A stretch of DNA of 64,000 nucleotides from Undibacterium paludis (lineage in GTDB: Bacteria; Pseudomonadota; Gammaproteobacteria; Burkholderiales; Burkholderiaceae_D), in the NCBI RefSeq assembly GCF_022568815.1, contig NZ_JAKZHX010000001.1, positions 62,001 through 126,000 on the forward strand, read 5' to 3'. The translations under genes were made by a program, and so were the position numbers. The notes beneath the pieces were generated by a model that ran no database searches, was not told where the DNA came from, and saw nothing but the letters and a program-made list of their open reading frames with translations. Positions 1 through 64,000 of this stretch are shown here, piece by piece. Each line of letters starts with the position of its first letter. Positions within the stretch are counted from its first letter, which is position 1.

Positions 1-257
1 TGCAACGCATACTGATGAAGCGCGGTTTCCTTGATGCTGCTGGCAACCAGATACCCATCACCGTACTGGCAGAAAAGTTCAAGCAAAGAACCCACCACTA
101 TGGCATGGATGATCTTGCCTACGAAGGCGAAACAGCCGCACCGATCAGCTATATCCCGACCGGGAAAAAATGCCCCGATTGCGGCGCACACGCCCTGCAA
201 AAGATAGACGGCTGCAGTCGTTGCGTTTCTTGCGGTTATGTAGGGGCTTGCGGTTAA
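1..257 (+). CDS. nrdJ: C-terminal end of adenosylcobalamin-dependent ribonucleotide reductase (partial)
   Basis: Only the last 85 or so residues are present; the reading frame is already open at base 3 and the gene begins upstream of the window. The tail carries a Cys-rich segment with CPDCG, then CSRCVSCG, ending in GYVGACG. This matches the C-terminal extension of class II (B12-dependent) ribonucleotide reductases, where cysteines re-reduce the active site after each turnover of ribonucleotide to deoxyribonucleotide. The family call rests on this tail alone, because the catalytic barrel lies outside the window. A strong hairpin follows the stop codon. Confidence 0.8.
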   Translation, partial: QRILMKRGFLDAAGNQIPITVLAEKFKQRTHHYGMDDLAYEGETAAPISYIPTGKKCPDCGAHALQKIDGCSRCVSCGYVGACG

Positions 258-268
258 GTGAGCAGGCA

Positions 269-297
269 GTACCCACCCGGTTAGTTCGGGTGGGTAC
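269..297 (+). terminator. Hairpin after the nrdJ-like gene
   Basis: An 11-bp perfect inverted repeat (arms gtacccacccg and cgggtgggtac) with a 7-nt loop starts 12 nt after the nrdJ stop codon. No T-run follows immediately, although a run of seven T lies near 330. It lies between convergent genes and probably ends or stabilises the nrdJ transcript. Confidence 0.55.
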
Positions 298-367
298 CAC
301 AGGTTAAATATCAGTTGCAGATTTTTTTAGTTGGCTGAAACAGGTACATAAAAATCAAATATCTCTC

Positions 368-2590
368 CTAATACAGCAGGTTCTGCCTTGCTGTGCATAG
401 TGGTTTGAGTTTTTCACAGATCCGGTTTGCCTGCTCAGAAATGGCGATATGCATATCGCCAGCACTTTTCTTTGTAAGATACCAGCCTAGCGGTGCACTC
501 CGCAAGCGGTGAATGAATTCACAGCGGTGGTTCGCATCGCTGATGGAATGGCTGAATGCCTTATCGAGGTCGATATTGACATAAACGTCTTCCAGAGTGG
601 TTTCGAGCCTGCGGACAGCCAGTCCTGCCTGGGCTTCACGTACGGCGAACAAAGCGCTCAGGCCTGACCAAGCTTCTTGCGTCTTTGCTTTTTCCAGTGT
701 CGGGCAATCAACCGCTGGCGGGTTGCCGTCAATATTGATCCAGTGTTTACCGGCATCACCTGCCTGACTGCCGGTAGTACGCAATGTTTCGGCGCCGCTA
801 TTGTCGGCATAACCGCCATCGACCAGTTTATAAGTACCATCAGACTGCGGGAAAGATCCTGACGGAGATACCAATGGGAAGCGTGCGCTGTGCAGTGCCG
901 CCATCCCGACCTGGAACTGGCTAGCCAGTTTGCCTTGTCGGCCTGCACCGTCGCCCCAGTTACCAGTATTGGAGAGCCAGAGTCTTTGGCCGCTTGCTGA
1001 TTCAGTACTGTTGAAATAAATTTTTGGGGCAGGTGCGACGCCAGCCGTAAGGCTGGTGATGGGCCTGGCCAGGGCGAATAAAGAAATGGCATTACTGCCC
1101 TCTGGCCCTTGTTGCGCCTTCAGATTGCCCAGTGCTTTTTGGGTGGCATCTTGCCAGCTATTGAGCAACGCCTGTCCGCGTTGAGGAACGATACCAGGCA
1201 GCAAGTCGATAGACAACATACGTGCCAATACAGGAGAAAGATGGTCTTGTATCAGTACATCGTCAATCAACAGTTCAAGATGCGCAAGTCTTGGCAGGTG
1301 CCGGCGGCAATCAGCAGGCCAGCCACCGCTGGCCACATACTCCTGCCTTAACGTCGCATAGACAGCGATGCCAACGCTGCCACCGGATACGCCACTGAGG
1401 CGATCAAGCTTTTGTCCGAATTCACCGCAGGACATATCATCGACCCTTGCCAGCAGCGTTGCGGTGAACAGGGCGGCTCTGATGCCACCGCCATAAGCGT
1501 TGACAATAATGTCCTGTTCTTTGGCTGGCTGAATTTGCGGAAGCATGAGTGCCTCGGATTTCGCCATCAGTACCTCTTCGCCTGGTACTTCCTTGAAAGG
1601 TGACCAGCCGAACTGGGCGTGGAGTACGAAGTACACGGCCAGGAGTACCAGGCTACCTGTCAACGCGAAGCCGGGTACATGGTACCCCAGTCGCCTGAAG
1701 CATAAAGTCAATGCGCACAACAACAAGAGACTGCTGCTGCAAAACAGCATGACGATTGCAGCAGATCCTATACTGCTTGTCAGGCTTTCTGCACCGAAAA
1801 CCAGGAACAGGAACAACATGACAGCGGCAATGAACAGGCCCGCCAGACGCCTGACAGCATGCTCGAACAGAAGTGTTTCATTGGCTTCTGGCACGATGAT
1901 GTTGAGCTTGCGCAGCAAGGAACGGCGATTTACCGTCGCCTTGTACAGCAGGATGGGTAGGTATGTCATCGCCAGCAAACTGCTCAGGACTGGGATGTTA
2001 AACCGGTCAGGCAGGCAGGACATGACCAGAAACATAGGCAAAAACAAGACCAGCAACCATACCATGCATGCACCGGCTGAGCGCAGGCTCCAAGGTTTTG
2101 TCAGCATCACGATAAACAAGGGTAACAGCGTTGATGCCCAGGGCATGAGTGTAGTGAGCAGGTTTCGCATGCCCCAGGATTGCTGGGCGTGAATAAACAC
2201 CGAACCCAACAGGGCCGCGCTAAGTGCACCCAGTATCCTTGGTAAATGCACGATAGCTCTCTGCACATCGGACAGCAATAATCCTGAACGCAGATTGAGA
2301 GGCATTTGAAGCCCGGCATCAATGGTAACGAGCAGCCTTGAGGTATACCAGATCGTGGCGGCAAAAATGAAGACACTGAACGCGAACCAGAGCATCTGGA
2401 TACTGCTGGATTGCAGATCAATCGTGCCATACAGCACTTCCTGTACTTGCCCAAGCCTGAGGAGGATAGCAGTAATCACTGTTGCCACCAGCACCGGGAG
2501 CAAGGACTGATACAGGACATAAGTCCAGGGAGTGATTAAGTGCGCTGTCCCGCTGGCTGTACGGCGGATTTTCTCTGATAAATCATGCAT
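368..2590 (-). CDS. Membrane protein with C-terminal patatin-like phospholipase domain
   Basis: 740 aa. The first ~340 residues contain about nine hydrophobic segments and form a polytopic membrane anchor. The C-terminal half is patatin-like: a GGGIRAA stretch near residue 365 (oxyanion-hole type), the nucleophile elbow GVSGGS near 400, and the catalytic aspartate motif DGGYADN near 595. These are the elements of the Ser-Asp dyad of patatin lipases, which hydrolyse acyl esters of phospholipids. The start is supported by AAGGA placed 6 nt upstream. The gene stands alone, convergent with nrdJ. Substrate and topology are inferred; the fusion of a large membrane region to patatin is less common than soluble or outer-membrane forms. 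Confidence 0.8.
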   Translation of the reverse strand: MHDLSEKIRRTASGTAHLITPWTYVLYQSLLPVLVATVITAILLRLGQVQEVLYGTIDLQSSSIQMLWFAFSVFIFAATIWYTSRLLVTIDAGLQMPLNLRSGLLLSDVQRAIVHLPRILGALSAALLGSVFIHAQQSWGMRNLLTTLMPWASTLLPLFIVMLTKPWSLRSAGACMVWLLVLFLPMFLVMSCLPDRFNIPVLSSLLAMTYLPILLYKATVNRRSLLRKLNIIVPEANETLLFEHAVRRLAGLFIAAVMLFLFLVFGAESLTSSIGSAAIVMLFCSSSLLLLCALTLCFRRLGYHVPGFALTGSLVLLAVYFVLHAQFGWSPFKEVPGEEVLMAKSEALMLPQIQPAKEQDIIVNAYGGGIRAALFTATLLARVDDMSCGEFGQKLDRLSGVSGGSVGIAVYATLRQEYVASGGWPADCRRHLPRLAHLELLIDDVLIQDHLSPVLARMLSIDLLPGIVPQRGQALLNSWQDATQKALGNLKAQQGPEGSNAISLFALARPITSLTAGVAPAPKIYFNSTESASGQRLWLSNTGNWGDGAGRQGKLASQFQVGMAALHSARFPLVSPSGSFPQSDGTYKLVDGGYADNSGAETLRTTGSQAGDAGKHWINIDGNPPAVDCPTLEKAKTQEAWSGLSALFAVREAQAGLAVRRLETTLEDVYVNIDLDKAFSHSISDANHRCEFIHRLRSAPLGWYLTKKSAGDMHIAISEQANRICEKLKPLCTARQNLLY

Positions 2591-3072
2591 GCCCGGTCCT
2601 TGTCGAAGGAATGAACAGGATTAAATCATCGAGTAGAAAAAAAGACAATTAAATCTTTAAGCTTTTACCATTATCTGGGTGATGTCACACCGACAGCGCT
2701 CCCTTACACCTTCACACGCTCTGCAAAAAATGTCTTGGTGACATGCATAAAAAACATGAATTGAAAATAATTGCAAAATTGATTTCAAAAAACAACAACT
2801 ATTTATCTACCACCGCTCAACGATGTTGCAAGACACATGTCAATTTCATAAACTATGTTAATAAAATATTAAATCCACTGAACGACATCAATTTGCTGCC
2901 CTGAGCAATCAGTATTTTTCTGACAACCCTGCTTTCCAGGTAAGAGCCGTTTGAGTCAGGCAATATGGTCTCAAAAAGGATAACAATCAACTTCATCGTT
3001 TTATCCACTTGCAATAGCACACCCCGATAACATCCGCCCATCCACCGACTTACTCATTTCAGAGAGCATCTT
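2591..3072. promoter_or_regulatory. AT-rich divergent intergenic region upstream of the copper-oxidase operon
   Basis: This 482-bp gap separates the divergent patatin and multicopper oxidase genes. I see no gene in it. It is clearly more AT-rich than its flanks. One promoter-like pair reads TTGCAA (2826-2831), 17 nt, TAAACT (2849-2854), pointing toward the multicopper oxidase. The match to consensus is modest. No clear copper-regulator box was recognised. Confidence 0.35.
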
Positions 3073-5139
3073 ATGCAAGTACAACTGAAGCAAATACGCC
3101 GCATCGCCGGTACTGCCGCCGTGACCGGAGCCAGCCTGTTCTGCCATGGAGTACAGGCGCAAGGGACAAATGCCAAAGAGGCACCGCAGGCACCGCCGCT
3201 GGCAAGCCAGATTGCAGAGCACGATGTAACCGCAGACCTGATCAAGCCTGCGGCCAATCTGTTGAGTACCGAGCAACGCAAGATGGTGGAAAAATCAGGC
3301 CGGGAAATCCGCTACTTCCTGCCGATACAGATGACGGAGGGATTTATCTACAACCCTTCCAGCAAGGAATACGACAAGGTTTCGCTGCGCTCCTACGGGC
3401 GCAATCTTTCTGGCATACCAAATGTGCTGCGCCCGGACTTTGTCGCCCCTACCGTGGTCATGAAGCCAGGACAGACCGTGCGCTTTGACCTGAGCAACCG
3501 CCTGGACAAGGAGCCGGACTGTGAAAAAGTGGCGGCAGACAATGTCAATACGCCACATTGCTTCAACACCACCAATCTGCATTCGCATGGGCTGTGGATT
3601 TCGCCGTCAGGTAATAGCGATAATGTGCTGCTGGCGATCAAGCCCACAGTCAATTTTGAATATGAATACAATGTACCGGCAGATCACCCGGCTGGTACTT
3701 TCTGGTACCACCCTCACGTACATGGTTCAACCGCCATACAGGTTGGCAGCGGCATGGCTGGCGCCCTGATCGTCAAGGGCGACAGACAACCGACGATACT
3801 CAGCAACGGTGATCTTGATACCTTGCTCAATCCTTTCAAGCCTGCCGCCGGCAACTATGGCGAAGTAATGCTGATGCAGCAGATTCCTTATGCCTGCTTC
3901 ATCAAGGATGCGGAGGGCAAAGAAGTGATACAGACCAACCCTGACGGCACCTGGCTGTGCAAAAAGGGAGATATTGGCGTCGTGAAGGATTTTTCCAAAC
4001 AGTTTGAACCTGGCAGCTGGGGCAAGTCTGGTCGCCACACCTTGATCAACGGCTTCGCACGTAACCCGGATCGCCCACTCGTCATGGAAGCAGGCAAGTT
4101 ATATCGCTGGCGCCTGATTGACGCAGGCGTACGCGAACCTATCGCCTTGCGCATCCGTAAAATCAGTGATGTCCGCAAACTGACACCAAGCGCCGCTACG
4201 CCGGAAGCACTGGAAGCCGAAGTCAAAAACGCCTGTGACGGTATTGACGTATTGCAGTTTGAAGTAGCAACCGACGGTTTGACCCGCCCCAATGCTTTCG
4301 CCAAAATCACCAATACCTTGCAACCTGGCTATCGCAGTGACATTCTGTTCAGCCTGCCGGAAAAAGGCGATTACTGCGTTTATAGCGATTCCGGCGCGAC
4401 CGGTTCTGTCTCGTCCTTGCCGGACAACGCCAAAGTGATGACGGTGATCCATGCTGTCGGCAATAAGACCAGCGGCGATCAAACCCAGTTCGTCACCAAA
4501 GAACTGGTACGTGCAGCCGGTCTATTGTCGAGAAGCGTACGCGACACCATCATCAGGGATTTGAAGGACGGCCTGAAGCTGACAAAATTTGTGCCGCACA
4601 AAGCGATCCCGGAATCCGAGCTTACTGATCCGAAAAAACCGGTCGAGCTGACACTGGGCATCGACTTCCGTGGTGAAAAATTAAGCTTTGATGTCAATGG
4701 CGCCCCCTATAAACCAGGCGATGTTAATCAAACCCTGATTTTGGGACAGGTCCAGGAGTGGCATATCAGGTCTTATAACCCGACCAAGGATGGTGAAAGG
4801 AGTGTGCAGCATCCTTTCCATATCCACGTCAATCCTTACCAGATCATCAGCATTACCGATAAAAACGGCGTCGATGTCAGTGCATTGACGGACACGAAAG
4901 CTCCAACAATCGGGCAATACGCTGGTCTGCAAGGCACCTGGAAAGACACCATCATGGCAACGCCTGGCTACACCATCAAAACCCGTACCCGCTATCAGCG
5001 TTATATCGGTGAGTACGTCCTGCACTGCCATATCCTCGACCATGAAGACCAGGGCATGATGCAAAACGTCAAGGTTGTACTGCCGGACGGCAATGGCGGT
5101 GCCTCCACTGGCGCACATGGGGCGCATGGTTCGCACTGA
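3073..5139 (+). CDS. Multicopper oxidase, secreted
   Basis: 688 aa. An N-terminal signal peptide ends near AQA-QG (residues ~28-31). All four copper-binding motifs are present: HSHG (170-173), WYHPHVHG (211-218), HPFHIH (580-585) and HCHILDHEDQGM (651-662). The last motif supplies the type 1 site with Met as likely axial ligand. The tail ends in a His-rich AHGAHGSH. The family oxidises phenols or metal ions and reduces oxygen to water at the trinuclear cluster. The protein is longer than a two-domain oxidase and contains extra Cys-bearing inserts. It is first in an apparent operon with a secreted tyrosinase, which suggests concerted periplasmic phenol oxidation or copper handling. The true substrate is unknown. 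Confidence 0.9.
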   Translation: MQVQLKQIRRIAGTAAVTGASLFCHGVQAQGTNAKEAPQAPPLASQIAEHDVTADLIKPAANLLSTEQRKMVEKSGREIRYFLPIQMTEGFIYNPSSKEYDKVSLRSYGRNLSGIPNVLRPDFVAPTVVMKPGQTVRFDLSNRLDKEPDCEKVAADNVNTPHCFNTTNLHSHGLWISPSGNSDNVLLAIKPTVNFEYEYNVPADHPAGTFWYHPHVHGSTAIQVGSGMAGALIVKGDRQPTILSNGDLDTLLNPFKPAAGNYGEVMLMQQIPYACFIKDAEGKEVIQTNPDGTWLCKKGDIGVVKDFSKQFEPGSWGKSGRHTLINGFARNPDRPLVMEAGKLYRWRLIDAGVREPIALRIRKISDVRKLTPSAATPEALEAEVKNACDGIDVLQFEVATDGLTRPNAFAKITNTLQPGYRSDILFSLPEKGDYCVYSDSGATGSVSSLPDNAKVMTVIHAVGNKTSGDQTQFVTKELVRAAGLLSRSVRDTIIRDLKDGLKLTKFVPHKAIPESELTDPKKPVELTLGIDFRGEKLSFDVNGAPYKPGDVNQTLILGQVQEWHIRSYNPTKDGERSVQHPFHIHVNPYQIISITDKNGVDVSALTDTKAPTIGQYAGLQGTWKDTIMATPGYTIKTRTRYQRYIGEYVLHCHILDHEDQGMMQNVKVVLPDGNGGASTGAHGAHGSH

Positions 5140-5243
5140 CAGAAACACCTCTCTGCCTTGACTGAACAATGATGTGGCTGCCCTGACGGCAGCCGCATCA
5201 GCATGCATGCCTGACCAAAATGCTGGAAATGAAGGAGTAAAAG

Positions 5244-6914
5244 ATGAATATTTCAACATACCGAATACTTGCGTGTGCACTGCTGCTCAGCCTGTTCACC
5301 GCCCACGTGGATGCGCAGACGGCGACGCCCAGGGAAGTCTTGTATCGCAAGAACATTGATGAATTAAGCGCCGAAGAACTGGCTGCGTTCGAGCACGCGG
5401 TGAAAATGATGAAGGTGAAAAGCGCCAGGAACATTTATGACAGGACCGGTTTTTTATGGCAGGCCTGGGTCCACAATTGCACCTCGGTTGCAGTCAATGA
5501 AAAACGTCAATATGCACTGGGGAGTGGTGACAACAAACAGCTCTACGAGATCATCAACCAGCAATTAAATACCGGTGAAAATATCGACGAAACTGCCAAC
5601 AACCCTTTCAATACCTGCCGCTTCGACAACCAGGTGAAAGGCACTGGCAACATCACGTATGAAAACCCGGGCATGTGTGAGCACAGGAAAGACACTTTCT
5701 TCCAGTGGCACCGGGCCGAGTTTTATTTCTACGAAAAAGCCCTGCAGGACGCCGACCCGGAAGGGCTGTATGGCCCGAGCACAAAGAACGTGACAGTACC
5801 GTACTGGAACTTCACCAAACCGCCCACCGGAAGCCGCTACCCCAAAGCCTTTGAAGACACTGCATCACCGCTGTGGTTCAAGCACAGGCTGCAAAATCCA
5901 CCAGGCAGCAAACCTGACATGCCCAGCTATACTTCACCCTATCTGCTGGCTTACCTGATCTACAGGCAGGACTGGCCGAGCTTTGGAGGTTATCCGACCG
6001 GCAGTGCCGCCATCGCTGGTAATCCTGGCAATTCAGGCTCATTTGAGTCACAAATCCACGACGCCATGCATGACGAATATGTGAATGGCTATATGCGTAC
6101 ACCTTCCACAGCCGGTCTTGATCCCCTGTTCTATTCCTTCCATGCCTTTGTTGACTATGCACTCGAAAAATGGATAGAAGAACACGGTACAGAGACCATC
6201 ACGGGTGGCACCTGGTTCATGCGCGGCGAGCAGGATGAGCGGCTGCTCCTGCCATCAGGCTTTGAACCTGGCAGCGGCCAGAAACGCGAGCCTTTCAGCA
6301 ATTACACAAAGAACATGGGGCGCGCCGAGCTGTATTACGATACAAGAAAACAAGGCTTTGCGTATCAGGCAGGCGCTTTTGGTGAATTCGTCCCCAGAAG
6401 CCAGATTGACGCCATCATCGCGAAACATAACCTGCCCGGCGCAACACTGGGTGACGGTCCGCAAAGCCTGTTTAGCGAGTTGATGTCCTTTGGCGCACAC
6501 GGTCCAGCCGCCAAACCCGATGCGGTAGTCCAGGGCAAGGTCAGGATACAGCCTCTGGATGGCAAAAAAGCCCTGATCGACATCGTACGCGAAGCCGGTA
6601 GCGATGATTACAGTTACCAGGTGGATGTCTACTTTCATCCGCAGAATATCGCGGCAGATATCGGCAACAAGAAATTCCGCGCACGCTATCTGGTCCTCAG
6701 TGCCAACTATTGGGCACTGTCTGGTCACCATCATCACGACGATACACCCGGCACTGCCTTGACGCTGACCCAGGACATCAGCAAGGATATCAGTAACCTC
6801 CGTCTGGGCGGCAAGGATGGCCAGGAATGGACGATCACATTGGGTATCAGCTCCCGTGACAATCACAGTGGCAAGTTTTCTTTCAATGCCCCCGTCGTCA
6901 ACTACAGTAAATAA
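5244..6914 (+). CDS. Secreted tyrosinase family (type 3 copper) oxidase
   Basis: 556 aa with a signal peptide ending at VDA-Q (residue ~24). CuA histidines are visible at H77 (WVHNC), H147 (CEHRKD) and H156 (QWHRAEF). CuB histidines are H272 and H276 (IHDAMH) and H300 (YSFHAFVD). These match the binuclear copper site that hydroxylates or oxidises phenols to quinones. A C-terminal region of about 200 residues follows, including a HHHHDD run, which may bind metal or cover the active site as in plant-type polyphenol oxidases. The start has AAGGAG 6 nt upstream. It lies 104 bp after the multicopper oxidase and 15 bp before the next small gene. Mono- versus diphenolase activity cannot be told from sequence. 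Confidence 0.88.
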   Translation: MNISTYRILACALLLSLFTAHVDAQTATPREVLYRKNIDELSAEELAAFEHAVKMMKVKSARNIYDRTGFLWQAWVHNCTSVAVNEKRQYALGSGDNKQLYEIINQQLNTGENIDETANNPFNTCRFDNQVKGTGNITYENPGMCEHRKDTFFQWHRAEFYFYEKALQDADPEGLYGPSTKNVTVPYWNFTKPPTGSRYPKAFEDTASPLWFKHRLQNPPGSKPDMPSYTSPYLLAYLIYRQDWPSFGGYPTGSAAIAGNPGNSGSFESQIHDAMHDEYVNGYMRTPSTAGLDPLFYSFHAFVDYALEKWIEEHGTETITGGTWFMRGEQDERLLLPSGFEPGSGQKREPFSNYTKNMGRAELYYDTRKQGFAYQAGAFGEFVPRSQIDAIIAKHNLPGATLGDGPQSLFSELMSFGAHGPAAKPDAVVQGKVRIQPLDGKKALIDIVREAGSDDYSYQVDVYFHPQNIAADIGNKKFRARYLVLSANYWALSGHHHHDDTPGTALTLTQDISKDISNLRLGGKDGQEWTITLGISSRDNHSGKFSFNAPVVNYSK

Positions 6915-6929
6915 AATCAGGAGTATGCA

Positions 6930-7259
6930 ATGGTTTCTTTTAAAACTGACATCAAGCCGATTTTTGCAAGCTATGTTCCCTGCATGAAAAGGGTGGTGCT
7001 TGGCGATCAGCAGGGTACGGCCAATCTTGAACTCGACAACTATGAGTGCGTAAAACGTTTTTACTACGAAGTGCAAGTGGCGATCCATGGCTATGACGTC
7101 GCTGTTGGCGCACCGCCCCTGCTGGTGAAAGATGGCCCGGACAAAGGCAAGCCGGCTGCCGCCCCACATCCCATGCCGCCCGGCGGCAAAGAAAAGCGCC
7201 TGAAGCAGGCCAGCATAGACTTATACGATCAATGGGTAAAAGAAGGCATGCGCGCCTGA
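6930..7259 (+). CDS. Small tyrosinase-associated protein, degenerate cytochrome-like domain
   Basis: 109 aa, no signal peptide. The start is preceded by AGGAG. The opening (FKTDIKPIF, then a Cys in SYVPCMKR) and the closing segment (DLYDQWVKEGM) resemble the ends of small cytochrome c-like domains that begin near 'DIKPIL..C..CH' and close with 'WI..GA'. The haem motif CxxCH is absent: only two cysteines occur, in VPCMK and YECVK. It follows tyrosinase by 15 bp, so the products probably work together. A copper chaperone, maturation factor or partner of tyrosinase would all fit; none is shown. The function is unknown. Confidence 0.7.
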   Translation: MVSFKTDIKPIFASYVPCMKRVVLGDQQGTANLELDNYECVKRFYYEVQVAIHGYDVAVGAPPLLVKDGPDKGKPAAAPHPMPPGGKEKRLKQASIDLYDQWVKEGMRA

Positions 7260-7307
7260 AGAGAAAAAAAAGCATGCATCTGCTGTTGAAGATACATGCC
7301 TGAAAAA

Positions 7308-7329
7308 CCTGGGGGAAAACACCCCCAGG
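7308..7329 (-). terminator. Rho-independent terminator of the efflux operon
   Basis: Read on the minus strand, an 8-bp stem (cctggggg / cccccagg) with a 6-nt loop is followed directly by TTTTT. It lies 31 bp past the stop of the outer-membrane efflux gene. The hairpin could also serve the plus-strand small gene ending at 7259, though without a T-run in that direction. Confidence 0.8.
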
Positions 7330-7359
7330 CAAAGGGAAAGCAAGTGCAGTCCGGCGCGG

Positions 7360-8862
7360 CTACAGTCCACTGGTTTTCTGCGCAAGCTGATAGCCATCAG
7401 CCTGCCAGCCGCCACCGAGAGAACGTATCAGACTGACTGTTGCCTTGGCACGTGCACCATCAAGTTGCGCAGCTACGCGGCGTTGTTGCAAGACATTGCG
7501 GTCTGCATCAATCACATTCAAAAAACTGACAGAACCTTCACGGTACTGGATATGAGACAGCGCCGCCGCCCGCTCTGATGCCTGGAGTGCAGCATCCTGC
7601 GAGCGTACCTGTTCTGCCAGCAGGCGAAGCTCGGCCAGACTGTCTTCCACTTCGCGGAAAGCATTCAGCACAGTCTGGCGATAGTTGGCGACTTCTTCTT
7701 CATACTCAGCTTCAGCCTTGCTGACACCGGCCTGGCGACGACCGCCATCAAACACGGGCATGGACAGCAGCGGCCCGATCAGGAAGGTACGGGTACTCCA
7801 ACTGAACAGGTCGCCAAGACTGGCCGACTCATGCCCCAGCGTGCCGGTCAGGTCAAAACGCGGGAAGAATGCCGACCTTGCCACGCCTATGCGTGCATTG
7901 GCTGCTGCCATGGCACGCTCAGCGGCAGAAATATCTGGCCGCCTTTCCAGCAAAGCCGATGGCATGCCTGCCGGTACATTGACTGCCGTGCGCGTCAATG
8001 GCGCTGGTTTCAGGTCGAATTCTGCCGGTGCCTGCCCGATCAGCAAGGCCAGTGCGTGCTCGGCATTGCTGCGGGCACGGGCTATGCCAAACGATTCCGA
8101 CTGTGCAGTAGCCAGTTCAGACCTGGCCCTGGCGAGATCAAGCTCACTGATATCACCTTCGTCATAACGCCTTTGCACCAGCTTCAGCGTTTGCGAACGC
8201 AAGGTGACCGTGCCTGTGTAATGCGCCTGTTCAGCATCAAGCTCACGTATCAGGAAGTAGGTCTGCGCCACGTCCGCCTGCAAAGCCAGTTGCACGGAAA
8301 AAAGCAAGGCATCCCCTTTTTGCAGGTCAGCACTGGCGGCATCGACTGTGGCAGATACACGGCCAAATACATCAAGCTCATACGAAATACCGAGCCTGGC
8401 ATTGTAGGAGGTGCTTGTCGGCACATTGCTTTTATCCGGTAAGCCCTGTGATACCGGTGATGGTCTTGCCCTGCTGGCCCCCAGCGCGGCATCAACCTGC
8501 GGGAACAGGCTTGAGCGGGCGTCTTCGCGCAGAGCTCGCGATTGCTTCAGACGGGCGGTGGCTGCCTTCAGGTTCTGGTTGGCTGTCATGGCCTGCGCTT
8601 CCAGGTCGTTCAGCTGCTCATCACCAAATACCTGCCACCATGCGCCGCGCTGGATATGTTCAGACGGTTGTACTTCTTTCCAGCCAGCGCTGGCAGCATT
8701 GGTAACATTGCCAGCAGGGGCGGCCGCTACTGCTTCTTTGAATGCAGCAGGCGTCGTGACTTCAGCCCGTTCATAGCGCGGCGCACTGGCGCAACCGGCC
8801 AGTATCAGCAACGTTGCCAGCAATGCAGACAAGGTTCCTGGGCGATTAAATTTATTCAACAT
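7360..8862 (-). CDS. Outer-membrane efflux lipoprotein (OprM/NodT family)
   Basis: 500 aa from the chosen start. An ATG five codons further upstream exists (8877), but GGAG sits 9 nt before the ATG at 8862, which also gives a compact lipoprotein signal ending in the lipobox LAGC-A. The rest has the two-fold repeated helical layout of outer-membrane efflux factors that form TolC-like trimers. It is the last gene of the RND operon and follows the pump gene by about 17 bp. By gene order it corresponds to OpcM/OprC of Burkholderia. It should complete a tripartite drug pump from inner membrane to outside. Confidence 0.92.
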   Translation of the reverse strand: MLNKFNRPGTLSALLATLLILAGCASAPRYERAEVTTPAAFKEAVAAAPAGNVTNAASAGWKEVQPSEHIQRGAWWQVFGDEQLNDLEAQAMTANQNLKAATARLKQSRALREDARSSLFPQVDAALGASRARPSPVSQGLPDKSNVPTSTSYNARLGISYELDVFGRVSATVDAASADLQKGDALLFSVQLALQADVAQTYFLIRELDAEQAHYTGTVTLRSQTLKLVQRRYDEGDISELDLARARSELATAQSESFGIARARSNAEHALALLIGQAPAEFDLKPAPLTRTAVNVPAGMPSALLERRPDISAAERAMAAANARIGVARSAFFPRFDLTGTLGHESASLGDLFSWSTRTFLIGPLLSMPVFDGGRRQAGVSKAEAEYEEEVANYRQTVLNAFREVEDSLAELRLLAEQVRSQDAALQASERAAALSHIQYREGSVSFLNVIDADRNVLQQRRVAAQLDGARAKATVSLIRSLGGGWQADGYQLAQKTSGL

Positions 8863-8879
8863 GATAGATGACTCCATTT

Positions 8880-11800
8880 TTATTGAGACTGCAACGGTGT
8901 CACAGCATGACCTGGCCTGGCTTCGCCATGAGCAATGGCAGGCGCTTCATGATGGACGGCTGAATGCAGCTTGCGGCTGCCTTTCATGGAGCGCAGCAGG
9001 ACATAGAAAACCGGCGTCAGGAACAGGCCAAACAAGGTCACACCCAGCATGCCAAAGAATACCGCCACACCCATGGCATGCCGCATTTCTGAACCTGCGC
9101 CTGTTGAAGTCACCAGCGGGATGACGCCCATGATGAAGGCAATGGAAGTCATCAAGATAGGACGCAGACGCAGGCGGCTGGCATCAATCGCCGCCTGCAT
9201 GGGCGTGCTGCCCTGTAGTTCCAGCTCACGGGCAAACTCAACGATCAGGATGGCATTCTTCGACGCCAGACCAACCAGCACCATCAGACCTATCTGGGTA
9301 AAGATATTGTTGTCACCACCGGTCAGCCACACACCGGTCAGTGCAGCCAGCAAACTCATGGGTACAATCAGGATGACAGCCAGTGGCAGAGTCAGGCTTT
9401 CATACTGGGCAGCCAGTACCAGGAATACCAGCAGTACACTGATGGGGAATACCCATATGCCTGCATTGCCGGCAATGATTTGCTGATAGGTCAGGTCTGT
9501 CCATTCAAACTTGATACCGGCTGGCAGGGTCTGAGCTGCAATACGTTCTGCCGCCGCCTGTGCCTGGCTCGATGAATAGCCGGGCGCAGGACCGCCATTG
9601 ATGTCAGCAGCTGTATAACCGTTGTAGCGCACCACCATTTCAGGGCCAAAGCCAGGTGTGACCTTCACCATCGATGACAGGGGCACCATTTCGCCGTTGC
9701 TGCTGCGGGTTTTCAGTTGCAGGATGTCTTCCGGCTTTTCGCGGAACTGTGCATCCGCCTGCGCCCTCACCTGGTATACCCGGCCAAAACGGTTGAAATC
9801 ATTGACGTATAAGGAACCGAGGTAAATCTGCATGGTGTCGAACACATCGGTAATCGGTACGCCAAGCTGTTTGGCCTTGACGCGGTCAAGATCGACATTG
9901 AGTTGCGGCACATTGGTCTGGTAGCTGGAAAACATCGGTCCCAGTTCCGGCGCCTTTTGTGCCGCAGCAATGAAAGCCTGGGTGGCATTGTCAAGCTCCT
10001 TGTAACCCAGTGCAGCCTTGTCTTCAATTTGCATCTTGAAACCGCCGACAGTCCCCAGACCCATCACCGGTGGTGGCGGGAATACGGCAATGAAAGCGTC
10101 CTTGATGCCAAAATATTTCTGGTTCAGGCTGCCGGCAATACTGTTTGCTGACAGAGCCTTGCTGCGACGCTCTTCAAATGGTTTGAGTGTGACGAACACG
10201 ATACCGGCGCTGGAACTATTGGTAAAGCCGTTGATGGACAGACCAGGGAAAGCAACAGCGCTTTCCACACCAGGTTCTTTCAGGGCGATCTCGGTCATGC
10301 GACGGATAACCGACTCGGTACGGTCGAGGCTGGCACCGTTGGGTAACTGGGTAAAACTGACCAGGTATTGCTTGTCTTGCGAAGGTACAAAACCGCCAGG
10401 CACGATATAAGAGACACCAACAGTCAGGCCCAGCAATACTGCATAAATACCCATCATCATCGATTTGCGTGAAATCACCCTGGCGACACCACTGGAATAT
10501 TGCTCAGAACCACGGTTGAAGAAACGGTTGAATGCAGCAAAGAAACGGCCGAACAATTTGTCCATGACGCGCGTCAGCCAGTCTTTCTTCTCATCATGCC
10601 CCTTGAGCAGTATCGCTGCCAGCGCTGGTGACAGAGTCAGCGAATTGAAAGCCGAGATCACGGTAGAAATTGCGATCGTCATCGCAAACTGCTTGTAGAA
10701 CTGGCCGGTCAGGCCCGTCATGAAAGCCAGTGGTACAAAAACCGCAACCAGGGTCAGGGCAATCGCAATGATGGGGCCGCTGACTTCACGCATGGCGCGA
10801 TAGGTGGCTTCTTTCGGTGTCAGGCCGGCAGCAATATTGCGCTCGACATTTTCCACCACCACGATGGCGTCATCGACCACGATACCAATCGCCAGCACCA
10901 TGCCGAACAACGACAAGGCATTGATGGAATAACCAAAGCCCAGCATCAGTGAAAACGTACCGACGATGGATACCGGCACTGCCAGCAGGGGAATCAGCGA
11001 AGCCCGCCAGGTCTGCAGGAATACAATGACCACCAGCACCACCAGGGCGATGGCTTCCAGCAAGGTTTCCACAACGGCGTGGATACTGGAACGCACAAAC
11101 TGGGTCGGGTCATACACGATCTCATACTTCACTGAGCTGGGGAAGTCTGCCGACAGCTCCTTCATCGCAGCGCGCACCTGGTCAGAGACATTCAGGGCAT
11201 TCGCACCTGGTGACTGGAAGATGGGGATGGCGACCGCTGACTTGTTGTTAAGCAGCGAGCGCAAGCCATATTCTGATGCAGCCAGTTCTATCTTGGCGAC
11301 ATCACCAAGGCGGGTGACAGCACCATCGTCCGATGTCTTCAGGATGATACCGGCAAATTCTGCCTCGCTTTGCAGGCGGCCTTGTGCGTTGACATTGAAT
11401 TGCAGATCGGTATTCGATGTCGTCGGCGATGCACCGATCACACCGGCTGCCACCTGTATGTTCTGCTCGCGGATGGCATTGACGACATTGGCTGCGGTCA
11501 GGCCGCGTTGCGCTACTTTTTGCGGGTCCAGCCAGACACGCATGGCATAGTTACCCGAGCCGAACAGGCCGACCTCACCGACACCATTGATGCGCGCCAG
11601 CCTGTCCTTGACGTTCAGCACGGCATAATTGCGCAGGTAGGTCATGTCATAGCGGTCATCCGGTGAGGTCAGATGTACCACCATGGTCAGCGTCGGCGAA
11701 CTCTTGATCGTGGTCACGCCCAGACGCTGTACGTCAGGCGGCAGACGAGGCAAGGCTTGCGACACCCGGTTTTGCACCAGTTGCTGCGCCTTGTCCGGGT

Positions 11801-12101
11801 CAACACCAAGCTTGAAGTTGATGGTGATGGCCAGGTTGCCGTCACTATTGGCCTGCGACTGCATATAGAGCATGTTTTCCACACCGTTGATCGATTCTTC
11901 CAGCGGCGAGGCCACGGTTTCTGCGATCACCTTGGGATTGGCGCCAGGGTATTGTGCACGCACCACCACGGAAGGCGGCACCACCTCGGGGTATTCCGAG
12001 ATCGGCAACTGGAACACTGCCAGGGCGCCGGCCAGCAAGATGATTATTGACAGCACCCCTGCAAAAATAGGGCGGTCAATAAAGAATTTTGAGATATTCA
12101 T
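8880..12101 (-). CDS. RND efflux pump inner-membrane transporter (HAE1, MexF/BpeF-like)
   Basis: 1073 aa, the usual size of HAE1 pumps. The N-terminus (FFIDRPIFAGVLS, then PISEYPEVVPPSV and YPGANPKVIAETVA) is close in pattern to MexF/OqxB/BpeF proteins. The proton-relay aspartates lie in GIVVDDAIVVVEN, and the partner lysine in SKNAILIVEF. Two large periplasmic loops follow TM1 and TM7 as expected. It should export hydrophobic drugs and phenolics using the proton gradient. It sits between the adaptor gene (29-bp gap) and the outer-membrane factor. BpeF-type pumps export chloramphenicol, trimethoprim and quinolones; the substrates here are not known. Confidence 0.95.
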   Translation of the reverse strand: MNISKFFIDRPIFAGVLSIIILLAGALAVFQLPISEYPEVVPPSVVVRAQYPGANPKVIAETVASPLEESINGVENMLYMQSQANSDGNLAITINFKLGVDPDKAQQLVQNRVSQALPRLPPDVQRLGVTTIKSSPTLTMVVHLTSPDDRYDMTYLRNYAVLNVKDRLARINGVGEVGLFGSGNYAMRVWLDPQKVAQRGLTAANVVNAIREQNIQVAAGVIGASPTTSNTDLQFNVNAQGRLQSEAEFAGIILKTSDDGAVTRLGDVAKIELAASEYGLRSLLNNKSAVAIPIFQSPGANALNVSDQVRAAMKELSADFPSSVKYEIVYDPTQFVRSSIHAVVETLLEAIALVVLVVIVFLQTWRASLIPLLAVPVSIVGTFSLMLGFGYSINALSLFGMVLAIGIVVDDAIVVVENVERNIAAGLTPKEATYRAMREVSGPIIAIALTLVAVFVPLAFMTGLTGQFYKQFAMTIAISTVISAFNSLTLSPALAAILLKGHDEKKDWLTRVMDKLFGRFFAAFNRFFNRGSEQYSSGVARVISRKSMMMGIYAVLLGLTVGVSYIVPGGFVPSQDKQYLVSFTQLPNGASLDRTESVIRRMTEIALKEPGVESAVAFPGLSINGFTNSSSAGIVFVTLKPFEERRSKALSANSIAGSLNQKYFGIKDAFIAVFPPPPVMGLGTVGGFKMQIEDKAALGYKELDNATQAFIAAAQKAPELGPMFSSYQTNVPQLNVDLDRVKAKQLGVPITDVFDTMQIYLGSLYVNDFNRFGRVYQVRAQADAQFREKPEDILQLKTRSSNGEMVPLSSMVKVTPGFGPEMVVRYNGYTAADINGGPAPGYSSSQAQAAAERIAAQTLPAGIKFEWTDLTYQQIIAGNAGIWVFPISVLLVFLVLAAQYESLTLPLAVILIVPMSLLAALTGVWLTGGDNNIFTQIGLMVLVGLASKNAILIVEFARELELQGSTPMQAAIDASRLRLRPILMTSIAFIMGVIPLVTSTGAGSEMRHAMGVAVFFGMLGVTLFGLFLTPVFYVLLRSMKGSRKLHSAVHHEAPAIAHGEARPGHAVTPLQSQ

Positions 12102-12130
12102 GGGATTTTTTTACCTGTAGGATGTGCAGA

Positions 12131-13354
12131 TCAGGACTTGTTCGCTTCCGCAGTATTGGCGGAGGACCTGACCGTCTCTTTATCACTATTCGCTTTGCTC
12201 ATCGGTACAATATTCGGTGCGATACTGTCACCGGGACGGGTACGTTGCAGGCCATTGACGACAATGCGCTCGCCGGCTTTCAGACCGGCCTCAACCACCA
12301 GCAGATCATCCTGTCTTGCCCCTATGCGTACTTCGCGATAGTTCGTATGATTGTCTTTATCAACACTGAGGACAAAGCGTTTGCTCTGATCGGTACCGAC
12401 GGCCTTCTGGTCTATCAGCAAGGCTTCACGCGGTGAGCCACCACCCAGGCGTATGCGGGCATACAGGCCGGGTAACAGCAGGCCATCCTTGTTGTCGAAC
12501 ACGGCGCGCACACGGATGGTGCCTGATGCACTGTCCATGCGGTTGTCAATGGAACTGATTTTTCCTTCACGCGAAAAACCATCTTCATTCGCCAGACCAA
12601 GGAAGACCGGCACCTGAGCATTCTTTGCCTGGGCCGGACTGACGTATTTCAAAAAGCTCTGCTCATCGACATCAAAAGACGCATAGATTTGCGACACAGA
12701 TACCAGGGTGCTCAATGGCGGCGAGGTTGGCCCGGCAGACACCACATTACCCACCGTCACTTCGGCGCGTGAGATGCGGCCAGCCACCGGTGCAGTAATC
12801 TGGGTGAATTCCAGATTCAGTCTGGCCGCTTTCAGCGCGGCCTGGGCTGCCAGTACATTGGCTGCCGCTTCTTTGGAGGCATTCTGTTTTTCCTCAAAAT
12901 CGCGACGGGCAATTGCATTGTCTGTCAGCAGACGTTCAGCACGCGACACGTCAGATACGGTATAGGCGGCGCGGGCTTCTGTTGCAGCCAGTTGCGCCAC
13001 GGCCTTGGCAACTTCTGCGGCGTAAGGGCGCGGATCTATGGTGAACAGGATGTCACCTTTTTTGACCAGACTGCCATCCTTGAAATGCACTTCCTTGATG
13101 GTGCCGCCAACCTGCGGACGAATCTCCACCCTGTCGACAGCTTCCAGCTTGCCGGAATAGTTTTGCCAGTCGATGATGGAACGACTGACGACTTCCGCCA
13201 CATCAACTGAAGTAGGTGGTGGTGCGCCCTTGGCGTCCGGTGTACTGGCCTGGACATGGATAGCGCCGATGACGCCGACGATGCTGATCAGTACGACGAT
13301 AGCCGATGAAACAGCGATGGAAATATTTTTTCTTTTGAATGATGATGTAGACAT
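12131..13354 (-). CDS. RND efflux periplasmic adaptor (MexE/BpeE-like)
   Basis: 407 aa from the ATG at 13354, chosen because GAGG lies 6 nt upstream; an alternative start 8 codons earlier has no better signal. One N-terminal hydrophobic segment is followed by the split biotinyl-lipoyl motif (VGGTIKEVHFKDGSLVKKGD), an alpha-hairpin, the second lipoyl half (ITAPVAGRISRAEVTVGN), and beta-barrel and membrane-proximal domains. This is the standard order in membrane fusion proteins. It links the inner-membrane pump to the outer-membrane factor encoded next. It is the first pump gene after the lipase-like gene. Confidence 0.93.
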   Translation of the reverse strand: MSTSSFKRKNISIAVSSAIVVLISIVGVIGAIHVQASTPDAKGAPPPTSVDVAEVVSRSIIDWQNYSGKLEAVDRVEIRPQVGGTIKEVHFKDGSLVKKGDILFTIDPRPYAAEVAKAVAQLAATEARAAYTVSDVSRAERLLTDNAIARRDFEEKQNASKEAAANVLAAQAALKAARLNLEFTQITAPVAGRISRAEVTVGNVVSAGPTSPPLSTLVSVSQIYASFDVDEQSFLKYVSPAQAKNAQVPVFLGLANEDGFSREGKISSIDNRMDSASGTIRVRAVFDNKDGLLLPGLYARIRLGGGSPREALLIDQKAVGTDQSKRFVLSVDKDNHTNYREVRIGARQDDLLVVEAGLKAGERIVVNGLQRTRPGDSIAPNIVPMSKANSDKETVRSSANTAEANKS

Positions 13355-13496
13355 GATGATCCTCGTGAGCGGTTTCAATTAAGAGATGATGTGGTCTTCC
13401 ACAATCAATCTGCATGTGGAGTTAGTACGAAAGCATTACTGCTGGCAGGTGTCTGGTCATGGATATTCTCCTTCGCTGATGTCGGATTCTGGTTCA

Positions 13497-14345
13497 TTAA
13501 GTAATAGCCGTATGCAGGCGGCGATGCAGAAAGGCAGCCAGGTCGCTCAGGGCCGGCGCATGATGCAGCAATGAGCCATGTCTTACGCCGGCATACCTGG
13601 CAACCTGCGTAGCAACCCCGGCGGCAATGAGTTCGGCTGCATATTTTTCTGCCTCCACATGCAGCACGTCATGCTCCGCAGTGGCAATGAACGCTGGTGG
13701 CAAACCCTGCAGACGACGTGATTCCAGCGGTGCGGCATAGGGGTGGAAGCGCTGCAGTGTCTGCGGCAGGTATTGGCGATAGCAGGCGGCGCATTGCTGC
13801 ACGGTCTGGTCTGAGTCGTTTTTTTTCACGTCACCCAGGCGCGTCATACTGGGGTCCAGCATGGGCCCGATCAGGCCTTGCGCCAGGATGGGGCTGGCAT
13901 GGCGGTCACGTGCGATCATGGTCAGACTGGTCGCCAGGTTACCACCGGCATCGTCACCGGCGACGGCAATACGGCCGGCGTCGACCGCTATCGCCGCCGC
14001 ATTTTTCTGCACCCAGCTTATGGCGCTAAAAGCATCCTCCGGTGCTGCCGGAAATGGTCGTGCCGGCGCCAGGGAATACCCTACCGAGAGCACCGCAGCC
14101 TGGCTTTCTGCTGCAATCACCTGGGCCGGGATATCAGCGTCATCGAGCGTACCGCCGATAAAGCCACCACCGTGGAAGTACAGCACCAGGGGCAAAATCA
14201 AACCACCGACCGGCCGGTACAGCCTGACCGGTATCGCACCCAGGACGCCGGGTATCAGGAAATTATCGATTTTGATCGATGATTTCGATACTGTTTCAGA
14301 CTGACCTGTGATTGTTCTGGCAATCTTTTTCTTGGAGTGAAGCAT
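13497..14345 (-). CDS. Alpha/beta hydrolase, HSL-like, LlpE-type, with Ser replaced by Asp
   Basis: 282 aa with the hormone-sensitive-lipase layout: HGGGF (58-62, oxyanion hole), nucleophile elbow GDDAGG (130-135), acid residue D226 (AEHD) and histidine H256 (VRHGS). In active members the elbow is GDSAGG; here Asp132 stands where the catalytic Ser should be, so simple esterase activity is doubtful. The gene lies immediately upstream of, and in the same direction as, the RND operon. This is the position of llpE in Burkholderia llpE-ceoAB-opcM and llpE-bpeEF-oprC, which is the basis for the LlpE-type call. It is divergent from a LysR gene. Confidence 0.85.
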   Translation of the reverse strand: MLHSKKKIARTITGQSETVSKSSIKIDNFLIPGVLGAIPVRLYRPVGGLILPLVLYFHGGGFIGGTLDDADIPAQVIAAESQAAVLSVGYSLAPARPFPAAPEDAFSAISWVQKNAAAIAVDAGRIAVAGDDAGGNLATSLTMIARDRHASPILAQGLIGPMLDPSMTRLGDVKKNDSDQTVQQCAACYRQYLPQTLQRFHPYAAPLESRRLQGLPPAFIATAEHDVLHVEAEKYAAELIAAGVATQVARYAGVRHGSLLHHAPALSDLAAFLHRRLHTAIT

Positions 14346-14589
14346 GGTATGGCGCGATATCCGCTCATGGAATTAACGATGGAGCGAATAGTAGGACGCT
14401 AAACCATCTAGATAAACTAGCAAATATTGACAAGACTATTCGGCTGGACGGAACAATCTTTTATTTCAAATGATGTATGCTTTAACCTGTCGAACAAACT
14501 TGTGCTATTCCACCGGTATTGCCGGTGCTGTATCAGGAATTTTTCCAAAGCAGGAGTTTTTCCAAAGGGCTTTTTTCAGGAGTTTTTTC

Positions 14590-15627
14590 ATGGACCGTTT
14601 CCAGGCAATGCAGGTATTCATCCGCGTGGTGGATTCAAACAGTTTTTCGCGTGCGGCGGACAGCCTGGGCATACCACGTACCAATGTCACGACGACCATA
14701 CAAAACCTGGAAAGCCTGCTGCAGGTCAGGCTGTTGAACCGCACCACACGTCGCATCAGCCTGACGCCGGATGGTGCGGCCTACTATGAACGCTGCCTGC
14801 GCATCCTGGCCGATGTCGACGAGACCGAAACCCTGTTCCAGAACGTGGCCCGTGGCCCCAAAGGACGCTTGCGTATTGACGTCCCTCCCTCCATAGGCAA
14901 ACTGGTGCTGCTGCCGAATATCTGTGAATTCTATCAACGCAATCCGGATGTGGAGATCGTCATGGGCCTGGGTGACCGTATGGTCGACCTGGTACAGGAA
15001 GCCGTGGATTGCGTCATCCGTGTGGGCGAATTGCAGGACTCCAGCATGGTGGCCCGTCGCATAGGCACTTTCCAGAGCATCACCTGTGCAGCCCCCTCCT
15101 ATCTGGACCAATATGGTGAGCCAGAACAGATCTCAGACCTGGAGCAGCACAAAGCCGTCCATTATTTCTCCAGCCGCAATGGTCGCAACCTGGACTGGGA
15201 TTTCGTCGTCGATGGCAAGAGCATCGTGGTCCCGGTCAAGGGCAAGATCGCTGTCAATGATTCCGACGCCTACCTGGATTGCGCATTGAAAGGATTTGGC
15301 CTGATACAGGCGCCACGTTTCATGCTGATGCCCCACCTGAAATCAGGTGCTTTGCGCGAAGTCCTGCCGGAATGGACACCGCCCCCCATGCCTATCTCTG
15401 TCATGTACCTGGCAAACCGGCATCTGTCCCCCAAAGTAAGGGCCTTTGTTGACTGGACAGTGGAAATCTTCAGCGCTTGCCCGCTATTTAGTGGACGTGA
15501 CAAGGAATTCCTGGAAGGACTTCAGGAATGTCATTTCGCTGAAATTTCAGCAGCAGTCCCCGTCAGCGCACAAAACTCCATACGTAACGTCATAGAAAGA
15601 AAAAACCTCGCCGAGAACGTTTTCTGA
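14590..15627 (+). CDS. LysR-type transcriptional regulator (BpeT/CeoR position)
   Basis: 345 aa from the ATG at 14590, which has AGGAG 7 nt upstream; the frame is open for 40 codons before it, but they look non-coding. The N-terminal winged helix-turn-helix (AADSLGIPRTNVTTTIQNLE) is followed by the periplasmic-binding-like effector domain. The protein is longer than typical members (~300 aa), with a tail of ~45 residues. It is divergent from the llpE-like gene and efflux operon, so by analogy with BpeT/CeoR/MexT it probably activates that operon in response to a small aromatic effector. The 244-bp shared region contains AT-rich stretches but no site I can define. Confidence 0.88.
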   Translation: MDRFQAMQVFIRVVDSNSFSRAADSLGIPRTNVTTTIQNLESLLQVRLLNRTTRRISLTPDGAAYYERCLRILADVDETETLFQNVARGPKGRLRIDVPPSIGKLVLLPNICEFYQRNPDVEIVMGLGDRMVDLVQEAVDCVIRVGELQDSSMVARRIGTFQSITCAAPSYLDQYGEPEQISDLEQHKAVHYFSSRNGRNLDWDFVVDGKSIVVPVKGKIAVNDSDAYLDCALKGFGLIQAPRFMLMPHLKSGALREVLPEWTPPPMPISVMYLANRHLSPKVRAFVDWTVEIFSACPLFSGRDKEFLEGLQECHFAEISAAVPVSAQNSIRNVIERKNLAENVF

Positions 15628-15654
15628 CAACCTGAACGACAGAGGCTGTCACTG

Positions 15655-16554
15655 TCAGATGCTGACAGGACTGTGCCAGCGCTGCACCAGGAAATCAGCC
15701 AGAGCCCTGGCGGCGGGGCTCATGGGTCGTGATGGTGCAATGGCATAGACACCGCTTTCTTTGCCTGTCCAGTCTGGCAGTACCTGTACCAGTTGCCCTT
15801 TGCTGATGTCTTCGGCCAGGCTGACAGCAGAGCGAAAACAGATGCCCATGCCATCGACAGCCAGGTGCTGCACGGCATCGCCATTATTCGCACGCAGGCG
15901 ACCACCTGGGCGGAATACACGCTCGCCATCCACGCCAAACAAACGCCATGTTTCACCATCATGGTTGACGGTGGAAACCAGGCAATCATGCTCTCTGAGA
16001 TCAGCAACCGTGCCAGGCGTGCCACGTCTGGACAGATAGGATGGCGAGGCTGCCAGTATGCGACGGTTATCCAGCAGTTTGCGACTGATCAGATTGGAAT
16101 CCATCAGTCGTCCGATACGGATCGCAAGGCCTATGCCTTCTGCCACAACATCAAGCAATTCGTCGGTGATCAGCAGGTCAAGCTGCAGTTGCGGATGCAT
16201 CTGCAAGAAATCAGCGAGATGCGGCACCACGTGCGTGCGGCCAAAAGCGACGGAGGCACTCAGACGCAAATTGCCATGCAGTACAGCACTCTGTTCACGA
16301 ACCCGCTCACAGGCCGAGCGCAATTGTTCAAAAGCGCTGGCGCTGTCATGGTAAAAACGCTGGCCGGCCTCAGTCAGCGACATGGCGCGTGTGGTACGGT
16401 TCAGCAATTGCACACCCAACTCCTGCTCCAGGCTCTTGACCAGACGGCTGACAGAAGACGGTGTCATGTTCAAGGTCTTTGCTGCCTTGGCAAAACCATG
16501 CTGCTCAACCACGCGATTAAAGGCCTCAACCAAGTGCCATGGCAATTTTTGCAT
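15655..16554 (-). CDS. LysR-type transcriptional regulator
   Basis: 299 aa from the ATG at 16554, preceded by GGAGG with a 5-nt spacer; this beats the ATG four codons upstream. The helix-turn-helix (AAKTLNMTPSSVSRLVKSLE) is followed by RTTRAMSLTEAG, typical of the family, then the effector-binding domain. It is divergent from an isocitrate lyase/PEP mutase family gene only 90 bp away, so that gene is its most likely target. It is convergent with the first LysR gene, with stops 27 bp apart. Confidence 0.9.
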   Translation of the reverse strand: MQKLPWHLVEAFNRVVEQHGFAKAAKTLNMTPSSVSRLVKSLEQELGVQLLNRTTRAMSLTEAGQRFYHDSASAFEQLRSACERVREQSAVLHGNLRLSASVAFGRTHVVPHLADFLQMHPQLQLDLLITDELLDVVAEGIGLAIRIGRLMDSNLISRKLLDNRRILAASPSYLSRRGTPGTVADLREHDCLVSTVNHDGETWRLFGVDGERVFRPGGRLRANNGDAVQHLAVDGMGICFRSAVSLAEDISKGQLVQVLPDWTGKESGVYAIAPSRPMSPAARALADFLVQRWHSPVSI

Positions 16555-16644
16555 TACGTCCTCCAAGGAATGAAACCAGGCTATTTGCAGCTATTATCAT
16601 CACAAACAGGCATGGTTAAAATAAGTTTTTTGGGAGAAAAACTG

Positions 16645-17439
16645 ATGGACAACCTGTTTCGCCACTTGCATCACCAAGCCGCCCCGCTCTGCCTGCCCAA
16701 TGCCTGGGATGCCGGCAGCGCCTGTCTGATTGCTGACCTGGGGGCACAGGCGATCGCCACCACCAGCGCCGGCGTGGCATGGTCCCTGGGTTACCGCGAC
16801 GGCGACGTATTGCCGCTGGATGAACATCTCGCCTGCATCAGGCGCATACATAGGGTGATTGATGTGCCGCTCAGTGTGGACATGGAAGGCGGCTACTCCG
16901 CCAACCCGGCTACGGTCGGCGACACGGTAGCGCGTTTCATGGATGCCGGTGCAGTCGGCATCAACCTGCAGGACGCTTCTGCCCCACCGGAATTATTGTG
17001 CGAAAAAATCATTTCAGCCCGTACTGCTGCGGCACGAGCTGGTATTGATCTCTACATCAATATCCGCACTGATGTCTTTGCACGCCAGCTGGTCGCAACA
17101 GAGCAACGGGTGGAAGAAACGCTGAAGCGGGCACAAGCGTATCGCAATGCCGGTGCGGACGGCATCTTCGTATTGGGTGCAGTTACTGTGGATGAGATTC
17201 GCCGTATTGCCAGCGGTACAGAATTATTATTGAATGTGATTGCCTGGCCGGGGCTGCCGCCAGTGTCCGAACTAGCGGCGCTCGGTGTGCGCCGGGTCAG
17301 TGCCGGTTCATGGCTGCCACAAACATTGTGGGCGCAGACGGCCACTCTGGTGCGTGATTTTCTTGAGCATGGCATGTCAGAGCCTCTGGTTGAGCAGGCC
17401 GCTCCGTATGGCAATATCAATGCACTGATGCCAGTGTAA
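16645..17439 (+). CDS. Isocitrate lyase/phosphoenolpyruvate mutase family protein
   Basis: 264 aa from the ATG at 16645, with GGGAG 8 nt upstream. The open frame extends far upstream, but that part is antisense to the LysR gene. The sequence shows the TIM-barrel hallmarks of this superfamily: PNAWDAGSA near residue 18, a DMEGGYS metal-site segment, NLQDA, and INIRTDVFAR. It lacks the catalytic KKCGH signature of true isocitrate lyase, so cleavage of C-C or C-P bonds in a small 2-oxo acid is more likely. The stop directly abuts the convergent trxB stop with no intergenic base. The substrate is unknown; regulation by the divergent LysR protein is inferred. Confidence 0.85.
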   Translation: MDNLFRHLHHQAAPLCLPNAWDAGSACLIADLGAQAIATTSAGVAWSLGYRDGDVLPLDEHLACIRRIHRVIDVPLSVDMEGGYSANPATVGDTVARFMDAGAVGINLQDASAPPELLCEKIISARTAAARAGIDLYINIRTDVFARQLVATEQRVEETLKRAQAYRNAGADGIFVLGAVTVDEIRRIASGTELLLNVIAWPGLPPVSELAALGVRRVSAGSWLPQTLWAQTATLVRDFLEHGMSEPLVEQAAPYGNINALMPV

Positions 17440-20299
<2,860 letters not shown>

Positions 20300-20370
20300 T
20301 CATTACTCCTGAATATTTTCATGTTCCTGACCGGAGGTGCTCCCTCTGACGACCAGTCAACAGACGCTTG

Positions 20371-21573
20371 CTACCATTGATGTTCAAAACCGACTTGCAC
20401 AGAGCGCGCCGTCAGTGGCTCCAACCCTGGGCTACCCCGATGGAACAGACGCCAGTTGCCTCTTTGTTCATATTGCTCCAGCCGGACATCCATACGCCAG
20501 TCCTTGCCCAGTTGTTTCCCCACTTTAAAACCAAGTGCGACCGCTCCAAAGCCGGACAGACGCTGATCAGCAGTCAGCAACTGATTTGAGCCAAAGACAT
20601 ACCCGGGTGGAAAAGGTGCACCGAGTTTGCTGTCATAAACAGGATCAAAATAAAAACTGGCTGCACTTTGCGAATACAGGCGCAGTGACGGCGTGACAGT
20701 CCAGCCACCGGCCAGCGGTTGCACATATTCTCCCAGCAGGGTGTGTGCTTTTACGTCATAGCTATCACTGTAATAACGGTAACTGATACGGCTGCTGCCT
20801 TCGCTGGCTGCGAAGTGATGATTCCAGCGCAGCATCAGTGCAGTCTGTCGGCGCTCACGCGGGCGATTGTCCAAAGCCTTGTAGGGGTCGGAATAATAAC
20901 CATCGCCGCGCGCATGAGTAAGCGTGACCTGGGCGATGTCTTGCGGTGTCAGTATGCGGGTCATGCCCAGCATGATATCGAGGGTCTTTCTGCGTTCATT
21001 GACGACGATATTATTGACAGGATTGATCTTGTCTTTGGCATAGCCAAGACCGGCCAGCCAGGTCGTATTCTTATCGTCACTGGACAGACTTCCCTGGACC
21101 GATAAAGCCTGGGATACATAGTCATGCTCGGTAGAATAGGCCGTACCTACCGTCAGGCTGCCGGTAGGGAAATAGCGCGTGATGGAAGCATCACCGGCTT
21201 TCCTGTGATCATTCATGCCTGACGCACCGGATACTGCCGTGTGATAACGTGGTGATGCCCCCGATACCGAATCCGAAGTCAGGCTGGTTTGCAATAGCCA
21301 TTCACCCGCAATGGGCAAACTCAAAGACATTGATGGAGAATTGACGTTGATACGTTTCAGGCTGGCCTGGCTTTCTTCATAGTTCAGGTATTTGAAGGCG
21401 ATAGTCGCCTGTTCGGGCGGCGTTTCTGCATGGGCGTCTGCAGGCAACATGACTGTCATGGCGACACTGCTGCCAACGATGACACCGGGCAGCATCAGTG
21501 CTGCATGCGCCAGCATATTACCAATGGGATGGGTCACGGCTTTCTGTTCCTGTGTTTGCTTCATATTCGTCAT
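20371..21573 (-). CDS. DUF3570 family outer-membrane beta-barrel protein
   Basis: 400 aa from the ATG at 21573; the open frame begins with a TTG 9 codons earlier that overlaps the previous gene. A long N-terminal signal region ends at DAHAET. The rest is a series of alternating beta-strands rich in aromatic residues (DYVSQALSVQGSL, ISYRYYSDSYDVKAH) with a C-terminal QVGFEHQW strand ending in Trp, as in barrels inserted by BAM. The pattern matches DUF3570 proteins, which normally lie beside DUF4266 lipoproteins and thioredoxin-like genes, as here. The function is not established. Confidence 0.85.
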   Translation of the reverse strand: MTNMKQTQEQKAVTHPIGNMLAHAALMLPGVIVGSSVAMTVMLPADAHAETPPEQATIAFKYLNYEESQASLKRINVNSPSMSLSLPIAGEWLLQTSLTSDSVSGASPRYHTAVSGASGMNDHRKAGDASITRYFPTGSLTVGTAYSTEHDYVSQALSVQGSLSSDDKNTTWLAGLGYAKDKINPVNNIVVNERRKTLDIMLGMTRILTPQDIAQVTLTHARGDGYYSDPYKALDNRPRERRQTALMLRWNHHFAASEGSSRISYRYYSDSYDVKAHTLLGEYVQPLAGGWTVTPSLRLYSQSAASFYFDPVYDSKLGAPFPPGYVFGSNQLLTADQRLSGFGAVALGFKVGKQLGKDWRMDVRLEQYEQRGNWRLFHRGSPGLEPLTARSVQVGFEHQW

Positions 21574-21590
21574 GTGGTTTCCGTTCTCTG

Positions 21591-21848
21591 TCAGTTGCAA
21601 CCACAGCCGCCGCCGCCAACACCGGCGCCGCCGCTTGCTGCTTCCTTGCTGGTGTACATGTGTTCGGAGAAGCGGGCAGCCAGCCTGTCTTCTTCAAAAG
21701 TCATCGCAGGTTTTGCCAGCATGCCTTTTTCCCAGGCTTGCACCTGTTTGAAGGGAGTCAACTGGCTGCAGGCGCTCAGACTGCTCATTGCCATACCTAG
21801 CAAACTCAGGCCTGCCAGGCGTATCAGGGACAGGTGTTTCTTGCTCAT
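21591..21848 (-). CDS. DUF4266 small lipoprotein with Gly-rich CGC tail
   Basis: 85 aa. A lipoprotein signal ends at the lipobox-like LSAC-S. The middle (QAWEKGMLAKPAM) is the DUF4266 core. The C-terminus is a glycine run closing with GGGGCGCN. The start overlaps the TlpA stop as ATGA, so translation is coupled. Its product probably sits at the outer membrane and may bind metal or exchange thiols through the CGC tail; this is inference. The same three-gene neighbourhood (TlpA, DUF4266, DUF3570) supports a shared role. Confidence 0.85.
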   Translation of the reverse strand: MSKKHLSLIRLAGLSLLGMAMSSLSACSQLTPFKQVQAWEKGMLAKPAMTFEEDRLAARFSEHMYTSKEAASGGAGVGGGGCGCN

Positions 21849-22363
21849 TTTGCAGACCCCAGTAAAGATTTGATTTTGTTTTCCAGCTCTTCTTTATCGC
21901 TTTCCCTGAAACCGCTATGCTCATGAACCAGCTTGCCGTCCTGGTCTATCAGGAAGCTGCTGGGCATGCCCTTCACGCCATAGCTGCGCGGGGTAGCGCC
22001 AGCGGGGTCAAAAGCAACCACAAAACGTGCCGGTGTGGTGTTGAGAAAGTTTTTGGCGTCTTCATTCTTACTGTCCAGATTCACCGCGATGATCTGCAAA
22101 CCACGCGCACCGTACTTGCTTTGCAATTCATTCATCCATGGAAAAGACTGGCGGCAAGGGCCGCACCAGGATGCCCAGAAATCCAGGTAAACCAGCTTGC
22201 CCTGGTACTTCGACAGCTTGACAGTAGCTTCACTGCCATTGAGTTCAAAAGCCGGCGCCGGCTTGCCCTTGTCCAGGGCATGGGCCTGAACAACCACAAG
22301 CAAGCCGACCACCAAGGTACTGGCAAGCGTCTTGATCTTTTTAGGTTTAAAAAATGTATTCAT
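21845..22363 (-). CDS. TlpA-family thioredoxin-like protein, periplasmic
   Basis: 172 aa with a signal peptide ending at AHA-L (residue ~29). It has a thioredoxin fold with WCGPC (66-70) and a cis-proline segment GMPSSFLID. TlpA/ResA-type proteins reduce disulfides in exported proteins, often during cytochrome c or copper-site assembly. It overlaps the DUF4266 gene by 4 nt. The upstream gene encodes a cytochrome c domain, which would need reduced CxxCH cysteines, and DsbD encoded nearby could keep this protein reduced. Its specific partner is unknown. Confidence 0.9.
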   Translation of the reverse strand: MNTFFKPKKIKTLASTLVVGLLVVVQAHALDKGKPAPAFELNGSEATVKLSKYQGKLVYLDFWASWCGPCRQSFPWMNELQSKYGARGLQIIAVNLDSKNEDAKNFLNTTPARFVVAFDPAGATPRSYGVKGMPSSFLIDQDGKLVHEHSGFRESDKEELENKIKSLLGSAK

Positions 22364-22411
22364 GGTTCATCCGATGTGTATGTCGTAACTGGTTGCTCTT
22401 CCTCGCAGCCT

Positions 22412-22439
22412 GCAAGGGAATGGCAGATGCCTCCCTTGC
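22412..22439. other. Intergenic inverted repeat
   Basis: An 8-bp perfect stem (gcaaggga / tcccttgc) encloses a 12-nt loop in the 96-bp gap between the cytochrome/ASH gene and tlpA. No T-run follows on the minus strand, so it may be an mRNA-processing or stability element rather than a terminator. Confidence 0.35.
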
Positions 22440-22459
22440 CAGTTGCATTCGACGAAAGA

Positions 22460-24658
22460 TCAGACTTGCGCCTTGTTTGCAATTTGTCGCACCTGACGAC
22501 GACGCCAGATCAGCACGGCTGCCGCCAGCAAGACCAGTACGGCCAGCATGGGATCATTGCCATCCTGTATGGATGTGCAACCGCCGCCACCGCTGTTGCT
22601 GACAACGTTGGCGCTTTGCACTACCGGTATGGCTGCTGTTGCCGCACCTGTCAGCGCCAGTGTCAGGTTAGTGGCCGCATCATTGGTCTGTATGCTGGCG
22701 CTGCCATTCGCAGTGCCGGTGACAGCCGGATTGAATTGAATCGTCAAACCGCAAGATGCACCTGCCTGCAAGACAAAAGGCAGCGCCGGGCAGGCAGCGG
22801 TATCCGCGCTGGCTGCAATAGAGAATGCGCCGCTGAAACCCAGACTGTTCAGGCTGACGGCGCTTGAACCTGTATTGCTGATGACAAAGCGTTTGCTGAC
22901 TGCGCTTGAGCCCAATGTGACAGAACCAAAATCAAAAGACTGTGGACTGACACTGAGCGATGCGGTATTGCTCGCCACTGCGACGCCATTACCGAGCAGG
23001 TTCAGACTGAGTTGTGCACCGCTATCCGTCACCAGCAAGACATCGGCACTGCGCTTGCCGGCTGCTCCAGGTTTGAAGCTGGTCTCTATCGTGCAACTGC
23101 CGGCGGGGCTGACGCTGACATTACCGGCACATGTGCCACCCAATACGAAATCATTCAACTGACTGCCACTCAATACCAGGGACGTGATTTTCAGAGCTGC
23201 GGTACCGGTATTGCTCAAACTGGTGGAATGGACTGCCGACGTTTTACCCACCTGCGTGTCGGCAAAGCTGATGGGGCCAGCTTCTGACAATACGGGCCTG
23301 GCCGAGGCTTTTGCCGTACCCGTGCCACTGACAGCAAGCTGCGTGTTACCGGCATTGCTCGCCACCAGCAGGTTGGCGGTCACATCCCCCTCGGCAACAG
23401 GGCTAAAATTGACGACCACATTGCAACTTGCCGCCACCGCCAGAGTATTGGCGCAAGTGCTTCCTGCCGCTACTGAAGCCACTGAGAAAGCAGCATTGCC
23501 ACTGATAGTGATGGAGCTGATGTTCAGTATGACGTTACCTGTGTTTGTCAGTGTAATAGTCTTGCCTGTACTGCTTGCCAGGGTTTGCGACCCGAAAGCC
23601 AATACGGTCGGTGCAGCAGTCAGCACCGGGGTCGCTGCCGTGGCGCTGGCGGTCAGGTTGATGACCGTGCTGCCATTACTGGCGTTGGATGCATTTGAAG
23701 CGATATTGATCGTCGCAGCAAAACTGCCAGCCGTGCCTGACTGTGCCTGTGCAGTGACGGTACAACTGCCGCCCGCAGCAAGTGGTGTGCCGGTACTGCA
23801 AGTGCCGCCGAGCTTGAAAATGGCAGCATTGCTGCCAGCCAGACTGATGCCGCTGAAGTTCAGGGCTGCCTGACCGCTATTGCTGACCGTGACAGTCTGT
23901 ACCGCAGATTGCGTATTGACCAGCACGGCAGCAAAATTGATACTGCTGGCAGACAAGGCAATACTGGGCAAGGGCAAGGCATTGCCGGTACCGCTGAGGC
24001 TGGCCGTACTGCTGCCACCCGTTCCATTGTGGCTGATCACCAAAGAAGCAGCACGTGCACCGGAGGTCGCTGGCTTGAAGCCGACCTGGACGGTGCAACT
24101 GGCGCCCGCATTGACGCTGCCGCCGCTGGCACAGCTGCCACCACTGATGCTGAAGTCGCCGACATTGGCGCCGGTGATACTGATATTGCTGATATTCAGA
24201 CTGGCTGTACCTGTATTGCTCAGGGTGGCAGCCAGGGCATCAGAATTCTGCCCCACACTGGTGCCGCCAAAACTCAGACTGGCTGGAGACAAGGTGGCGA
24301 CGGGCCCGGCGGTCACACCGGGATTACCGATATAGGCTGCCAGGTCGGCTATTTCGGCTGTGCTGAATTTGCCATTATAAAGTGAACCCATGCCGCCCTT
24401 GTTGGCAGCCCAGGAACTGCTGATCACTGTCGGACTGTTCGCGCCGCGCAAAATGCCGTTCACATTCAGAGCCGGGCTGGCACCGTGACAGGCTGTACAA
24501 CTGGTCCCGCCACCGGTCGGGCCGTTCAGATACAGGGTCTTGCCATTGAGGGCATCAGCAGCAGAGGCAGTGCCGGATAAAAAGACTGCGCTGGCATAGA
24601 GGGCAATACAACTGGCCCGGCCCAGTGACTGGAAGAGTCGCGATTGCAAGCTGTTCAT
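22460..24658 (-). CDS. Cytochrome c plus ASH-repeat surface protein with JDVT-CTERM tail
   Basis: 732 aa from the ATG at 24658 (AGGAA 5 nt upstream; the open frame starts further up at a TTG). Signal peptide to ~33. A small cytochrome c domain has CTACH at 54-58 and a possible axial Met at ~90 (GGMGSLY). Five immunoglobulin-like 'choice-of-anchor D'/ASH repeats follow, each opening like LSFGxxxVGxxS and containing LSNTGT. The C-terminus has SGGGGCT, a hydrophobic helix and RRR, which is the JDVT-CTERM sorting signal. It should be exported, then processed at the membrane. The adjacent upstream gene encodes the matching protease. An extracellular or periplasmic electron-transfer role is possible. 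Confidence 0.88.
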   Translation of the reverse strand: MNSLQSRLFQSLGRASCIALYASAVFLSGTASAADALNGKTLYLNGPTGGGTSCTACHGASPALNVNGILRGANSPTVISSSWAANKGGMGSLYNGKFSTAEIADLAAYIGNPGVTAGPVATLSPASLSFGGTSVGQNSDALAATLSNTGTASLNISNISITGANVGDFSISGGSCASGGSVNAGASCTVQVGFKPATSGARAASLVISHNGTGGSSTASLSGTGNALPLPSIALSASSINFAAVLVNTQSAVQTVTVSNSGQAALNFSGISLAGSNAAIFKLGGTCSTGTPLAAGGSCTVTAQAQSGTAGSFAATINIASNASNASNGSTVINLTASATAATPVLTAAPTVLAFGSQTLASSTGKTITLTNTGNVILNISSITISGNAAFSVASVAAGSTCANTLAVAASCNVVVNFSPVAEGDVTANLLVASNAGNTQLAVSGTGTAKASARPVLSEAGPISFADTQVGKTSAVHSTSLSNTGTAALKITSLVLSGSQLNDFVLGGTCAGNVSVSPAGSCTIETSFKPGAAGKRSADVLLVTDSGAQLSLNLLGNGVAVASNTASLSVSPQSFDFGSVTLGSSAVSKRFVISNTGSSAVSLNSLGFSGAFSIAASADTAACPALPFVLQAGASCGLTIQFNPAVTGTANGSASIQTNDAATNLTLALTGAATAAIPVVQSANVVSNSGGGGCTSIQDGNDPMLAVLVLLAAAVLIWRRRQVRQIANKAQV

Positions 24659-24681
24659 AGAGTTTCCTGTCAAGTTTCTTG

Positions 24682-25053
24682 TTAAATAAAAAAGCAAAGG
24701 TTCAGAAATACGGAATTAAAAAAACTGTGAACCAGGGCGCAGATACGCCAGTCCTTTTTCCACAGATACAGCAGTCCCAGCAGCAAACCTGGAACAAAAA
24801 CCAGGCTGGCGGACAGGTAACCTGAGCGCAGATGCAAGAGGCTGAAAGCCAGGGCAGCCAGCAAAACCACCGCTGCCTGCCGCCACCTGCCCCGCCCGGA
24901 CCATCGCATCAACTGATGTTGCAGGCCGGCACGGATAATCCATTCTTCCAGTACCGGCCCCAACAGCAGCAAACGCAATACCGTCAGCCAGGTCAGTGGA
25001 AAAACGGCATTGCTGCAAAAATTGCTGTAAAAACTGTCCGGGCCAAATTGCAT
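24682..25053 (-). CDS. mrtJ: CPBP-type glutamic intramembrane protease, MrtJ-like
   Basis: 123 aa, mostly hydrophobic. The three CPBP/Abi motifs are present: EEWIIR (36-41, EExxxR), FSLLH (70-74, FxxxH) and HSFFN (109-113, HxxxN). This is the active site of glutamic intramembrane proteases. The protein is short for the family but keeps all catalytic residues. It lies 23 bp upstream of a gene whose product ends in a JDVT-CTERM signal, exactly the pairing described for MrtJ, the dedicated processing enzyme. No strong ribosome site precedes the ATG, and an in-frame stop two codons upstream excludes an earlier start. Confidence 0.82.
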   Translation of the reverse strand: MQFGPDSFYSNFCSNAVFPLTWLTVLRLLLLGPVLEEWIIRAGLQHQLMRWSGRGRWRQAAVVLLAALAFSLLHLRSGYLSASLVFVPGLLLGLLYLWKKDWRICALVHSFFNSVFLNLCFFI

Positions 25054-25407
25054 GTATCAAAAAATCATGTGGTCAAACATCGACAGATTGCAGATGGACA
25101 AAAAACCGTGCACCATCATCGCCATATCCCTGTCGTGACATGGCGGTAAAATTCACAGGTCAATACTGAACCGGCCCGAACAGGTTCAAAAGAAAATGCA
25201 GATTGTTGAAAAAAAATCGATAAAAAAATAAATCCGGAAAATTTCAATTTTCTTTGAACCTTCTGTATGACATCCGGTATTCACAGCCAGGATGTCAACA
25301 AAGAAGTACAGCAAACCAGACAATTGCACGTCGGATAAAAGCTGAGAAAGCAGGAGTGGCGTATCAAACAATATGACAAGGGCACCACGAATGGTGAGGC
25401 GTCTGAG
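25054..25407. promoter_or_regulatory. Divergent promoter region between mrtJ and the ECF sigma gene
   Basis: 354 bp with no gene recognised. It must carry the promoters of the mrtJ block (minus) and of the sigma operon (plus). A small inverted repeat GAACC...GGTTC lies around 25168-25187. The centre, 25190-25260, is AT-rich. I cannot assign an ECF-type -35/-10 pair with confidence. Confidence 0.3.
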
Positions 25408-25941
25408 GTGGAACTTATACAATTGATATCAAGGGCGGACCGTAGCGCCTTTGAGGTCTTGTATCGCGCCTACTTCCAGCGTCTGAGCCGCTTTCTCTCC
25501 AGTGCCTTTCATAATTCGCGTCTGATAGAAGAAGTGATCAACGAAACCATGTTTGTCGTCTGGCAAAAAGCGGATACCTATAACCATGCGTCCAAGGTTT
25601 CGACCTGGATATTTGCGATTGCCTACAGACAGGCATTGAAGGCCATCAACCAGTCAGACGAGCCGGTCGACAACGAGGTGGGACAGGAACTGGACAATGA
25701 AGAAAATGAGCCTGAGCAACAACTGTCCCGGCTGCAACTGGGCCAGTTGATACAAGGCGCGCTCAAGTCTTTACCGTTTGAGCAACGCATCGTTGTCAGC
25801 CTGACTTATTTTCATGACATGGGTTATCAGGAAATTGCTGAAATGATCAACTGCCCGGTCAATACGGTCAAAACCCGCATGTTCCATGCGCGCCTGAAAT
25901 TGAAGAACATGCTTTCCCTTCATATGGGAGTTACAGAATGA
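25408..25941 (+). CDS. ECF RNA polymerase sigma factor
   Basis: 177 aa, starting at GTG with GAGG 8 nt upstream. Region 2 spans about residues 10-75 (FEVLYRAYFQRLSRFL, then MFVVWQKADTY) and region 4 about 115-170 (LKSLPFEQRIVVSLTYF and the helix-turn-helix MGYQEIAEMINCPVNTVKTRMFHARLKL). This is the minimal two-domain ECF type. It overlaps the anti-sigma gene by ATGA. The likely regulon includes its own operon (anti-sigma, subtilase, porin). The signal is not known. Confidence 0.92.
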   Translation: MELIQLISRADRSAFEVLYRAYFQRLSRFLSSAFHNSRLIEEVINETMFVVWQKADTYNHASKVSTWIFAIAYRQALKAINQSDEPVDNEVGQELDNEENEPEQQLSRLQLGQLIQGALKSLPFEQRIVVSLTYFHDMGYQEIAEMINCPVNTVKTRMFHARLKLKNMLSLHMGVTE

Positions 25942-26723
25942 ACCAGCCAGCAATGAATAAACACCCAGCCAGTGAAGACACGCATCGTGCGATACAAGAG
26001 TTGTTACCCTGGTTTGCCGCCAACAGCCTGACCAGACAGGAAAAAGACATGTTGCAGCAGCACCTGGCATCCTGCACCCAGTGTCAGTCAGAACTGGCGT
26101 GGCATCAGGCCTTGCGTGAACATGAACCGCAAGCGGCGATCATGCCTGATGTCGATGCAGCCTTTGCAAAATTGTTGCCGCGCCTGCCGCCGGAAGTACA
26201 GTCTGCCAGACAAACGGAATTACCAGTAGAGTTGCAGGCAGGATCGCAGGCGGGGTCTGTATTAAAAACAAAAACAGTAGTTGACCAACCGGCTCCAGGC
26301 TGGCTGGCAAGCCTGAAGTCAAGATTAAAAGAATACCTGCAACAACCGGGCCGGGACTGGGCCATGGCAACCATAGCCTGCCAGTTTGTACTGATTGCGG
26401 GACTGGGCTTGGGGCTGGTATTCCAGTATAGTGAGCAAGATGGCAGAAACCATGAGTACCGCGCCCTCAGTGCTGCATCGGGCATGGAAAGCGTCAGGCA
26501 TGCTGATGGTGATATTGCAGTCAGCTTCAAACCTTCCGCGACAATACGCGAAATACAAAAGAGCCTGCATGCCAGCGGAGCCAGGATAATCGACGGACCA
26601 ACCATCGCAGATGTCTATATACTCAGCGTACCGACAGAGCAGTACCAGCAGGCATTGCAGACCCTGAGCGCCGAAGCACATGTCGCCTCGGTCGCCTCAC
26701 TGAAAACCGGTGCAACAAAATGA
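25938..26723 (+). CDS. Anti-sigma factor, zinc-finger type, membrane-anchored
   Basis: 261 aa. The N-terminal segment LLPWFAANSL and QQHLASCTQC (H-x3-C-x2-C) form the anti-sigma domain that clamps the ECF sigma factor. One membrane span lies near 145-168 (CQFVLIAGLGLGLVFQY). The C-terminal ~80 residues are extracytoplasmic and contain IREIQKSLHASGARIIDGP, similar in style to prodomain-like folds seen beside subtilases. Overlaps of 4 nt at both ends (ATGA) tie it to the sigma factor and to the protease. The signal may be sensed through the outer domain. Confidence 0.88.
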   Translation: MNQPAMNKHPASEDTHRAIQELLPWFAANSLTRQEKDMLQQHLASCTQCQSELAWHQALREHEPQAAIMPDVDAAFAKLLPRLPPEVQSARQTELPVELQAGSQAGSVLKTKTVVDQPAPGWLASLKSRLKEYLQQPGRDWAMATIACQFVLIAGLGLGLVFQYSEQDGRNHEYRALSAASGMESVRHADGDIAVSFKPSATIREIQKSLHASGARIIDGPTIADVYILSVPTEQYQQALQTLSAEAHVASVASLKTGATK

Positions 26724-28021
26724 AGCTGCGCTTATCTATCTCTTTCAACATACTGCCAGGTTTTCTCATGGCTTGCCTGCTCGCCGCTACGTCGGCGATT
26801 GCAGCCATACCCAATGATGACACGACCGCCCCACAGCAGGTGCAGCAGGCCGCCGTTGCAGAACGCCAGTTACTGGTCATGCTGCGCATGCCTGCCCCCC
26901 ATTATCGCCCTGATGTATCTTATGGTGGCAGCTATAAGAATGATATTACCGAAATCGCCAGACGCCGCCTGGCGGAAGAACTGGCTGGCAAATATGGCTT
27001 GAAAGTCATTGATAACTGGCCCATGCCCGCACTCAACATCAATTGCTATGTGATGCAGGCCGGCGAACATATTTCGCTGGAACAGGCCATCAGGCAATTG
27101 AACCAGGACCCGCAAATAGAATGGGCCCAGCCACTCAATACCTTCACCGCGCAATCAACCACACAGCCTGCCCTGTCACCTGCCGATGCCGGTCTGCAAG
27201 GCATGCAACTGGTTCAAAAATACTGGCAACTCAATGATGTCCATAAACTGGCTACCGGACGTAATGTACTGGTGGCCGTGATTGATAGCGGCATTGATAC
27301 CGGCCACCCAGACCTGCAAGGCCAGGTGCCAGTCAGGGAGAATTTTGTTGATGGCAATCCTTATCTGCCAGAAATACATGGCACAGGCGTAGCCGGCATC
27401 ATTGCCGCCCATCCGGATAGCAAGGGCATCACGGGCGTCGCTCCCGGCGCCCGCCTGATGGCTTTACGCGCCTGCTGGCAAGAAAAAAATGGCAGCACCA
27501 GTTGTAACAGCTTTACCCTGGGCAAAGCCATCAACTATGCAATCCTGAACCATGCCCAGGTCATCAATCTCAGTCTGTCCGGTCCTGACGATCCCTTGTT
27601 GCGCAAGTTGATAGATCTCGCCAATGCACGCGGTATCAAGGTGACAGGTGCTGTCGATTCAAGAAAAAGCGATGGCGGCTTCCCTGCTTCACATCCTGCC
27701 GTATTTGCCGTGTCCAACCAGCCTGAAAGTGGTATGCCGGACAAGAAAATACTGATTGCGCCCGGTATTGACATCCCTACGACAGCCTTGCATTCACGCT
27801 GGAATTTTGTCAGTGGCGCATCCTATTCGACTGCCCATATTTCTGGCATGATGGCGCTCTTAAGTGAGCTGCAACCGACGATCAAGCCGGTGAAAATACG
27901 CGATGGCATCATCATGCGCAACAGGCAGGATGATGACGTCAGGCTGAGTGGCAATATCGATTTTTGCGCCAGCATGAAACAACTGTCCGGACGATGTGCA
28001 TGCGTCTGCAAGAAAGATTAA
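26720..28021 (+). CDS. S8 subtilisin-like serine peptidase, secreted
   Basis: 433 aa with signal peptide (cleavage near AIAA). An N-terminal inhibitor-like region spans ~45-140. The catalytic triad is D189 (VIDSGID), H220 (EIHGTGVAG) and S368 (SGASYSTAHISG). The usual oxyanion-hole Asn within an AAGN motif is not seen; the aligned segment reads GAVDSRKSDGG. This may lower or alter activity. The C-terminus is Cys-rich (CACVCKKD). The start overlaps the anti-sigma stop as ATGA. A subtilase coded with sigma/anti-sigma may cleave the anti-sigma factor or a surface substrate; that is inference. Confidence 0.88.
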   Translation: MKLRLSISFNILPGFLMACLLAATSAIAAIPNDDTTAPQQVQQAAVAERQLLVMLRMPAPHYRPDVSYGGSYKNDITEIARRRLAEELAGKYGLKVIDNWPMPALNINCYVMQAGEHISLEQAIRQLNQDPQIEWAQPLNTFTAQSTTQPALSPADAGLQGMQLVQKYWQLNDVHKLATGRNVLVAVIDSGIDTGHPDLQGQVPVRENFVDGNPYLPEIHGTGVAGIIAAHPDSKGITGVAPGARLMALRACWQEKNGSTSCNSFTLGKAINYAILNHAQVINLSLSGPDDPLLRKLIDLANARGIKVTGAVDSRKSDGGFPASHPAVFAVSNQPESGMPDKKILIAPGIDIPTTALHSRWNFVSGASYSTAHISGMMALLSELQPTIKPVKIRDGIIMRNRQDDDVRLSGNIDFCASMKQLSGRCACVCKKD

Positions 28022-28071
28022 ATGTCCGACCTGAACGACATCACGGCATATCAACAGGAACAGGTAGCGAA

Positions 28072-28794
28072 TTGCGCCGACAGCTATTGATACCCCGTCC
28101 CTGGTTATTCACCCTGGCAACTGCCTCACTGGTATCGCTGCTGTGCCTGCCTGCCGGCATGGCGCAGGCGCAGACCAGCGGCAGCGTCGCTATCGTTTCT
28201 GATTACGTGTATCGCGGCATTTCGCTGACGAATGATAAACCGGCCTTGCAGTTCAACCTGGTCTACGACGCGCCGCAAGGCTGGTATGGTGGATTGTTCG
28301 CAACCCAGATGGCCGCGTCGGATAACCAGACCAGGATACGTTACATAGCCTACGGCGGCTACTCGCAAACCCTGCCCTCCGGCCTGAACTGGGAGCTGGG
28401 TGCCAATCAATTCCTGATGCCCCAGGACAGCAGCACCAATTACTCAGAAGTGTATGCAGGCTTGGGTTTTGAGCGTCTCAGCGCAAAAATCCATTATTCA
28501 CCCAATTACCTGAGAGCCAACAACAAGAATATCTATCTTGATCTTGGTGCAACCTATCCTGTCACCGATATGCTTGATGCCTTTGTCCACATCGGCTTTT
28601 CGAGATTGCTGCCCGCCACGATCTACGACAGCAGGGCCACCCGTTGCGACGCCATGCTGGGCTTGAACTTGCATCAGGCAGAGTGGACCCTTAGACTGGG
28701 CAGAACCGTGCAATGCGGCAATCAGAAAACAGCTAACCCATATGCAACGGCTTTTCAGGCCGCTACCGTTTTGAGCATTATTCGGGCTTTTTGA
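28072..28794 (+). CDS. TorF-like putative porin / outer-membrane barrel
   Basis: 240 aa if translation starts at the TTG at 28072 (AGG 7 nt upstream), which gives a compact signal peptide ending AQAQ. ATGs at 27994 and 28000 are in frame but lie inside the subtilase gene, so the start is uncertain. The mature part begins GSVAIVSDYVYRGISLTNDKPALQ, split here only for reference as SDYVYRGISLT, the hallmark of the TorF/Gcw_chp family. Alternating amphipathic strands follow. It is the fourth gene of the sigma-factor cluster. The role as a channel is inferred from family. Confidence 0.8.
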   Translation: MRRQLLIPRPWLFTLATASLVSLLCLPAGMAQAQTSGSVAIVSDYVYRGISLTNDKPALQFNLVYDAPQGWYGGLFATQMAASDNQTRIRYIAYGGYSQTLPSGLNWELGANQFLMPQDSSTNYSEVYAGLGFERLSAKIHYSPNYLRANNKNIYLDLGATYPVTDMLDAFVHIGFSRLLPATIYDSRATRCDAMLGLNLHQAEWTLRLGRTVQCGNQKTANPYATAFQAATVLSIIRAF

Positions 28795-29200
28795 ATGGCA
28801 ACTTGCCAGGTCCAGGTGATTATGCACAATGACTGAACTTCAGGTTCTGCACAGACCAGGTCTTGTCATTTAACTTTTTACAATAAAATTGTATTTTGTG
28901 ATGCACATCACATTATTTAAATAAAATTTCAATAACAATTCCGCATGGAAAAAATGCAGCTGATGTGCAATCAGCTTTTCTGTTTAAAAGCAATTTCTTT
29001 CCTTTTCAAATGCATGTGGTGTGCTATGGCATCGGTCGAAACAACAAACGGAAAATGAACCCCGCCGGCAAAAAGATGTCAATACGGCAGCAATAATGAG
29101 AGTAATGGCTGGACAATCCCGCCCCGAGGACGAACCCGTCTGTGGCGACAAGACAATTGTGCATCAAGAGAAGATCAACCAATTCAACAGCGGATCATAA
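28795..29200. promoter_or_regulatory. Intergenic region upstream of the HAF-repeat gene
   Basis: 406 bp without a gene. The part 28870-28945 is strongly AT-rich and contains a perfect CRP-type site listed separately. The HAF-repeat gene at 29201 is the only candidate target downstream. No clear terminator for the sigma cluster was found. Confidence 0.4.
28897..28912. promoter_or_regulatory. CRP/FNR-type operator TGTGA-N6-TCACA
   Basis: The 16-mer TGTGATGCACATCACA matches the palindromic consensus of CRP-family regulators at all ten conserved positions. It lies about 290 bp before the HAF-repeat gene in an AT-rich stretch. The regulator that would bind it is not in this window. Confidence 0.55.
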
Positions 29201-30328
29201 ATGCCCATACAGGAAAAAATCAACGACACGATAGTCAGTTACTCTTTTACTGATCTTGGTACATTTGGTGGCCGTACCAGCGAGGTACGCAAAATCAGCG
29301 ACAACGGAACCATCGTCGGCTATGACACCAAGAATGAGCATTCCCTGTTTGCTCCCTCATACATAGAAAAGAGCTATGCAGCCAAATGGAGTTTTTCACC
29401 GGCTACGCCGACCAGGACAGAAATCATCGCCGACGCCGGCAGCAAGATTACCTGTCTCAACAACAAGGGCCTGATGACGGGCTCTTCAGTGTGGTCCAGC
29501 ACCGGGAACGGCAAAGTCCTGCAAGCCACTGTCTGGACCGAGACCCAGGCCATCAATCTGGGTTCGCTCAACGATAACAGCTACCGAAGTGAAGCAACAT
29601 CTGTCAATGATGCTGGCCAGATCACCGGCATCTCTTATCTTGACAGCAAGCAGGGCAGTTACCACGCCGTCAAATGGCAGGACGGGAATATCAGCGACCT
29701 GGGTACGCTGGGTGGACGCTTCAGCCAGGCCAATTCCATCAACAAGTATGGCGTTATCGCCGGCTGGTCAGAGGATGCGAACCAGGGCTCCATGCATGCC
29801 ACCATCTGGAATGGCGACCAGATCATCATCATGCATTCGAATTACAGCCACTCGCTGGCAAAAGATATCAACGACAATGGCGTCGTTGTTGGCGCCGTGT
29901 CCGGCGAGCATGTCAATCCCATGGCCAGTGTCTGGGTCGACCAGCGGGAAACCGTCTTATCAACAGGCGACAGTCTGTGGTCACGCGCCAACGCCGTCAA
30001 TAACATGGAACAGATCGTTGGCTATGTGCGCTATGCGAATGAAGAACTTCAACATGCCAGTCTGTGGCTGAACAAAAGCAGCACAGCCATTGATCTCAAC
30101 GATTTCATTGACCCGGCAATGCGTGAAGCCGGCTGGGTGTTGACAGACGCCAGAGACATCAATGAGCAGGGCGACATCGTCGGCACCGCTTTGAACACCC
30201 TCACCTATCAGTCGCACGCCTATCTGTTAAAGGCCAGCAATTTGTTCTCACCAGCGCCAGTGGTTACGATAACAGGCGTTGATGCTACGGCATTTTCGTC
30301 GGCACATTTGCTGTTACAGGTTCAGTAA
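29201..30328 (+). CDS. HAF-repeat protein
   Basis: 375 aa made of about six repeats of roughly 45-55 residues. Each has a DLGTxGG-like opening and a NxxGxIVG-like close: TDLGTFGG...NGTIVGY (from ~17), NLGSL...AGQITG, SDLGTLGG...YGVIAG, then NDNGVVVG, NMEQIVGY and NEQGDIVG. This matches the HAF family of probable beta-propeller repeats, often extracellular. No signal peptide or PEP-CTERM tail is visible, so export would need another route. It stands alone, with a possible CRP-type site upstream and a strong hairpin after the stop. The function is unknown. Confidence 0.85.
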   Translation: MPIQEKINDTIVSYSFTDLGTFGGRTSEVRKISDNGTIVGYDTKNEHSLFAPSYIEKSYAAKWSFSPATPTRTEIIADAGSKITCLNNKGLMTGSSVWSSTGNGKVLQATVWTETQAINLGSLNDNSYRSEATSVNDAGQITGISYLDSKQGSYHAVKWQDGNISDLGTLGGRFSQANSINKYGVIAGWSEDANQGSMHATIWNGDQIIIMHSNYSHSLAKDINDNGVVVGAVSGEHVNPMASVWVDQRETVLSTGDSLWSRANAVNNMEQIVGYVRYANEELQHASLWLNKSSTAIDLNDFIDPAMREAGWVLTDARDINEQGDIVGTALNTLTYQSHAYLLKASNLFSPAPVVTITGVDATAFSSAHLLLQVQ

Positions 30329-30334
30329 AATTTT

Positions 30335-30367
30335 TCTGCATGCTGCCATACTTTGGCAGCATGCAGA
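30335..30367 (+). terminator. Strong hairpin after the HAF-repeat gene
   Basis: A perfect 14-bp stem (arms tctgcatgctgcca and tggcagcatgcaga) with a 5-nt loop begins 7 nt after the stop codon. No T-run follows, so it may stop transcription weakly or protect the 3' end. Confidence 0.6.
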
Positions 30368-30571
30368 CATCACCCTTCTGGAAAGAGCAGGCCAGCTCCT
30401 GCCCTTATCCGCGCCAGCCCGGAAAATCAGCTTCCTTAAACACCGCTCTCTCCCTGATTAGCTTACGTACATTCAGGTACGTTTGCATCTTTAAAAAATC
30501 CCTTTAAAAACAAAGCACTAATTCAATTCCGAACTGTAGCAATTTGAAACGAATTAATCGCGTCTTTTTCC

Positions 30572-30599
30572 TTGACTTTAGTTAACAACATACTAATAT
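30572..30599 (+). promoter_or_regulatory. Sigma-70-like promoter for the lanthipeptide-like operon
   Basis: TTGACT (30572-30577) and TAATAT (30594-30599) are separated by 16 nt in an AT-rich stretch. This is the best promoter match in the window. Transcription would start near 30606, leaving a 5' leader of about 310 nt before the first precursor gene. Confidence 0.6.
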
Positions 30600-30695
30600 T
30601 GAACAATTAACATGCAAATTAAGTAATAAGTATATGCGCTGATCTTCCATACCGTTTCTGTTTTCAACTCACCTGCAAATCCCTTTCCTCCAGGA

Positions 30696-30751
30696 CTCGC
30701 CCGTGCGAGCCCCAAGGGGTCATCGTCGCCGTTTTCAAAGCGATGCCTTGG
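30696..30751 (+). ncRNA. Structured 5' leader element
   Basis: Two adjacent hairpins can form in the leader RNA. The first is ctcgc/gcgag (30696-30700 with 30705-30709). The second is a two-part stem with ccaagg pairing ccttgg (30712-30717 with 30746-30751) around an inner catcg/cgatg (30721-30725 with 30741-30745). The element matches no riboswitch class I recognise. A cis-regulatory role for the precursor genes is inferred. Confidence 0.4.
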
Positions 30752-30850
30752 TGAATAAGGCTGGAACAGGCTTGATGAGCAGATGGCAAATTACCCTTTG
30801 TGGAATACGCGTCAAGGTTTTGCATGCCCAGATATTGCAAGGTTTTTGTA

Positions 30851-30895
30851 CCTGATCCAGCTATCCAGACAAGCCCGATGCTGATCAGGTGTTTT
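30851..30895 (+). terminator. Attenuator-like hairpin before the first precursor gene
   Basis: cctgatccagc (30851-30861) pairs with gctgatcagg (30880-30889), with one bulged base and an 18-nt loop, followed by TGTTTT. It ends about 20 nt before the start codon, the right place for premature termination or for controlling translation. Confidence 0.45.
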
Positions 30896-30914
30896 AATCA
30901 ACCGGAGAACTGTA

Positions 30915-31355
30915 ATGGCAAAAAGTAAGAGTTTTGTAGAGGTGCTGGCTGACGATCCCAATGCTGTTCCTGACGTGATTTTACTCAATGGCTTTACGGG
31001 GAAATCCGCCATGGAGGGTTATACCCGCCTCTACCTGAACGCAGTACTGAATGAATTTTACGAAATACCCAGTGACGCAATCCTGCATACGGCAAGTGCT
31101 ACTACTGCGGCTGACAATCCACTGGAAACCAGCTATTTGTGGATCAAGGCAGACGCCGAACTGATACGCAAAGGCAAGAGCGTTGCCGATACCAAGACCT
31201 GTTTCTTTACCGGCCCGATACAGAGCGCACAGACAGCCCAGACCAATGCGGCGGCCGCCGTCCAGAGCGGTCCGACAGGTGTCCAGAACTGTACGCAAGC
31301 GCCTGCCACATGCGGCAACACCGCCTGGCCAGGCTGTCCGGCAAATCCCAATTGA
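30915..31355 (+). CDS. Candidate RiPP precursor with leader and Cys/Thr core
   Basis: 146 aa, with CGGAG 7 nt before the ATG. Residues 1-100 are a folded-looking, charged leader (LLNGFTGKSAMEGYTRLYL, then EFYEIPSDAILH). After an Ala/Gln/Thr spacer, residues 119-141 form the putative core: GPTGVQNCT, then ATCGNTAWPGC. The core has three Cys and three Thr after the GPTG Thr, suited to dehydration and lanthionine closure. The same core pattern recurs twice in the next gene. No Ser occurs in the core. The gene leads a run that ends in kinase, HopA1-like and LanC genes. I do not recognise the leader family; the precursor role is inferred from context and the shared core. Confidence 0.7.
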   Translation: MAKSKSFVEVLADDPNAVPDVILLNGFTGKSAMEGYTRLYLNAVLNEFYEIPSDAILHTASATTAADNPLETSYLWIKADAELIRKGKSVADTKTCFFTGPIQSAQTAQTNAAAAVQSGPTGVQNCTQAPATCGNTAWPGCPANPN

Positions 31356-31512
31356 AATATTCGTGAAGTGGAAGGCCAGTCCTTTTTCTCATGCGAATGT
31401 GTGAAGTGATGACCATTTTCACCACAGCGTGGCTGTATTTGCCGTCATCCAGTTGTGCCCTTTGTTTTTATATTGACCTTGAATTGTAGTTCCACTCTTA
31501 GGAGAGTTAGTC

Positions 31513-32544
31513 ATGACTACGCAATTCCCGATATGCCCCCCAATTACTCATCTACCCCCCTGCGGCGTTCAGACACTGTTGCCACAGTGTTTACCTCATA
31601 CTGTCATCATCCAGCAATGCCAGCCGCAGACTTTGCAACCACCGTGCCTTCCCCATACGATCATCATTCAGCAGTGCCAGCCGCAAACGCTGCAGACACC
31701 ATGCCTGCATACTGTGCATCCGCCATGCCCGCCTCAAACCTTGCAACCACATTGCCTGACACAAACTGTGCCAACACTGTGTATAGCTGGTACACACATT
31801 CCACCAACATTCACAACAACGACACCGGTCTTCAACACACCCGTGCAACAGACACCGGTTCAACACCAGGCACAAAACGCGTTCGCAGCACCGGCACAGG
31901 CACAGCAATTCGCTGCGGCAGCACCGGCAGGCGCAGGTCCTTTTGGCCCAACTGGCGTGCAATATTGCACAGCCGCACCACAATATTGCGGCAATACCGC
32001 CTGGGGTTGCCCACCACCCGCCGCCGCACCGCAACAGGCAGCACAAATGATGCCGCATCAGACCACCAATCCAACGGCATCGACACATTGCTTCATTTGC
32101 CCGCCAATGACGGTTGATGCAGCTGCCGCCAATGCCGCTGTTGGCCCAACTGGTGTCCAGCATTGCACGATTGCCCCGCAAGTTTGCGGCCACACGGCAT
32201 GGCATGGTTGCCAGCCACCGTTTTCCGCTCCACCGCATTGCCCTACCGTGGTCGCTGCCTTGTGCCTGCCACCATTGACTGCGCCACAGCATTGCCCGAC
32301 TGGTGTCGCTGTTTGCCACCAGACTGCCACACAGACAGTTGCACCGACACATCTGCTCGGTTGCACTTGCCTGCCGATGACGGTTGGCCCGGTAGTCCCT
32401 ACACACAATATGCCAATTTGTGGCCATGGTTGCCTGCCTATGACGATAGGTCCTGTCGTGCCTACACATAACATGCCGATTTGTGGCAACACTTGCCTGC
32501 CGATGACAGTCGGTCCGGCAATCACAGTACCGGGAGTTTGCTAA
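31513..32544 (+). CDS. Giant repetitive Cys/Thr/Pro/His-rich candidate RiPP precursor
   Basis: 343 aa, AGGAG 8 nt upstream. It has 29 Cys, about 20 His, many Thr, Pro and Gln, only two Ser, one Asp, and no Lys, Arg or Glu. Three zones are visible: residues 8-90 with Cys every 7-10 residues (CLPHTVIIQQCQPQT and close copies); a low-complexity Ala/Gln/Thr linker (~93-142); and residues 145-343 with two copies of the GPTGVQ-x-C-T core (145-166, 211-233), then three 21-residue repeats beginning CLPMT. There is no signal peptide and no leader like that of the first gene. It may be a multi-core lanthipeptide, a modified structural protein or a metal binder. Confidence 0.75.
   Translation: MTTQFPICPPITHLPPCGVQTLLPQCLPHTVIIQQCQPQTLQPPCLPHTIIIQQCQPQTLQTPCLHTVHPPCPPQTLQPHCLTQTVPTLCIAGTHIPPTFTTTTPVFNTPVQQTPVQHQAQNAFAAPAQAQQFAAAAPAGAGPFGPTGVQYCTAAPQYCGNTAWGCPPPAAAPQQAAQMMPHQTTNPTASTHCFICPPMTVDAAAANAAVGPTGVQHCTIAPQVCGHTAWHGCQPPFSAPPHCPTVVAALCLPPLTAPQHCPTGVAVCHQTATQTVAPTHLLGCTCLPMTVGPVVPTHNMPICGHGCLPMTIGPVVPTHNMPICGNTCLPMTVGPAITVPGVC
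31588..31701 (+). repeat. Two tandem 57-bp coding repeats
   Basis: Two head-to-tail units (31588-31644, 31645-31701) encode CLPHTVIIQQCQPQTLQPP and CLPHTIIIQQCQPQTLQTP. They differ at two residues and show that this part of the gene grew by duplication. Confidence 0.8.
32368..32541 (+). repeat. Tandem 63-bp coding repeats
   Basis: Two full 63-bp units (32368-32430, 32431-32493) and one partial unit (32494-32541) encode repeats opening CLPMTVGPVVPTHNMPICG or close variants. The last copy drifts to AITVPGVC before the stop. Confidence 0.85.
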
Positions 32545-32555
32545 GCGGCTCTGCC

Positions 32556-32585
32556 GGCAGGCTGATCACCTGACATCAGCCTGCC
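32556..32585 (+). other. Hairpin just after the giant precursor gene
   Basis: A perfect 11-bp stem (ggcaggctgat / atcagcctgcc) with an 8-nt loop starts 12 nt after the stop. No T-run follows; a 3'-end stabiliser or processing site is more likely than a terminator. Confidence 0.5.
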
Positions 32586-32604
32586 AGTCATCTGCAAAGC
32601 CCGG

Positions 32605-32675
32605 CAAGATCAGGCAACAACGGCCAGACAGGCAATGTCTGGCCGCGGGGATCTTGTCGTCCTGTTTTTGTTTTT
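32605..32675 (+). terminator. Compound hairpin with T-rich tail between precursor and enzyme genes
   Basis: An outer stem caagatc/gatcttg (32605-32611, 32650-32656) encloses an inner 9-bp stem ggccagaca/tgtctggcc (32622-32630, 32636-32644). A T-rich run follows at 32665-32675. This may act as a partial terminator, so that precursors are made in excess over the enzymes. Confidence 0.55.
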
Positions 32676-32676
32676 C

Positions 32677-32710
32677 AAGCCCGAAGCGCGCACTGGCACG
32701 CTTCGGGCTT
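32677..32710 (+). other. Third hairpin upstream of the kinase gene
   Basis: A perfect 12-bp stem (aagcccgaagcg / cgcttcgggctt) with a 10-nt loop, directly after the T-rich run. It ends 45 nt before the kinase start. It could define a new 5' end after mRNA processing. Confidence 0.45.
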
Positions 32711-32754
32711 TGGTCTCCAATCAGTCTTTTCGCAAAAAACAAGGAGTAGCCCTG

Positions 32755-33864
32755 ATGTTTTTGACGCCTTCCAACATGGCCCATTATCTGCTGGCGAGAG
32801 GCACGCTGACGCCGGCCACGGTAGTCAACGGTGACTTCATGGTCGTCGAAGCTGGCCGCCGCAATCGCAATTTTAAAATCATCCATCGCAATGGCAGCGG
32901 TCTCTTCATCAAGCAGATCAAGGATATGGAGGCGATGTCCATCTCCACCATGCAGCGTGAAGCTGCCTGTTACCGCATGGCTTTGCAAGAGGGCTATCAT
33001 GGTCTGGCGCAACTGATGCCGCGCATGATAGACCATGATGCAGATCGCCATTGCCTGACCATAGACTTGTTGCCATCGGGTGAAAACCTGACTGAATTCC
33101 ATCAACGCAGACACAGCTTCCCTGTGGAAATTGGCAAGATGCTCGGCGTCTCGCTTGGCACTTACCACCAGACCCTGCGCGGCAAACCCTTGCGTGCAGA
33201 AGACCTGGCAAATTTCCCACGTACCGCCCCGTGGATATTATCCTTCCACCAGACCAGCCTGATGGGCGGCAATACCCTCAGTGGCGGTGTGCAGCAACTT
33301 GGCGCCATCATCCGGCAATACCCTGACCTGCAAAACAACCTGATGCGACTGGCCCGGCAATGGCAGTACGACAGCATCATCCACGGTGACATGAAGTGGG
33401 ATAATTGCGTGGTCTACCCTGATGCGGAAGGCAAGCTCAATTTGCGCATCATCGACTGGGAACTGGTCGATTATGGCGACGCCAGCTGGGACATCGGTGC
33501 AATATTACAGGCCTACCTGACTGCCTGGATATTTTCCATGCCTCTGGTGCAGGAAAACTCCCCTGAAAAATATGTCAGCAAGGCTGCTTATCAGCTTGAG
33601 ACCATGCAGCCCGCCATCCATGCATTCTGGCGCAGCTATACAGAAACTGCGGGCATAGGCAAGGCACAGGCAAATGCTTACTTGTTGCGTTGTATAGAAT
33701 ACGGCGCTGCACGCATGGTGCAGACCGCTTTTGAAATCCTTTATTACTCAAACACCATGACGGCACATGCAGCAACCCTGTTGCAGGTCAGCCAGAATAT
33801 TTTGCTTAATCCGCGCCAGGCAGCAACGGCCTTGTATGGTTTTCCCCAGGAGTTGTCATCATGA
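32755..33864 (+). CDS. Stand-alone lanthipeptide kinase-like protein (APH/protein-kinase fold)
   Basis: 369 aa from the ATG at 32755 with AAGGAG 8 nt upstream. Kinase features: Lys53 in LFIKQI, Glu69 in QREAACYR, catalytic loop HGDMKWDN (210-217) and metal-binding IIDWE (D234), as in aminoglycoside-phosphotransferase-like kinases. In class V lanthipeptide systems a separate kinase of this fold phosphorylates Ser/Thr of the precursor before elimination. Here it is followed, with overlapping stops and starts, by HopA1-like and LanC genes, which strongly supports that role. A role in antibiotic resistance is the alternative, but context argues against it. Confidence 0.85.
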   Translation: MFLTPSNMAHYLLARGTLTPATVVNGDFMVVEAGRRNRNFKIIHRNGSGLFIKQIKDMEAMSISTMQREAACYRMALQEGYHGLAQLMPRMIDHDADRHCLTIDLLPSGENLTEFHQRRHSFPVEIGKMLGVSLGTYHQTLRGKPLRAEDLANFPRTAPWILSFHQTSLMGGNTLSGGVQQLGAIIRQYPDLQNNLMRLARQWQYDSIIHGDMKWDNCVVYPDAEGKLNLRIIDWELVDYGDASWDIGAILQAYLTAWIFSMPLVQENSPEKYVSKAAYQLETMQPAIHAFWRSYTETAGIGKAQANAYLLRCIEYGAARMVQTAFEILYYSNTMTAHAATLLQVSQNILLNPRQAATALYGFPQELSS

Positions 33865-34868
33865 ACGAACCCACTCTCACTGATGAATTGACTGGCATTT
33901 TCGAACGCCTGCATATCCACAGCTATGCCGGCTATTCCTTCGGCGATGCGACTGTCCTGCCGGTGCCTGCCTACCCTGGTGTGAATGATCCGGCCATGGT
34001 CTTGATGGAAGCCATACGCACTACCCTGTATGGCAAATGCTATGTGCGTGACTGTGGTGATGAAGTAGCGACTCCCGCGCAAAACCTGATCCCTGTCCTG
34101 ACTCAGGTCAACCAGACACAGGACCGCTGGGACCCGGGCTGGAGTATTTACCAGCAAAGTCCGGACGGCCGCATTCTGGTGCAAAAAGGTGAACGCAGTC
34201 GCCCTGCCGTGGTCGGTGAATATGCAACCAACAAATGGCCGGGTGTACCGCCCGTACAAGGGGAGCAGGTCAACCTGCGCGTCTACCCTGGCACAGGTGA
34301 CGCCCAGCAAGGTTTTTATTACGCCTTTGGCAGCAGCCTGTCTGACCAGTTTGACGATTATGCGTTGTTGCGCTTTTACTTCAATGTACCGGCACATGCA
34401 GCGACGGAATTACTGCATGGCCTGACCGGCAAGCTCAATCGCTATGCCATCCCGTTTCGTTTCAAGACCCTTGTGGATGCCAGTGCCTACCGGCGCGCTG
34501 ACGCTGCGGTCTTGTATGTAGCCAAACGTTATCATGCCATCGTCAGTTCGCTCTTGCTGGATCTGCGCGAATCGTTAGGTGACAAATTGCGTCCTGCCGT
34601 ACCGATGTTCAGCAAACGTTTTGCCGACGGTATAGGCATGGCAGAAGAGCCAGGCACGGGCGAAAGCTTTGGCATGCATCGATGCCGCCTGGTGGCAGAA
34701 GGTATCATCGACGCCTGGCTGGCGGGCACACAGGCAATCAGCGCACGCAGCGAAGCGGTGAAAAAACGTTTCAGCAACAATGGTCTTGATCTGGCCGCAC
34801 CTTATCTGAACAAACGCTCTGTTGACTTGCTCGACACTGTCACTCTTACCGGGGGATTGAATTTATGA
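33861..34868 (+). CDS. HopA1-like protein, putative lanthipeptide phospho-Ser/Thr lyase
   Basis: 335 aa. The second half has the HopA1 effector-domain pattern: LLRFYFNVP, then LLHGLTGKLNRYAIPFRFK and YRRADAAVLYV. HopA1-type proteins in class V lanthipeptide clusters act as the lyase that removes phosphate to give dehydroalanine or dehydrobutyrine; HopA1 and OspF-related effectors do similar chemistry. The start overlaps the kinase stop by 4 nt, and the stop overlaps the LanC start, so the three proteins are made together. A plant-directed type III effector is unlikely, since no secretion genes are near. Confidence 0.85.
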   Translation: MNEPTLTDELTGIFERLHIHSYAGYSFGDATVLPVPAYPGVNDPAMVLMEAIRTTLYGKCYVRDCGDEVATPAQNLIPVLTQVNQTQDRWDPGWSIYQQSPDGRILVQKGERSRPAVVGEYATNKWPGVPPVQGEQVNLRVYPGTGDAQQGFYYAFGSSLSDQFDDYALLRFYFNVPAHAATELLHGLTGKLNRYAIPFRFKTLVDASAYRRADAAVLYVAKRYHAIVSSLLLDLRESLGDKLRPAVPMFSKRFADGIGMAEEPGTGESFGMHRCRLVAEGIIDAWLAGTQAISARSEAVKKRFSNNGLDLAAPYLNKRSVDLLDTVTLTGGLNL

Positions 34869-36130
34869 ATACAGGCAAAGACATGTACCTGGACGTGGCT
34901 GACCGCATAGGCCGCAATCTTTGTCGTGATGCCGTGTGGGATGGTGCACGCTGTAACTGGCTGGGCTGGTCCATGGAGTCGGTCAACCAGACCTGGGTGC
35001 CTGCGTATCGCTCATTTGCCGGGGACCTGTACTCGGGGACCAGCGGTATCGCCCTGTTCCTGGCTGAGTTGCACCAGTTTAGTAGCGACAGACAGCAAAA
35101 ACGGGTGATGGAAGCAGCACTGAACCAGGCCCTGTCCCTGTCGGCGCAAATGCAGGGCGCGGCGCGCAATGGTTTTTATGCCGGCGCCAGCGGCCTCGCC
35201 TATGTCCTGGTACGGATAGGACAATTGCAGCAAAACGAAGCCTTGATACAACGTGGCCTGAGTGAAATGGCGACGCTGTTGCCACTGGCGCCCGACGCGC
35301 ACTACGTCGACGTCATCGGCGGCAGTGCAGGTGCCATACCTGCCATGCTGAAACTGGGGCTGGAACACCAGCGGGCGGACTTCGTCGAGATGGCGCAACG
35401 ACATGGTGACGAACTGCTCAAACATGCTGTCAAGAGTGATCAAGGCTGGTCCTGGGACACCATGCATGTACCCGGCCAGAAAAACCTGACCGGTCATTCA
35501 CATGGTGTTGCCGGTATTGTCACGGCGCTGCTGGAACTGTACCGTGCATGTGGTGAAGAGCGTTATCTGGAAGGTGCGAAACAAGGTCTGCGCTATGAAC
35601 GTCATCTGTTCAGCGCACAACATAGCAACTGGCCCGATCTGCGCATGATGGATACCAGCCAGCCCGAAGCCGCACCCATCTATAACCTGGCCTGGTGTCA
35701 TGGCGCACCTGGCATAGGCTTGTCACGCCTGCGCAATGTCGCCCTGCTGGACTCAGACCCTGAGCTGATACAAGAACTCAATGCAGCACTGCAAACAACT
35801 GCACATGCCCTGCTGACACCGTGGGTGCATGGCATGGGTAATTATTCGCTCTGTCATGGCTCCTGCGGCAATGCGGAATTGATGATCATGGCAGGCCATG
35901 ACCTGAATCGCCCTGACCTGCTACAGGTCGCACACAAGGTCGCGCAAGAAGGCTGGCAGCACTATGGCCAGACTGAGATGGCCTGGCCCTGCGGTGTCGC
36001 AGGCGCGGGGGAGACACCCAACCTGATGCTGGGCACGGCAGGCATAGGCCATTTCTATCTGCGTCTGCATGACCCCGTGGCAGTACCCTCAGTACTGATC
36101 GTGACACCGCCGCAAAAACTGCCGCATTAA
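34865..36130 (+). CDS. LanC-like lanthionine cyclase
   Basis: 421 aa, the size of stand-alone LanC. It has repeated alpha-barrel GxxG motifs (YSGTSGIALFLAEL, FYAGASGLAYVLV, HSHGVAGIVTALLEL) and the zinc ligands C278 (AWCHGAPG) and C330-H331 (LCHGSCG). The HSHG histidine near 213 corresponds to the catalytic acid/base of NisC. The C-terminal GTAGIGHFYLRL is also typical. It would add Cys thiols to dehydrated Thr/Ser and close rings. It overlaps the HopA1-like gene by 4 nt and is the last gene of the operon, ended by a strong terminator. A canonical LanC beside a split kinase and HopA1 lyase is notable. Confidence 0.92.
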   Translation: MNTGKDMYLDVADRIGRNLCRDAVWDGARCNWLGWSMESVNQTWVPAYRSFAGDLYSGTSGIALFLAELHQFSSDRQQKRVMEAALNQALSLSAQMQGAARNGFYAGASGLAYVLVRIGQLQQNEALIQRGLSEMATLLPLAPDAHYVDVIGGSAGAIPAMLKLGLEHQRADFVEMAQRHGDELLKHAVKSDQGWSWDTMHVPGQKNLTGHSHGVAGIVTALLELYRACGEERYLEGAKQGLRYERHLFSAQHSNWPDLRMMDTSQPEAAPIYNLAWCHGAPGIGLSRLRNVALLDSDPELIQELNAALQTTAHALLTPWVHGMGNYSLCHGSCGNAELMIMAGHDLNRPDLLQVAHKVAQEGWQHYGQTEMAWPCGVAGAGETPNLMLGTAGIGHFYLRLHDPVAVPSVLIVTPPQKLPH

Positions 36131-36145
36131 GGTTCTGTCATCTGA

Positions 36146-36183
36146 AAAAAACGGCATCGTCGCGAGTGACGATGCCGTTTTTT
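36146..36183. terminator. Bidirectional terminator between two peptide-modification operons
   Basis: A perfect 16-bp stem (aaaaaacggcatcgtc / gacgatgccgtttttt) with a 6-nt loop supplies a T-run in both directions. It ends the LanC operon (plus) and the DUF1843/radical SAM operon (minus), whose genes converge here. Confidence 0.9.
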
Positions 36184-36224
36184 CTTCCTGACTTTTTTCT
36201 CCTGGTTTTTCTGATTCAGCCTGA

Positions 36225-36521
36225 TTACAACAAACGGCTATAGTAAGCAACTTCTGCTTTCAGGCGTGCCAGTTCCGCCTGGTCGCCGCGTGCCACGGCG
36301 TCCTGTATGGACACGCCATACAGGGCTTGCGGTGGCATGCCTTTGGCTTTCAATGCCCGGTCCAGTGAAGGCAGCAAGCGTTCAATGGCGGCAGCAGAGG
36401 TCAGGTAATCGAGTACCTGGTCGCGGATGGCAAGCATTTTGCTGACATCGCCACTGGCGATGGCGTCATGCATGGGGACTGCATATAAAGCAGCGAGAGG
36501 TGCAGCATTGGTAGAGGCCAT
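36225..36521 (-). CDS. DUF1843 two-repeat peptide
   Basis: 98 aa from the ATG at 36521, chosen for AAGGA 6 nt upstream (the open frame extends 14 codons further). It holds two DUF1843-type repeats: LYAVPMHDAIASGD (near 11) and LYGVSIQDAVARGD (near 66), each followed by a helix-forming stretch and ending YYSRLL. It lies 128 bp downstream of the radical SAM gene, and a three-repeat relative lies upstream of it. It is probably a substrate or scaffold of the radical SAM enzyme; no modification site is proven. The repeats are rich in conserved Tyr and Asp. Confidence 0.8.
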   Translation of the reverse strand: MASTNAAPLAALYAVPMHDAIASGDVSKMLAIRDQVLDYLTSAAAIERLLPSLDRALKAKGMPPQALYGVSIQDAVARGDQAELARLKAEVAYYSRLL

Positions 36522-36649
36522 ATCTATTCCTTTCAGTAGTGCATGCAGCGATATTGCTGGCATGCGATTGCAAAGAGGACATTTTCATCAAATCAAATGC
36601 GGGTGAACTACCCCGGCAGGCAGGAACTGTGCTTGCCGGTTCTTGCTCT

Positions 36650-38101
36650 TCATACGGTGCTGGTCAACGCATTCAGGCGATCAAGTACACGCCTGAGTTC
36701 GGCCATGACGGCTTGCCGCCTGGCTTCTTCAATTGCATACTTTTGTGCTGCTGCGGCAACATCCGCCCGGCAATGCGGACATGTTGTTTCATCTGGCCAG
36801 ATGTACTCATTGCAGTTGCGACAAAGCGTCAGTTCCGGCAGGGGAGCACTGGGCGTACGTTCTGCCACCCTTGGTGGCGGGGCCGGCTCTTCAGGCAGCA
36901 CTTCACGCCCCGGAATGGCTTCTTCATACAATTCAAATCTGCCTATGGCAAAAGGCTTGTCAGGCGCAGGCGCCACCTTGCGGATTTTTTCATGTATGCC
37001 GCGTTTTTCCAGTTTCAGTGCGCGGTAGTGGCAATAAGGGTTATTGCCAGGTTTGCCAAACAGGGAATCGGAAGTCCAGGTGCAGCCACCACGACAGACA
37101 TCGGCGTAGTAACAGGTACGACAATGGCCCCACAAGGAATCAATATTGCGCATGCGGCCAAAGTGCAGGGCTTCAGAGGTGTTCCACAATTCTGCTACGG
37201 CAGTATCGCGGACATTGCCGCCGCCATAGGTTTCTGTCGCCAGCGAAGGACATCCCTTGATGGTGCCATCGGCTTCCAGGCCGATAACATTCTGACCGGC
37301 GGCACAACCTGTCCAGTGCAGGGTTTCATCGCCCAGACCACGCCAGTGATGCTCGAATGGACCGAAGTAACCAAGGTTATTGCCAAAGGTCAGCAACAGG
37401 CCGCGTTGCTGACCCTCATGGTAAAGACGGTTCAATAAAGGCATGAGTTCCAGGACACGATGCGGTTGCAACAGCAGGTGATCATTCTCTACCGCATTGC
37501 CCATGGCCACCGTGATTTGCAACTGCCAGTGGGTGGCGCCGGCTTCGATGATGCGATTGAACAGTGGTTCCAGCTGCTCTATGGTTTCTGCACCGATCTG
37601 GGTATTACAGCTGACACCCATACCCAGGGACTTCGCGGTTTCCATGGCGCGCAGGGCATCATTCCAGGAACCAACTACACCGCGTACCCTGTCGTGATAG
37701 TCCTTCATGCCATCGATGGAAACACCGATGCCAAACAAACCTGCCTCTTTACCTGCCTGCAACCTGGCCGTATTGAGGTTGCGCGCCCCGGTCTGTATAC
37801 CTACCCGGATGCCATGGCCGGCAATGCGCGACACCAGTTGCAGCCAGTCCTTGCGCAAGAATGCTTCGCCACCTATCAGGGTGATTTCACGTGTGCCCAG
37901 GGCAGCCAGCTGATCGATCACCGACAATGCTTCATCGGTAGACAGTTCGCCCACCCTGCGTTTGCCTGCACGCGAACCACAATGACTGCACTTGAGGTTA
38001 CAGGCGAGTGTAATTTCCCACACAACATGCACAGGGGTATGGCCATTCAGGTCGGACAGTGTGCGCGCCCTGGCGGGTTCGGATACGAGAGTTTGTTCCA
38101 T
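36650..38101 (-). CDS. SPASM-domain radical SAM peptide-modifying enzyme with zinc-ribbon tail
   Basis: 483 aa from the ATG at 38101 (CGGAG 6 nt upstream; an ATG 12 codons earlier has no site). The radical SAM cluster motif is CNLKCSHC (C34, C38, C41), followed by the GGE-like IGGEAF. The SPASM region has GCAAGQNV, then CPSLATE, CRTCYYADVCRGGC and NPYC, expected to bind auxiliary Fe-S clusters. A C-terminal extension carries a zinc-ribbon-like CRNC...CPHC. SPASM enzymes usually modify ribosomal peptides through C-C or C-S bonds. The flanking DUF1843 genes on the same strand are the natural substrate candidates. The reaction type is unknown. Confidence 0.88.
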   Translation of the reverse strand: MEQTLVSEPARARTLSDLNGHTPVHVVWEITLACNLKCSHCGSRAGKRRVGELSTDEALSVIDQLAALGTREITLIGGEAFLRKDWLQLVSRIAGHGIRVGIQTGARNLNTARLQAGKEAGLFGIGVSIDGMKDYHDRVRGVVGSWNDALRAMETAKSLGMGVSCNTQIGAETIEQLEPLFNRIIEAGATHWQLQITVAMGNAVENDHLLLQPHRVLELMPLLNRLYHEGQQRGLLLTFGNNLGYFGPFEHHWRGLGDETLHWTGCAAGQNVIGLEADGTIKGCPSLATETYGGGNVRDTAVAELWNTSEALHFGRMRNIDSLWGHCRTCYYADVCRGGCTWTSDSLFGKPGNNPYCHYRALKLEKRGIHEKIRKVAPAPDKPFAIGRFELYEEAIPGREVLPEEPAPPPRVAERTPSAPLPELTLCRNCNEYIWPDETTCPHCRADVAAAAQKYAIEEARRQAVMAELRRVLDRLNALTSTV

Positions 38102-38158
38102 GCTTGGCTCCGGTGGGAAATGCCAGCGAACTGGCATCTGGGATTAAGTGATGCCTGC

Positions 38159-38599
38159 TTACTTCCCTGCGTTGAGTTGCGCCAGCAGGCTTTGGGCATA
38201 AGCTTTGAGACGATCCACTTCTGCGTGGTCGCCACGGGCCTGTGCATCCTGTATGGCAACGCCGTAAGGTGTGACTGGATGAAAGGCGCTGGCGCCACCC
38301 AGCAGGTTGTTATAGGTATTCAGTTCAGTTTTGATGCGGGCAATTTCAACACTGTCACCACGGGCCAGTGCGTCTTGTATGGTGACGGCATACAGCGGAC
38401 GTATTACACCGCCCTTGGTCTTGATGGCATTTTCCAGCTCAGGCAACAGGCGGGCAACATCAGCCGCTGCTGCCAGGTGGGTGAATGCGGCTTCGCGTGC
38501 AGCACTCAGTTGAGCCGTATCACCACTAGCAATGGCATCGCTCATCGCTGCAGCATACATAGGTATAACAGGGCCATAAGAATCTTTATTGGTAGTCAT
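38159..38599 (-). CDS. DUF1843 three-repeat protein
   Basis: 146 aa; AGGAG sits 6 nt before the ATG. It has three DUF1843-like units: MYAAAMSDAIASGD (near 14), LYAVTIQDALARGD (near 69) and PYGVAIQDAQARGD (near 111), each followed by an amphipathic helix. DUF1843 proteins are normally single short units, so this is a tandem form. It is the first gene of the minus-strand operon, 57 bp ahead of the radical SAM gene, and probably its substrate or carrier. Confidence 0.82.
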   Translation of the reverse strand: MTTNKDSYGPVIPMYAAAMSDAIASGDTAQLSAAREAAFTHLAAAADVARLLPELENAIKTKGGVIRPLYAVTIQDALARGDSVEIARIKTELNTYNNLLGGASAFHPVTPYGVAIQDAQARGDHAEVDRLKAYAQSLLAQLNAGK

Positions 38600-38872
38600 G
38601 AATTACTCCTTTAAATGATGCGTCTGATTCGTGCGTACTTGAGTTTGGCAAACCTGCTCGCTATCAATAATGCAAGCTTAGTTAGTATATTTTCAATTAT
38701 TGGAAAGTCAATGTTATTATTTTTTGATTAATAAAATATTTGCAAAATATTGTGGCAAATCCTGCATCTTTTCCAAAGTCACCGCTGAATTCCGGCATGT
38801 CCAGTACATTCATTCAAGAAATGTTGAATGCGTTTAGTATCTGCTTTTGCGCAAGAACACCAAGGAATAAAA

Positions 38873-39496
38873 ATGAAAAATGTGCAGGTCAGCGGCACCG
38901 AAGGTTATGCAGAGGCTGCTGAATTTCTTATCCCGCAATGGAAAGAAATTTCGTTTTCCCGGCAACATCAGATCGTCATGCATCTGTTACCGACAGCACC
39001 TGCACGTATCCTTGATCTTGGCGCTGGCATAGGTAGGGATGCTGCGGCATTTGCCACCATGGGGCACCAGGTGGTGGCAGTTGAACCGACCAGAGAGCTG
39101 CGTCAGGCCGGCATGACCTTGCACGCATCGACAAGCATCGACTGGCTTGACGACAGCCTGCCGGACCTGACGCTGCTTCGCTCACGTAAAGAACAGTTCG
39201 ATCTCATCATGCTGACAGCTGTCTGGATGCATCTGGACAGTCAGGAACGTGAACAGGCCATGCATGTGCTGACGGAGCTACTGGCTGATACAGGCTTGCT
39301 CATCATGTCCCTGCGCCATGGCGCGATTCCAGCCGGGCGACGCATGTTTGACGTCAGTGCAGATGAAACAATCAACCTGGCACACAAGCATGGCCTTAAC
39401 CTGGAACTGAATAAGCACACTGCATCCCTGCAAAAAACCAATCAACAAAATGGCGTCACCTGGACCAGGCTGGCTTTCCGGAGAAAACCATCCTGA
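38873..39496 (+). CDS. Class I SAM-dependent methyltransferase
   Basis: 207 aa from the ATG at 38873 with AAGGA 6 nt upstream; 15 codons upstream are open but lack a site. Motif I is ILDLGAGIGRDAAAFA (near 46), followed by the acidic VAVEPT and a motif IV-like FDLIMLTAVWMHL. The enzyme transfers a methyl group from SAM; the acceptor is unknown. It is divergent from the DUF1843/radical SAM operon (273-bp AT-rich gap) and points toward the ScyD-like and ebo genes, so it could serve either system. Confidence 0.85.
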   Translation: MKNVQVSGTEGYAEAAEFLIPQWKEISFSRQHQIVMHLLPTAPARILDLGAGIGRDAAAFATMGHQVVAVEPTRELRQAGMTLHASTSIDWLDDSLPDLTLLRSRKEQFDLIMLTAVWMHLDSQEREQAMHVLTELLADTGLLIMSLRHGAIPAGRRMFDVSADETINLAHKHGLNLELNKHTASLQKTNQQNGVTWTRLAFRRKPS

Positions 39497-39584
39497 TCGC
39501 AAAGACGTCTTGCTGACCGGTCACAGATAACAGGAGCAACAGCAAGGGTCACACTAAATGACATATTGACCACAATTGCATTTT

Positions 39585-40721
39585 ATGAAACACTTGGTAA
39601 CACACTTCCATGAAGCTCACAACATCTCCCCCATGCCAACGATAGTCATCCCAAACAAACCGCTACCCCGCCCATGCACATCTGAAATCATCCTGCGTGG
39701 ACTGAACAACCCGCGCGGTTTGCGTATCAAGGCAGATGGCAGCCTGTTGCTGGTTGAGGCTGGTACTGGTGACGCCGACAATCCTTTCTCTGGAAGGCTC
39801 TTGCAATTCAAGCCTGGTGCTGCGAGCAACTTCTTGCCGGCTGAGGTACTGGCTTGCGGCTTTCGTTCCATGAATATGCAGGCCCGCATGTGTCGCGATG
39901 AAATTTTTGGCCTGGCCGATATCGCCTGTGGTGACTATGGCCATAGTGAGAAGCGCTGGCTGTTGAGTCAGACTGATTATGTGGCCGGTTCACGCGTCAT
40001 GGATGTGAGCAACCTGCCGCCGACTACCCTGTTCCAGAGCCATGGCAATCTGAATGCCCTCTGTTATCACCCGCAAAGAAAAAGCTGGCTGACAGTCAAA
40101 CCCGACACCAACCAGGTGGTGGAGCTGATGGAAGGACAGCCAGAAAAAGTGCTTGCTGACTTGCCTGACTTGCCGGGTGGACAGCATGCCGTGCCTGTCA
40201 CTGTCATACTCGATCAATACATGTCCGACACGACTACCCAGCCGGTACTGATTTCACTATTCTCTGGTGAGTTGCAAGGCGATGCAGACAAGACCGGTAT
40301 CCATTTTCAAAAAGCAGTCAGCAAGATTTTACGTCTTGATCCTGACAGCCGTGAACTGACAGCGGTAGTGGAAGGCCTGACCTTGCCCACTGGTCTGGCT
40401 TTTACAGCCCAGCGCCAGTTACTGGTACTGGAGTTGTGCGCAGATTTTTGCCAGCCTATGCCAGCAGGACATGTACCGGACCAGGCCTGGCATGGTGGCT
40501 TTGAACGATATTCAGGTCGCCTGTTGTGCCTGGATTTGCAGACAGGAACGGTGAACTGCCTCGCTGACCATCTTGATACGCCATCGAATTTATGTGTAGA
40601 CGGCAATACCGTTCTGATCAGCGAAGGCATGGGTCTGCCCGGCCGCCTCATCCCGGATCAGGACGGGCAGGCCCGGCCTTTGCAAGGCTATGTGCGCAGG
40701 CTGTTTTTGCCTGCCAGTTAG
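39585..40721 (+). CDS. ScyD/ScyE-like beta-propeller protein
   Basis: 378 aa from the ATG at 39585; the ORF opens at a TTG three codons earlier, and an ATG at 39633 is also possible because no start has a clear ribosome site. Propeller-like repeats such as GLNNPRGLRIKADGSLLLVEAG and GLTLPTGLAFTAQRQLLVLEL, here abbreviated NNPRGL and LPTGLAF, resemble ScyD/ScyE proteins of the scytonemin locus and related NHL folds. No obvious signal peptide. It lies between a methyltransferase and the ebo genes. A link with ebo functions is suggested by the analogous pairing in cyanobacterial scytonemin clusters, but its own function is not known. Confidence 0.72.
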   Translation: MKHLVTHFHEAHNISPMPTIVIPNKPLPRPCTSEIILRGLNNPRGLRIKADGSLLLVEAGTGDADNPFSGRLLQFKPGAASNFLPAEVLACGFRSMNMQARMCRDEIFGLADIACGDYGHSEKRWLLSQTDYVAGSRVMDVSNLPPTTLFQSHGNLNALCYHPQRKSWLTVKPDTNQVVELMEGQPEKVLADLPDLPGGQHAVPVTVILDQYMSDTTTQPVLISLFSGELQGDADKTGIHFQKAVSKILRLDPDSRELTAVVEGLTLPTGLAFTAQRQLLVLELCADFCQPMPAGHVPDQAWHGGFERYSGRLLCLDLQTGTVNCLADHLDTPSNLCVDGNTVLISEGMGLPGRLIPDQDGQARPLQGYVRRLFLPAS

Positions 40722-40751
40722 AGTCACACGTCCCGCTATACTTATACCTGT

Positions 40752-41189
40752 TTACTGCAGATTCTGCAAATGCGCTGTCAACTCGGCCAGCCTGGCAGGG
40801 AAAGGTTCTTGCGCTATCCAGTCAGCCGGGTCCCCTTCTTTTTGCCAGGCAAAGCCGACCACGGCCATCACCTCACCGGCCTGGCTCAGCAAAGGGATGG
40901 CTATCGCCGCCTGAGCGCCGACTGCCTTGGCGCCAGGGCGTATATTGCCACTATTATCGTCTTGCAGGTTGCAGGTCTGCACCGGCGCTTTGCGCAATTG
41001 TGCGGCACCCGCCATGCCCTTGCCATGGACGACATGAGCAACGGTAGCAATGACCGGCGGTGGTATGCGTAGTGCGGCACTCAGGTACAGGTCTTCACCA
41101 CGTTGTATGTGTACCGTGCCAGCCGCAGCGCCCAGACTGGCGATGCTGGCTTCCAGCCATTGCTGGTGTTCACTGTTTTGTTCGTACAT
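40752..41189 (-). CDS. Small GAF-domain-like protein
   Basis: 145 aa, AAGGAG 5 nt before the start. The pattern (TVHIQRGEDLYLSAAL, a central VVHGKGMAGAA, then AIAIPLLSQAGEVMAVVGFAW) follows the beta-alpha-beta course of GAF domains, which bind small ligands such as cyclic nucleotides or haem. No output domain is attached. It is the last gene of the ebo minus-strand arm, 17 bp after eboA. A ligand-binding or sensing accessory role for the ebo product is possible. Confidence 0.75.
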   Translation of the reverse strand: MYEQNSEHQQWLEASIASLGAAAGTVHIQRGEDLYLSAALRIPPPVIATVAHVVHGKGMAGAAQLRKAPVQTCNLQDDNSGNIRPGAKAVGAQAAIAIPLLSQAGEVMAVVGFAWQKEGDPADWIAQEPFPARLAELTAHLQNLQ

Positions 41190-41206
41190 ATTTTCTCCTT
41201 ATCGGT

Positions 41207-42139
41207 TTAAACGTCCCTTTGCACAAATTTTTCGTATAGTTGCTGCCAGCTGAAATCTGTTGCGGCGGCGATCAGGCCCATCTCTTCGCAGCGCCGGTAT
41301 ACGGCCAGACTGATCGGGTTACAGCTCGCAGGCAAGCTCTTGGCGATGGCCAGCTTTTCTATCCTGGTCGACTTGTCCAGTGCCTGCATTAAGGCGGCAA
41401 CACCGTATTCGTCAGCATGTGGTGTGACGCATCGCCAGAGTTCCGGGCTGATGGAGCGGCCAGCTGCCCAGCGCTCATAAGCCAGGTCAACCAGAATGAC
41501 CGCCAGCGCGGGATTAGCTCTTGCATCGACAGCCTGTACCGGCCACAAGGGGCTGTCAAGAAAGAAGGTCTTGACCACCATCTGGTTCCAGGCTGCCTCA
41601 TCAAATGCCTCCACCGGATAGGGATTGCGATGCGCCATCGCCTCAAAGACAGGGCGCATGCTGGAACGTATCGCTTCACGCGCCCTGTGCTCTATGGACT
41701 GAGTAGCAGGGTAAAGAGCAAAGCCGCAATACAGGGCAATCAATTCATTGATCTCGGCACTATCGGCCAGCCTGTCCAGTAAAGCCGCAAATGCCTGCTC
41801 ATCATCATGCATGCCGGCATACGCGATCAGGATGAAAACGACTCTGGCGGCAATGTCGATGCTCCAGTTTCCGGGGTCAAAGCCGGTACGCAGCAACCCA
41901 GCCCGTTGCAATTCTCCTGCATCCAGACACAGGTCTGCCTTGCCGAGTTTGCGCGCCGCCATACCCATAGCCTTGAACAGCTTGCTGTCTTGCCCATCAT
42001 CGGCAATCAACTGGCATTGCTGTCTGAACCACTGGCACGCCGCGTCGCTGCTACGCGCGGTTATCCAGCCATCAAGCAAGGTGATAGCTGCTGTTACCCT
42101 GGGCAAAGAGCTGGCTGGCATAGCTGATGTATGTATCAT
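41207..42139 (-). CDS. eboA: EboA-family protein
   Basis: 310 aa from the ATG at 42139 (GGAT 5 nt upstream); earlier in-frame codons overlap eboC. The recognisable EboA segment is FFLDSPLWPVQAVDARAN followed by LVDLAYERWAAGR. The rest is helical. EboA has no known fold-level function, but it is part of the conserved ebo set needed to move the scytonemin monomer to the periplasm in Nostoc. It sits between eboC (29-bp gap) and a GAF-like gene. Confidence 0.85.
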   Translation of the reverse strand: MIHTSAMPASSLPRVTAAITLLDGWITARSSDAACQWFRQQCQLIADDGQDSKLFKAMGMAARKLGKADLCLDAGELQRAGLLRTGFDPGNWSIDIAARVVFILIAYAGMHDDEQAFAALLDRLADSAEINELIALYCGFALYPATQSIEHRAREAIRSSMRPVFEAMAHRNPYPVEAFDEAAWNQMVVKTFFLDSPLWPVQAVDARANPALAVILVDLAYERWAAGRSISPELWRCVTPHADEYGVAALMQALDKSTRIEKLAIAKSLPASCNPISLAVYRRCEEMGLIAAATDFSWQQLYEKFVQRDV

Positions 42140-42168
42140 GATAAATCCGGCACTGTTAAGATTCTGGC

Positions 42169-43140
42169 TCAAGTCCCTGGAATGATACGCTGCAAAAAGC
42201 GTGTCAATGCAAAGGCCAACACGCAAAACACCACGGCTTCGGGTGTACCGCCAGCCACGGCAATAACCAGCGCATCCAGCAGTGATGTTGCGGCAATCAG
42301 TTGCGCCACAGCCTTGGGTACTGCCCCAGCAATATGGCGGGTGATCAACAGGCGCACCGCGATGATATCAGCCACGGTCAGGGCAAGCAGCATCAACAAT
42401 GGCAAGGCGCCGTCTGACCAGGTGTGGACAAAACGGCTGCCATACAAAACCACCGGCAGCGCCAGTATCATCAAGGGCCATAAGCTGCCCAGGCGGTTCA
42501 GGCTCTCTTGTTTTGCAGCGTAGGTAAGACCGACCACATGCGCCCAGATCGCCAGCGCCGCCAGCACCACCGCAGTGTGTACAAGTACGCCATGATTTCC
42601 CGACATCGTGACAGCTTCGGCAGACAAAGTCTGTTCAGCGATATTGCCGGTAATAGCCATGGCGCAGGCAGCAGCAGAAAAATACACCAGGGCACGGCAT
42701 AGTCCCATGATCAGGGGGCTGAAAGAATTACCCTTGTGCCAGACGTTATAGAGCAAAATCGTGGCCGCCAGCGCCAGGCCGCAAACAAATGCCCAAATGC
42801 CATACTGACTCAGCACCAGCAGACCAAAAGCCTGCATGACAAAACCCATAACGAACACCGTCCTTGCTGCAATCTGTCCGGAAGGTATGGGGCGGCCCGG
42901 CCTTTCACGGGCATCGATTTCGCGGTCGAAGGCATCATTCAGATACATGCCTGCACAATAGAAGGCAGATATCGCCAGCATGACCAGCAGGGTATGTATG
43001 GCAGACAGCGGGCGACCGGTAATACTGCTGGCCACGATCGTACCAGCCAGGACATTGCTCCATACCGTGGGCAAATTGGATACCCGCCCCAGACGCAGGT
43101 ATGTGTTCATGCGGCTATTGCTGAGGCTGACGCTATTCAT
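42169..43140 (-). CDS. eboC: EboC, UbiA-like prenyltransferase family membrane protein
   Basis: 323 aa from the ATG at 43140 (AGGAA 6 nt upstream; a GTG 7 codons earlier is also open). About eight membrane segments. The UbiA aspartate motif is present as YLNDAFDREIDARERPGR. UbiA enzymes attach prenyl groups to aromatic acceptors; in the ebo set the protein may prenylate or transport a precursor. It follows eboE by 17 bp and precedes eboA. Confidence 0.88.
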   Translation of the reverse strand: MNSVSLSNSRMNTYLRLGRVSNLPTVWSNVLAGTIVASSITGRPLSAIHTLLVMLAISAFYCAGMYLNDAFDREIDARERPGRPIPSGQIAARTVFVMGFVMQAFGLLVLSQYGIWAFVCGLALAATILLYNVWHKGNSFSPLIMGLCRALVYFSAAACAMAITGNIAEQTLSAEAVTMSGNHGVLVHTAVVLAALAIWAHVVGLTYAAKQESLNRLGSLWPLMILALPVVLYGSRFVHTWSDGALPLLMLLALTVADIIAVRLLITRHIAGAVPKAVAQLIAATSLLDALVIAVAGGTPEAVVFCVLAFALTRFLQRIIPGT

Positions 43141-43157
43141 GGTGTTTTCCTGTCGCT

Positions 43158-44426
43158 TCACAGTTTTAACTGAGTCAGTTGATTTTGCTGAGACCGTCTG
43201 ACCGGCTGCTGCAGCTCTTTCATGACAAAAGACAATTCACGGGCAATGGCCGTCGCCTTGGCTTCCGTTTTCAGATGTGCAGGCAAGACATCCCAGGTGT
43301 AGGTTTCCACCTCCAGGTGGCTGGAAAATCCCTGGATTTGCAGGGCGCGCAGGGTTGCCAGCAAATCATCCCTGGTAGAACCCAGCCCAACTCCTTCAAG
43401 CTGTTCGTCACCATCCCAGAAGATCGGCACATGGCAATGAACGCGCCATTCACCGTTGGCTTTACCAGCTGCATAGGCAGCAAGTGCAGGCGGCAAATCG
43501 ACATAACGTTGCAAGCCATCGGCTTGCCGCGCCACGACCTGGTGCAGATACACGCCATCGTCATAACGCTGCAAAGCCGGCAGCAGATCATCTTGCATAT
43601 TCTTGATGCGCAAGGCGCAAGACAGCTGTATCTTGGGTATGCGTATGCCGATTTCTGTCAGTGCCTGCATGGAAGCAACCGGGTCCTCGAATTCAACCGC
43701 CGCATGGCAAACGTCATAGCAAATACCGAGATGGTGACGCATCAGTCTGGCAGCATGCGCCTCGGTGGTTTCGCACAGATCAGCCAACTTGGCTATACTC
43801 GCAGTTGCCCATAACTGCTCGGTAAAAAATGCCCTGACTTCAGCAGCAGTTTCGAGAAAACAGCAAGGTTCCGGTTCCAGCGCCAGGGCGATGGATTTGC
43901 CGCTTTGTTCTTCCAGTTTTGCCAGCATGGCGACTGCACGCAAGAGTTGCTCGACGACTTGCTGCTGTGCATCCACACCCTGTACTTCAGCCCTGAAACC
44001 ACCAGGTACGGTAGAAATGCTGCCCTCCACGCCATCCGGCAAGAGCTGAGTCAATATACGTGCACATTGAGCGGTGTAAGCCAGGCGTGCCTCATGACGC
44101 CAGTCTGGCTGGTATACCTGTTCCTTCACCCCGACTGCGTGGAACGGCCCGTAGGGAAAAGCATTGATAGTGAATACATAGGCATTCAGGCGTTGCAACT
44201 GCGCCTGGAAAGCCTGCAGGGTCGCCGGTTCAGACAGGCTGAGGGCTGCCTGCCCGGACAGGCGCAGACCTATGCCGAAAGCCTGCTCATCAGCCAGTTC
44301 CAGCCTGGTTCGTATCAAGGGTACGGTTTCTTCCAGACTGGCCGCGACTTCTTCCCAGCTTTCACCAGCGTGAATATTGGTACAGTAACTGAGATGTACG
44401 GTTTGCGGTGGCAGCGCTATCTGCAT
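43158..44426 (-). CDS. eboE: EboE, TIM-barrel metabolite traffic protein
   Basis: 422 aa from the ATG at 44426, which has AGGAGG 4 nt upstream. The opening VHLSYCTNIHAGESW and the internal LEPEPCCFLET and GICYDVCHAAVEFE fit the xylose-isomerase-like TIM barrel with likely metal ligands (Glu, His, Cys, Asp). In cyanobacteria EboE is part of the ebo export set. It overlaps eboD by 10 nt. The reaction is not known. Confidence 0.87.
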   Translation of the reverse strand: MQIALPPQTVHLSYCTNIHAGESWEEVAASLEETVPLIRTRLELADEQAFGIGLRLSGQAALSLSEPATLQAFQAQLQRLNAYVFTINAFPYGPFHAVGVKEQVYQPDWRHEARLAYTAQCARILTQLLPDGVEGSISTVPGGFRAEVQGVDAQQQVVEQLLRAVAMLAKLEEQSGKSIALALEPEPCCFLETAAEVRAFFTEQLWATASIAKLADLCETTEAHAARLMRHHLGICYDVCHAAVEFEDPVASMQALTEIGIRIPKIQLSCALRIKNMQDDLLPALQRYDDGVYLHQVVARQADGLQRYVDLPPALAAYAAGKANGEWRVHCHVPIFWDGDEQLEGVGLGSTRDDLLATLRALQIQGFSSHLEVETYTWDVLPAHLKTEAKATAIARELSFVMKELQQPVRRSQQNQLTQLKL

Positions 44427-45700
44427 GCAACCTCCTGCTGTTGTCCACCATGCGGATTTTCCTGTACCTGATCGCGTTGCTGTTGCAGCCAGCATATCGC
44501 AGCATTTATCATTGCAGCATCCATCTCATGCACTTCAACACCGCTGCCTATGGCGGCAAGCAGGGTGATGGTGAGTTCACCACCAAGATGTTCGCGAAAT
44601 TCACGCAGCCCCTGCAAGACCAGCAATTCACCTTGCTCATTGCTGGCAAGCAGCTGGTTATGCCAGAGGTCAAAACCGAGTTGTGACAACAGGCGATGTA
44701 TGCGTACGTCTTCACCAGCCGGAAGCAGGCCGGCCAGGCAGGAATAACGGGCATCAAGCGCCAGACCTATGGCTACGGCTTCGCCGTGCGACAGTGCATG
44801 CGCAGTCAAACGTTCAAGCTTGTGCGCCACCCAGTGGCCATAATCGAGCGGACGCGCCGAACCACTTTCAAACGGATCACCACCATGGGCAATCTGGTGC
44901 ATGTGCAGACTGGCGGAACGGGCAATCACGGCATGCATGACATCACTATCAAAAGCAGCCAGTGCATGGACCTGTTTTTCCATCATCAGAAAGAAGGCAT
45001 GGTCACGTATCAGTGCAACCTTGACGGCTTCCGCCAGGCCGGCACGTTTTTCACGGTTGGGCAGTATTTCGACAAAGCAGGCATCATTGATGACTGCCCA
45101 TGGTGGAGCAAAGGTGCCAATCAGGTTTTTCTGTCCCTGCCAGTTAACGGCATTCTTGACGCCTACACCACTGTCATCCTGAGCCAGCACTGTGGTCGGG
45201 AAGCGTATATGCCTGACCCCACGATGGAAGATGGCCGAGGCATAACCAACCGCGTCGAGCAAGGCGCCGCCACCGATGGCGACCGAATACGAATGCCGGT
45301 CTATGGCTCTTTCAGACAGCGCCTCAAGCAGGTTTGCCACAACATGCGCATCATTCTTGCAGGCTTCGCCGCCGGGCATGACGACGATATCACCGACCAG
45401 TTCTATCGCCTGTGCGTGAAAACGTATATAGGCAAGAATCTGTTCAAGCAGCCCCGGCATGGCTTGCGCCACACCGGCATCGAGGAAGATGGCAATACGA
45501 TGACGCCTTTGCGGTTCACGCACAGTAAGGACAGCACGAAAGTCAGGATTGGCAATATCAAAGGCATGACGGGTAAACACCACCGGGAAGGAATAGTCGA
45601 CACGTACGTGCTGTTGCTGCCAGTTGCCGGACAGCGCACCCAGCGGGCTGACATCAAGGTCGGGGATGCGGTTGAGCTCTGCCAGTTTCACGATGCGCAC
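44417..45700 (-). CDS. eboD: EboD, 3-dehydroquinate synthase-like sugar phosphate cyclase
   Basis: 427 aa from a GTG start (weak AAGAG upstream; a second GTG three codons on is possible). The fold resembles 3-dehydroquinate synthase: the NAD-binding VVMPGGEACKN, GGGALLDAVGYASAIFHRG, then the metal-site Glu/His in GLAEAVKVALIRD, PLDYGHWVAH and LSHGEAVAIGL. Such enzymes cyclise sugar phosphates to cyclitols. This ebo-type member probably makes or uses a cyclitol-like precursor, not shikimate. It is the first ebo gene on the minus strand, downstream of the VioB-like gene and its terminator. Confidence 0.88.
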   Translation of the reverse strand: MRIVKLAELNRIPDLDVSPLGALSGNWQQQHVRVDYSFPVVFTRHAFDIANPDFRAVLTVREPQRRHRIAIFLDAGVAQAMPGLLEQILAYIRFHAQAIELVGDIVVMPGGEACKNDAHVVANLLEALSERAIDRHSYSVAIGGGALLDAVGYASAIFHRGVRHIRFPTTVLAQDDSGVGVKNAVNWQGQKNLIGTFAPPWAVINDACFVEILPNREKRAGLAEAVKVALIRDHAFFLMMEKQVHALAAFDSDVMHAVIARSASLHMHQIAHGGDPFESGSARPLDYGHWVAHKLERLTAHALSHGEAVAIGLALDARYSCLAGLLPAGEDVRIHRLLSQLGFDLWHNQLLASNEQGELLVLQGLREFREHLGGELTITLLAAIGSGVEVHEMDAAMINAAICWLQQQRDQVQENPHGGQQQEVACR

Positions 45701-45786
45701 TCACTCTTAAAATGTGTTGGAGCCGAAACAACCTCTACGTTGAAAAACATTATAAATCTGATATTCATTAATGTGTAAAATTTACA

Positions 45787-45812
45787 AGCACCCGGATTTA
45801 CTACCGGGTGCT
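45787..45812 (-). terminator. Hairpin between the VioB-like gene and eboD
   Basis: A perfect 9-bp stem (agcacccgg / ccgggtgct) with an 8-nt loop starts 12 nt past the VioB-like stop. On the minus strand it is followed by an AT-rich TGTAAATTTTA, a moderate terminator. Some read-through could still reach eboD. Confidence 0.6.
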
Positions 45813-45824
45813 GTATTGCATGAT

Positions 45825-48503
45825 TCAATATGGGAATGGCATTTGGAAAGCCGGCCCCGCTGTCGTGCCATCATTGAGGCCCGACGGTGTTTCCATCAAT
45901 TGCTGTGCAGCCAGTTGCAGCGAGAACATCAGACCCACGGCCTGCCCCAGTTTGTCCGGTTCATCATTGAAGGCGATATGCAGTCCATTGAGCAGGGCCT
46001 GGTAAGTGCGGGCAAACTGTTCCTGCAGAATACGTGCGCGCGAACCTTTGGGGTACACCGCCAGGTTAGGGTCATCCATCATTGGCCAGACGCCGCTAGG
46101 GTCAAACGGGATGACCTCGCCATCGTAGGCAAAGCCCTCACCTTTTTTGACAAGGCGCCGTCCGTTGACGATCTCGGCATATTTGTAATAGTGAGATAAT
46201 TCATGGTCACCGTCACCAGGATGACGCGGATTGGCCCCCTCCCCCTGGCGCTTGATTTCATCAATGGCACGGCAGGCATCTTCCAGCGAAGTGATGGCAA
46301 ACAGCTTGCCCTTGCCATGCCATTGAGTGACCTGCTTGTCGGCATTGCCAAAGCTGATCTGCCCGGCATTGCTCAAATTGGTCAGTGCGACTTTGATTTC
46401 ATCATAGAACCAGCCTATGGTGAACCTGGAGGTATCAACAGGGTCGCCGCGCCTGGCACGGTAATGCACGGTTTCTATGGTCTTTTCCGGTTGCTCTATG
46501 GACATGAAGGCACGCAATTGGTCTATAGAGCATTTGCGCAGACGTACATTCAGGTCTGCACGCAAACCGCCGGGTAAAGAGCCGGGATAAACCGGTACAA
46601 ACTTGGGCCGGTTGAAAGATGGCTTGCCGCCTATGGATATCATCAGATTTGATACCAGGGCCATGTGCAGCATTTCTTCCATCACCACACTGCGTATCAG
46701 CTGGGCCACTTCGATGTTGGCGCCAGGCTTGATGCTGTACAACGCTGTCAGGTATGGCGGTATGGTGGAATGCTCGAGCTCGATTGCCTGCTGCAGAGCC
46801 AGGTGCAGGTCACCGACCGAGTCGAGTTCCATATACAGCGGGTTATCCAGCCATTTGAGCAACATCTCACGTTTCTTGGTGGACAGGTCACGGGTCACCG
46901 GCATGTAGTTGGGGTCTGACACCGGGGCCTTGAAGACATTTTTCAACGCAAAGATCTTGTTGCTCAGACTGGCGTAGTTGGACAGGTCAACGATCTTGTG
47001 CATGATAGGGTACAGATCCGCATATTGCTGGAAGATGGGACGCACATCGCTCATCCAGTCCGGCGTATCAGGTATGGTATAGCCACTGAACACCAGAGCA
47101 TTGAGGCTGAATGCACCGTTCTGCACACTACCCTGTGGTGGTGGCGTACTGCCAAGCTGATAAGTGACACCATACACCTGACCATCGATATAGCCACGCG
47201 GATTACCTGGATCTGCCGACTTCAGGTTCAATTCGGCGACACCATCACTGCCAGTCGTGATGCTAGTGGAAAAACTTAGCGCGCTTTGCGGTACACCAAC
47301 CACTTGTGGCCCTGGTGCCGGGCCTTGCGTGGTCTGCCCAGCCATGGCGCTGGAATCAAAATTCAAACTGATCTGCGCATTGGCCAATGGTTGCCCAAAG
47401 CTGCTGGCATACAGTTTGACGGTGGTGCTTTCTGGCGGATTGAAGCGGAAGACAAACTGGTCAGCCCGCACCCATTGCCCGTTCGGGTTCTCAGCCAGCA
47501 AGGGCTGGCTGCCATTCTGTATCAGCCCCAGCGGCGTATTCGCTGCCGCACTGAGCTGGCTGTCGCTGAGGTTGATGGTGACGATGCCAGCAGTACTTTC
47601 ATACCAGGCCGGCGTCTGGTAATTGACTTCACCGAGCAATTGCGGTGGACCATCATTGGGCAACAGGGCTACGGTCAGGCTGCCAGAATCGGCACGTGGC
47701 CCGCCGACTGATGCCGTTGGCAAGCTATTGCCCAAGTCCAGTGTCAGTACATTGCCGACAATCTGGCCTATGGCATCATTCGCGGTCTGCCCTGGTACGG
47801 CAAACAGGCGACGGCCCGGCACTACATGCCTGGGTTCACCAGCCTGGCGCAAACCTATGCTGCCGACCACACGTCCAAAAGTAAAATTGGGCGAGCTCAT
47901 GGTATCGTCGAAACCATCAACATTGAACTTGATGCTGAACTGGTCCGGCGGTTGCGCACCACCGAGCAATTCATTGAGAAAGCGCGACTTGCCCGCACCG
48001 ATCAGCTTGACCTGCTCCAACACGGACTGATAATAGGCACTGAAGAAAGAATCAGGTTGACCGGCCGGATAGCAAACCCAGATATCAGCAAACGGGGCAA
48101 CGGCAAAACGGCTGTGGAAACCCAGGCCAGACTCCGCGCTGCCCAGATTGATCGAGAAGCCCCAGATTTCCGACACCATCTGCTGTTCACTATCGAGGTC
48201 AACCAGCTTGCCTTCTACCCTGTGGTCGGAACCGTTGACTGACAAACCGATGACCGGGTCCAGATGCGGATCAGAGCAGCTGCTGCCGTCGCGATACACC
48301 ACACTGGTGACAAGACAATTACGGAAACGCCATGAACCTGTGCCATTCGGATTCCACCAGCCATTGCTGGCACCGGAACCAGGCAACTGATAGTTCGAGC
48401 GAAAACGCGAAGTATTGAAATGCTCGGGATCATTATTGACAGTCGATACGTCAGCCTGGAACTGGCCGGCAAAAACCAGACGGGGCAGGTTAAGGTAACT
48501 CAT
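45825..48503 (-). CDS. VioB-like ferritin-fold protein (iminophenyl-pyruvate dimer synthase family)
   Basis: 892 aa (VioB of violacein synthesis is ~1000). AGGAG precedes the start. The N-terminus SYLNLPRLVFAGQFQADVSTVNNDP matches the VioB family opening (shortened here to LPRLVFAGQF). The middle is beta-rich. The C-terminal ferritin-like domain has QQAIELEHSTIPPYL (near 590) and VVMEEMLHMALVSN (near 625), giving Glu/His iron ligands. VioB, StaD and RebD couple two aryl-pyruvate imines. This member sits inside the ebo locus, divergent from eboF. No amino-acid oxidase gene (VioA type) is visible nearby. The substrate is unknown. Confidence 0.82.
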   Translation of the reverse strand: MSYLNLPRLVFAGQFQADVSTVNNDPEHFNTSRFRSNYQLPGSGASNGWWNPNGTGSWRFRNCLVTSVVYRDGSSCSDPHLDPVIGLSVNGSDHRVEGKLVDLDSEQQMVSEIWGFSINLGSAESGLGFHSRFAVAPFADIWVCYPAGQPDSFFSAYYQSVLEQVKLIGAGKSRFLNELLGGAQPPDQFSIKFNVDGFDDTMSSPNFTFGRVVGSIGLRQAGEPRHVVPGRRLFAVPGQTANDAIGQIVGNVLTLDLGNSLPTASVGGPRADSGSLTVALLPNDGPPQLLGEVNYQTPAWYESTAGIVTINLSDSQLSAAANTPLGLIQNGSQPLLAENPNGQWVRADQFVFRFNPPESTTVKLYASSFGQPLANAQISLNFDSSAMAGQTTQGPAPGPQVVGVPQSALSFSTSITTGSDGVAELNLKSADPGNPRGYIDGQVYGVTYQLGSTPPPQGSVQNGAFSLNALVFSGYTIPDTPDWMSDVRPIFQQYADLYPIMHKIVDLSNYASLSNKIFALKNVFKAPVSDPNYMPVTRDLSTKKREMLLKWLDNPLYMELDSVGDLHLALQQAIELEHSTIPPYLTALYSIKPGANIEVAQLIRSVVMEEMLHMALVSNLMISIGGKPSFNRPKFVPVYPGSLPGGLRADLNVRLRKCSIDQLRAFMSIEQPEKTIETVHYRARRGDPVDTSRFTIGWFYDEIKVALTNLSNAGQISFGNADKQVTQWHGKGKLFAITSLEDACRAIDEIKRQGEGANPRHPGDGDHELSHYYKYAEIVNGRRLVKKGEGFAYDGEVIPFDPSGVWPMMDDPNLAVYPKGSRARILQEQFARTYQALLNGLHIAFNDEPDKLGQAVGLMFSLQLAAQQLMETPSGLNDGTTAGPAFQMPFPY

Positions 48504-48805
48504 TGGGTCTCCTGGGATAAAAATCTGTCACTGGCATGACATGGATTAAACATATGCCTGGGTATGCTATTGCGTACAAAAGTACGTTCAATTAATTGCA
48601 CAATTCATAATTACAAATATTGAAACATTAATGCGAAATAATCAATGCAAACTTGGTAACAAATGTTTAAATAACCAAGCTTGGCTTGTTATCATTCGAG
48701 AAATAATAATTTACCAATCTATAGTTGCAATAAAGGATGGATCAAGATAATAATTAGGCAACAGGACCTATCTCCACCATCAGTCACAGGACCAATTTCC
48801 GCCAC
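48504..48805. promoter_or_regulatory. Divergent promoter region of the two ebo arms
   Basis: 302 bp of AT-rich DNA between the VioB-like gene and eboF. No gene. It contains a CCAAGCTTGG palindrome (48675-48684) and, just before it, a CTTGGT...ACCAAG inverted repeat around 48653-48679. Both could bind one regulator that controls both arms. No clear -35/-10 pair was assigned. Confidence 0.4.
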
Positions 48806-50200
48806 ATGCAAGCTTTATTGATTTTGAACATCGTCGGTCTGACACCGCGCCTTTTGGGGGAATTGACACCCAGGCTGAAAGCATTTGCCGATCATGGTCA
48901 GCTCTTGCCAATGCAAACCGTGACGCCGGCAGTCACCTGCAGTGTGCAGGCCAGCATGATGACTGGCTTGACTCCGCAAGAGCACGGTATTGTCGGCAAT
49001 GGATGGCTGTTTCGCGACCTGTCAGAAATCTGGTTCTGGCGGCAATCCAACAAGCTGGTCAATGGTGAAAAGATCTGGGAAGCCGGCAAGGCGCGCAATC
49101 CCAAGTTCACTTGCGCCAATCTGTTCTGGTGGTACAACATGGCATCAAGCCATGACTATGGGATTACCCCGCGCCCCATCTACAAGGCCGACGGACGCAA
49201 ACTGCCTGATTGCTATACCACGCCACCAGACTGGCGTGAGCAACTGAGCCAGAAGCTTGGCGCCTTCCCGCTATTCCAGTTCTGGGGGCCGGCCACGACC
49301 ATCAGATCAAGCCGCTGGATCGCCGATGCCGCCAAGATTGCCATCACTGAGAAAGACCCGACCCTGACCATGGTCTACCTGCCGCACCTGGACTATGACC
49401 TGCAACGCCATGGTCCTGACCTCAGCAATCCGGCAGTGCAGCAATCATTGCGCGACATTGATGCCGTTGCTGGTGACCTGATAGCGCATGCGCAACAGGC
49501 TGGCCGCCGAGTCATGATCTTGTCCGAATACGGGATCACGACTGTCGACCGTCCTGTGCACTTGAACCGCATATTGCGCGAAGCCGGTTACCTGGTCGTG
49601 CGTGAAGAAGATGGCGGAGAATTGCTGGACCCGATTGCTTCCAGCGCTTATGCCGTCGCCGATCACCAGATTGCCCACATCTATATTTCACGGCCTGAAC
49701 TGGTGGCGCCGGTACGCCGGCTGCTGAGCGCCATACCCGGCGTGGACGGCATATGGGCGGGCGCAGAAAGGGCAGAGCTTGGTCTGGATCACCCGCGCTC
49801 TGGCGAACTGGTGGTGATGGCTGACAGGCATGCGTGGTTCACCTATTACTACTGGCAGGACGACGCCCGCGCACCGGACTTCGCCCGCACGGTAGAGATA
49901 CACCGCAAACCCGGCTATGATCCGGCAGAGTTGTTTGTCGATGCTGGCATACGCCTTCCCAAGCTGGCAGTTGCCTGGCGCCTGGGCAAGCGCCTGCTCG
50001 GTTTTCGCAGCCTGATGAACGTCATTGGCCTCGATGCCAGCCTGGTCAAGGGTTCACATGGTCGCCCTGTCGACGATGCACAGGATGGCCCTCTGCTGTT
50101 GTTTGACCGCGCCGCCACCTGCCCTCCAGACCAGGCCAGGGCCACTGCCGTCAAGGATATAGCACTGAACATCATTTTTAATGAAGGAGTGGGCAAATGA
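48806..50200 (+). CDS. EboF-type alkaline phosphatase / nucleotide pyrophosphatase family protein
   Basis: 464 aa. The N-terminal NIVGLTPRLL replaces the first metal-site motif, and the nucleophile region is VTPAVTCSVQASMMTGLTPQEHG (Thr in PAVTCS). Later VYLPHLDYDLQRHGPD and LSEYGIT provide further metal ligands, as in the phosphodiesterase/nucleotide pyrophosphatase family. The ebo set includes such a protein (EboF). No signal peptide is seen. Its stop overlaps the next gene by 4 nt. It probably removes a phosphate or nucleotide from the pathway intermediate. Confidence 0.82.
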   Translation: MQALLILNIVGLTPRLLGELTPRLKAFADHGQLLPMQTVTPAVTCSVQASMMTGLTPQEHGIVGNGWLFRDLSEIWFWRQSNKLVNGEKIWEAGKARNPKFTCANLFWWYNMASSHDYGITPRPIYKADGRKLPDCYTTPPDWREQLSQKLGAFPLFQFWGPATTIRSSRWIADAAKIAITEKDPTLTMVYLPHLDYDLQRHGPDLSNPAVQQSLRDIDAVAGDLIAHAQQAGRRVMILSEYGITTVDRPVHLNRILREAGYLVVREEDGGELLDPIASSAYAVADHQIAHIYISRPELVAPVRRLLSAIPGVDGIWAGAERAELGLDHPRSGELVVMADRHAWFTYYYWQDDARAPDFARTVEIHRKPGYDPAELFVDAGIRLPKLAVAWRLGKRLLGFRSLMNVIGLDASLVKGSHGRPVDDAQDGPLLLFDRAATCPPDQARATAVKDIALNIIFNEGVGK

Positions 50201-51306
50201 ATCAGAATGGAAAATACCCCGATAACTTCGTCGCTGACAGCACCATCGTCGACGAAATGTTTTCTGACCGTGCCGTCACCTGTCCCTGCTGCAATGGTAC
50301 GCTGACTCCACAGATGCTGCAAAACCTGCTCGCTCAGGCCGGGCAGTTGCAACTGGGCCAGGCCGCCTTCCGTCAGTTACCCAGTGGCGGCAATGGCATG
50401 ATGATAGACCCACATGCCCACATGATTGCCCGCACTACCGACGACTATGAAGCGATGGCCAGGGCCGGTATCGTCGCCGTCATCGAGCCGGCGTTCTGGC
50501 TGGGGCAGTTGCGTACCAATGTCGGCAGCTTCATCGACTATTTTTCTACCATCACCGGTTTTGAGCGGTTTCGTGCCGGCCAGTTCGGTATACGCCATTA
50601 CTGCGCGATCGGTCTCAACCCCAAAGAAGCCAATAACCCGGCGCTGGCAGAAGCGGTACTCGACATCCTGCCGCGTTACCTGGGCAAGGAAGGTGTGGTG
50701 GCGCTCGGTGAAATTGGCTACGATGAACAGACAGAACTCGAAGACAAGGCCATGCGTGCGCAAATCGCCATGGCGCTGGAATTCGACCTGCCCATCATGA
50801 TCCACACGCCACATCGTGACAAAAAGCGTGGTACTACCCGCACCATGGATGTGCTGGAAGAATGCGGTTTTGACCCGGCCCGTTGCGTCATTGATCATAA
50901 CAATGAAGAAACCGTGCAAGAGGTACTAGACCGTGGCTACTGGTGTGCGTTCACCATCTACCCGTCCACCAAGATGGGCAACGAAAGACTGGCCGACATC
51001 GTCAGCCATTACGGTCCTGAACGCATCATCGTCAATTCTGCCTGCGACTGGGGTGTATCAGATCCGCTGGCCGTACCCAAGTCTGCTCGCCTGATGGCTG
51101 CACGCGGCATCAGTGCCGACGTGATACACCAGGTCGTATATGCAAACGCCCTGGCCGTGTACGGCCTGAACCAGGAAATGCAGGAAGTCCACTGGTGCCA
51201 ACCGGCCAGGATAGACCAGCGCAACCTGTATAGCGGCAACTCGGTTTTGCGCGGGCAAACACCGAGAGTCGATGAGAACTTGCTCAACCCTGACATTATC
51301 CGCTGA
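50197..51306 (+). CDS. EboB-type TatD-family hydrolase
   Basis: 369 aa with GGAG 7 nt before the ATG. A short N-terminal extension has a CPCC motif. The catalytic domain shows DPHAHM (first metal pair), GEIGYDEQ, IHTPHRDK, IDHNNEET and a final SACDWG aspartate, the TatD amidohydrolase pattern. TatD-like EboB is a core ebo component. Translation is coupled to the eboF-type gene by overlap. Substrate unknown. It ends the plus-strand arm of the locus. Confidence 0.85.
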   Translation: MNQNGKYPDNFVADSTIVDEMFSDRAVTCPCCNGTLTPQMLQNLLAQAGQLQLGQAAFRQLPSGGNGMMIDPHAHMIARTTDDYEAMARAGIVAVIEPAFWLGQLRTNVGSFIDYFSTITGFERFRAGQFGIRHYCAIGLNPKEANNPALAEAVLDILPRYLGKEGVVALGEIGYDEQTELEDKAMRAQIAMALEFDLPIMIHTPHRDKKRGTTRTMDVLEECGFDPARCVIDHNNEETVQEVLDRGYWCAFTIYPSTKMGNERLADIVSHYGPERIIVNSACDWGVSDPLAVPKSARLMAARGISADVIHQVVYANALAVYGLNQEMQEVHWCQPARIDQRNLYSGNSVLRGQTPRVDENLLNPDIIR

Positions 51307-51442
51307 ACTATGGCGGACATTTGAGTTGCCGGACGACATACAAAGATCATTGATTAATGGTTAAAATGACTGATGCTTGCCGGGGGTAACTCTCCGGCGC
51401 CCTGAATATCAGCGCAAATACCAACTCAAATGACTCGCACCT

Positions 51443-54220
51443 ATGTTGAAATGGCTTAAAAACACCTTTTCCAAACCCCGGGAACCTGCTGAAACATCCC
51501 AAGCCCAGCTTCAGGAATCCATCAGCACTGAGGGACGCGAACCAGCGCCAGCCACCCAGCTGGCAGCACAGCCCGCAAAGGTGGTGGAAAACCAGATGGA
51601 CAATACCCCAGATGTCATCGCCATTGCCTATCAAAAGCTGGGTATCGATCCTTCTGAAAACCTGGCTGTCAACATACTGGCCGACCGGCTGTATGACAAA
51701 AACCTGTTGCCAGAAGCCGAGGCTCTGTACCGTTTGATATTGAAGCAGCAGCCAGACTCGCTGGAGAACTGGATCAACCTGGGGCTGTCACTCGATGGTC
51801 AGTCACGCTTTGCAGAGTCGATTAGCTGTTATCAGTATGTCCTCAATCAAAAGCCCGACTTTACGATCGCTTGCTTTAATCTGGCCGTCAGCCTTTCTTT
51901 TCTGGGCAAGCCCCAGGAAGCTGAAAAAATGTATATGCGCACCCTGGAAATTGATCCCAACATGGTGCACGCGCATTTCAATCTTGGTATCCTGTTCCAG
52001 CAACGTGACCACTTCGATGGAGCCATACATCACTATCAAGAGTTGTTGAAAATCGACCCCACACATTATTTTGGCTATTGCAACCTGGGTATGATCCATG
52101 CGAGGCAGAACAGGCTGGAAGAAGCCGAGCCTTGCTTTCTGCAAGCAATTGCCGCACAGCCATCCATGGCGAATGCCGATTTTTTCCTAGTACAGTTGTA
52201 CCAGCAATTGGGTCGTCATGCAGACGCGGAGACACAACTGAAAAGACTACTGCAACGCCAGCCAGAAAATGGCAATGCACGTGAAGCCTTGCTCAATCTC
52301 TACACACAGCAGCGTCGCTTTGCAGAGGCTGCCGACATATACAGACAGATGCTGGAGCAGATGCCCAATGAAGCAGCTATTCATTACAATATTGCCGTAG
52401 TGCTGGCAGAGCAGGGCAAGATGGATGAGGCGATGCGTTATTACCAACAAGCCCTGCAATTGAAGCCTGACTTTACCGAAGCCCATTGCAATCTTGGTCT
52501 GCTGTTCCAGCAGCAAGGTAAATTACAACAGGCTGAAGCCAGCCTGCAACGTAGCCTTGACTGCAATCCCTGTTTCACCATCGCGCTGGCCAATCTCAGC
52601 CACATACTCAGCACTTCAGGTCGCGCCAGCAAAGCTGAAGCCAATTACCGCAAAGCGATAGCACTGGAGCCACAGAATTCCGAACACCAAAATGGCCTGG
52701 GTCGTCTGCTTTCTCAACAGGCCCGTTATCAGGAAGCGGAAGCCTGCTACCAGCAGGCACTCAAACTGAATCCGGATTCATGGACTGCCTTGCATGATTA
52801 CGGCAGGCTGCACATGCTGTTCAGTCGACTGACGGCAGCGCAACAATGTTTTGAACAGGCCATACGACTCAAACCCGACTTCGCCGACGCCTACAACAGC
52901 CTTGGCGCCCTGTTTGATGACCAGGGCATGGTGGCTGAAGCAGTTGATGCTTACCGCCATGCGCTGGAATTCCGCCCGGACTTTTCCGAAGCTTACGGCA
53001 ATCTCCTGTTTGCCCTTAATTATCATGCAGACCTCAGTGCAGAAGAAATTTTTGCCGCCTACCGCGAATATGAACAACGCTATGCAGCACCGCTGTACCA
53101 GCTACAACGCCCGCATACAAATCAAAAGCAACCAGATCGTCGTCTGAAGATAGGCTATGTTTCACCAGACCTGCGCCGCCACCCTGTACAGTATTTCCTG
53201 GAACCTCTGCTGGCCCATCATGACAAGAGTCAGTTTGAAATCCATGCCTATTCGGAACTGGTGACGGAAGACGCCGTATCAGCACGTTACCGCGACTATA
53301 CAGATCACTGGGTACCGACCGCCGGGCTGAGCGACGACGCCATGGCAGAAAAGATCCGCGCGGATGGTATTGATATCCTGGTCGACCTGGCCGGCCATAC
53401 CGGCAATAACCGCTTGCGCGTATTTGCCCGCAAACCTGCACCAGTATCGCTGTCATGGCTAGGTTATGGCTATACGACGGGGCTGGAGGCCATTGATTAT
53501 TTCCTGGCTGACCATGCTACGGCACCCTCAGGGACAGAAGCCCTGTTTGCCGAACAGGTCTGGCGCATCGCCAATCCTGCCCTGGTCTACCGGCCGACAG
53601 AGGGAATGGGGGCAGTCAGCAGCCTGCCAGCCCTGGGCAATGGCTACATCACCCTGGGTACGCTGAGCCGCGCCGTGCGCATCAACCATAAAGTGATACG
53701 GACCTGGGCCAAAATCCTGCAACGCCTGGACAAGGCAAGACTGGTCATCGACAGCGCCAACTTCAAGGACGAGGCCATGCGTAAGTCATTTGAAGACAGG
53801 TTTGCTGCCCTTGGCATAGACAAAAGCCGCCTGCAGATAGGCATGCACAGCCCGCCCTGGGATGTGCTCAGAGGCATGGATATAGGCCTGGACTGCTTCC
53901 CGCACAATTCTGGCACGACCTTGTTTGAAACCCTGTACATGGGTGTTCCCTTCGTCACCCTGGCGGGCCGCCCTGGTGTTGGCAGGCTGGGCAGTTGCAT
54001 CCTGGAAGGCCTGGGTCGTCCGGAATGGATAGCGTACAGCGAAGACGAATATGTCGATAAAGTCGTGCAGCTGGCGTCCAATCCCGATTACCTCAACACC
54101 ATACGCCTGAGCCAGCGTGCGCAGATGCAAGGCAGCAAACTGATGGATGAAACCGGTTTTACTCACAAGCTGGAAGCCGCTTACCGGGCCATGTGGCAAA
54201 ACTGGTGCGCAAAGCCTTAG
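51443..54220 (+). CDS. TPR protein with SPINDLY/OGT-type glycosyltransferase domain
   Basis: 925 aa. Residues ~60-540 are about fourteen TPR repeats (unit pattern LGxxxxxxGxxxEAxxxYxxAL.P). The C-terminal ~360 residues are a GT41 domain: LKIGYVSPDLRRHPVQYF, ILVDLAGHTGNNRL, PVSLSWLGY, then FPHNSGTTLFETLYMGVPFVTL, shortened here as HNSGTTLFETL. GT41 enzymes add GlcNAc or another sugar to Ser/Thr or Cys of proteins. It sits alone, 137 bp after the ebo locus. The protein substrate is not known; bacterial relatives often modify surface or flagellar proteins. Confidence 0.9.
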   Translation: MLKWLKNTFSKPREPAETSQAQLQESISTEGREPAPATQLAAQPAKVVENQMDNTPDVIAIAYQKLGIDPSENLAVNILADRLYDKNLLPEAEALYRLILKQQPDSLENWINLGLSLDGQSRFAESISCYQYVLNQKPDFTIACFNLAVSLSFLGKPQEAEKMYMRTLEIDPNMVHAHFNLGILFQQRDHFDGAIHHYQELLKIDPTHYFGYCNLGMIHARQNRLEEAEPCFLQAIAAQPSMANADFFLVQLYQQLGRHADAETQLKRLLQRQPENGNAREALLNLYTQQRRFAEAADIYRQMLEQMPNEAAIHYNIAVVLAEQGKMDEAMRYYQQALQLKPDFTEAHCNLGLLFQQQGKLQQAEASLQRSLDCNPCFTIALANLSHILSTSGRASKAEANYRKAIALEPQNSEHQNGLGRLLSQQARYQEAEACYQQALKLNPDSWTALHDYGRLHMLFSRLTAAQQCFEQAIRLKPDFADAYNSLGALFDDQGMVAEAVDAYRHALEFRPDFSEAYGNLLFALNYHADLSAEEIFAAYREYEQRYAAPLYQLQRPHTNQKQPDRRLKIGYVSPDLRRHPVQYFLEPLLAHHDKSQFEIHAYSELVTEDAVSARYRDYTDHWVPTAGLSDDAMAEKIRADGIDILVDLAGHTGNNRLRVFARKPAPVSLSWLGYGYTTGLEAIDYFLADHATAPSGTEALFAEQVWRIANPALVYRPTEGMGAVSSLPALGNGYITLGTLSRAVRINHKVIRTWAKILQRLDKARLVIDSANFKDEAMRKSFEDRFAALGIDKSRLQIGMHSPPWDVLRGMDIGLDCFPHNSGTTLFETLYMGVPFVTLAGRPGVGRLGSCILEGLGRPEWIAYSEDEYVDKVVQLASNPDYLNTIRLSQRAQMQGSKLMDETGFTHKLEAAYRAMWQNWCAKP

Positions 54221-54235
54221 CTCCCGTTACCAGCG

Positions 54236-54832
54236 TCAGGCACTGATAATGAAATCCATGGGGATATCATGGTCCTCTACAATAAATTCGGCCTGGGTGC
54301 AGGCATAGGCAATGCCAATGGCGAGCGGGCGCGGCGTACTGGCCAGGGTACGGTCGTAGAAACCACCACCATAGCCCAGGCGATAGCCATCAGCATTCCA
54401 GCCCAGGCAGGGTATCACCAGCACCGGTGGTTGCGCCACCTGGCGGCCATGCCCGGGGATGGCGATACCGTAAGCGTCCTCCACCATGGCATCACCCGCC
54501 TGCCAGTCCAGGAAACTTAAAGGCCGGCCTTTGCCAATCACCAGTGGCAAGGCCAGCCGGAAGCCGGCTTGCTGCAATTGACGGTAACAAGACCGCAAGT
54601 CCGGCTCTGACTGTATGGGCCAGTATACGGCCAGGCTGGCCGGGTGGTTTTGTTGACACCATGACAGTAATTTATTTCCTAACAAGATATCAAGCGCCAG
54701 CTTTTGATCTGTTGCAATCTCCCGGCGCTTTTGACGCAATAACTGACGTAACTCAGGCCGGCCTGGCACTGTTTGCGCCATGTTTGCTGTTTCATCGACG
54801 ACTTTTTGTTCGCTGTTCTTGGGCTGTGTCAT
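54236..54832 (-). CDS. 5-formyltetrahydrofolate cyclo-ligase
   Basis: 198 aa. It carries RPELRQLLRQKRREI at the N-terminus, VYWPIQSEPD, and the signature GYGGGFYDRTLAS near 155. It converts 5-formyl-THF to 5,10-methenyl-THF using ATP, returning folate to the one-carbon pool. It converges with the glycosyltransferase gene and is divergent from the lytic transglycosylase gene 33 bp away. The ATG at 54832 lacks a strong ribosome site; an internal ATG at 54781 is an alternative. Confidence 0.92.
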   Translation of the reverse strand: MTQPKNSEQKVVDETANMAQTVPGRPELRQLLRQKRREIATDQKLALDILLGNKLLSWCQQNHPASLAVYWPIQSEPDLRSCYRQLQQAGFRLALPLVIGKGRPLSFLDWQAGDAMVEDAYGIAIPGHGRQVAQPPVLVIPCLGWNADGYRLGYGGGFYDRTLASTPRPLAIGIAYACTQAEFIVEDHDIPMDFIISA

Positions 54833-54865
54833 ACTGTCAGAAATGTAATCTAAAACTGTCTAAAG

Positions 54866-56833
54866 ATGTCTGTGAAAAAAAGTTTAGCTAGCCTGGGCCT
54901 GATGATCTTAGCAGGTTTCTCTGCCACTTCCTTTGCCAGCGCCGCTGTAGCGAAAAGAAGCCTGGTCATCAATGACGACGACCGCTTCATGGCACTGCGT
55001 GATGCCGCCTTCCATGAAGATGCTGCCAGCGCAGAGCAGCATGCAGCTGCCCTCAAGAATTATGAAATCCCGTCTTATGTTGATTATTATCGCCTGCGTG
55101 CACGACTGAGCAAGACGACGAATGCCGAATTTCGTGACTTTATCAGCAAGTATGAAGGCAGCGCCATCGCTGATCGCCTGCGCAATGACTGGCTATTGAT
55201 GCTGGGCAGACGTGGCGAGTGGGACTTGTTTGATCAGCAATACCCTCTCTTTGTCGTGGCCGATGACAATCAACTGCGTTGCTATTCCATTTTGTCCAGG
55301 GCCATCAAACAACCCAAGGATCAAAAAATCGCCAGCGAAGCACGCACCCTGCTCAATAGTCCGCGTGACTATGGCGAAGGTTGCTATGCCATGGTGACTT
55401 ATTTGAGCAGCAATGGTCTGTTCAACCAGTATGATCTGTGGGCGCAAATGCGCATGGCCGCCGAAAATGGCGCCATGCCTCTGGCACAAAGGCTGGGCAA
55501 ATTGCTCAATGTGCCGGACAGGCAACTGGCCGAAGCCATGGACAAGCCGGCGGCCTACCTGAAAAAGTCGCCGGAAGCCGGCCATGCAGGTCATGAACTT
55601 TACCTGATCGCCCTTGGTCGTCTGGCCAAGACCGATCATGAGCAGGCAGCCGGCATATTGGGCAAGCAGGCAAGTCAGTTCAGTGACAATGAAAAAGCGA
55701 TTGGCTGGGCGCAGATTGCCCTGCAGGCAGCCTTGAAGCTGGAACCGGAAGCGCTGGGTTACTGGCAAAAAACCGATGCTGCCCCGCTGTCACTGGAAGC
55801 CTATCAATGGCGCACCCGCACTGCCCTGCGCGAAGGAGACTGGAAGCTGGTCAAATCGAGTATTGCCGGCATGCCCGCCAGCCTGAAATCCGACCCGACC
55901 TGGGTGTATTGGTATGGCCGCGCGCTGAAGGCAGAAGGCAAGAATGAAGAAGCACGCCAGCAGTTTGCCAGCATTGCCGATCAATTGCATTTCTACGGCC
56001 AACTGGCGCTGGAAGAGCAAGGCCAGAAAATCGGCGTACCGGCGACAGTCAAGCCGCTAACGCCAGAAGAAATCGCACCGATGGAAAAAAACGCCAACCT
56101 GCAAAGGGCCTTGAAATTCTATGCGATGAATTTGCGCTTTGAAGGTACACGCGAATGGAATTGGGAATTGCGCAAGATGACTGAGCGCCAGCACCTGGCA
56201 GCCGCCGAACTGGCGCGCCAGAACAATCTGCTGGACCGTATGGTCAACACCTCGGACCGCACCAAGGGTGAGCTCGATTTCAGCCAGCGCTACCCGACCC
56301 CCTTCAATGACAGCATGTACAAGACAACCCAGTCGCTGGGTCTGGACATGGCCTGGGTATATGGCCTGATACGCCAGGAATCACGCTTTGTCATGAATGC
56401 CAAATCGCATGTGGGTGCATCGGGCCTGATGCAGTTGATGCCGGCAACAGCACGCTATGTTGCCAAAAAAATCGGCCTTGGTAATTTTGTGCCAGCCCAG
56501 GTCAATGATGTGGAAACCAATATCGCGCTTGGCACCAATTACCTCAACATGGTGCTGACCGATCTTGGCGGTTCGCAAGCGCTGGCGTCAGCCGCCTACA
56601 ATGCCGGACCTGGCCGCCCGCGCGCCTGGCGTTCAAAATTGAGCCGACCAGTGGAAGGGGCCATTTTTGCAGAAACCATCCCCTTCAATGAAACCCGTGG
56701 CTATGTCAAAAACGTTTTGTCGAATGCGACTTATTACGCAGCCCTGTTCGAGAAAAAACCACAATCGCTGAAAACGCGGCTGGGTACGGTAGTCCCCAAG
56801 GGCATGACTGCCGGCGACCCCGATCTTCCCTAA
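54866..56833 (+). CDS. Soluble lytic murein transglycosylase
   Basis: 655 aa with signal peptide ending SFASA. A long alpha-superhelical ring (residues ~40-480) precedes the SLT catalytic domain: Glu in IRQESRFVMNAKSHVGASGLMQLMP (motif QESRF, GASGLMQLMP), then LGTNYL and SAAYNAGPGR. It cleaves peptidoglycan glycan strands with 1,6-anhydro ends, in the periplasm, as Slt70 does. It is followed 18 bp later by a GST gene, with which it may be co-transcribed. Confidence 0.93.
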   Translation: MSVKKSLASLGLMILAGFSATSFASAAVAKRSLVINDDDRFMALRDAAFHEDAASAEQHAAALKNYEIPSYVDYYRLRARLSKTTNAEFRDFISKYEGSAIADRLRNDWLLMLGRRGEWDLFDQQYPLFVVADDNQLRCYSILSRAIKQPKDQKIASEARTLLNSPRDYGEGCYAMVTYLSSNGLFNQYDLWAQMRMAAENGAMPLAQRLGKLLNVPDRQLAEAMDKPAAYLKKSPEAGHAGHELYLIALGRLAKTDHEQAAGILGKQASQFSDNEKAIGWAQIALQAALKLEPEALGYWQKTDAAPLSLEAYQWRTRTALREGDWKLVKSSIAGMPASLKSDPTWVYWYGRALKAEGKNEEARQQFASIADQLHFYGQLALEEQGQKIGVPATVKPLTPEEIAPMEKNANLQRALKFYAMNLRFEGTREWNWELRKMTERQHLAAAELARQNNLLDRMVNTSDRTKGELDFSQRYPTPFNDSMYKTTQSLGLDMAWVYGLIRQESRFVMNAKSHVGASGLMQLMPATARYVAKKIGLGNFVPAQVNDVETNIALGTNYLNMVLTDLGGSQALASAAYNAGPGRPRAWRSKLSRPVEGAIFAETIPFNETRGYVKNVLSNATYYAALFEKKPQSLKTRLGTVVPKGMTAGDPDLP

Positions 56834-56851
56834 TTTGATGAGTAGCGACAC

Positions 56852-57565
56852 ATGCAAGAAACAGAAATGCAACCAGCACTGGCCGCCATGCTGGGCCAAC
56901 ATCGTTCCGGTTTACGGCTGGTCATAGGCAACAAAAATTACTCCTCCTGGTCCATGCGCCCCTGGGTGCTGATGAAGGCGTTCGGCATACCGTTTGAAGA
57001 AGTGCGCATCATACTGAACCAGCCCGATACGACCAATCGTATCGCCGAATATTCCGCAGCAGGCCGCGTACCGGTGCTGCTGGCCGGTGACATCACGATC
57101 TGGGATTCGATGGCGATTTGTGAATACCTGGCCGAACAGTATTCCATACTCAACCTGTGGCCGGAAGATGTTTCCGCCAGGGCCACGGCACGCAGCGTCT
57201 GCGCCGAAATGCATTCTGGATTTTCTGCGTTGCGGTATGACATGCCCATGAATATCCGTGCCGACCTGTTTGGCAAGGGCCGTACCATAGGTTCACAAGC
57301 CGACATAGGCCGCATTTGCGAAATCTGGGAAGATTGCCTGGCATCCTACGGTGCGCATGAGTTCCTGTTCGGTGCATTCTCTGTCGCTGACGCATTTTAT
57401 GCACCGGTAGTCATGCGCTTCCGCACATATGGCGTATCACTGGCGCCTGCCCTGCAAGCCTATGCAGACCGCGTCATCGCCCACCCCGCCGTCGCCCTGT
57501 GGATCAGGGAAGCCCTGATGGAAACAGAAATCATGCCCGGTCATGAAAACCGGCATGGCGACTAA
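56852..57565 (+). CDS. Glutathione S-transferase family protein
   Basis: 237 aa. The thioredoxin-like N-domain reads LVIGNKNYSSWSMRPWVLMKA, with SSWSMRP at the usual catalytic Ser/Tyr position, then GRVPVLL (cis-Pro) and IWDSMAICEYL, the GSH-binding Asp-Ser. The C-terminal domain is helical with a SVADAFYAPVV segment. It should conjugate or exchange glutathione; the substrate is unknown. It follows the transglycosylase by 18 bp and precedes cca by 33 bp. Confidence 0.9.
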   Translation: MQETEMQPALAAMLGQHRSGLRLVIGNKNYSSWSMRPWVLMKAFGIPFEEVRIILNQPDTTNRIAEYSAAGRVPVLLAGDITIWDSMAICEYLAEQYSILNLWPEDVSARATARSVCAEMHSGFSALRYDMPMNIRADLFGKGRTIGSQADIGRICEIWEDCLASYGAHEFLFGAFSVADAFYAPVVMRFRTYGVSLAPALQAYADRVIAHPAVALWIREALMETEIMPGHENRHGD

Positions 57566-57598
57566 AAAAACATGATGCAAGAAGTATAAAGAAAAAGC

Positions 57599-58756
57599 AT
57601 GAAGACTTACATCGTTGGTGGTGCGGTGCGTGACGCCCTGCTTGGCTACCCCGTCCAGGACCGCGACTATGTCGTCGTCGGCGCAACACCAGACGACATG
57701 CTGGCACAAGGCTTTCTGCCAGTAGGCAAGGACTTTCCGGTATTTTTGCATCCCCGGACCCATGATGAATATGCGCTGGCACGCACCGAGCGCAAGACTG
57801 CTGCCGGTTACAAGGGTTTTGTATTTCATACCGATGCCGATGTCACGCTGGAACAGGACCTGATACGCCGCGACCTCAGTATCAATGCCATGGCCCAGGA
57901 CGACGATGGTCATATCATCGACCCTTATGGCGGCTTGCAGGACTTAAAAAACCGGGTATTCCGCCATGTATCACTGGCCTTTTGCGAAGACCCGGTACGC
58001 ATACTGCGGCTGGCCCGCTTTGCCGCCCGCTTTGCCGTACCGCCACAAGACTTTAGCGTGGCCGAAGAAACCACAACACTGATGCAAAAGATGGTAGCGG
58101 CAGGTGAAGTCGATGCCCTGGTGGCTGAGCGCGTCTGGCAGGAAATTTCGCGCGGCCTGATGGAGGTACGTCCGTCACGCATGTTCGATGTTTTGCGCAG
58201 TTGTGGTGCCTTGCAACGGCTGTTGCCAGAGATCGATGCCTTGCCGGAAGCGCAGATACAACACCTGATGCAATTGCTTGACGCCAGCGCAAAGGCTGAC
58301 CTGCCCCTGAGTGCACGCTACGCTGTATTGTTGCACCACTTGTCTGACACCTCAGACAAGGACAGGGTAAAACTGGCCGATGCCGTCAGTCAGCGTCTGA
58401 AAGTACCGGCAGAATGCCGTGACCTGGCCATCCTGCTGGCGCGTGAGCATTTGACCATCAATCAGGCTGGCAGCATGACCCCCGCTGATATTGTCGATTT
58501 ATTCGGCCGCTGTGATGCCTATCGCAAGCCTGAGCGTTTTCTTGAGGCATTGACGGCAACAGCCAGCCTGTATGCACGGCCAGGCATGGCAGATACTTAT
58601 CAGCCAGTGCAAATACTGCAAAGAGCCTTAAGCCTGGTACAACAGGTCAAAGGCGGCGATATTGCCAGCCAGTATGCCAGCCAGCCTCAACAAATCCCGC
58701 TGGCGATCAGAGCGGCTCGCATTGCCATGCTGGAGGCTGCTCAATATAAGACATGA
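57599..58756 (+). CDS. cca: CCA-adding tRNA nucleotidyltransferase, HD motif lost
   Basis: 385 aa. GGAVRD (7-12), catalytic DRD (21-23), RRDLSINAMA and EDPVRILRLARFAAR are the class II CCA-enzyme motifs, so tRNA 3'-CCA addition is expected. In longer enterobacterial proteins an HD phosphohydrolase domain follows. Here the aligned segment reads YAVLLHHLSDTSDKD: the HD pair is HH, and the later His-rich loop is missing, so the 2',3'-cyclic phosphodiesterase and phosphatase functions are probably absent. Confidence 0.93.
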   Translation: MKTYIVGGAVRDALLGYPVQDRDYVVVGATPDDMLAQGFLPVGKDFPVFLHPRTHDEYALARTERKTAAGYKGFVFHTDADVTLEQDLIRRDLSINAMAQDDDGHIIDPYGGLQDLKNRVFRHVSLAFCEDPVRILRLARFAARFAVPPQDFSVAEETTTLMQKMVAAGEVDALVAERVWQEISRGLMEVRPSRMFDVLRSCGALQRLLPEIDALPEAQIQHLMQLLDASAKADLPLSARYAVLLHHLSDTSDKDRVKLADAVSQRLKVPAECRDLAILLAREHLTINQAGSMTPADIVDLFGRCDAYRKPERFLEALTATASLYARPGMADTYQPVQILQRALSLVQQVKGGDIASQYASQPQQIPLAIRAARIAMLEAAQYKT

Positions 58757-58880
58757 CAACAATGACAAGCATGATGGAATAGAAGTTTTACTCTCAAAAT
58801 TCATGGTTTTCTGGAATAATCAATCGCGATCATCTACAATGCATTGTGCAGTGCACAAAAGCTACCCTTAAGGAGCTGCC

Positions 58881-59567
58881 ATGAATGCGTCTGATATTTT
58901 CCCTGAAGATCCCAAACACTTGTTAGATTCCAGCAAACAACCCTCCAAGCCCACCATTTTTGTCAAGGAATTGTCAGAAAAAGACCGGCAACGCATCCTG
59001 CGTCATTTCCTGGGTCTGGAAGAAAGCGACCGGCTGCTACGCTTTGGCACCTATTTGCCGGATGCCATGGTAGAAAAATATGTCGAGGGTATCGACTTCT
59101 CGCGCGACAAGGTATTTGGCGTCATCAGCCATCACTTCAATGTGGTTGGTGTCGGTCATCTTGCCTATGCGCCGCGCAGTAAGGATGATGAACATAGCGA
59201 CAAGGACAAGGTCGCCGAATTTGGTGTCTCCGTTTCAGGCAATGCACGCGGCAAGGGCATAGGTTCCAAACTGTTTGAACGCGGTGCCATCCACTGCCGC
59301 AATGATGATATAGACACACTCTACATGCATTGCCTGTCCTCGAACCAGACCATGATACATATCGCCAAGAAGGCCGGGATGGAAATCCACCGCGCCTATG
59401 GCGAAGCTGACGCTTACCTGAAAATCCTGCCCGCCGACGCCGTCAGCGTCCTGAAAGAAGCCATGCAGGAACAGGTTGCCGCCATCGACTACACCATCAA
59501 GGCCAACGCACGGGCAGCGGCAAAATGGCTCAGGCATCTGCCGGGGATGAAGGACAGTTCCAAGTAG
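58881..59567 (+). CDS. GNAT family N-acetyltransferase
   Basis: 228 aa with AAGGAG 5 nt before the ATG. The GNAT core includes VVGVGHLAYAP, VAEFGVSVSGNARGKGIGSKLF (acetyl-CoA motif, GNARGKGIG) and LYMHCLSSNQTMIHIAKKAGM. An N-terminal extension of ~45 residues and a C-terminal helix of ~50 residues flank it. It transfers an acetyl group from acetyl-CoA to an unknown amine. It stands alone, 124 bp after cca. Confidence 0.88.
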   Translation: MNASDIFPEDPKHLLDSSKQPSKPTIFVKELSEKDRQRILRHFLGLEESDRLLRFGTYLPDAMVEKYVEGIDFSRDKVFGVISHHFNVVGVGHLAYAPRSKDDEHSDKDKVAEFGVSVSGNARGKGIGSKLFERGAIHCRNDDIDTLYMHCLSSNQTMIHIAKKAGMEIHRAYGEADAYLKILPADAVSVLKEAMQEQVAAIDYTIKANARAAAKWLRHLPGMKDSSK

Positions 59568-59620
59568 CTGGATTGCATTGACAGAACGCTACCGACGGGC
59601 AATCCCGAAACCCTTCACCG

Positions 59621-60124
59621 TTACACGCCTGCCACAACCGGCAAAGCTGTCGTATCCTTGATCTGCTGCAAGGCAAAGCTGGACTTCACGTCCAGTACGG
59701 CTGGGTGACGCAGTAAGGTTTCCATCATGAAACGCGAAAAATGGTTCATGTCTTCGACATGGACACGCAAGAGATAATCCATCTCACCGGTCATGGCATA
59801 ACAGGCTACCACTTCGGGCCACTGCCCGACTGATGCAGAAAAATCATCGCGTGGTGAGCGTGATGCCCCCTTGCCAGGGGCGTCGCTATGCTTTTCCAGC
59901 CGCACATTAACATATGCCAGCAAGCCCAGGCCTATCTTGGTCGGTTCCAGCAGGGCCACGTATTTGCGGATCACACCACTGTCTTCCAGGCGCTTGATGC
60001 GGCGCAGACAAGGCGAAGGTGAGAGATTGACGCGTTCCGCCACCTCCTGGTTGGTCAGCCTGCCGTCGGCCTGCAAGATGGCCAGAATCTTGCGATCTAT
60101 CTTATCCAGTTCCACCTCAAACAT
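59621..60124 (-). CDS. Lrp/AsnC family transcriptional regulator
   Basis: 167 aa from the ATG at 60124 (GGAG 9 nt upstream). The N-terminal helix-turn-helix (LDKIDRKILAILQADGRLT, NQEVAERVNLSPSPCLRRI) is followed by a RAM effector domain (CYAMTGEMDYLLRVHVEDM). It carries an insert near residue 95 relative to Lrp. It is divergent from hpd, and a perfect 33-bp palindrome lies in the shared region, so it probably autoregulates and controls the Phe/Tyr catabolic genes hpd and phhA in response to an aromatic amino acid. Confidence 0.92.
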   Translation of the reverse strand: MFEVELDKIDRKILAILQADGRLTNQEVAERVNLSPSPCLRRIKRLEDSGVIRKYVALLEPTKIGLGLLAYVNVRLEKHSDAPGKGASRSPRDDFSASVGQWPEVVACYAMTGEMDYLLRVHVEDMNHFSRFMMETLLRHPAVLDVKSSFALQQIKDTTALPVVAGV

Positions 60125-60140
60125 AATCTGCCACTCCATT

Positions 60141-60173
60141 ATTGATTTGAGCAATATTATTGCTCAAATCAAT
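60141..60173. promoter_or_regulatory. 33-bp palindromic operator between the lrp-type gene and hpd
   Basis: Arms ATTGATTTGAGCAATA and TATTGCTCAAATCAAT match perfectly (16 of 16) around one central base. It sits 17-49 bp before the regulator start and about 130 bp before hpd. Length and symmetry fit an Lrp/AsnC-family binding site. Confidence 0.8.
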
Positions 60174-60303
60174 AGTTCATTGGGTTATTTTGCAATTATA
60201 TGGCGCGTTTTGCAGACTATACTGAATGCTTGATCTGCATCAAACGCAGCACCCGAAGTGGCTGCATGAGGCAGGAACCGATGACCACACTGAGGAGACA
60301 GGC

Positions 60304-61416
60304 ATGACTTTCCAAACTTGGGAAAACCCTATGGGTACCGATGGCTTTGAATTTATCGAATATGCGGCACCCGATCCAAAAGCACTTGGCGAATTATTCG
60401 TCACCATGGGTTTCACTGCGATTGCCAAGCATCGCACCAAGGATGTGACCCTGTTCCGTCAAGGTGATGTCAATTTCATCATCAATGCAGAACCTGATTC
60501 TTTCGCACAAAAATTTGCCCGCAAGCATGGTCCCTCGGTCTGCGCTTTTGCTTTCCGCGTCAAGGATGCCAATGCCGCCTACAAACGCGCGCTGGAACTC
60601 GGCGCCTGGGGTTTTGACAACAAGACCGGCCCGATGGAACTCAATATTCCTGCCATCAAGGGCATAGGCGACTCCCTGATTTATTTCGTCGACCGCTGGC
60701 ATGGCAAAGATGGCGCGCAAGCTGGCGCCATCGGCAATATCAGCATTTATGATGCCGACTTCGTCGCCATCCCTGGTGTTGCCTCCAACCCGGTCGGCAT
60801 GGGCCTGACCTATATTGACCACCTGACCCACAATGTGCACCGTGGCCGCATGAAGGAATGGGCCGATTTCTACGAAACCCTGTTCAACTTCCGTGAAATC
60901 CGTTACTTCGACATCACCGGCAAGCATACCGGCTTGAAATCCAAGGCCATGACTTCGCCTTGTGGAAAAATCCGCATCCCTATCAATGAATCTTCGGATG
61001 ACAAATCCCAGATCGCTGAATACCTCGACCTCTACCACGGTGAAGGCGTGCAGCATATCGCCATGGGTACGGACAATGTCTATGAAACCGTCAGTGGCAT
61101 GAAAAACAATGGCGTGGCATTCCAGGACACCATCGATACTTACTATGACCTGGTTGACCGTCGCCTGCCAGGCCACGGTGAAAACCTGGAAGAATTGCGC
61201 AAGCTGCGCATTCTGATCGATGGCAAGAGCACAGAGACTTCACGTGAACTGTTGCTGCAGATTTTCACGACCACAGTCATTGGCCCTATCTTCTTTGAAA
61301 TCATCCAGCGTAAAGGCGACCAGGGTTTTGGCGAGGGCAATTTCCGCGCCCTGTTTGAATCGATAGAACTTGATCAGATACGTCGTGGTGTCGTCAAGGA
61401 CGAAACCGTCGCCTGA
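60304..61416 (+). CDS. hpd: 4-hydroxyphenylpyruvate dioxygenase
   Basis: 370 aa from the ATG at 60304 (GAGGAG upstream); an in-frame ATG 26 codons earlier is in the leader. Two vicinal oxygen chelate domains. The iron ligands are the His in IDHLTHNV, the His in GEGVQHIA and the Glu in FFEIIQRKG. It oxidises 4-hydroxyphenylpyruvate to homogentisate in tyrosine breakdown and in brown melanin (pyomelanin) formation. It is followed by phhA, so phenylalanine to tyrosine to homogentisate is covered by neighbouring genes; homogentisate dioxygenase is not in the window. Confidence 0.96.
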   Translation: MTFQTWENPMGTDGFEFIEYAAPDPKALGELFVTMGFTAIAKHRTKDVTLFRQGDVNFIINAEPDSFAQKFARKHGPSVCAFAFRVKDANAAYKRALELGAWGFDNKTGPMELNIPAIKGIGDSLIYFVDRWHGKDGAQAGAIGNISIYDADFVAIPGVASNPVGMGLTYIDHLTHNVHRGRMKEWADFYETLFNFREIRYFDITGKHTGLKSKAMTSPCGKIRIPINESSDDKSQIAEYLDLYHGEGVQHIAMGTDNVYETVSGMKNNGVAFQDTIDTYYDLVDRRLPGHGENLEELRKLRILIDGKSTETSRELLLQIFTTTVIGPIFFEIIQRKGDQGFGEGNFRALFESIELDQIRRGVVKDETVA

Positions 61417-61442
61417 TTCCTGCAAACTGAATATGGAGATTG

Positions 61443-61479
61443 AAAAAGGCTGGCCATCATTCTGATGCCGGCCTTTTTT
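61443..61479 (+). terminator. Rho-independent terminator after hpd
   Basis: The stem pairs aaaaaggctggc-catca with tgatg-ccggcctttttt, with one bulge and one wobble pair, and ends in six T. It lies 27 bp after the hpd stop and 12 bp before the phhA ATG, so phhA expression depends on read-through or on its own promoter. Confidence 0.8.
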
Positions 61480-61491
61480 CACTGAAACAAA

Positions 61492-62379
61492 ATGGATACT
61501 ATAGCCACTACCGTAAGCAATGAAGATTTCCTGGCCACCGTGGCCGAGAAATCCGATGGCGCCGCCCTGCGCGGTAATTATGAAAAAGCTGACGAACACT
61601 ATGTCGTCGAACAAGACTGGGACAGCTACACCGAAGCAGAACATGAACTGTGGCGCAAACTCTATCAGCGTCAGATGGAACTCCTGCCTGGCCGTGCCTG
61701 TGATGAATTTCTCGATGCCCTGCACAAGATGGATGCCTCTGGTGGCATACCAAGCTTTGAACGCACTTCACAAGACTTGTTCGCCGCTACCGGTTGGCGC
61801 ATCGTTGCCGTACCGGGCCTGATCCCCGAGTTGACTTTTTTTGAACACCTGGCCAATCGCCGCTTCCCGGTCACGGTCTGGTTACGGACACCGGAAGAGT
61901 TCAATTACATCGTCGAACCCGATGTCTTCCATGACTATTTCGGTCATGTGCCGATGCTGTTCAATCCTGTTTTTGCTGACTACATGCAGTTGTACGGCAA
62001 AGGCGGTTTGAAGGCGATGAAACTTGGCGGCCTCGACTACCTGGCGCGCCTGTACTGGTACACGGTGGAATTTGGCCTGATCAAGACCAATCAGGGTTTG
62101 CGTATTTACGGCGCAGGCATCCTGTCGTCCGGTGGTGAGGTCGAGTATTGTCTGAAACCCGGCACAACTTCACGCCACATCCGTCTTGACATAGAACGCT
62201 GCCTGCAAACCCTGTACAAGATAGACAGTTTCCAGGAAACCTATTTCGTCATCGACGACTTCAAGCAATTATTCGATGGCACTGCACCTGATTTCACGCC
62301 TTATTACGAGCGTCTGAAACAACTTGATGCCTTGCCAGCCAATACCTTGCTGCCGGGTGAAGTCGAATTGCTGCCATAG
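61492..62379 (+). CDS. phhA: Phenylalanine 4-monooxygenase
   Basis: 295 aa, the usual bacterial single-domain length. Iron is bound by His-His in EPDVFHDYFGHVPML and Glu in YWYTVEFGLI; WDSYTEAEHELW and GGLDYLARLYWYT are also typical. It hydroxylates L-phenylalanine to L-tyrosine using tetrahydropterin and oxygen. No pterin carbinolamine dehydratase (phhB) gene is adjacent. A terminator lies between hpd and this gene, and the ATG has little ribosome-site signal, so expression is worth testing. Confidence 0.96.
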   Translation: MDTIATTVSNEDFLATVAEKSDGAALRGNYEKADEHYVVEQDWDSYTEAEHELWRKLYQRQMELLPGRACDEFLDALHKMDASGGIPSFERTSQDLFAATGWRIVAVPGLIPELTFFEHLANRRFPVTVWLRTPEEFNYIVEPDVFHDYFGHVPMLFNPVFADYMQLYGKGGLKAMKLGGLDYLARLYWYTVEFGLIKTNQGLRIYGAGILSSGGEVEYCLKPGTTSRHIRLDIERCLQTLYKIDSFQETYFVIDDFKQLFDGTAPDFTPYYERLKQLDALPANTLLPGEVELLP

Positions 62380-62408
62380 ATCGATAGAAAAACCGCGACA
62401 CTGCCATG

Positions 62409-62442
62409 AAAAAACGGGACATCATCTGATGTCCCGTTTTTT
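62409..62442. terminator. Bidirectional terminator after phhA
   Basis: A perfect 16-bp stem (aaaaaacgggacatca / tgatgtcccgtttttt) with a 2-nt loop gives T-runs on both strands. It serves phhA and the convergent DUF2147 gene. Confidence 0.88.
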
Positions 62443-62903
62443 CATTTGTGCGCCGTAACGGTATTTGAGACACGTGTCCAGACCTGGCTGCGGCCATCTT
62501 CAGGCTTGTCCTTGTAGGGTGTGACCTCCAGTTCTGTCGGGCTCAGCATGCGCATCTGGCAGGTATACATCTGGCCATCGGCACGATTGAATATCTTGCC
62601 TGACCAGGTGCCGGATTTGCCTGGAGTAAATCCTTCCATGATAGTCCTGCCCAGCGCAGCGGCTGCGGAAGCATCCAGCGTCTTGCTGACTTTGCCGCAC
62701 AGGGCGCCGCCGCAATGACCAATGTCAACCTCGAGTATACCGCTCTGCGTGAGCCAGGTACCGGTAACTGGCTCTTGTTTTGCCGCCTCCTGTATCTGTG
62801 CCTCGACGGGTGCCAGATAATAATCAGACAGTCCTGCCTGTTGTGCCTGGGCGGACCAGACGCTCATCAATAAGCTGGCAACTACGATCATTTGCTTTTT
62901 CAT
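62442..62903 (-). CDS. DUF2147 family secreted protein
   Basis: 153 aa with signal peptide (SAQA-Q). AAGGAG lies before the start. The DUF2147 core is PVTGTWLTQSGILEVDIG, CGGALCGKVSKTL and QMYTCQMRMLSPTELEVTPY, with Cys residues likely paired. It is usually a small periplasmic beta-barrel-like protein of unknown function. It converges with phhA and is divergent from a response-regulator gene. Confidence 0.9.
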   Translation of the reverse strand: MKKQMIVVASLLMSVWSAQAQQAGLSDYYLAPVEAQIQEAAKQEPVTGTWLTQSGILEVDIGHCGGALCGKVSKTLDASAAAALGRTIMEGFTPGKSGTWSGKIFNRADGQMYTCQMRMLSPTELEVTPYKDKPEDGRSQVWTRVSNTVTAHK

Positions 62904-63123
62904 GTCTATTCTCCTTGGATAGTAGAGGTGATGATGATCATCACGGCCACGCCATTAGACAGGAGCAAGGTATCTGGCAGATGTCAGAAACTGCCCTGTT
63001 TGCATCTTTACATGTGTCAGCGCCATCCAGATACACTGAGATACAAAAGATTTTGTCTCCGTCTCGATTTAGGCTATAAAGCTCAATGAACGAGTCACAG
63101 AGAACGAGCACCAGGCCCTGCAT

Positions 63124-63879
63124 ATGGAAACCACAGAATCCCCGGATCATATCCTTATCGTCGATGACGACGCCGAGATACGTGAGCTGACTGCGCTTTA
63201 CCTGCGCAAGACTGGCAACAAGGTCAGTACCGCTGCCAACGGCAAGCAAATGCGCGCAGCACTTGACGGTGCTGCCGTCGACCTGATCGTACTCGATGTC
63301 ATGATGCCCGGTGAAGATGGCCTGAGTCTGTGCCGCGAATTACGTTCAGGTCCGGACAAGATCATTCCCATCCTCATGCTGACTGCACGCGCAGATGAAA
63401 CGGACCGCGTGGTAGGGCTGGAAATGGGTGCAGACGACTACCTGACCAAACCCTTTGCAGCCCGTGAACTGCTGGCCCGCATCAAGGCGGTATTGCGCCG
63501 CACCCGCATGCTGCCGCCGCATCTGCGTGAGCAAAAGCCGCCAGCCATGTTGCAGTTCGGGGAGTGGCAACTCGATACCCTGGCACGCCATCTGCTTGAC
63601 CGGGGCAATGTCATGGTCACGTTGAGCGGCGCCGAATATCGGTTGCTGCAAGTTTTTGTTGAACATCCGCAGCGGGTACTCAACCGTGACCAGTTGCTGA
63701 ACCTGACCCAGGGGCGCGATGCAGAGTTGTTTGAACGTTCCATAGACTTGCTGGTCAGCCGTTTGCGCCAGCATTTGCGCGACGATGCACGCGAGCCGCG
63801 TTACATCAAGACTGTGCGCAGCGAAGGTTATGTATTTTGCGCTCAGGTGACAGAAGTGAGTGCACAGGCGGAGGCATGA
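63124..63879 (+). CDS. OmpR/PhoB-family response regulator
   Basis: 251 aa. The receiver domain has DDDAEIRE (acidic pocket), the phospho-acceptor Asp in IVLDVMMPGEDG, Thr in LMLTARAD and Lys in YLTKPF. The C-terminal winged helix (GAEYRLLQVFVEHPQRVLNR, RSIDLLVSRLRQHL) is the OmpR DNA-binding type. It overlaps the next gene, a sensor kinase, by ATGA. The closest known layout is the OmpR-EnvZ type; the target genes are unknown. Confidence 0.95.
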   Translation: METTESPDHILIVDDDAEIRELTALYLRKTGNKVSTAANGKQMRAALDGAAVDLIVLDVMMPGEDGLSLCRELRSGPDKIIPILMLTARADETDRVVGLEMGADDYLTKPFAARELLARIKAVLRRTRMLPPHLREQKPPAMLQFGEWQLDTLARHLLDRGNVMVTLSGAEYRLLQVFVEHPQRVLNRDQLLNLTQGRDAELFERSIDLLVSRLRQHLRDDAREPRYIKTVRSEGYVFCAQVTEVSAQAEA

Positions 63880-64000
63880 TGCAAACCCTGGAAAGCCTGC
63901 GCTGGCCGCGCACCCTGTTTGGCCGCATCAACCTGATCTTGCTTGGTGCACTGCTGATGGCCTGTGCCCTGTCGTTTGCCTTGTCACAGTGGGACAAGAT
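63876..64000 (+). CDS. Sensor histidine kinase, N-terminus only (partial)
   Basis: The start (ATG at 63876, or the next codon) overlaps the response-regulator stop. About 41 residues are visible before the window ends: a basic stretch, then a membrane segment INLILLGALLMACALSFAL. Position and hydrophobic N-terminus suggest the partner sensor kinase of the OmpR-type regulator. Catalytic domains are outside the window. Confidence 0.75.
   Translation, partial: MMQTLESLRWPRTLFGRINLILLGALLMACALSFALSQWDK

Follow-up and report, generated by a model that had tools for sequence, protein, structure and literature searches.

REP, a long and repetitive protein of Undibacterium paludis, is likely modified by the LanK-LanY-LanC enzymes of the three genes that follow it, as a multi-ring substrate without a leader; the product of the preceding gene, LEAD, may be a precursor and also act as an adaptor in trans. 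Gene order, conservation and residue spacing indicate that REP is very probably a substrate of the three enzymes (KIN, HOP and LANC), and that it probably yields a lanthipeptide of a kind not recognised before, very long and heavily cross-linked. The sequence-only reading of the window (the whole stretch of 64,000 nucleotides analysed here) had proposed REP as a possible multi-core RiPP substrate. Gene order, conservation and the Thr-Cys spacing support this proposal, and the ring chemistry itself is what we infer from them.

Operon organization

REP is the second gene of a five-gene operon, with all genes on the forward strand:

30915..31355, + strand: LEAD, 146-aa precursor-like protein with a leader region of about 118 aa and the core GPTGVQNCTQAPATCGNTAWPGCP (core DNA 31269-31352), from translation and orthologues
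31513..32544, + strand: REP, proposed multi-ring class V substrate, a 343-aa repetitive Cys/Thr/Pro/His protein
32635..33864, + strand: KIN, APH-fold kinase, LxmK/LanK-like (PF01636, E 3e-6)
33861..34868, + strand: HOP, HopA1-type phospho-Ser/Thr lyase, LanY-like (PF17914, E 7.7e-38)
34865..36130, + strand: LANC, lanthionine cyclase (PF05147, E 2.1e-61)

By sequence, LEAD has the layout of class V precursors, with an N-terminal leader and a C-terminal core containing Cys, Ser and Thr. Its C-terminal GPTGVQNCTQAPATCGNTAWPGCP shares the pattern GPTG..C..C..CGNTAW with the REP units GPTGVQYCTAAPQYCGNTAWGC and GPTGVQHCTIAPQVCGHTAWHGC. Neither LEAD nor REP matched any Pfam or NCBIfam family. AlphaFold2 models of both had low mean pLDDT (44.0 for LEAD and 40.3 for REP, the latter from six aligned rows), which gave no confident fold for REP and was too weak for a fold search with either protein. 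Scans of the window for Rfam families and tRNAs found none, and promoter and terminator scans of it returned only chance numbers.

Sequence and selection of REP

The translation of REP contains 29 Cys, 48 Thr, 60 Pro, 20 His, two Ser and one Asp, and has no Lys, Arg or Glu. These values agree exactly with the length and counts given in the sequence-only reading, where Thr had been described as many, and its 19- and 21-residue tandem units were found again as repeats of 57 nt (31570-31683) and 63 nt (32367-32492). Units of GPTGVQ type begin at residues 145 and 211, and CLPMT units at residues 286, 307 and 328. The following parts were distinguished in the protein:

31534..31782, + strand: N-terminal Cys/Thr domain with 19-residue tandem units
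31843..31944, + strand: Cys-free Ala/Gln/Pro spacer with NAFAAPAQAQ, of which A125-Q131 are invariant in six Undibacterium
31945..32010, + strand: core-like unit 1, GPTGVQYCTAAPQYCGNTAWGC, from translation and repeat analysis
32143..32211, + strand: core-like unit 2, GPTGVQHCTIAPQVCGHTAWHGC, from translation and repeat analysis
32368..32541, + strand: C-terminal 21-residue units of CLPMTVGPVVPTHNMPICGHG type, two full and one partial

The copy number of the N-terminal 19-residue unit differs between orthologues, and the NAFAAPAQAQ spacer may be a candidate enzyme-recognition motif.

The ATG of REP is preceded by a Shine-Dalgarno-like AGGAGAG. Three pairs of internal REP units differed by 10 synonymous changes, against nonsynonymous counts of 4, 6 and 4. 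Among the closer orthologues, five pairs had dN of 0.079-0.083 and dS of 0.75-0.87 (for example 0.080 and 0.87 for L026 against L027; L numbers denote loci and G numbers genomes). The window REP was more divergent, with dN of 0.29-0.34 and dS of 1.5-2.9, the latter near saturation. Because unit copies differ mainly silently and dN between orthologues is much lower than dS, REP is not a chance open reading frame, and by its substitution pattern it is a real gene under purifying selection.

At the nine REP starts known to us, the in-frame room upstream is 2-10 codons, and therefore no leader is hidden there. REP thus does not have the leader on the same chain that is found in class V LanA. It does have several repeats of a presumably modifiable core, as multi-core precursors have.

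Spacing of Thr and Cys

Thr-x4-Cys occurred 17 times in the window REP, against 4.0 in shuffled sequences (z 7.3), and it was enriched in each of eight REP proteins (z 7.2 to 10.3). Cys residues with Thr at position -5 or -6 numbered 24/29 in the window REP and 29/34, 29/33, 29/33, 31/35, 32/39, 22/32 and 25/34 in the other seven, and no shuffle exceeded 17. One-to-one matching of Thr with Cys left all eight counts unchanged; in the window REP it gave 24 pairs for 29 Cys, against a shuffle mean of 7.3 and a maximum of 14. The ninth REP, of genome G864, showed Ser/Thr-x4-Cys with z 5.1. Since repeats inflate such counts, the 165 Cys contexts of the eight proteins were reduced to 38 dissimilar ones. 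Thr stood at -5 in 18/38 of these and at -5 or -6 in 29/38 (binomial 2.4e-11). In the two Sideroxydans REPs, 10/32 and 9/34 Cys had no Thr at -5 or -6. Cys-x3-Thr was also frequent in the window REP (13 times), and therefore the direction of the putative rings is ambiguous.

The sequence-only reading had offered a metal-binding structural protein as its alternative, and this gained no support. Cys-x(0-4)-Cys spacings occurred 0, 1, 1, 2 and 0 times in the window REP, against shuffle means of about 2.4 each, and none was clearly above. CxC and CxxC, which a metallothionein-like protein would be expected to contain, were found once each (shuffle means 2.3 and 2.4).

Modification enzymes

The best NCBIfam model for KIN was LxmK (NF038156, E 8e-27), with 94 bits, far under the equivalog cut-off of 315. 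The five Undibacterium orthologues are 369 aa, and for this reason the true start of KIN is probably the ATG at 32755. In an alignment of 11 loci, residues K93, H250, D252, N257 and D274 of KIN were invariant, in accordance with a LanK of class V, and so were R171, K202, R212 and Y219 of HOP, in accordance with LanY. The HOP residues follow the spacing of the published catalytic residues of CaoY (R187, K219, R229 and Y236; PMC9486802): K-to-R (+10) and K-to-Y (+17) are equal and R-to-K is 31 against 32, a comparison of residue spacing with published numbers. For CaoY, the K219A variant is described as having lost elimination and R187A as having nearly lost it (PMC9486802).

Among NCBIfam models, LANC is similar to the C-terminal portion of LanM, and its residues H213, C278, C330 and H331 were invariant among the same 11 loci, as is appropriate for the LanC of subgroup Vb. 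We take these four to be zinc-ligand positions, as in NisC. Judged from their sequences, the enzymes of the operon are a class V (Vb-like) lanthipeptide set with intact catalytic residues. In the kinase tree, REP-type kinases of Undibacterium and Sideroxydans formed one group (support 90/90), so enzymes and substrate seem to travel together.

Distribution of REP and LEAD

A REP search of 392 genomes of the family matched 8; six were Undibacterium including the window's own, with a best E of 1.3e-49 or better. The two weak matches, in G377 and G050, were rejected: in locus L008 the match is a frame antisense inside a longer open reading frame, in L009 nothing matched on recheck, and no LanKYC homologue is near either of them.

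The order LEAD-REP-KIN-HOP-LANC is common to the six Undibacterium (the window and five others). Two Sideroxydans MAGs have the same order, with REP proteins of 280 and 317 aa that carry their own repeat expansions and keep the core and the C-terminal motif; one of their contigs (L033, 7180 bases) ends after the lyase and before LANC. A HopA1 search of 383 phylum-wide genomes matched 4 including the window's own. Genome G864 (L102), which belongs to another class, encodes LEAD, a REP-like protein of 459 aa (33 masked residues), a kinase, a lyase and LanC. REP is accompanied by LEAD in 9/9 loci and ranges from 280 to 459 aa.

The sequence-only reading had suggested searching for REP homologues next to LanC genes, and had named homologues without nearby modification genes as the case that would speak against it. 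That case did not arise: the kinase and lyase genes come immediately after REP in 9/9 loci, and LanC follows in 8/9, the ninth being the contig that ends after the lyase.

LEAD shares 73-77% identity with its orthologues in the five Undibacterium and 66 and 68% with those in the two Sideroxydans MAGs. Its similarity to the G864 homologue is 36% over 92 aa (E 1e-21), with the leader part kept. At the C-terminal end of the G864 protein the GPTG core is no longer present and nothing matches the core of REP. That the leader is kept although the core is lost fits a trans role for the LEAD leader.

Searches with LEAD and PF17914 in 369 class-wide genomes matched only the window's own genome, and no LEAD match was found among plasmids. 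Among 14 named control genomes, PF17914 was found only in Corynebacterium glutamicum. A lyase scan of genome contigs gave no relative; it was insensitive, because it missed Undibacterium records which a LEAD scan of the same collection (two short patterns, five loci) had found.

Other kinase-lyase-LanC loci

HopA1 was present in 16/43 Undibacterium genomes and in 23/392 genomes of the family, at 24 places. The kinase-lyase-LanC set was complete at 18 of these, 2 were cut by contig ends and 4 had no recognisable kinase and LanC. The two cut loci, L056 and L066, were left out of the 18, as the contig ends before or within the kinase; in L066 LanC homology is spread on two open reading frames. 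At loci L082, L083, L084, L086 and L103, no homologue of the kinase or of LanC was seen close to HopA1, and these five were excluded from class V. A weak REP-like match in L084 (27% over 100 aa, E 1.9e-4) was taken as an effect of composition.

A repetitive Cys/Ser/Thr open reading frame was found directly upstream of the kinase in 17/18 complete family loci, in several unlike designs: the six REP loci, nine other Undibacterium (L057-L065), L080 and L081. Among the nine, L058 has nine CTQTC units, L061 has fifteen TTTQTCCP-like units and L063 only two units. The L080 substrate contains DCCWIVLATTGCST four times. L081, from another genus, encodes at 9060-10211 (- strand) a 383-aa protein of eight units which is unlike REP in sequence and overlaps the called kinase start. 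At L085, the sole exception, the precursor is of leader type with a single core, and its leader is similar to LEAD (hhalign probability 86.8%, E 4.2e-6). Nothing as long and repetitive as REP had been familiar to the sequence-only reading, and this remark is overtaken, as repetitive substrates are usual beside these enzymes in the family.

Outside the family, genome G963 of another class (L104:4593-5942, + strand) has a 449-aa repetitive open reading frame upstream of kinase-HopA1-LanC, again unlike REP, and in G873 no kinase or LanC homologue was found in the 10 kb fetched around HopA1. Fourteen plasmid records had a HopA1 relative. Six were inspected, and a repeated substrate was seen only in Aliiroseovarius, with three repeats by eye and two by strict pattern. 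A similarity to a Deinococcus leader was weak (E 0.0041, probability 8%) and was rejected.

The x4 spacing was not enriched in L057-L059, L062, L064, L080 and L104, and in L065 its enrichment was weak. Different spacings, x2 among them, were enriched in the non-REP repeat families. So the -5/-6 rule is not common to all. About 85 residues precede the first unit in L104 and mostly 20-30 in the other Undibacterium substrates, and L081 has upstream room of 4 codons. L104 and the non-REP Undibacterium substrates may therefore have room for a short leader, which makes them less clear than REP. No LEAD homologue was found at the nine non-REP Undibacterium loci (L057-L065).

The otherwise unlike substrates of L057-L065 and REP (residues 122-131) share an F/Y-V/A/I-A/P-P-x-Q/P motif, a possible internal recognition site. 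This motif, FVAPAQ or more generally of [FYLI][VAI][AP]P type, was unusual in seven of the nine other Undibacterium substrates. In REP the same pattern did not reach significance (P about 0.10-0.13), and it was absent from the Sideroxydans proteins, L060, L064, L069, L080 and L081, so we regard it as no more than a lead. Upstream of the substrate, L057-L065 encode a conserved protein of about 450 aa (for example L058:11396-12748, - strand); its motifs look nitrilase-like to us, and it had no Pfam match in the two proteins tested and no PDB match in the one tested.

Comparison with known systems

The enzymes resemble those of class V subgroup Vb (SmoA/SmoC type) and of cacaoidin (CaoK/CaoY), with an APH-type kinase and a HopA1-type lyase, here together with LanC. 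Class V systems with LanC form subgroup Vb, and class V is so far described in PMC12328550 only from actinobacteria, whereas the host here belongs to Pseudomonadota. Type-B candidates from cyanobacteria are reported in PMC9486802, where precursor open reading frames were collected below 110 residues, a limit that would exclude both REP and LEAD. Class V precursors are presented there as leader plus core, unlike the leaderless and repetitive REP of 343 aa.

Several modifiable units on one polypeptide are known from other RiPP classes, namely cyanobactins and the multi-core microviridin precursor AMdnA (PMC5934393), and the proposed arrangement of REP is similar. AMdnA differs in that its leader is part of the precursor chain and its links are esters/amides. 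Lanthipeptides do not appear in the 2018 list of multi-core RiPPs given in PMC5934393. For nisin, a leader supplied in trans stimulates a leaderless substrate (Khusainov and Kuipers 2012, as cited in PMC12328550). REP would likewise be a leaderless substrate aided by a separate leader; the nisin case is a laboratory construct, whereas LEAD and REP are a natural gene pair with a presumed trans role. No lanthipeptide literature on Undibacterium was found. No paper on such a substrate was found by title or abstract among the matches listed, which is weak evidence with most subscription journals uncovered.

Proposed modification of REP and alternative explanations

In the reading that we think likely, KIN would phosphorylate Thr residues of REP and HOP would eliminate the phosphate to give dehydrobutyrine. 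LANC would then add the Cys located five or six residues C-terminal and so close methyllanthionine rings, of which the window REP could have as many as about 24. LEAD would provide a leader bound by the enzymes together with one copy of the same three-ring core as in REP. It may be both precursor and adaptor, presenting or activating the enzymes for REP in trans; LEAD could also be a second, independent substrate. Several points count against this reading: KIN scores under the LxmK cut-off, REP is leaderless unlike the characterised class V substrates, and HopA1 occurs without kinase and LanC in five inspected loci. The Cys of the Sideroxydans REPs that have no Thr at -5 or -6, the lack of x4 enrichment in other repeat families, the frequent Cys-x3-Thr and the single repeated substrate among six inspected plasmid loci weigh on the same side.

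REP might be modified through the same first steps and then cut into many short active methyllanthionine peptides (GPTG cores, NPT-THC and CLPMT units), which we regard as possible and rather unlikely. The heterogeneous units, one with the LEAD core pattern, and the multi-core precursors of other RiPP classes (PMC5934393) are consistent with cutting. However, alignment by eye showed no conserved or uniform spacer between all units, and the operon has no protease gene recognised by Pfam or NCBIfam. Nor did the fetched stretches of the five relatives contain the S8 peptidase (26720-28018). If the enzymes act on LEAD only, which by itself is a complete leader-core precursor, REP could be an unmodified metal-binding or structural protein, as its 20 His and 29 Cys would suit. 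We find this improbable, since no Cys-Cys spacing rose clearly over shuffles while Thr-Cys pairing is strong, and since both Sideroxydans REPs have only 7 His with Cys and Thr kept. Moreover, unlike repetitive open reading frames occupy the same slot in nine LEAD-less Undibacterium loci. The same nine loci would be left unexplained if REP served the producer as a decoy or for immunity, by sequestering the enzymes or the mature LEAD peptide. The core motif common to LEAD and REP and the lack of a recognised immunity gene in the operon could be read in that way, and we hold it to be very improbable.

Within the preferred reading of REP as a leaderless multi-ring substrate, a wider proposal is speculative and, in our estimate, doubtful. 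LEAD would work as a natural split leader, in trans on the leaderless REP of 280-459 aa in the nine loci, to give an uncleaved protein with some 20-30 methyllanthionine rings, and LanKYC loci across Pseudomonadota would each have evolved their own repetitive substrate. We know of no earlier lanthionine-cross-linked polymer that has the size of a protein, as such a product would.

Modification of REP, if it takes place, would mean that lanthionine chemistry reaches beyond short peptides to whole cross-linked proteins. Lanthipeptide biology would gain long, repetitive and leaderless substrates, class V would extend to Pseudomonadota, and it would be shown how precursor searches limited to short open reading frames could miss such substrates. 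A set of enzymes able to introduce some 24 rings into a chain that carries no leader would be a useful tool for producing thioether-stapled proteins, and trans-leader action could be tested directly with LEAD and REP.

Genomic neighbourhood

Pfam scans of 20 gene products at 21.8-42.3 kb of the window recognised no transporter, and the transporter/leader-protease part of class V systems was not found there. The missing transporter suggests, if weakly, that the product is retained inside the cell or on its surface. Because REP is moreover uncharged, we have a weak preference for a cell-retained structural or protective polymer rather than a small secreted antibiotic. One membrane peptidase homologue lies about 6 kb from LEAD:

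24682-25053, - strand: Rce1-like CAAX-type membrane peptidase homologue

An ECF sigma factor, a zinc-finger anti-sigma-like protein, the S8 peptidase and Gcw_chp are encoded in a row at 25408-28791 (+ strand), and this row was not found in the fetched stretches of five Undibacterium relatives.

At 36225-38599 (- strand) the window encodes a GDL-type radical SAM/SPASM maturase (TIGR03913) and two DUF1843 proteins. The maturase and the DUF1843 pair follow LANC in 6/6 REP-bearing Undibacterium, and TIGR03913 was above cut-off in 7/43 genomes, the six REP-bearing ones and G259. No homologue was seen in the Sideroxydans stretch L034, and these genes are probably a separate RiPP system. In L034, a LuxR-type autoinducer-binding regulator is encoded upstream of the operon (7937-8656, + strand) and a B12-binding radical SAM protein downstream of it (17265-19253, + strand).
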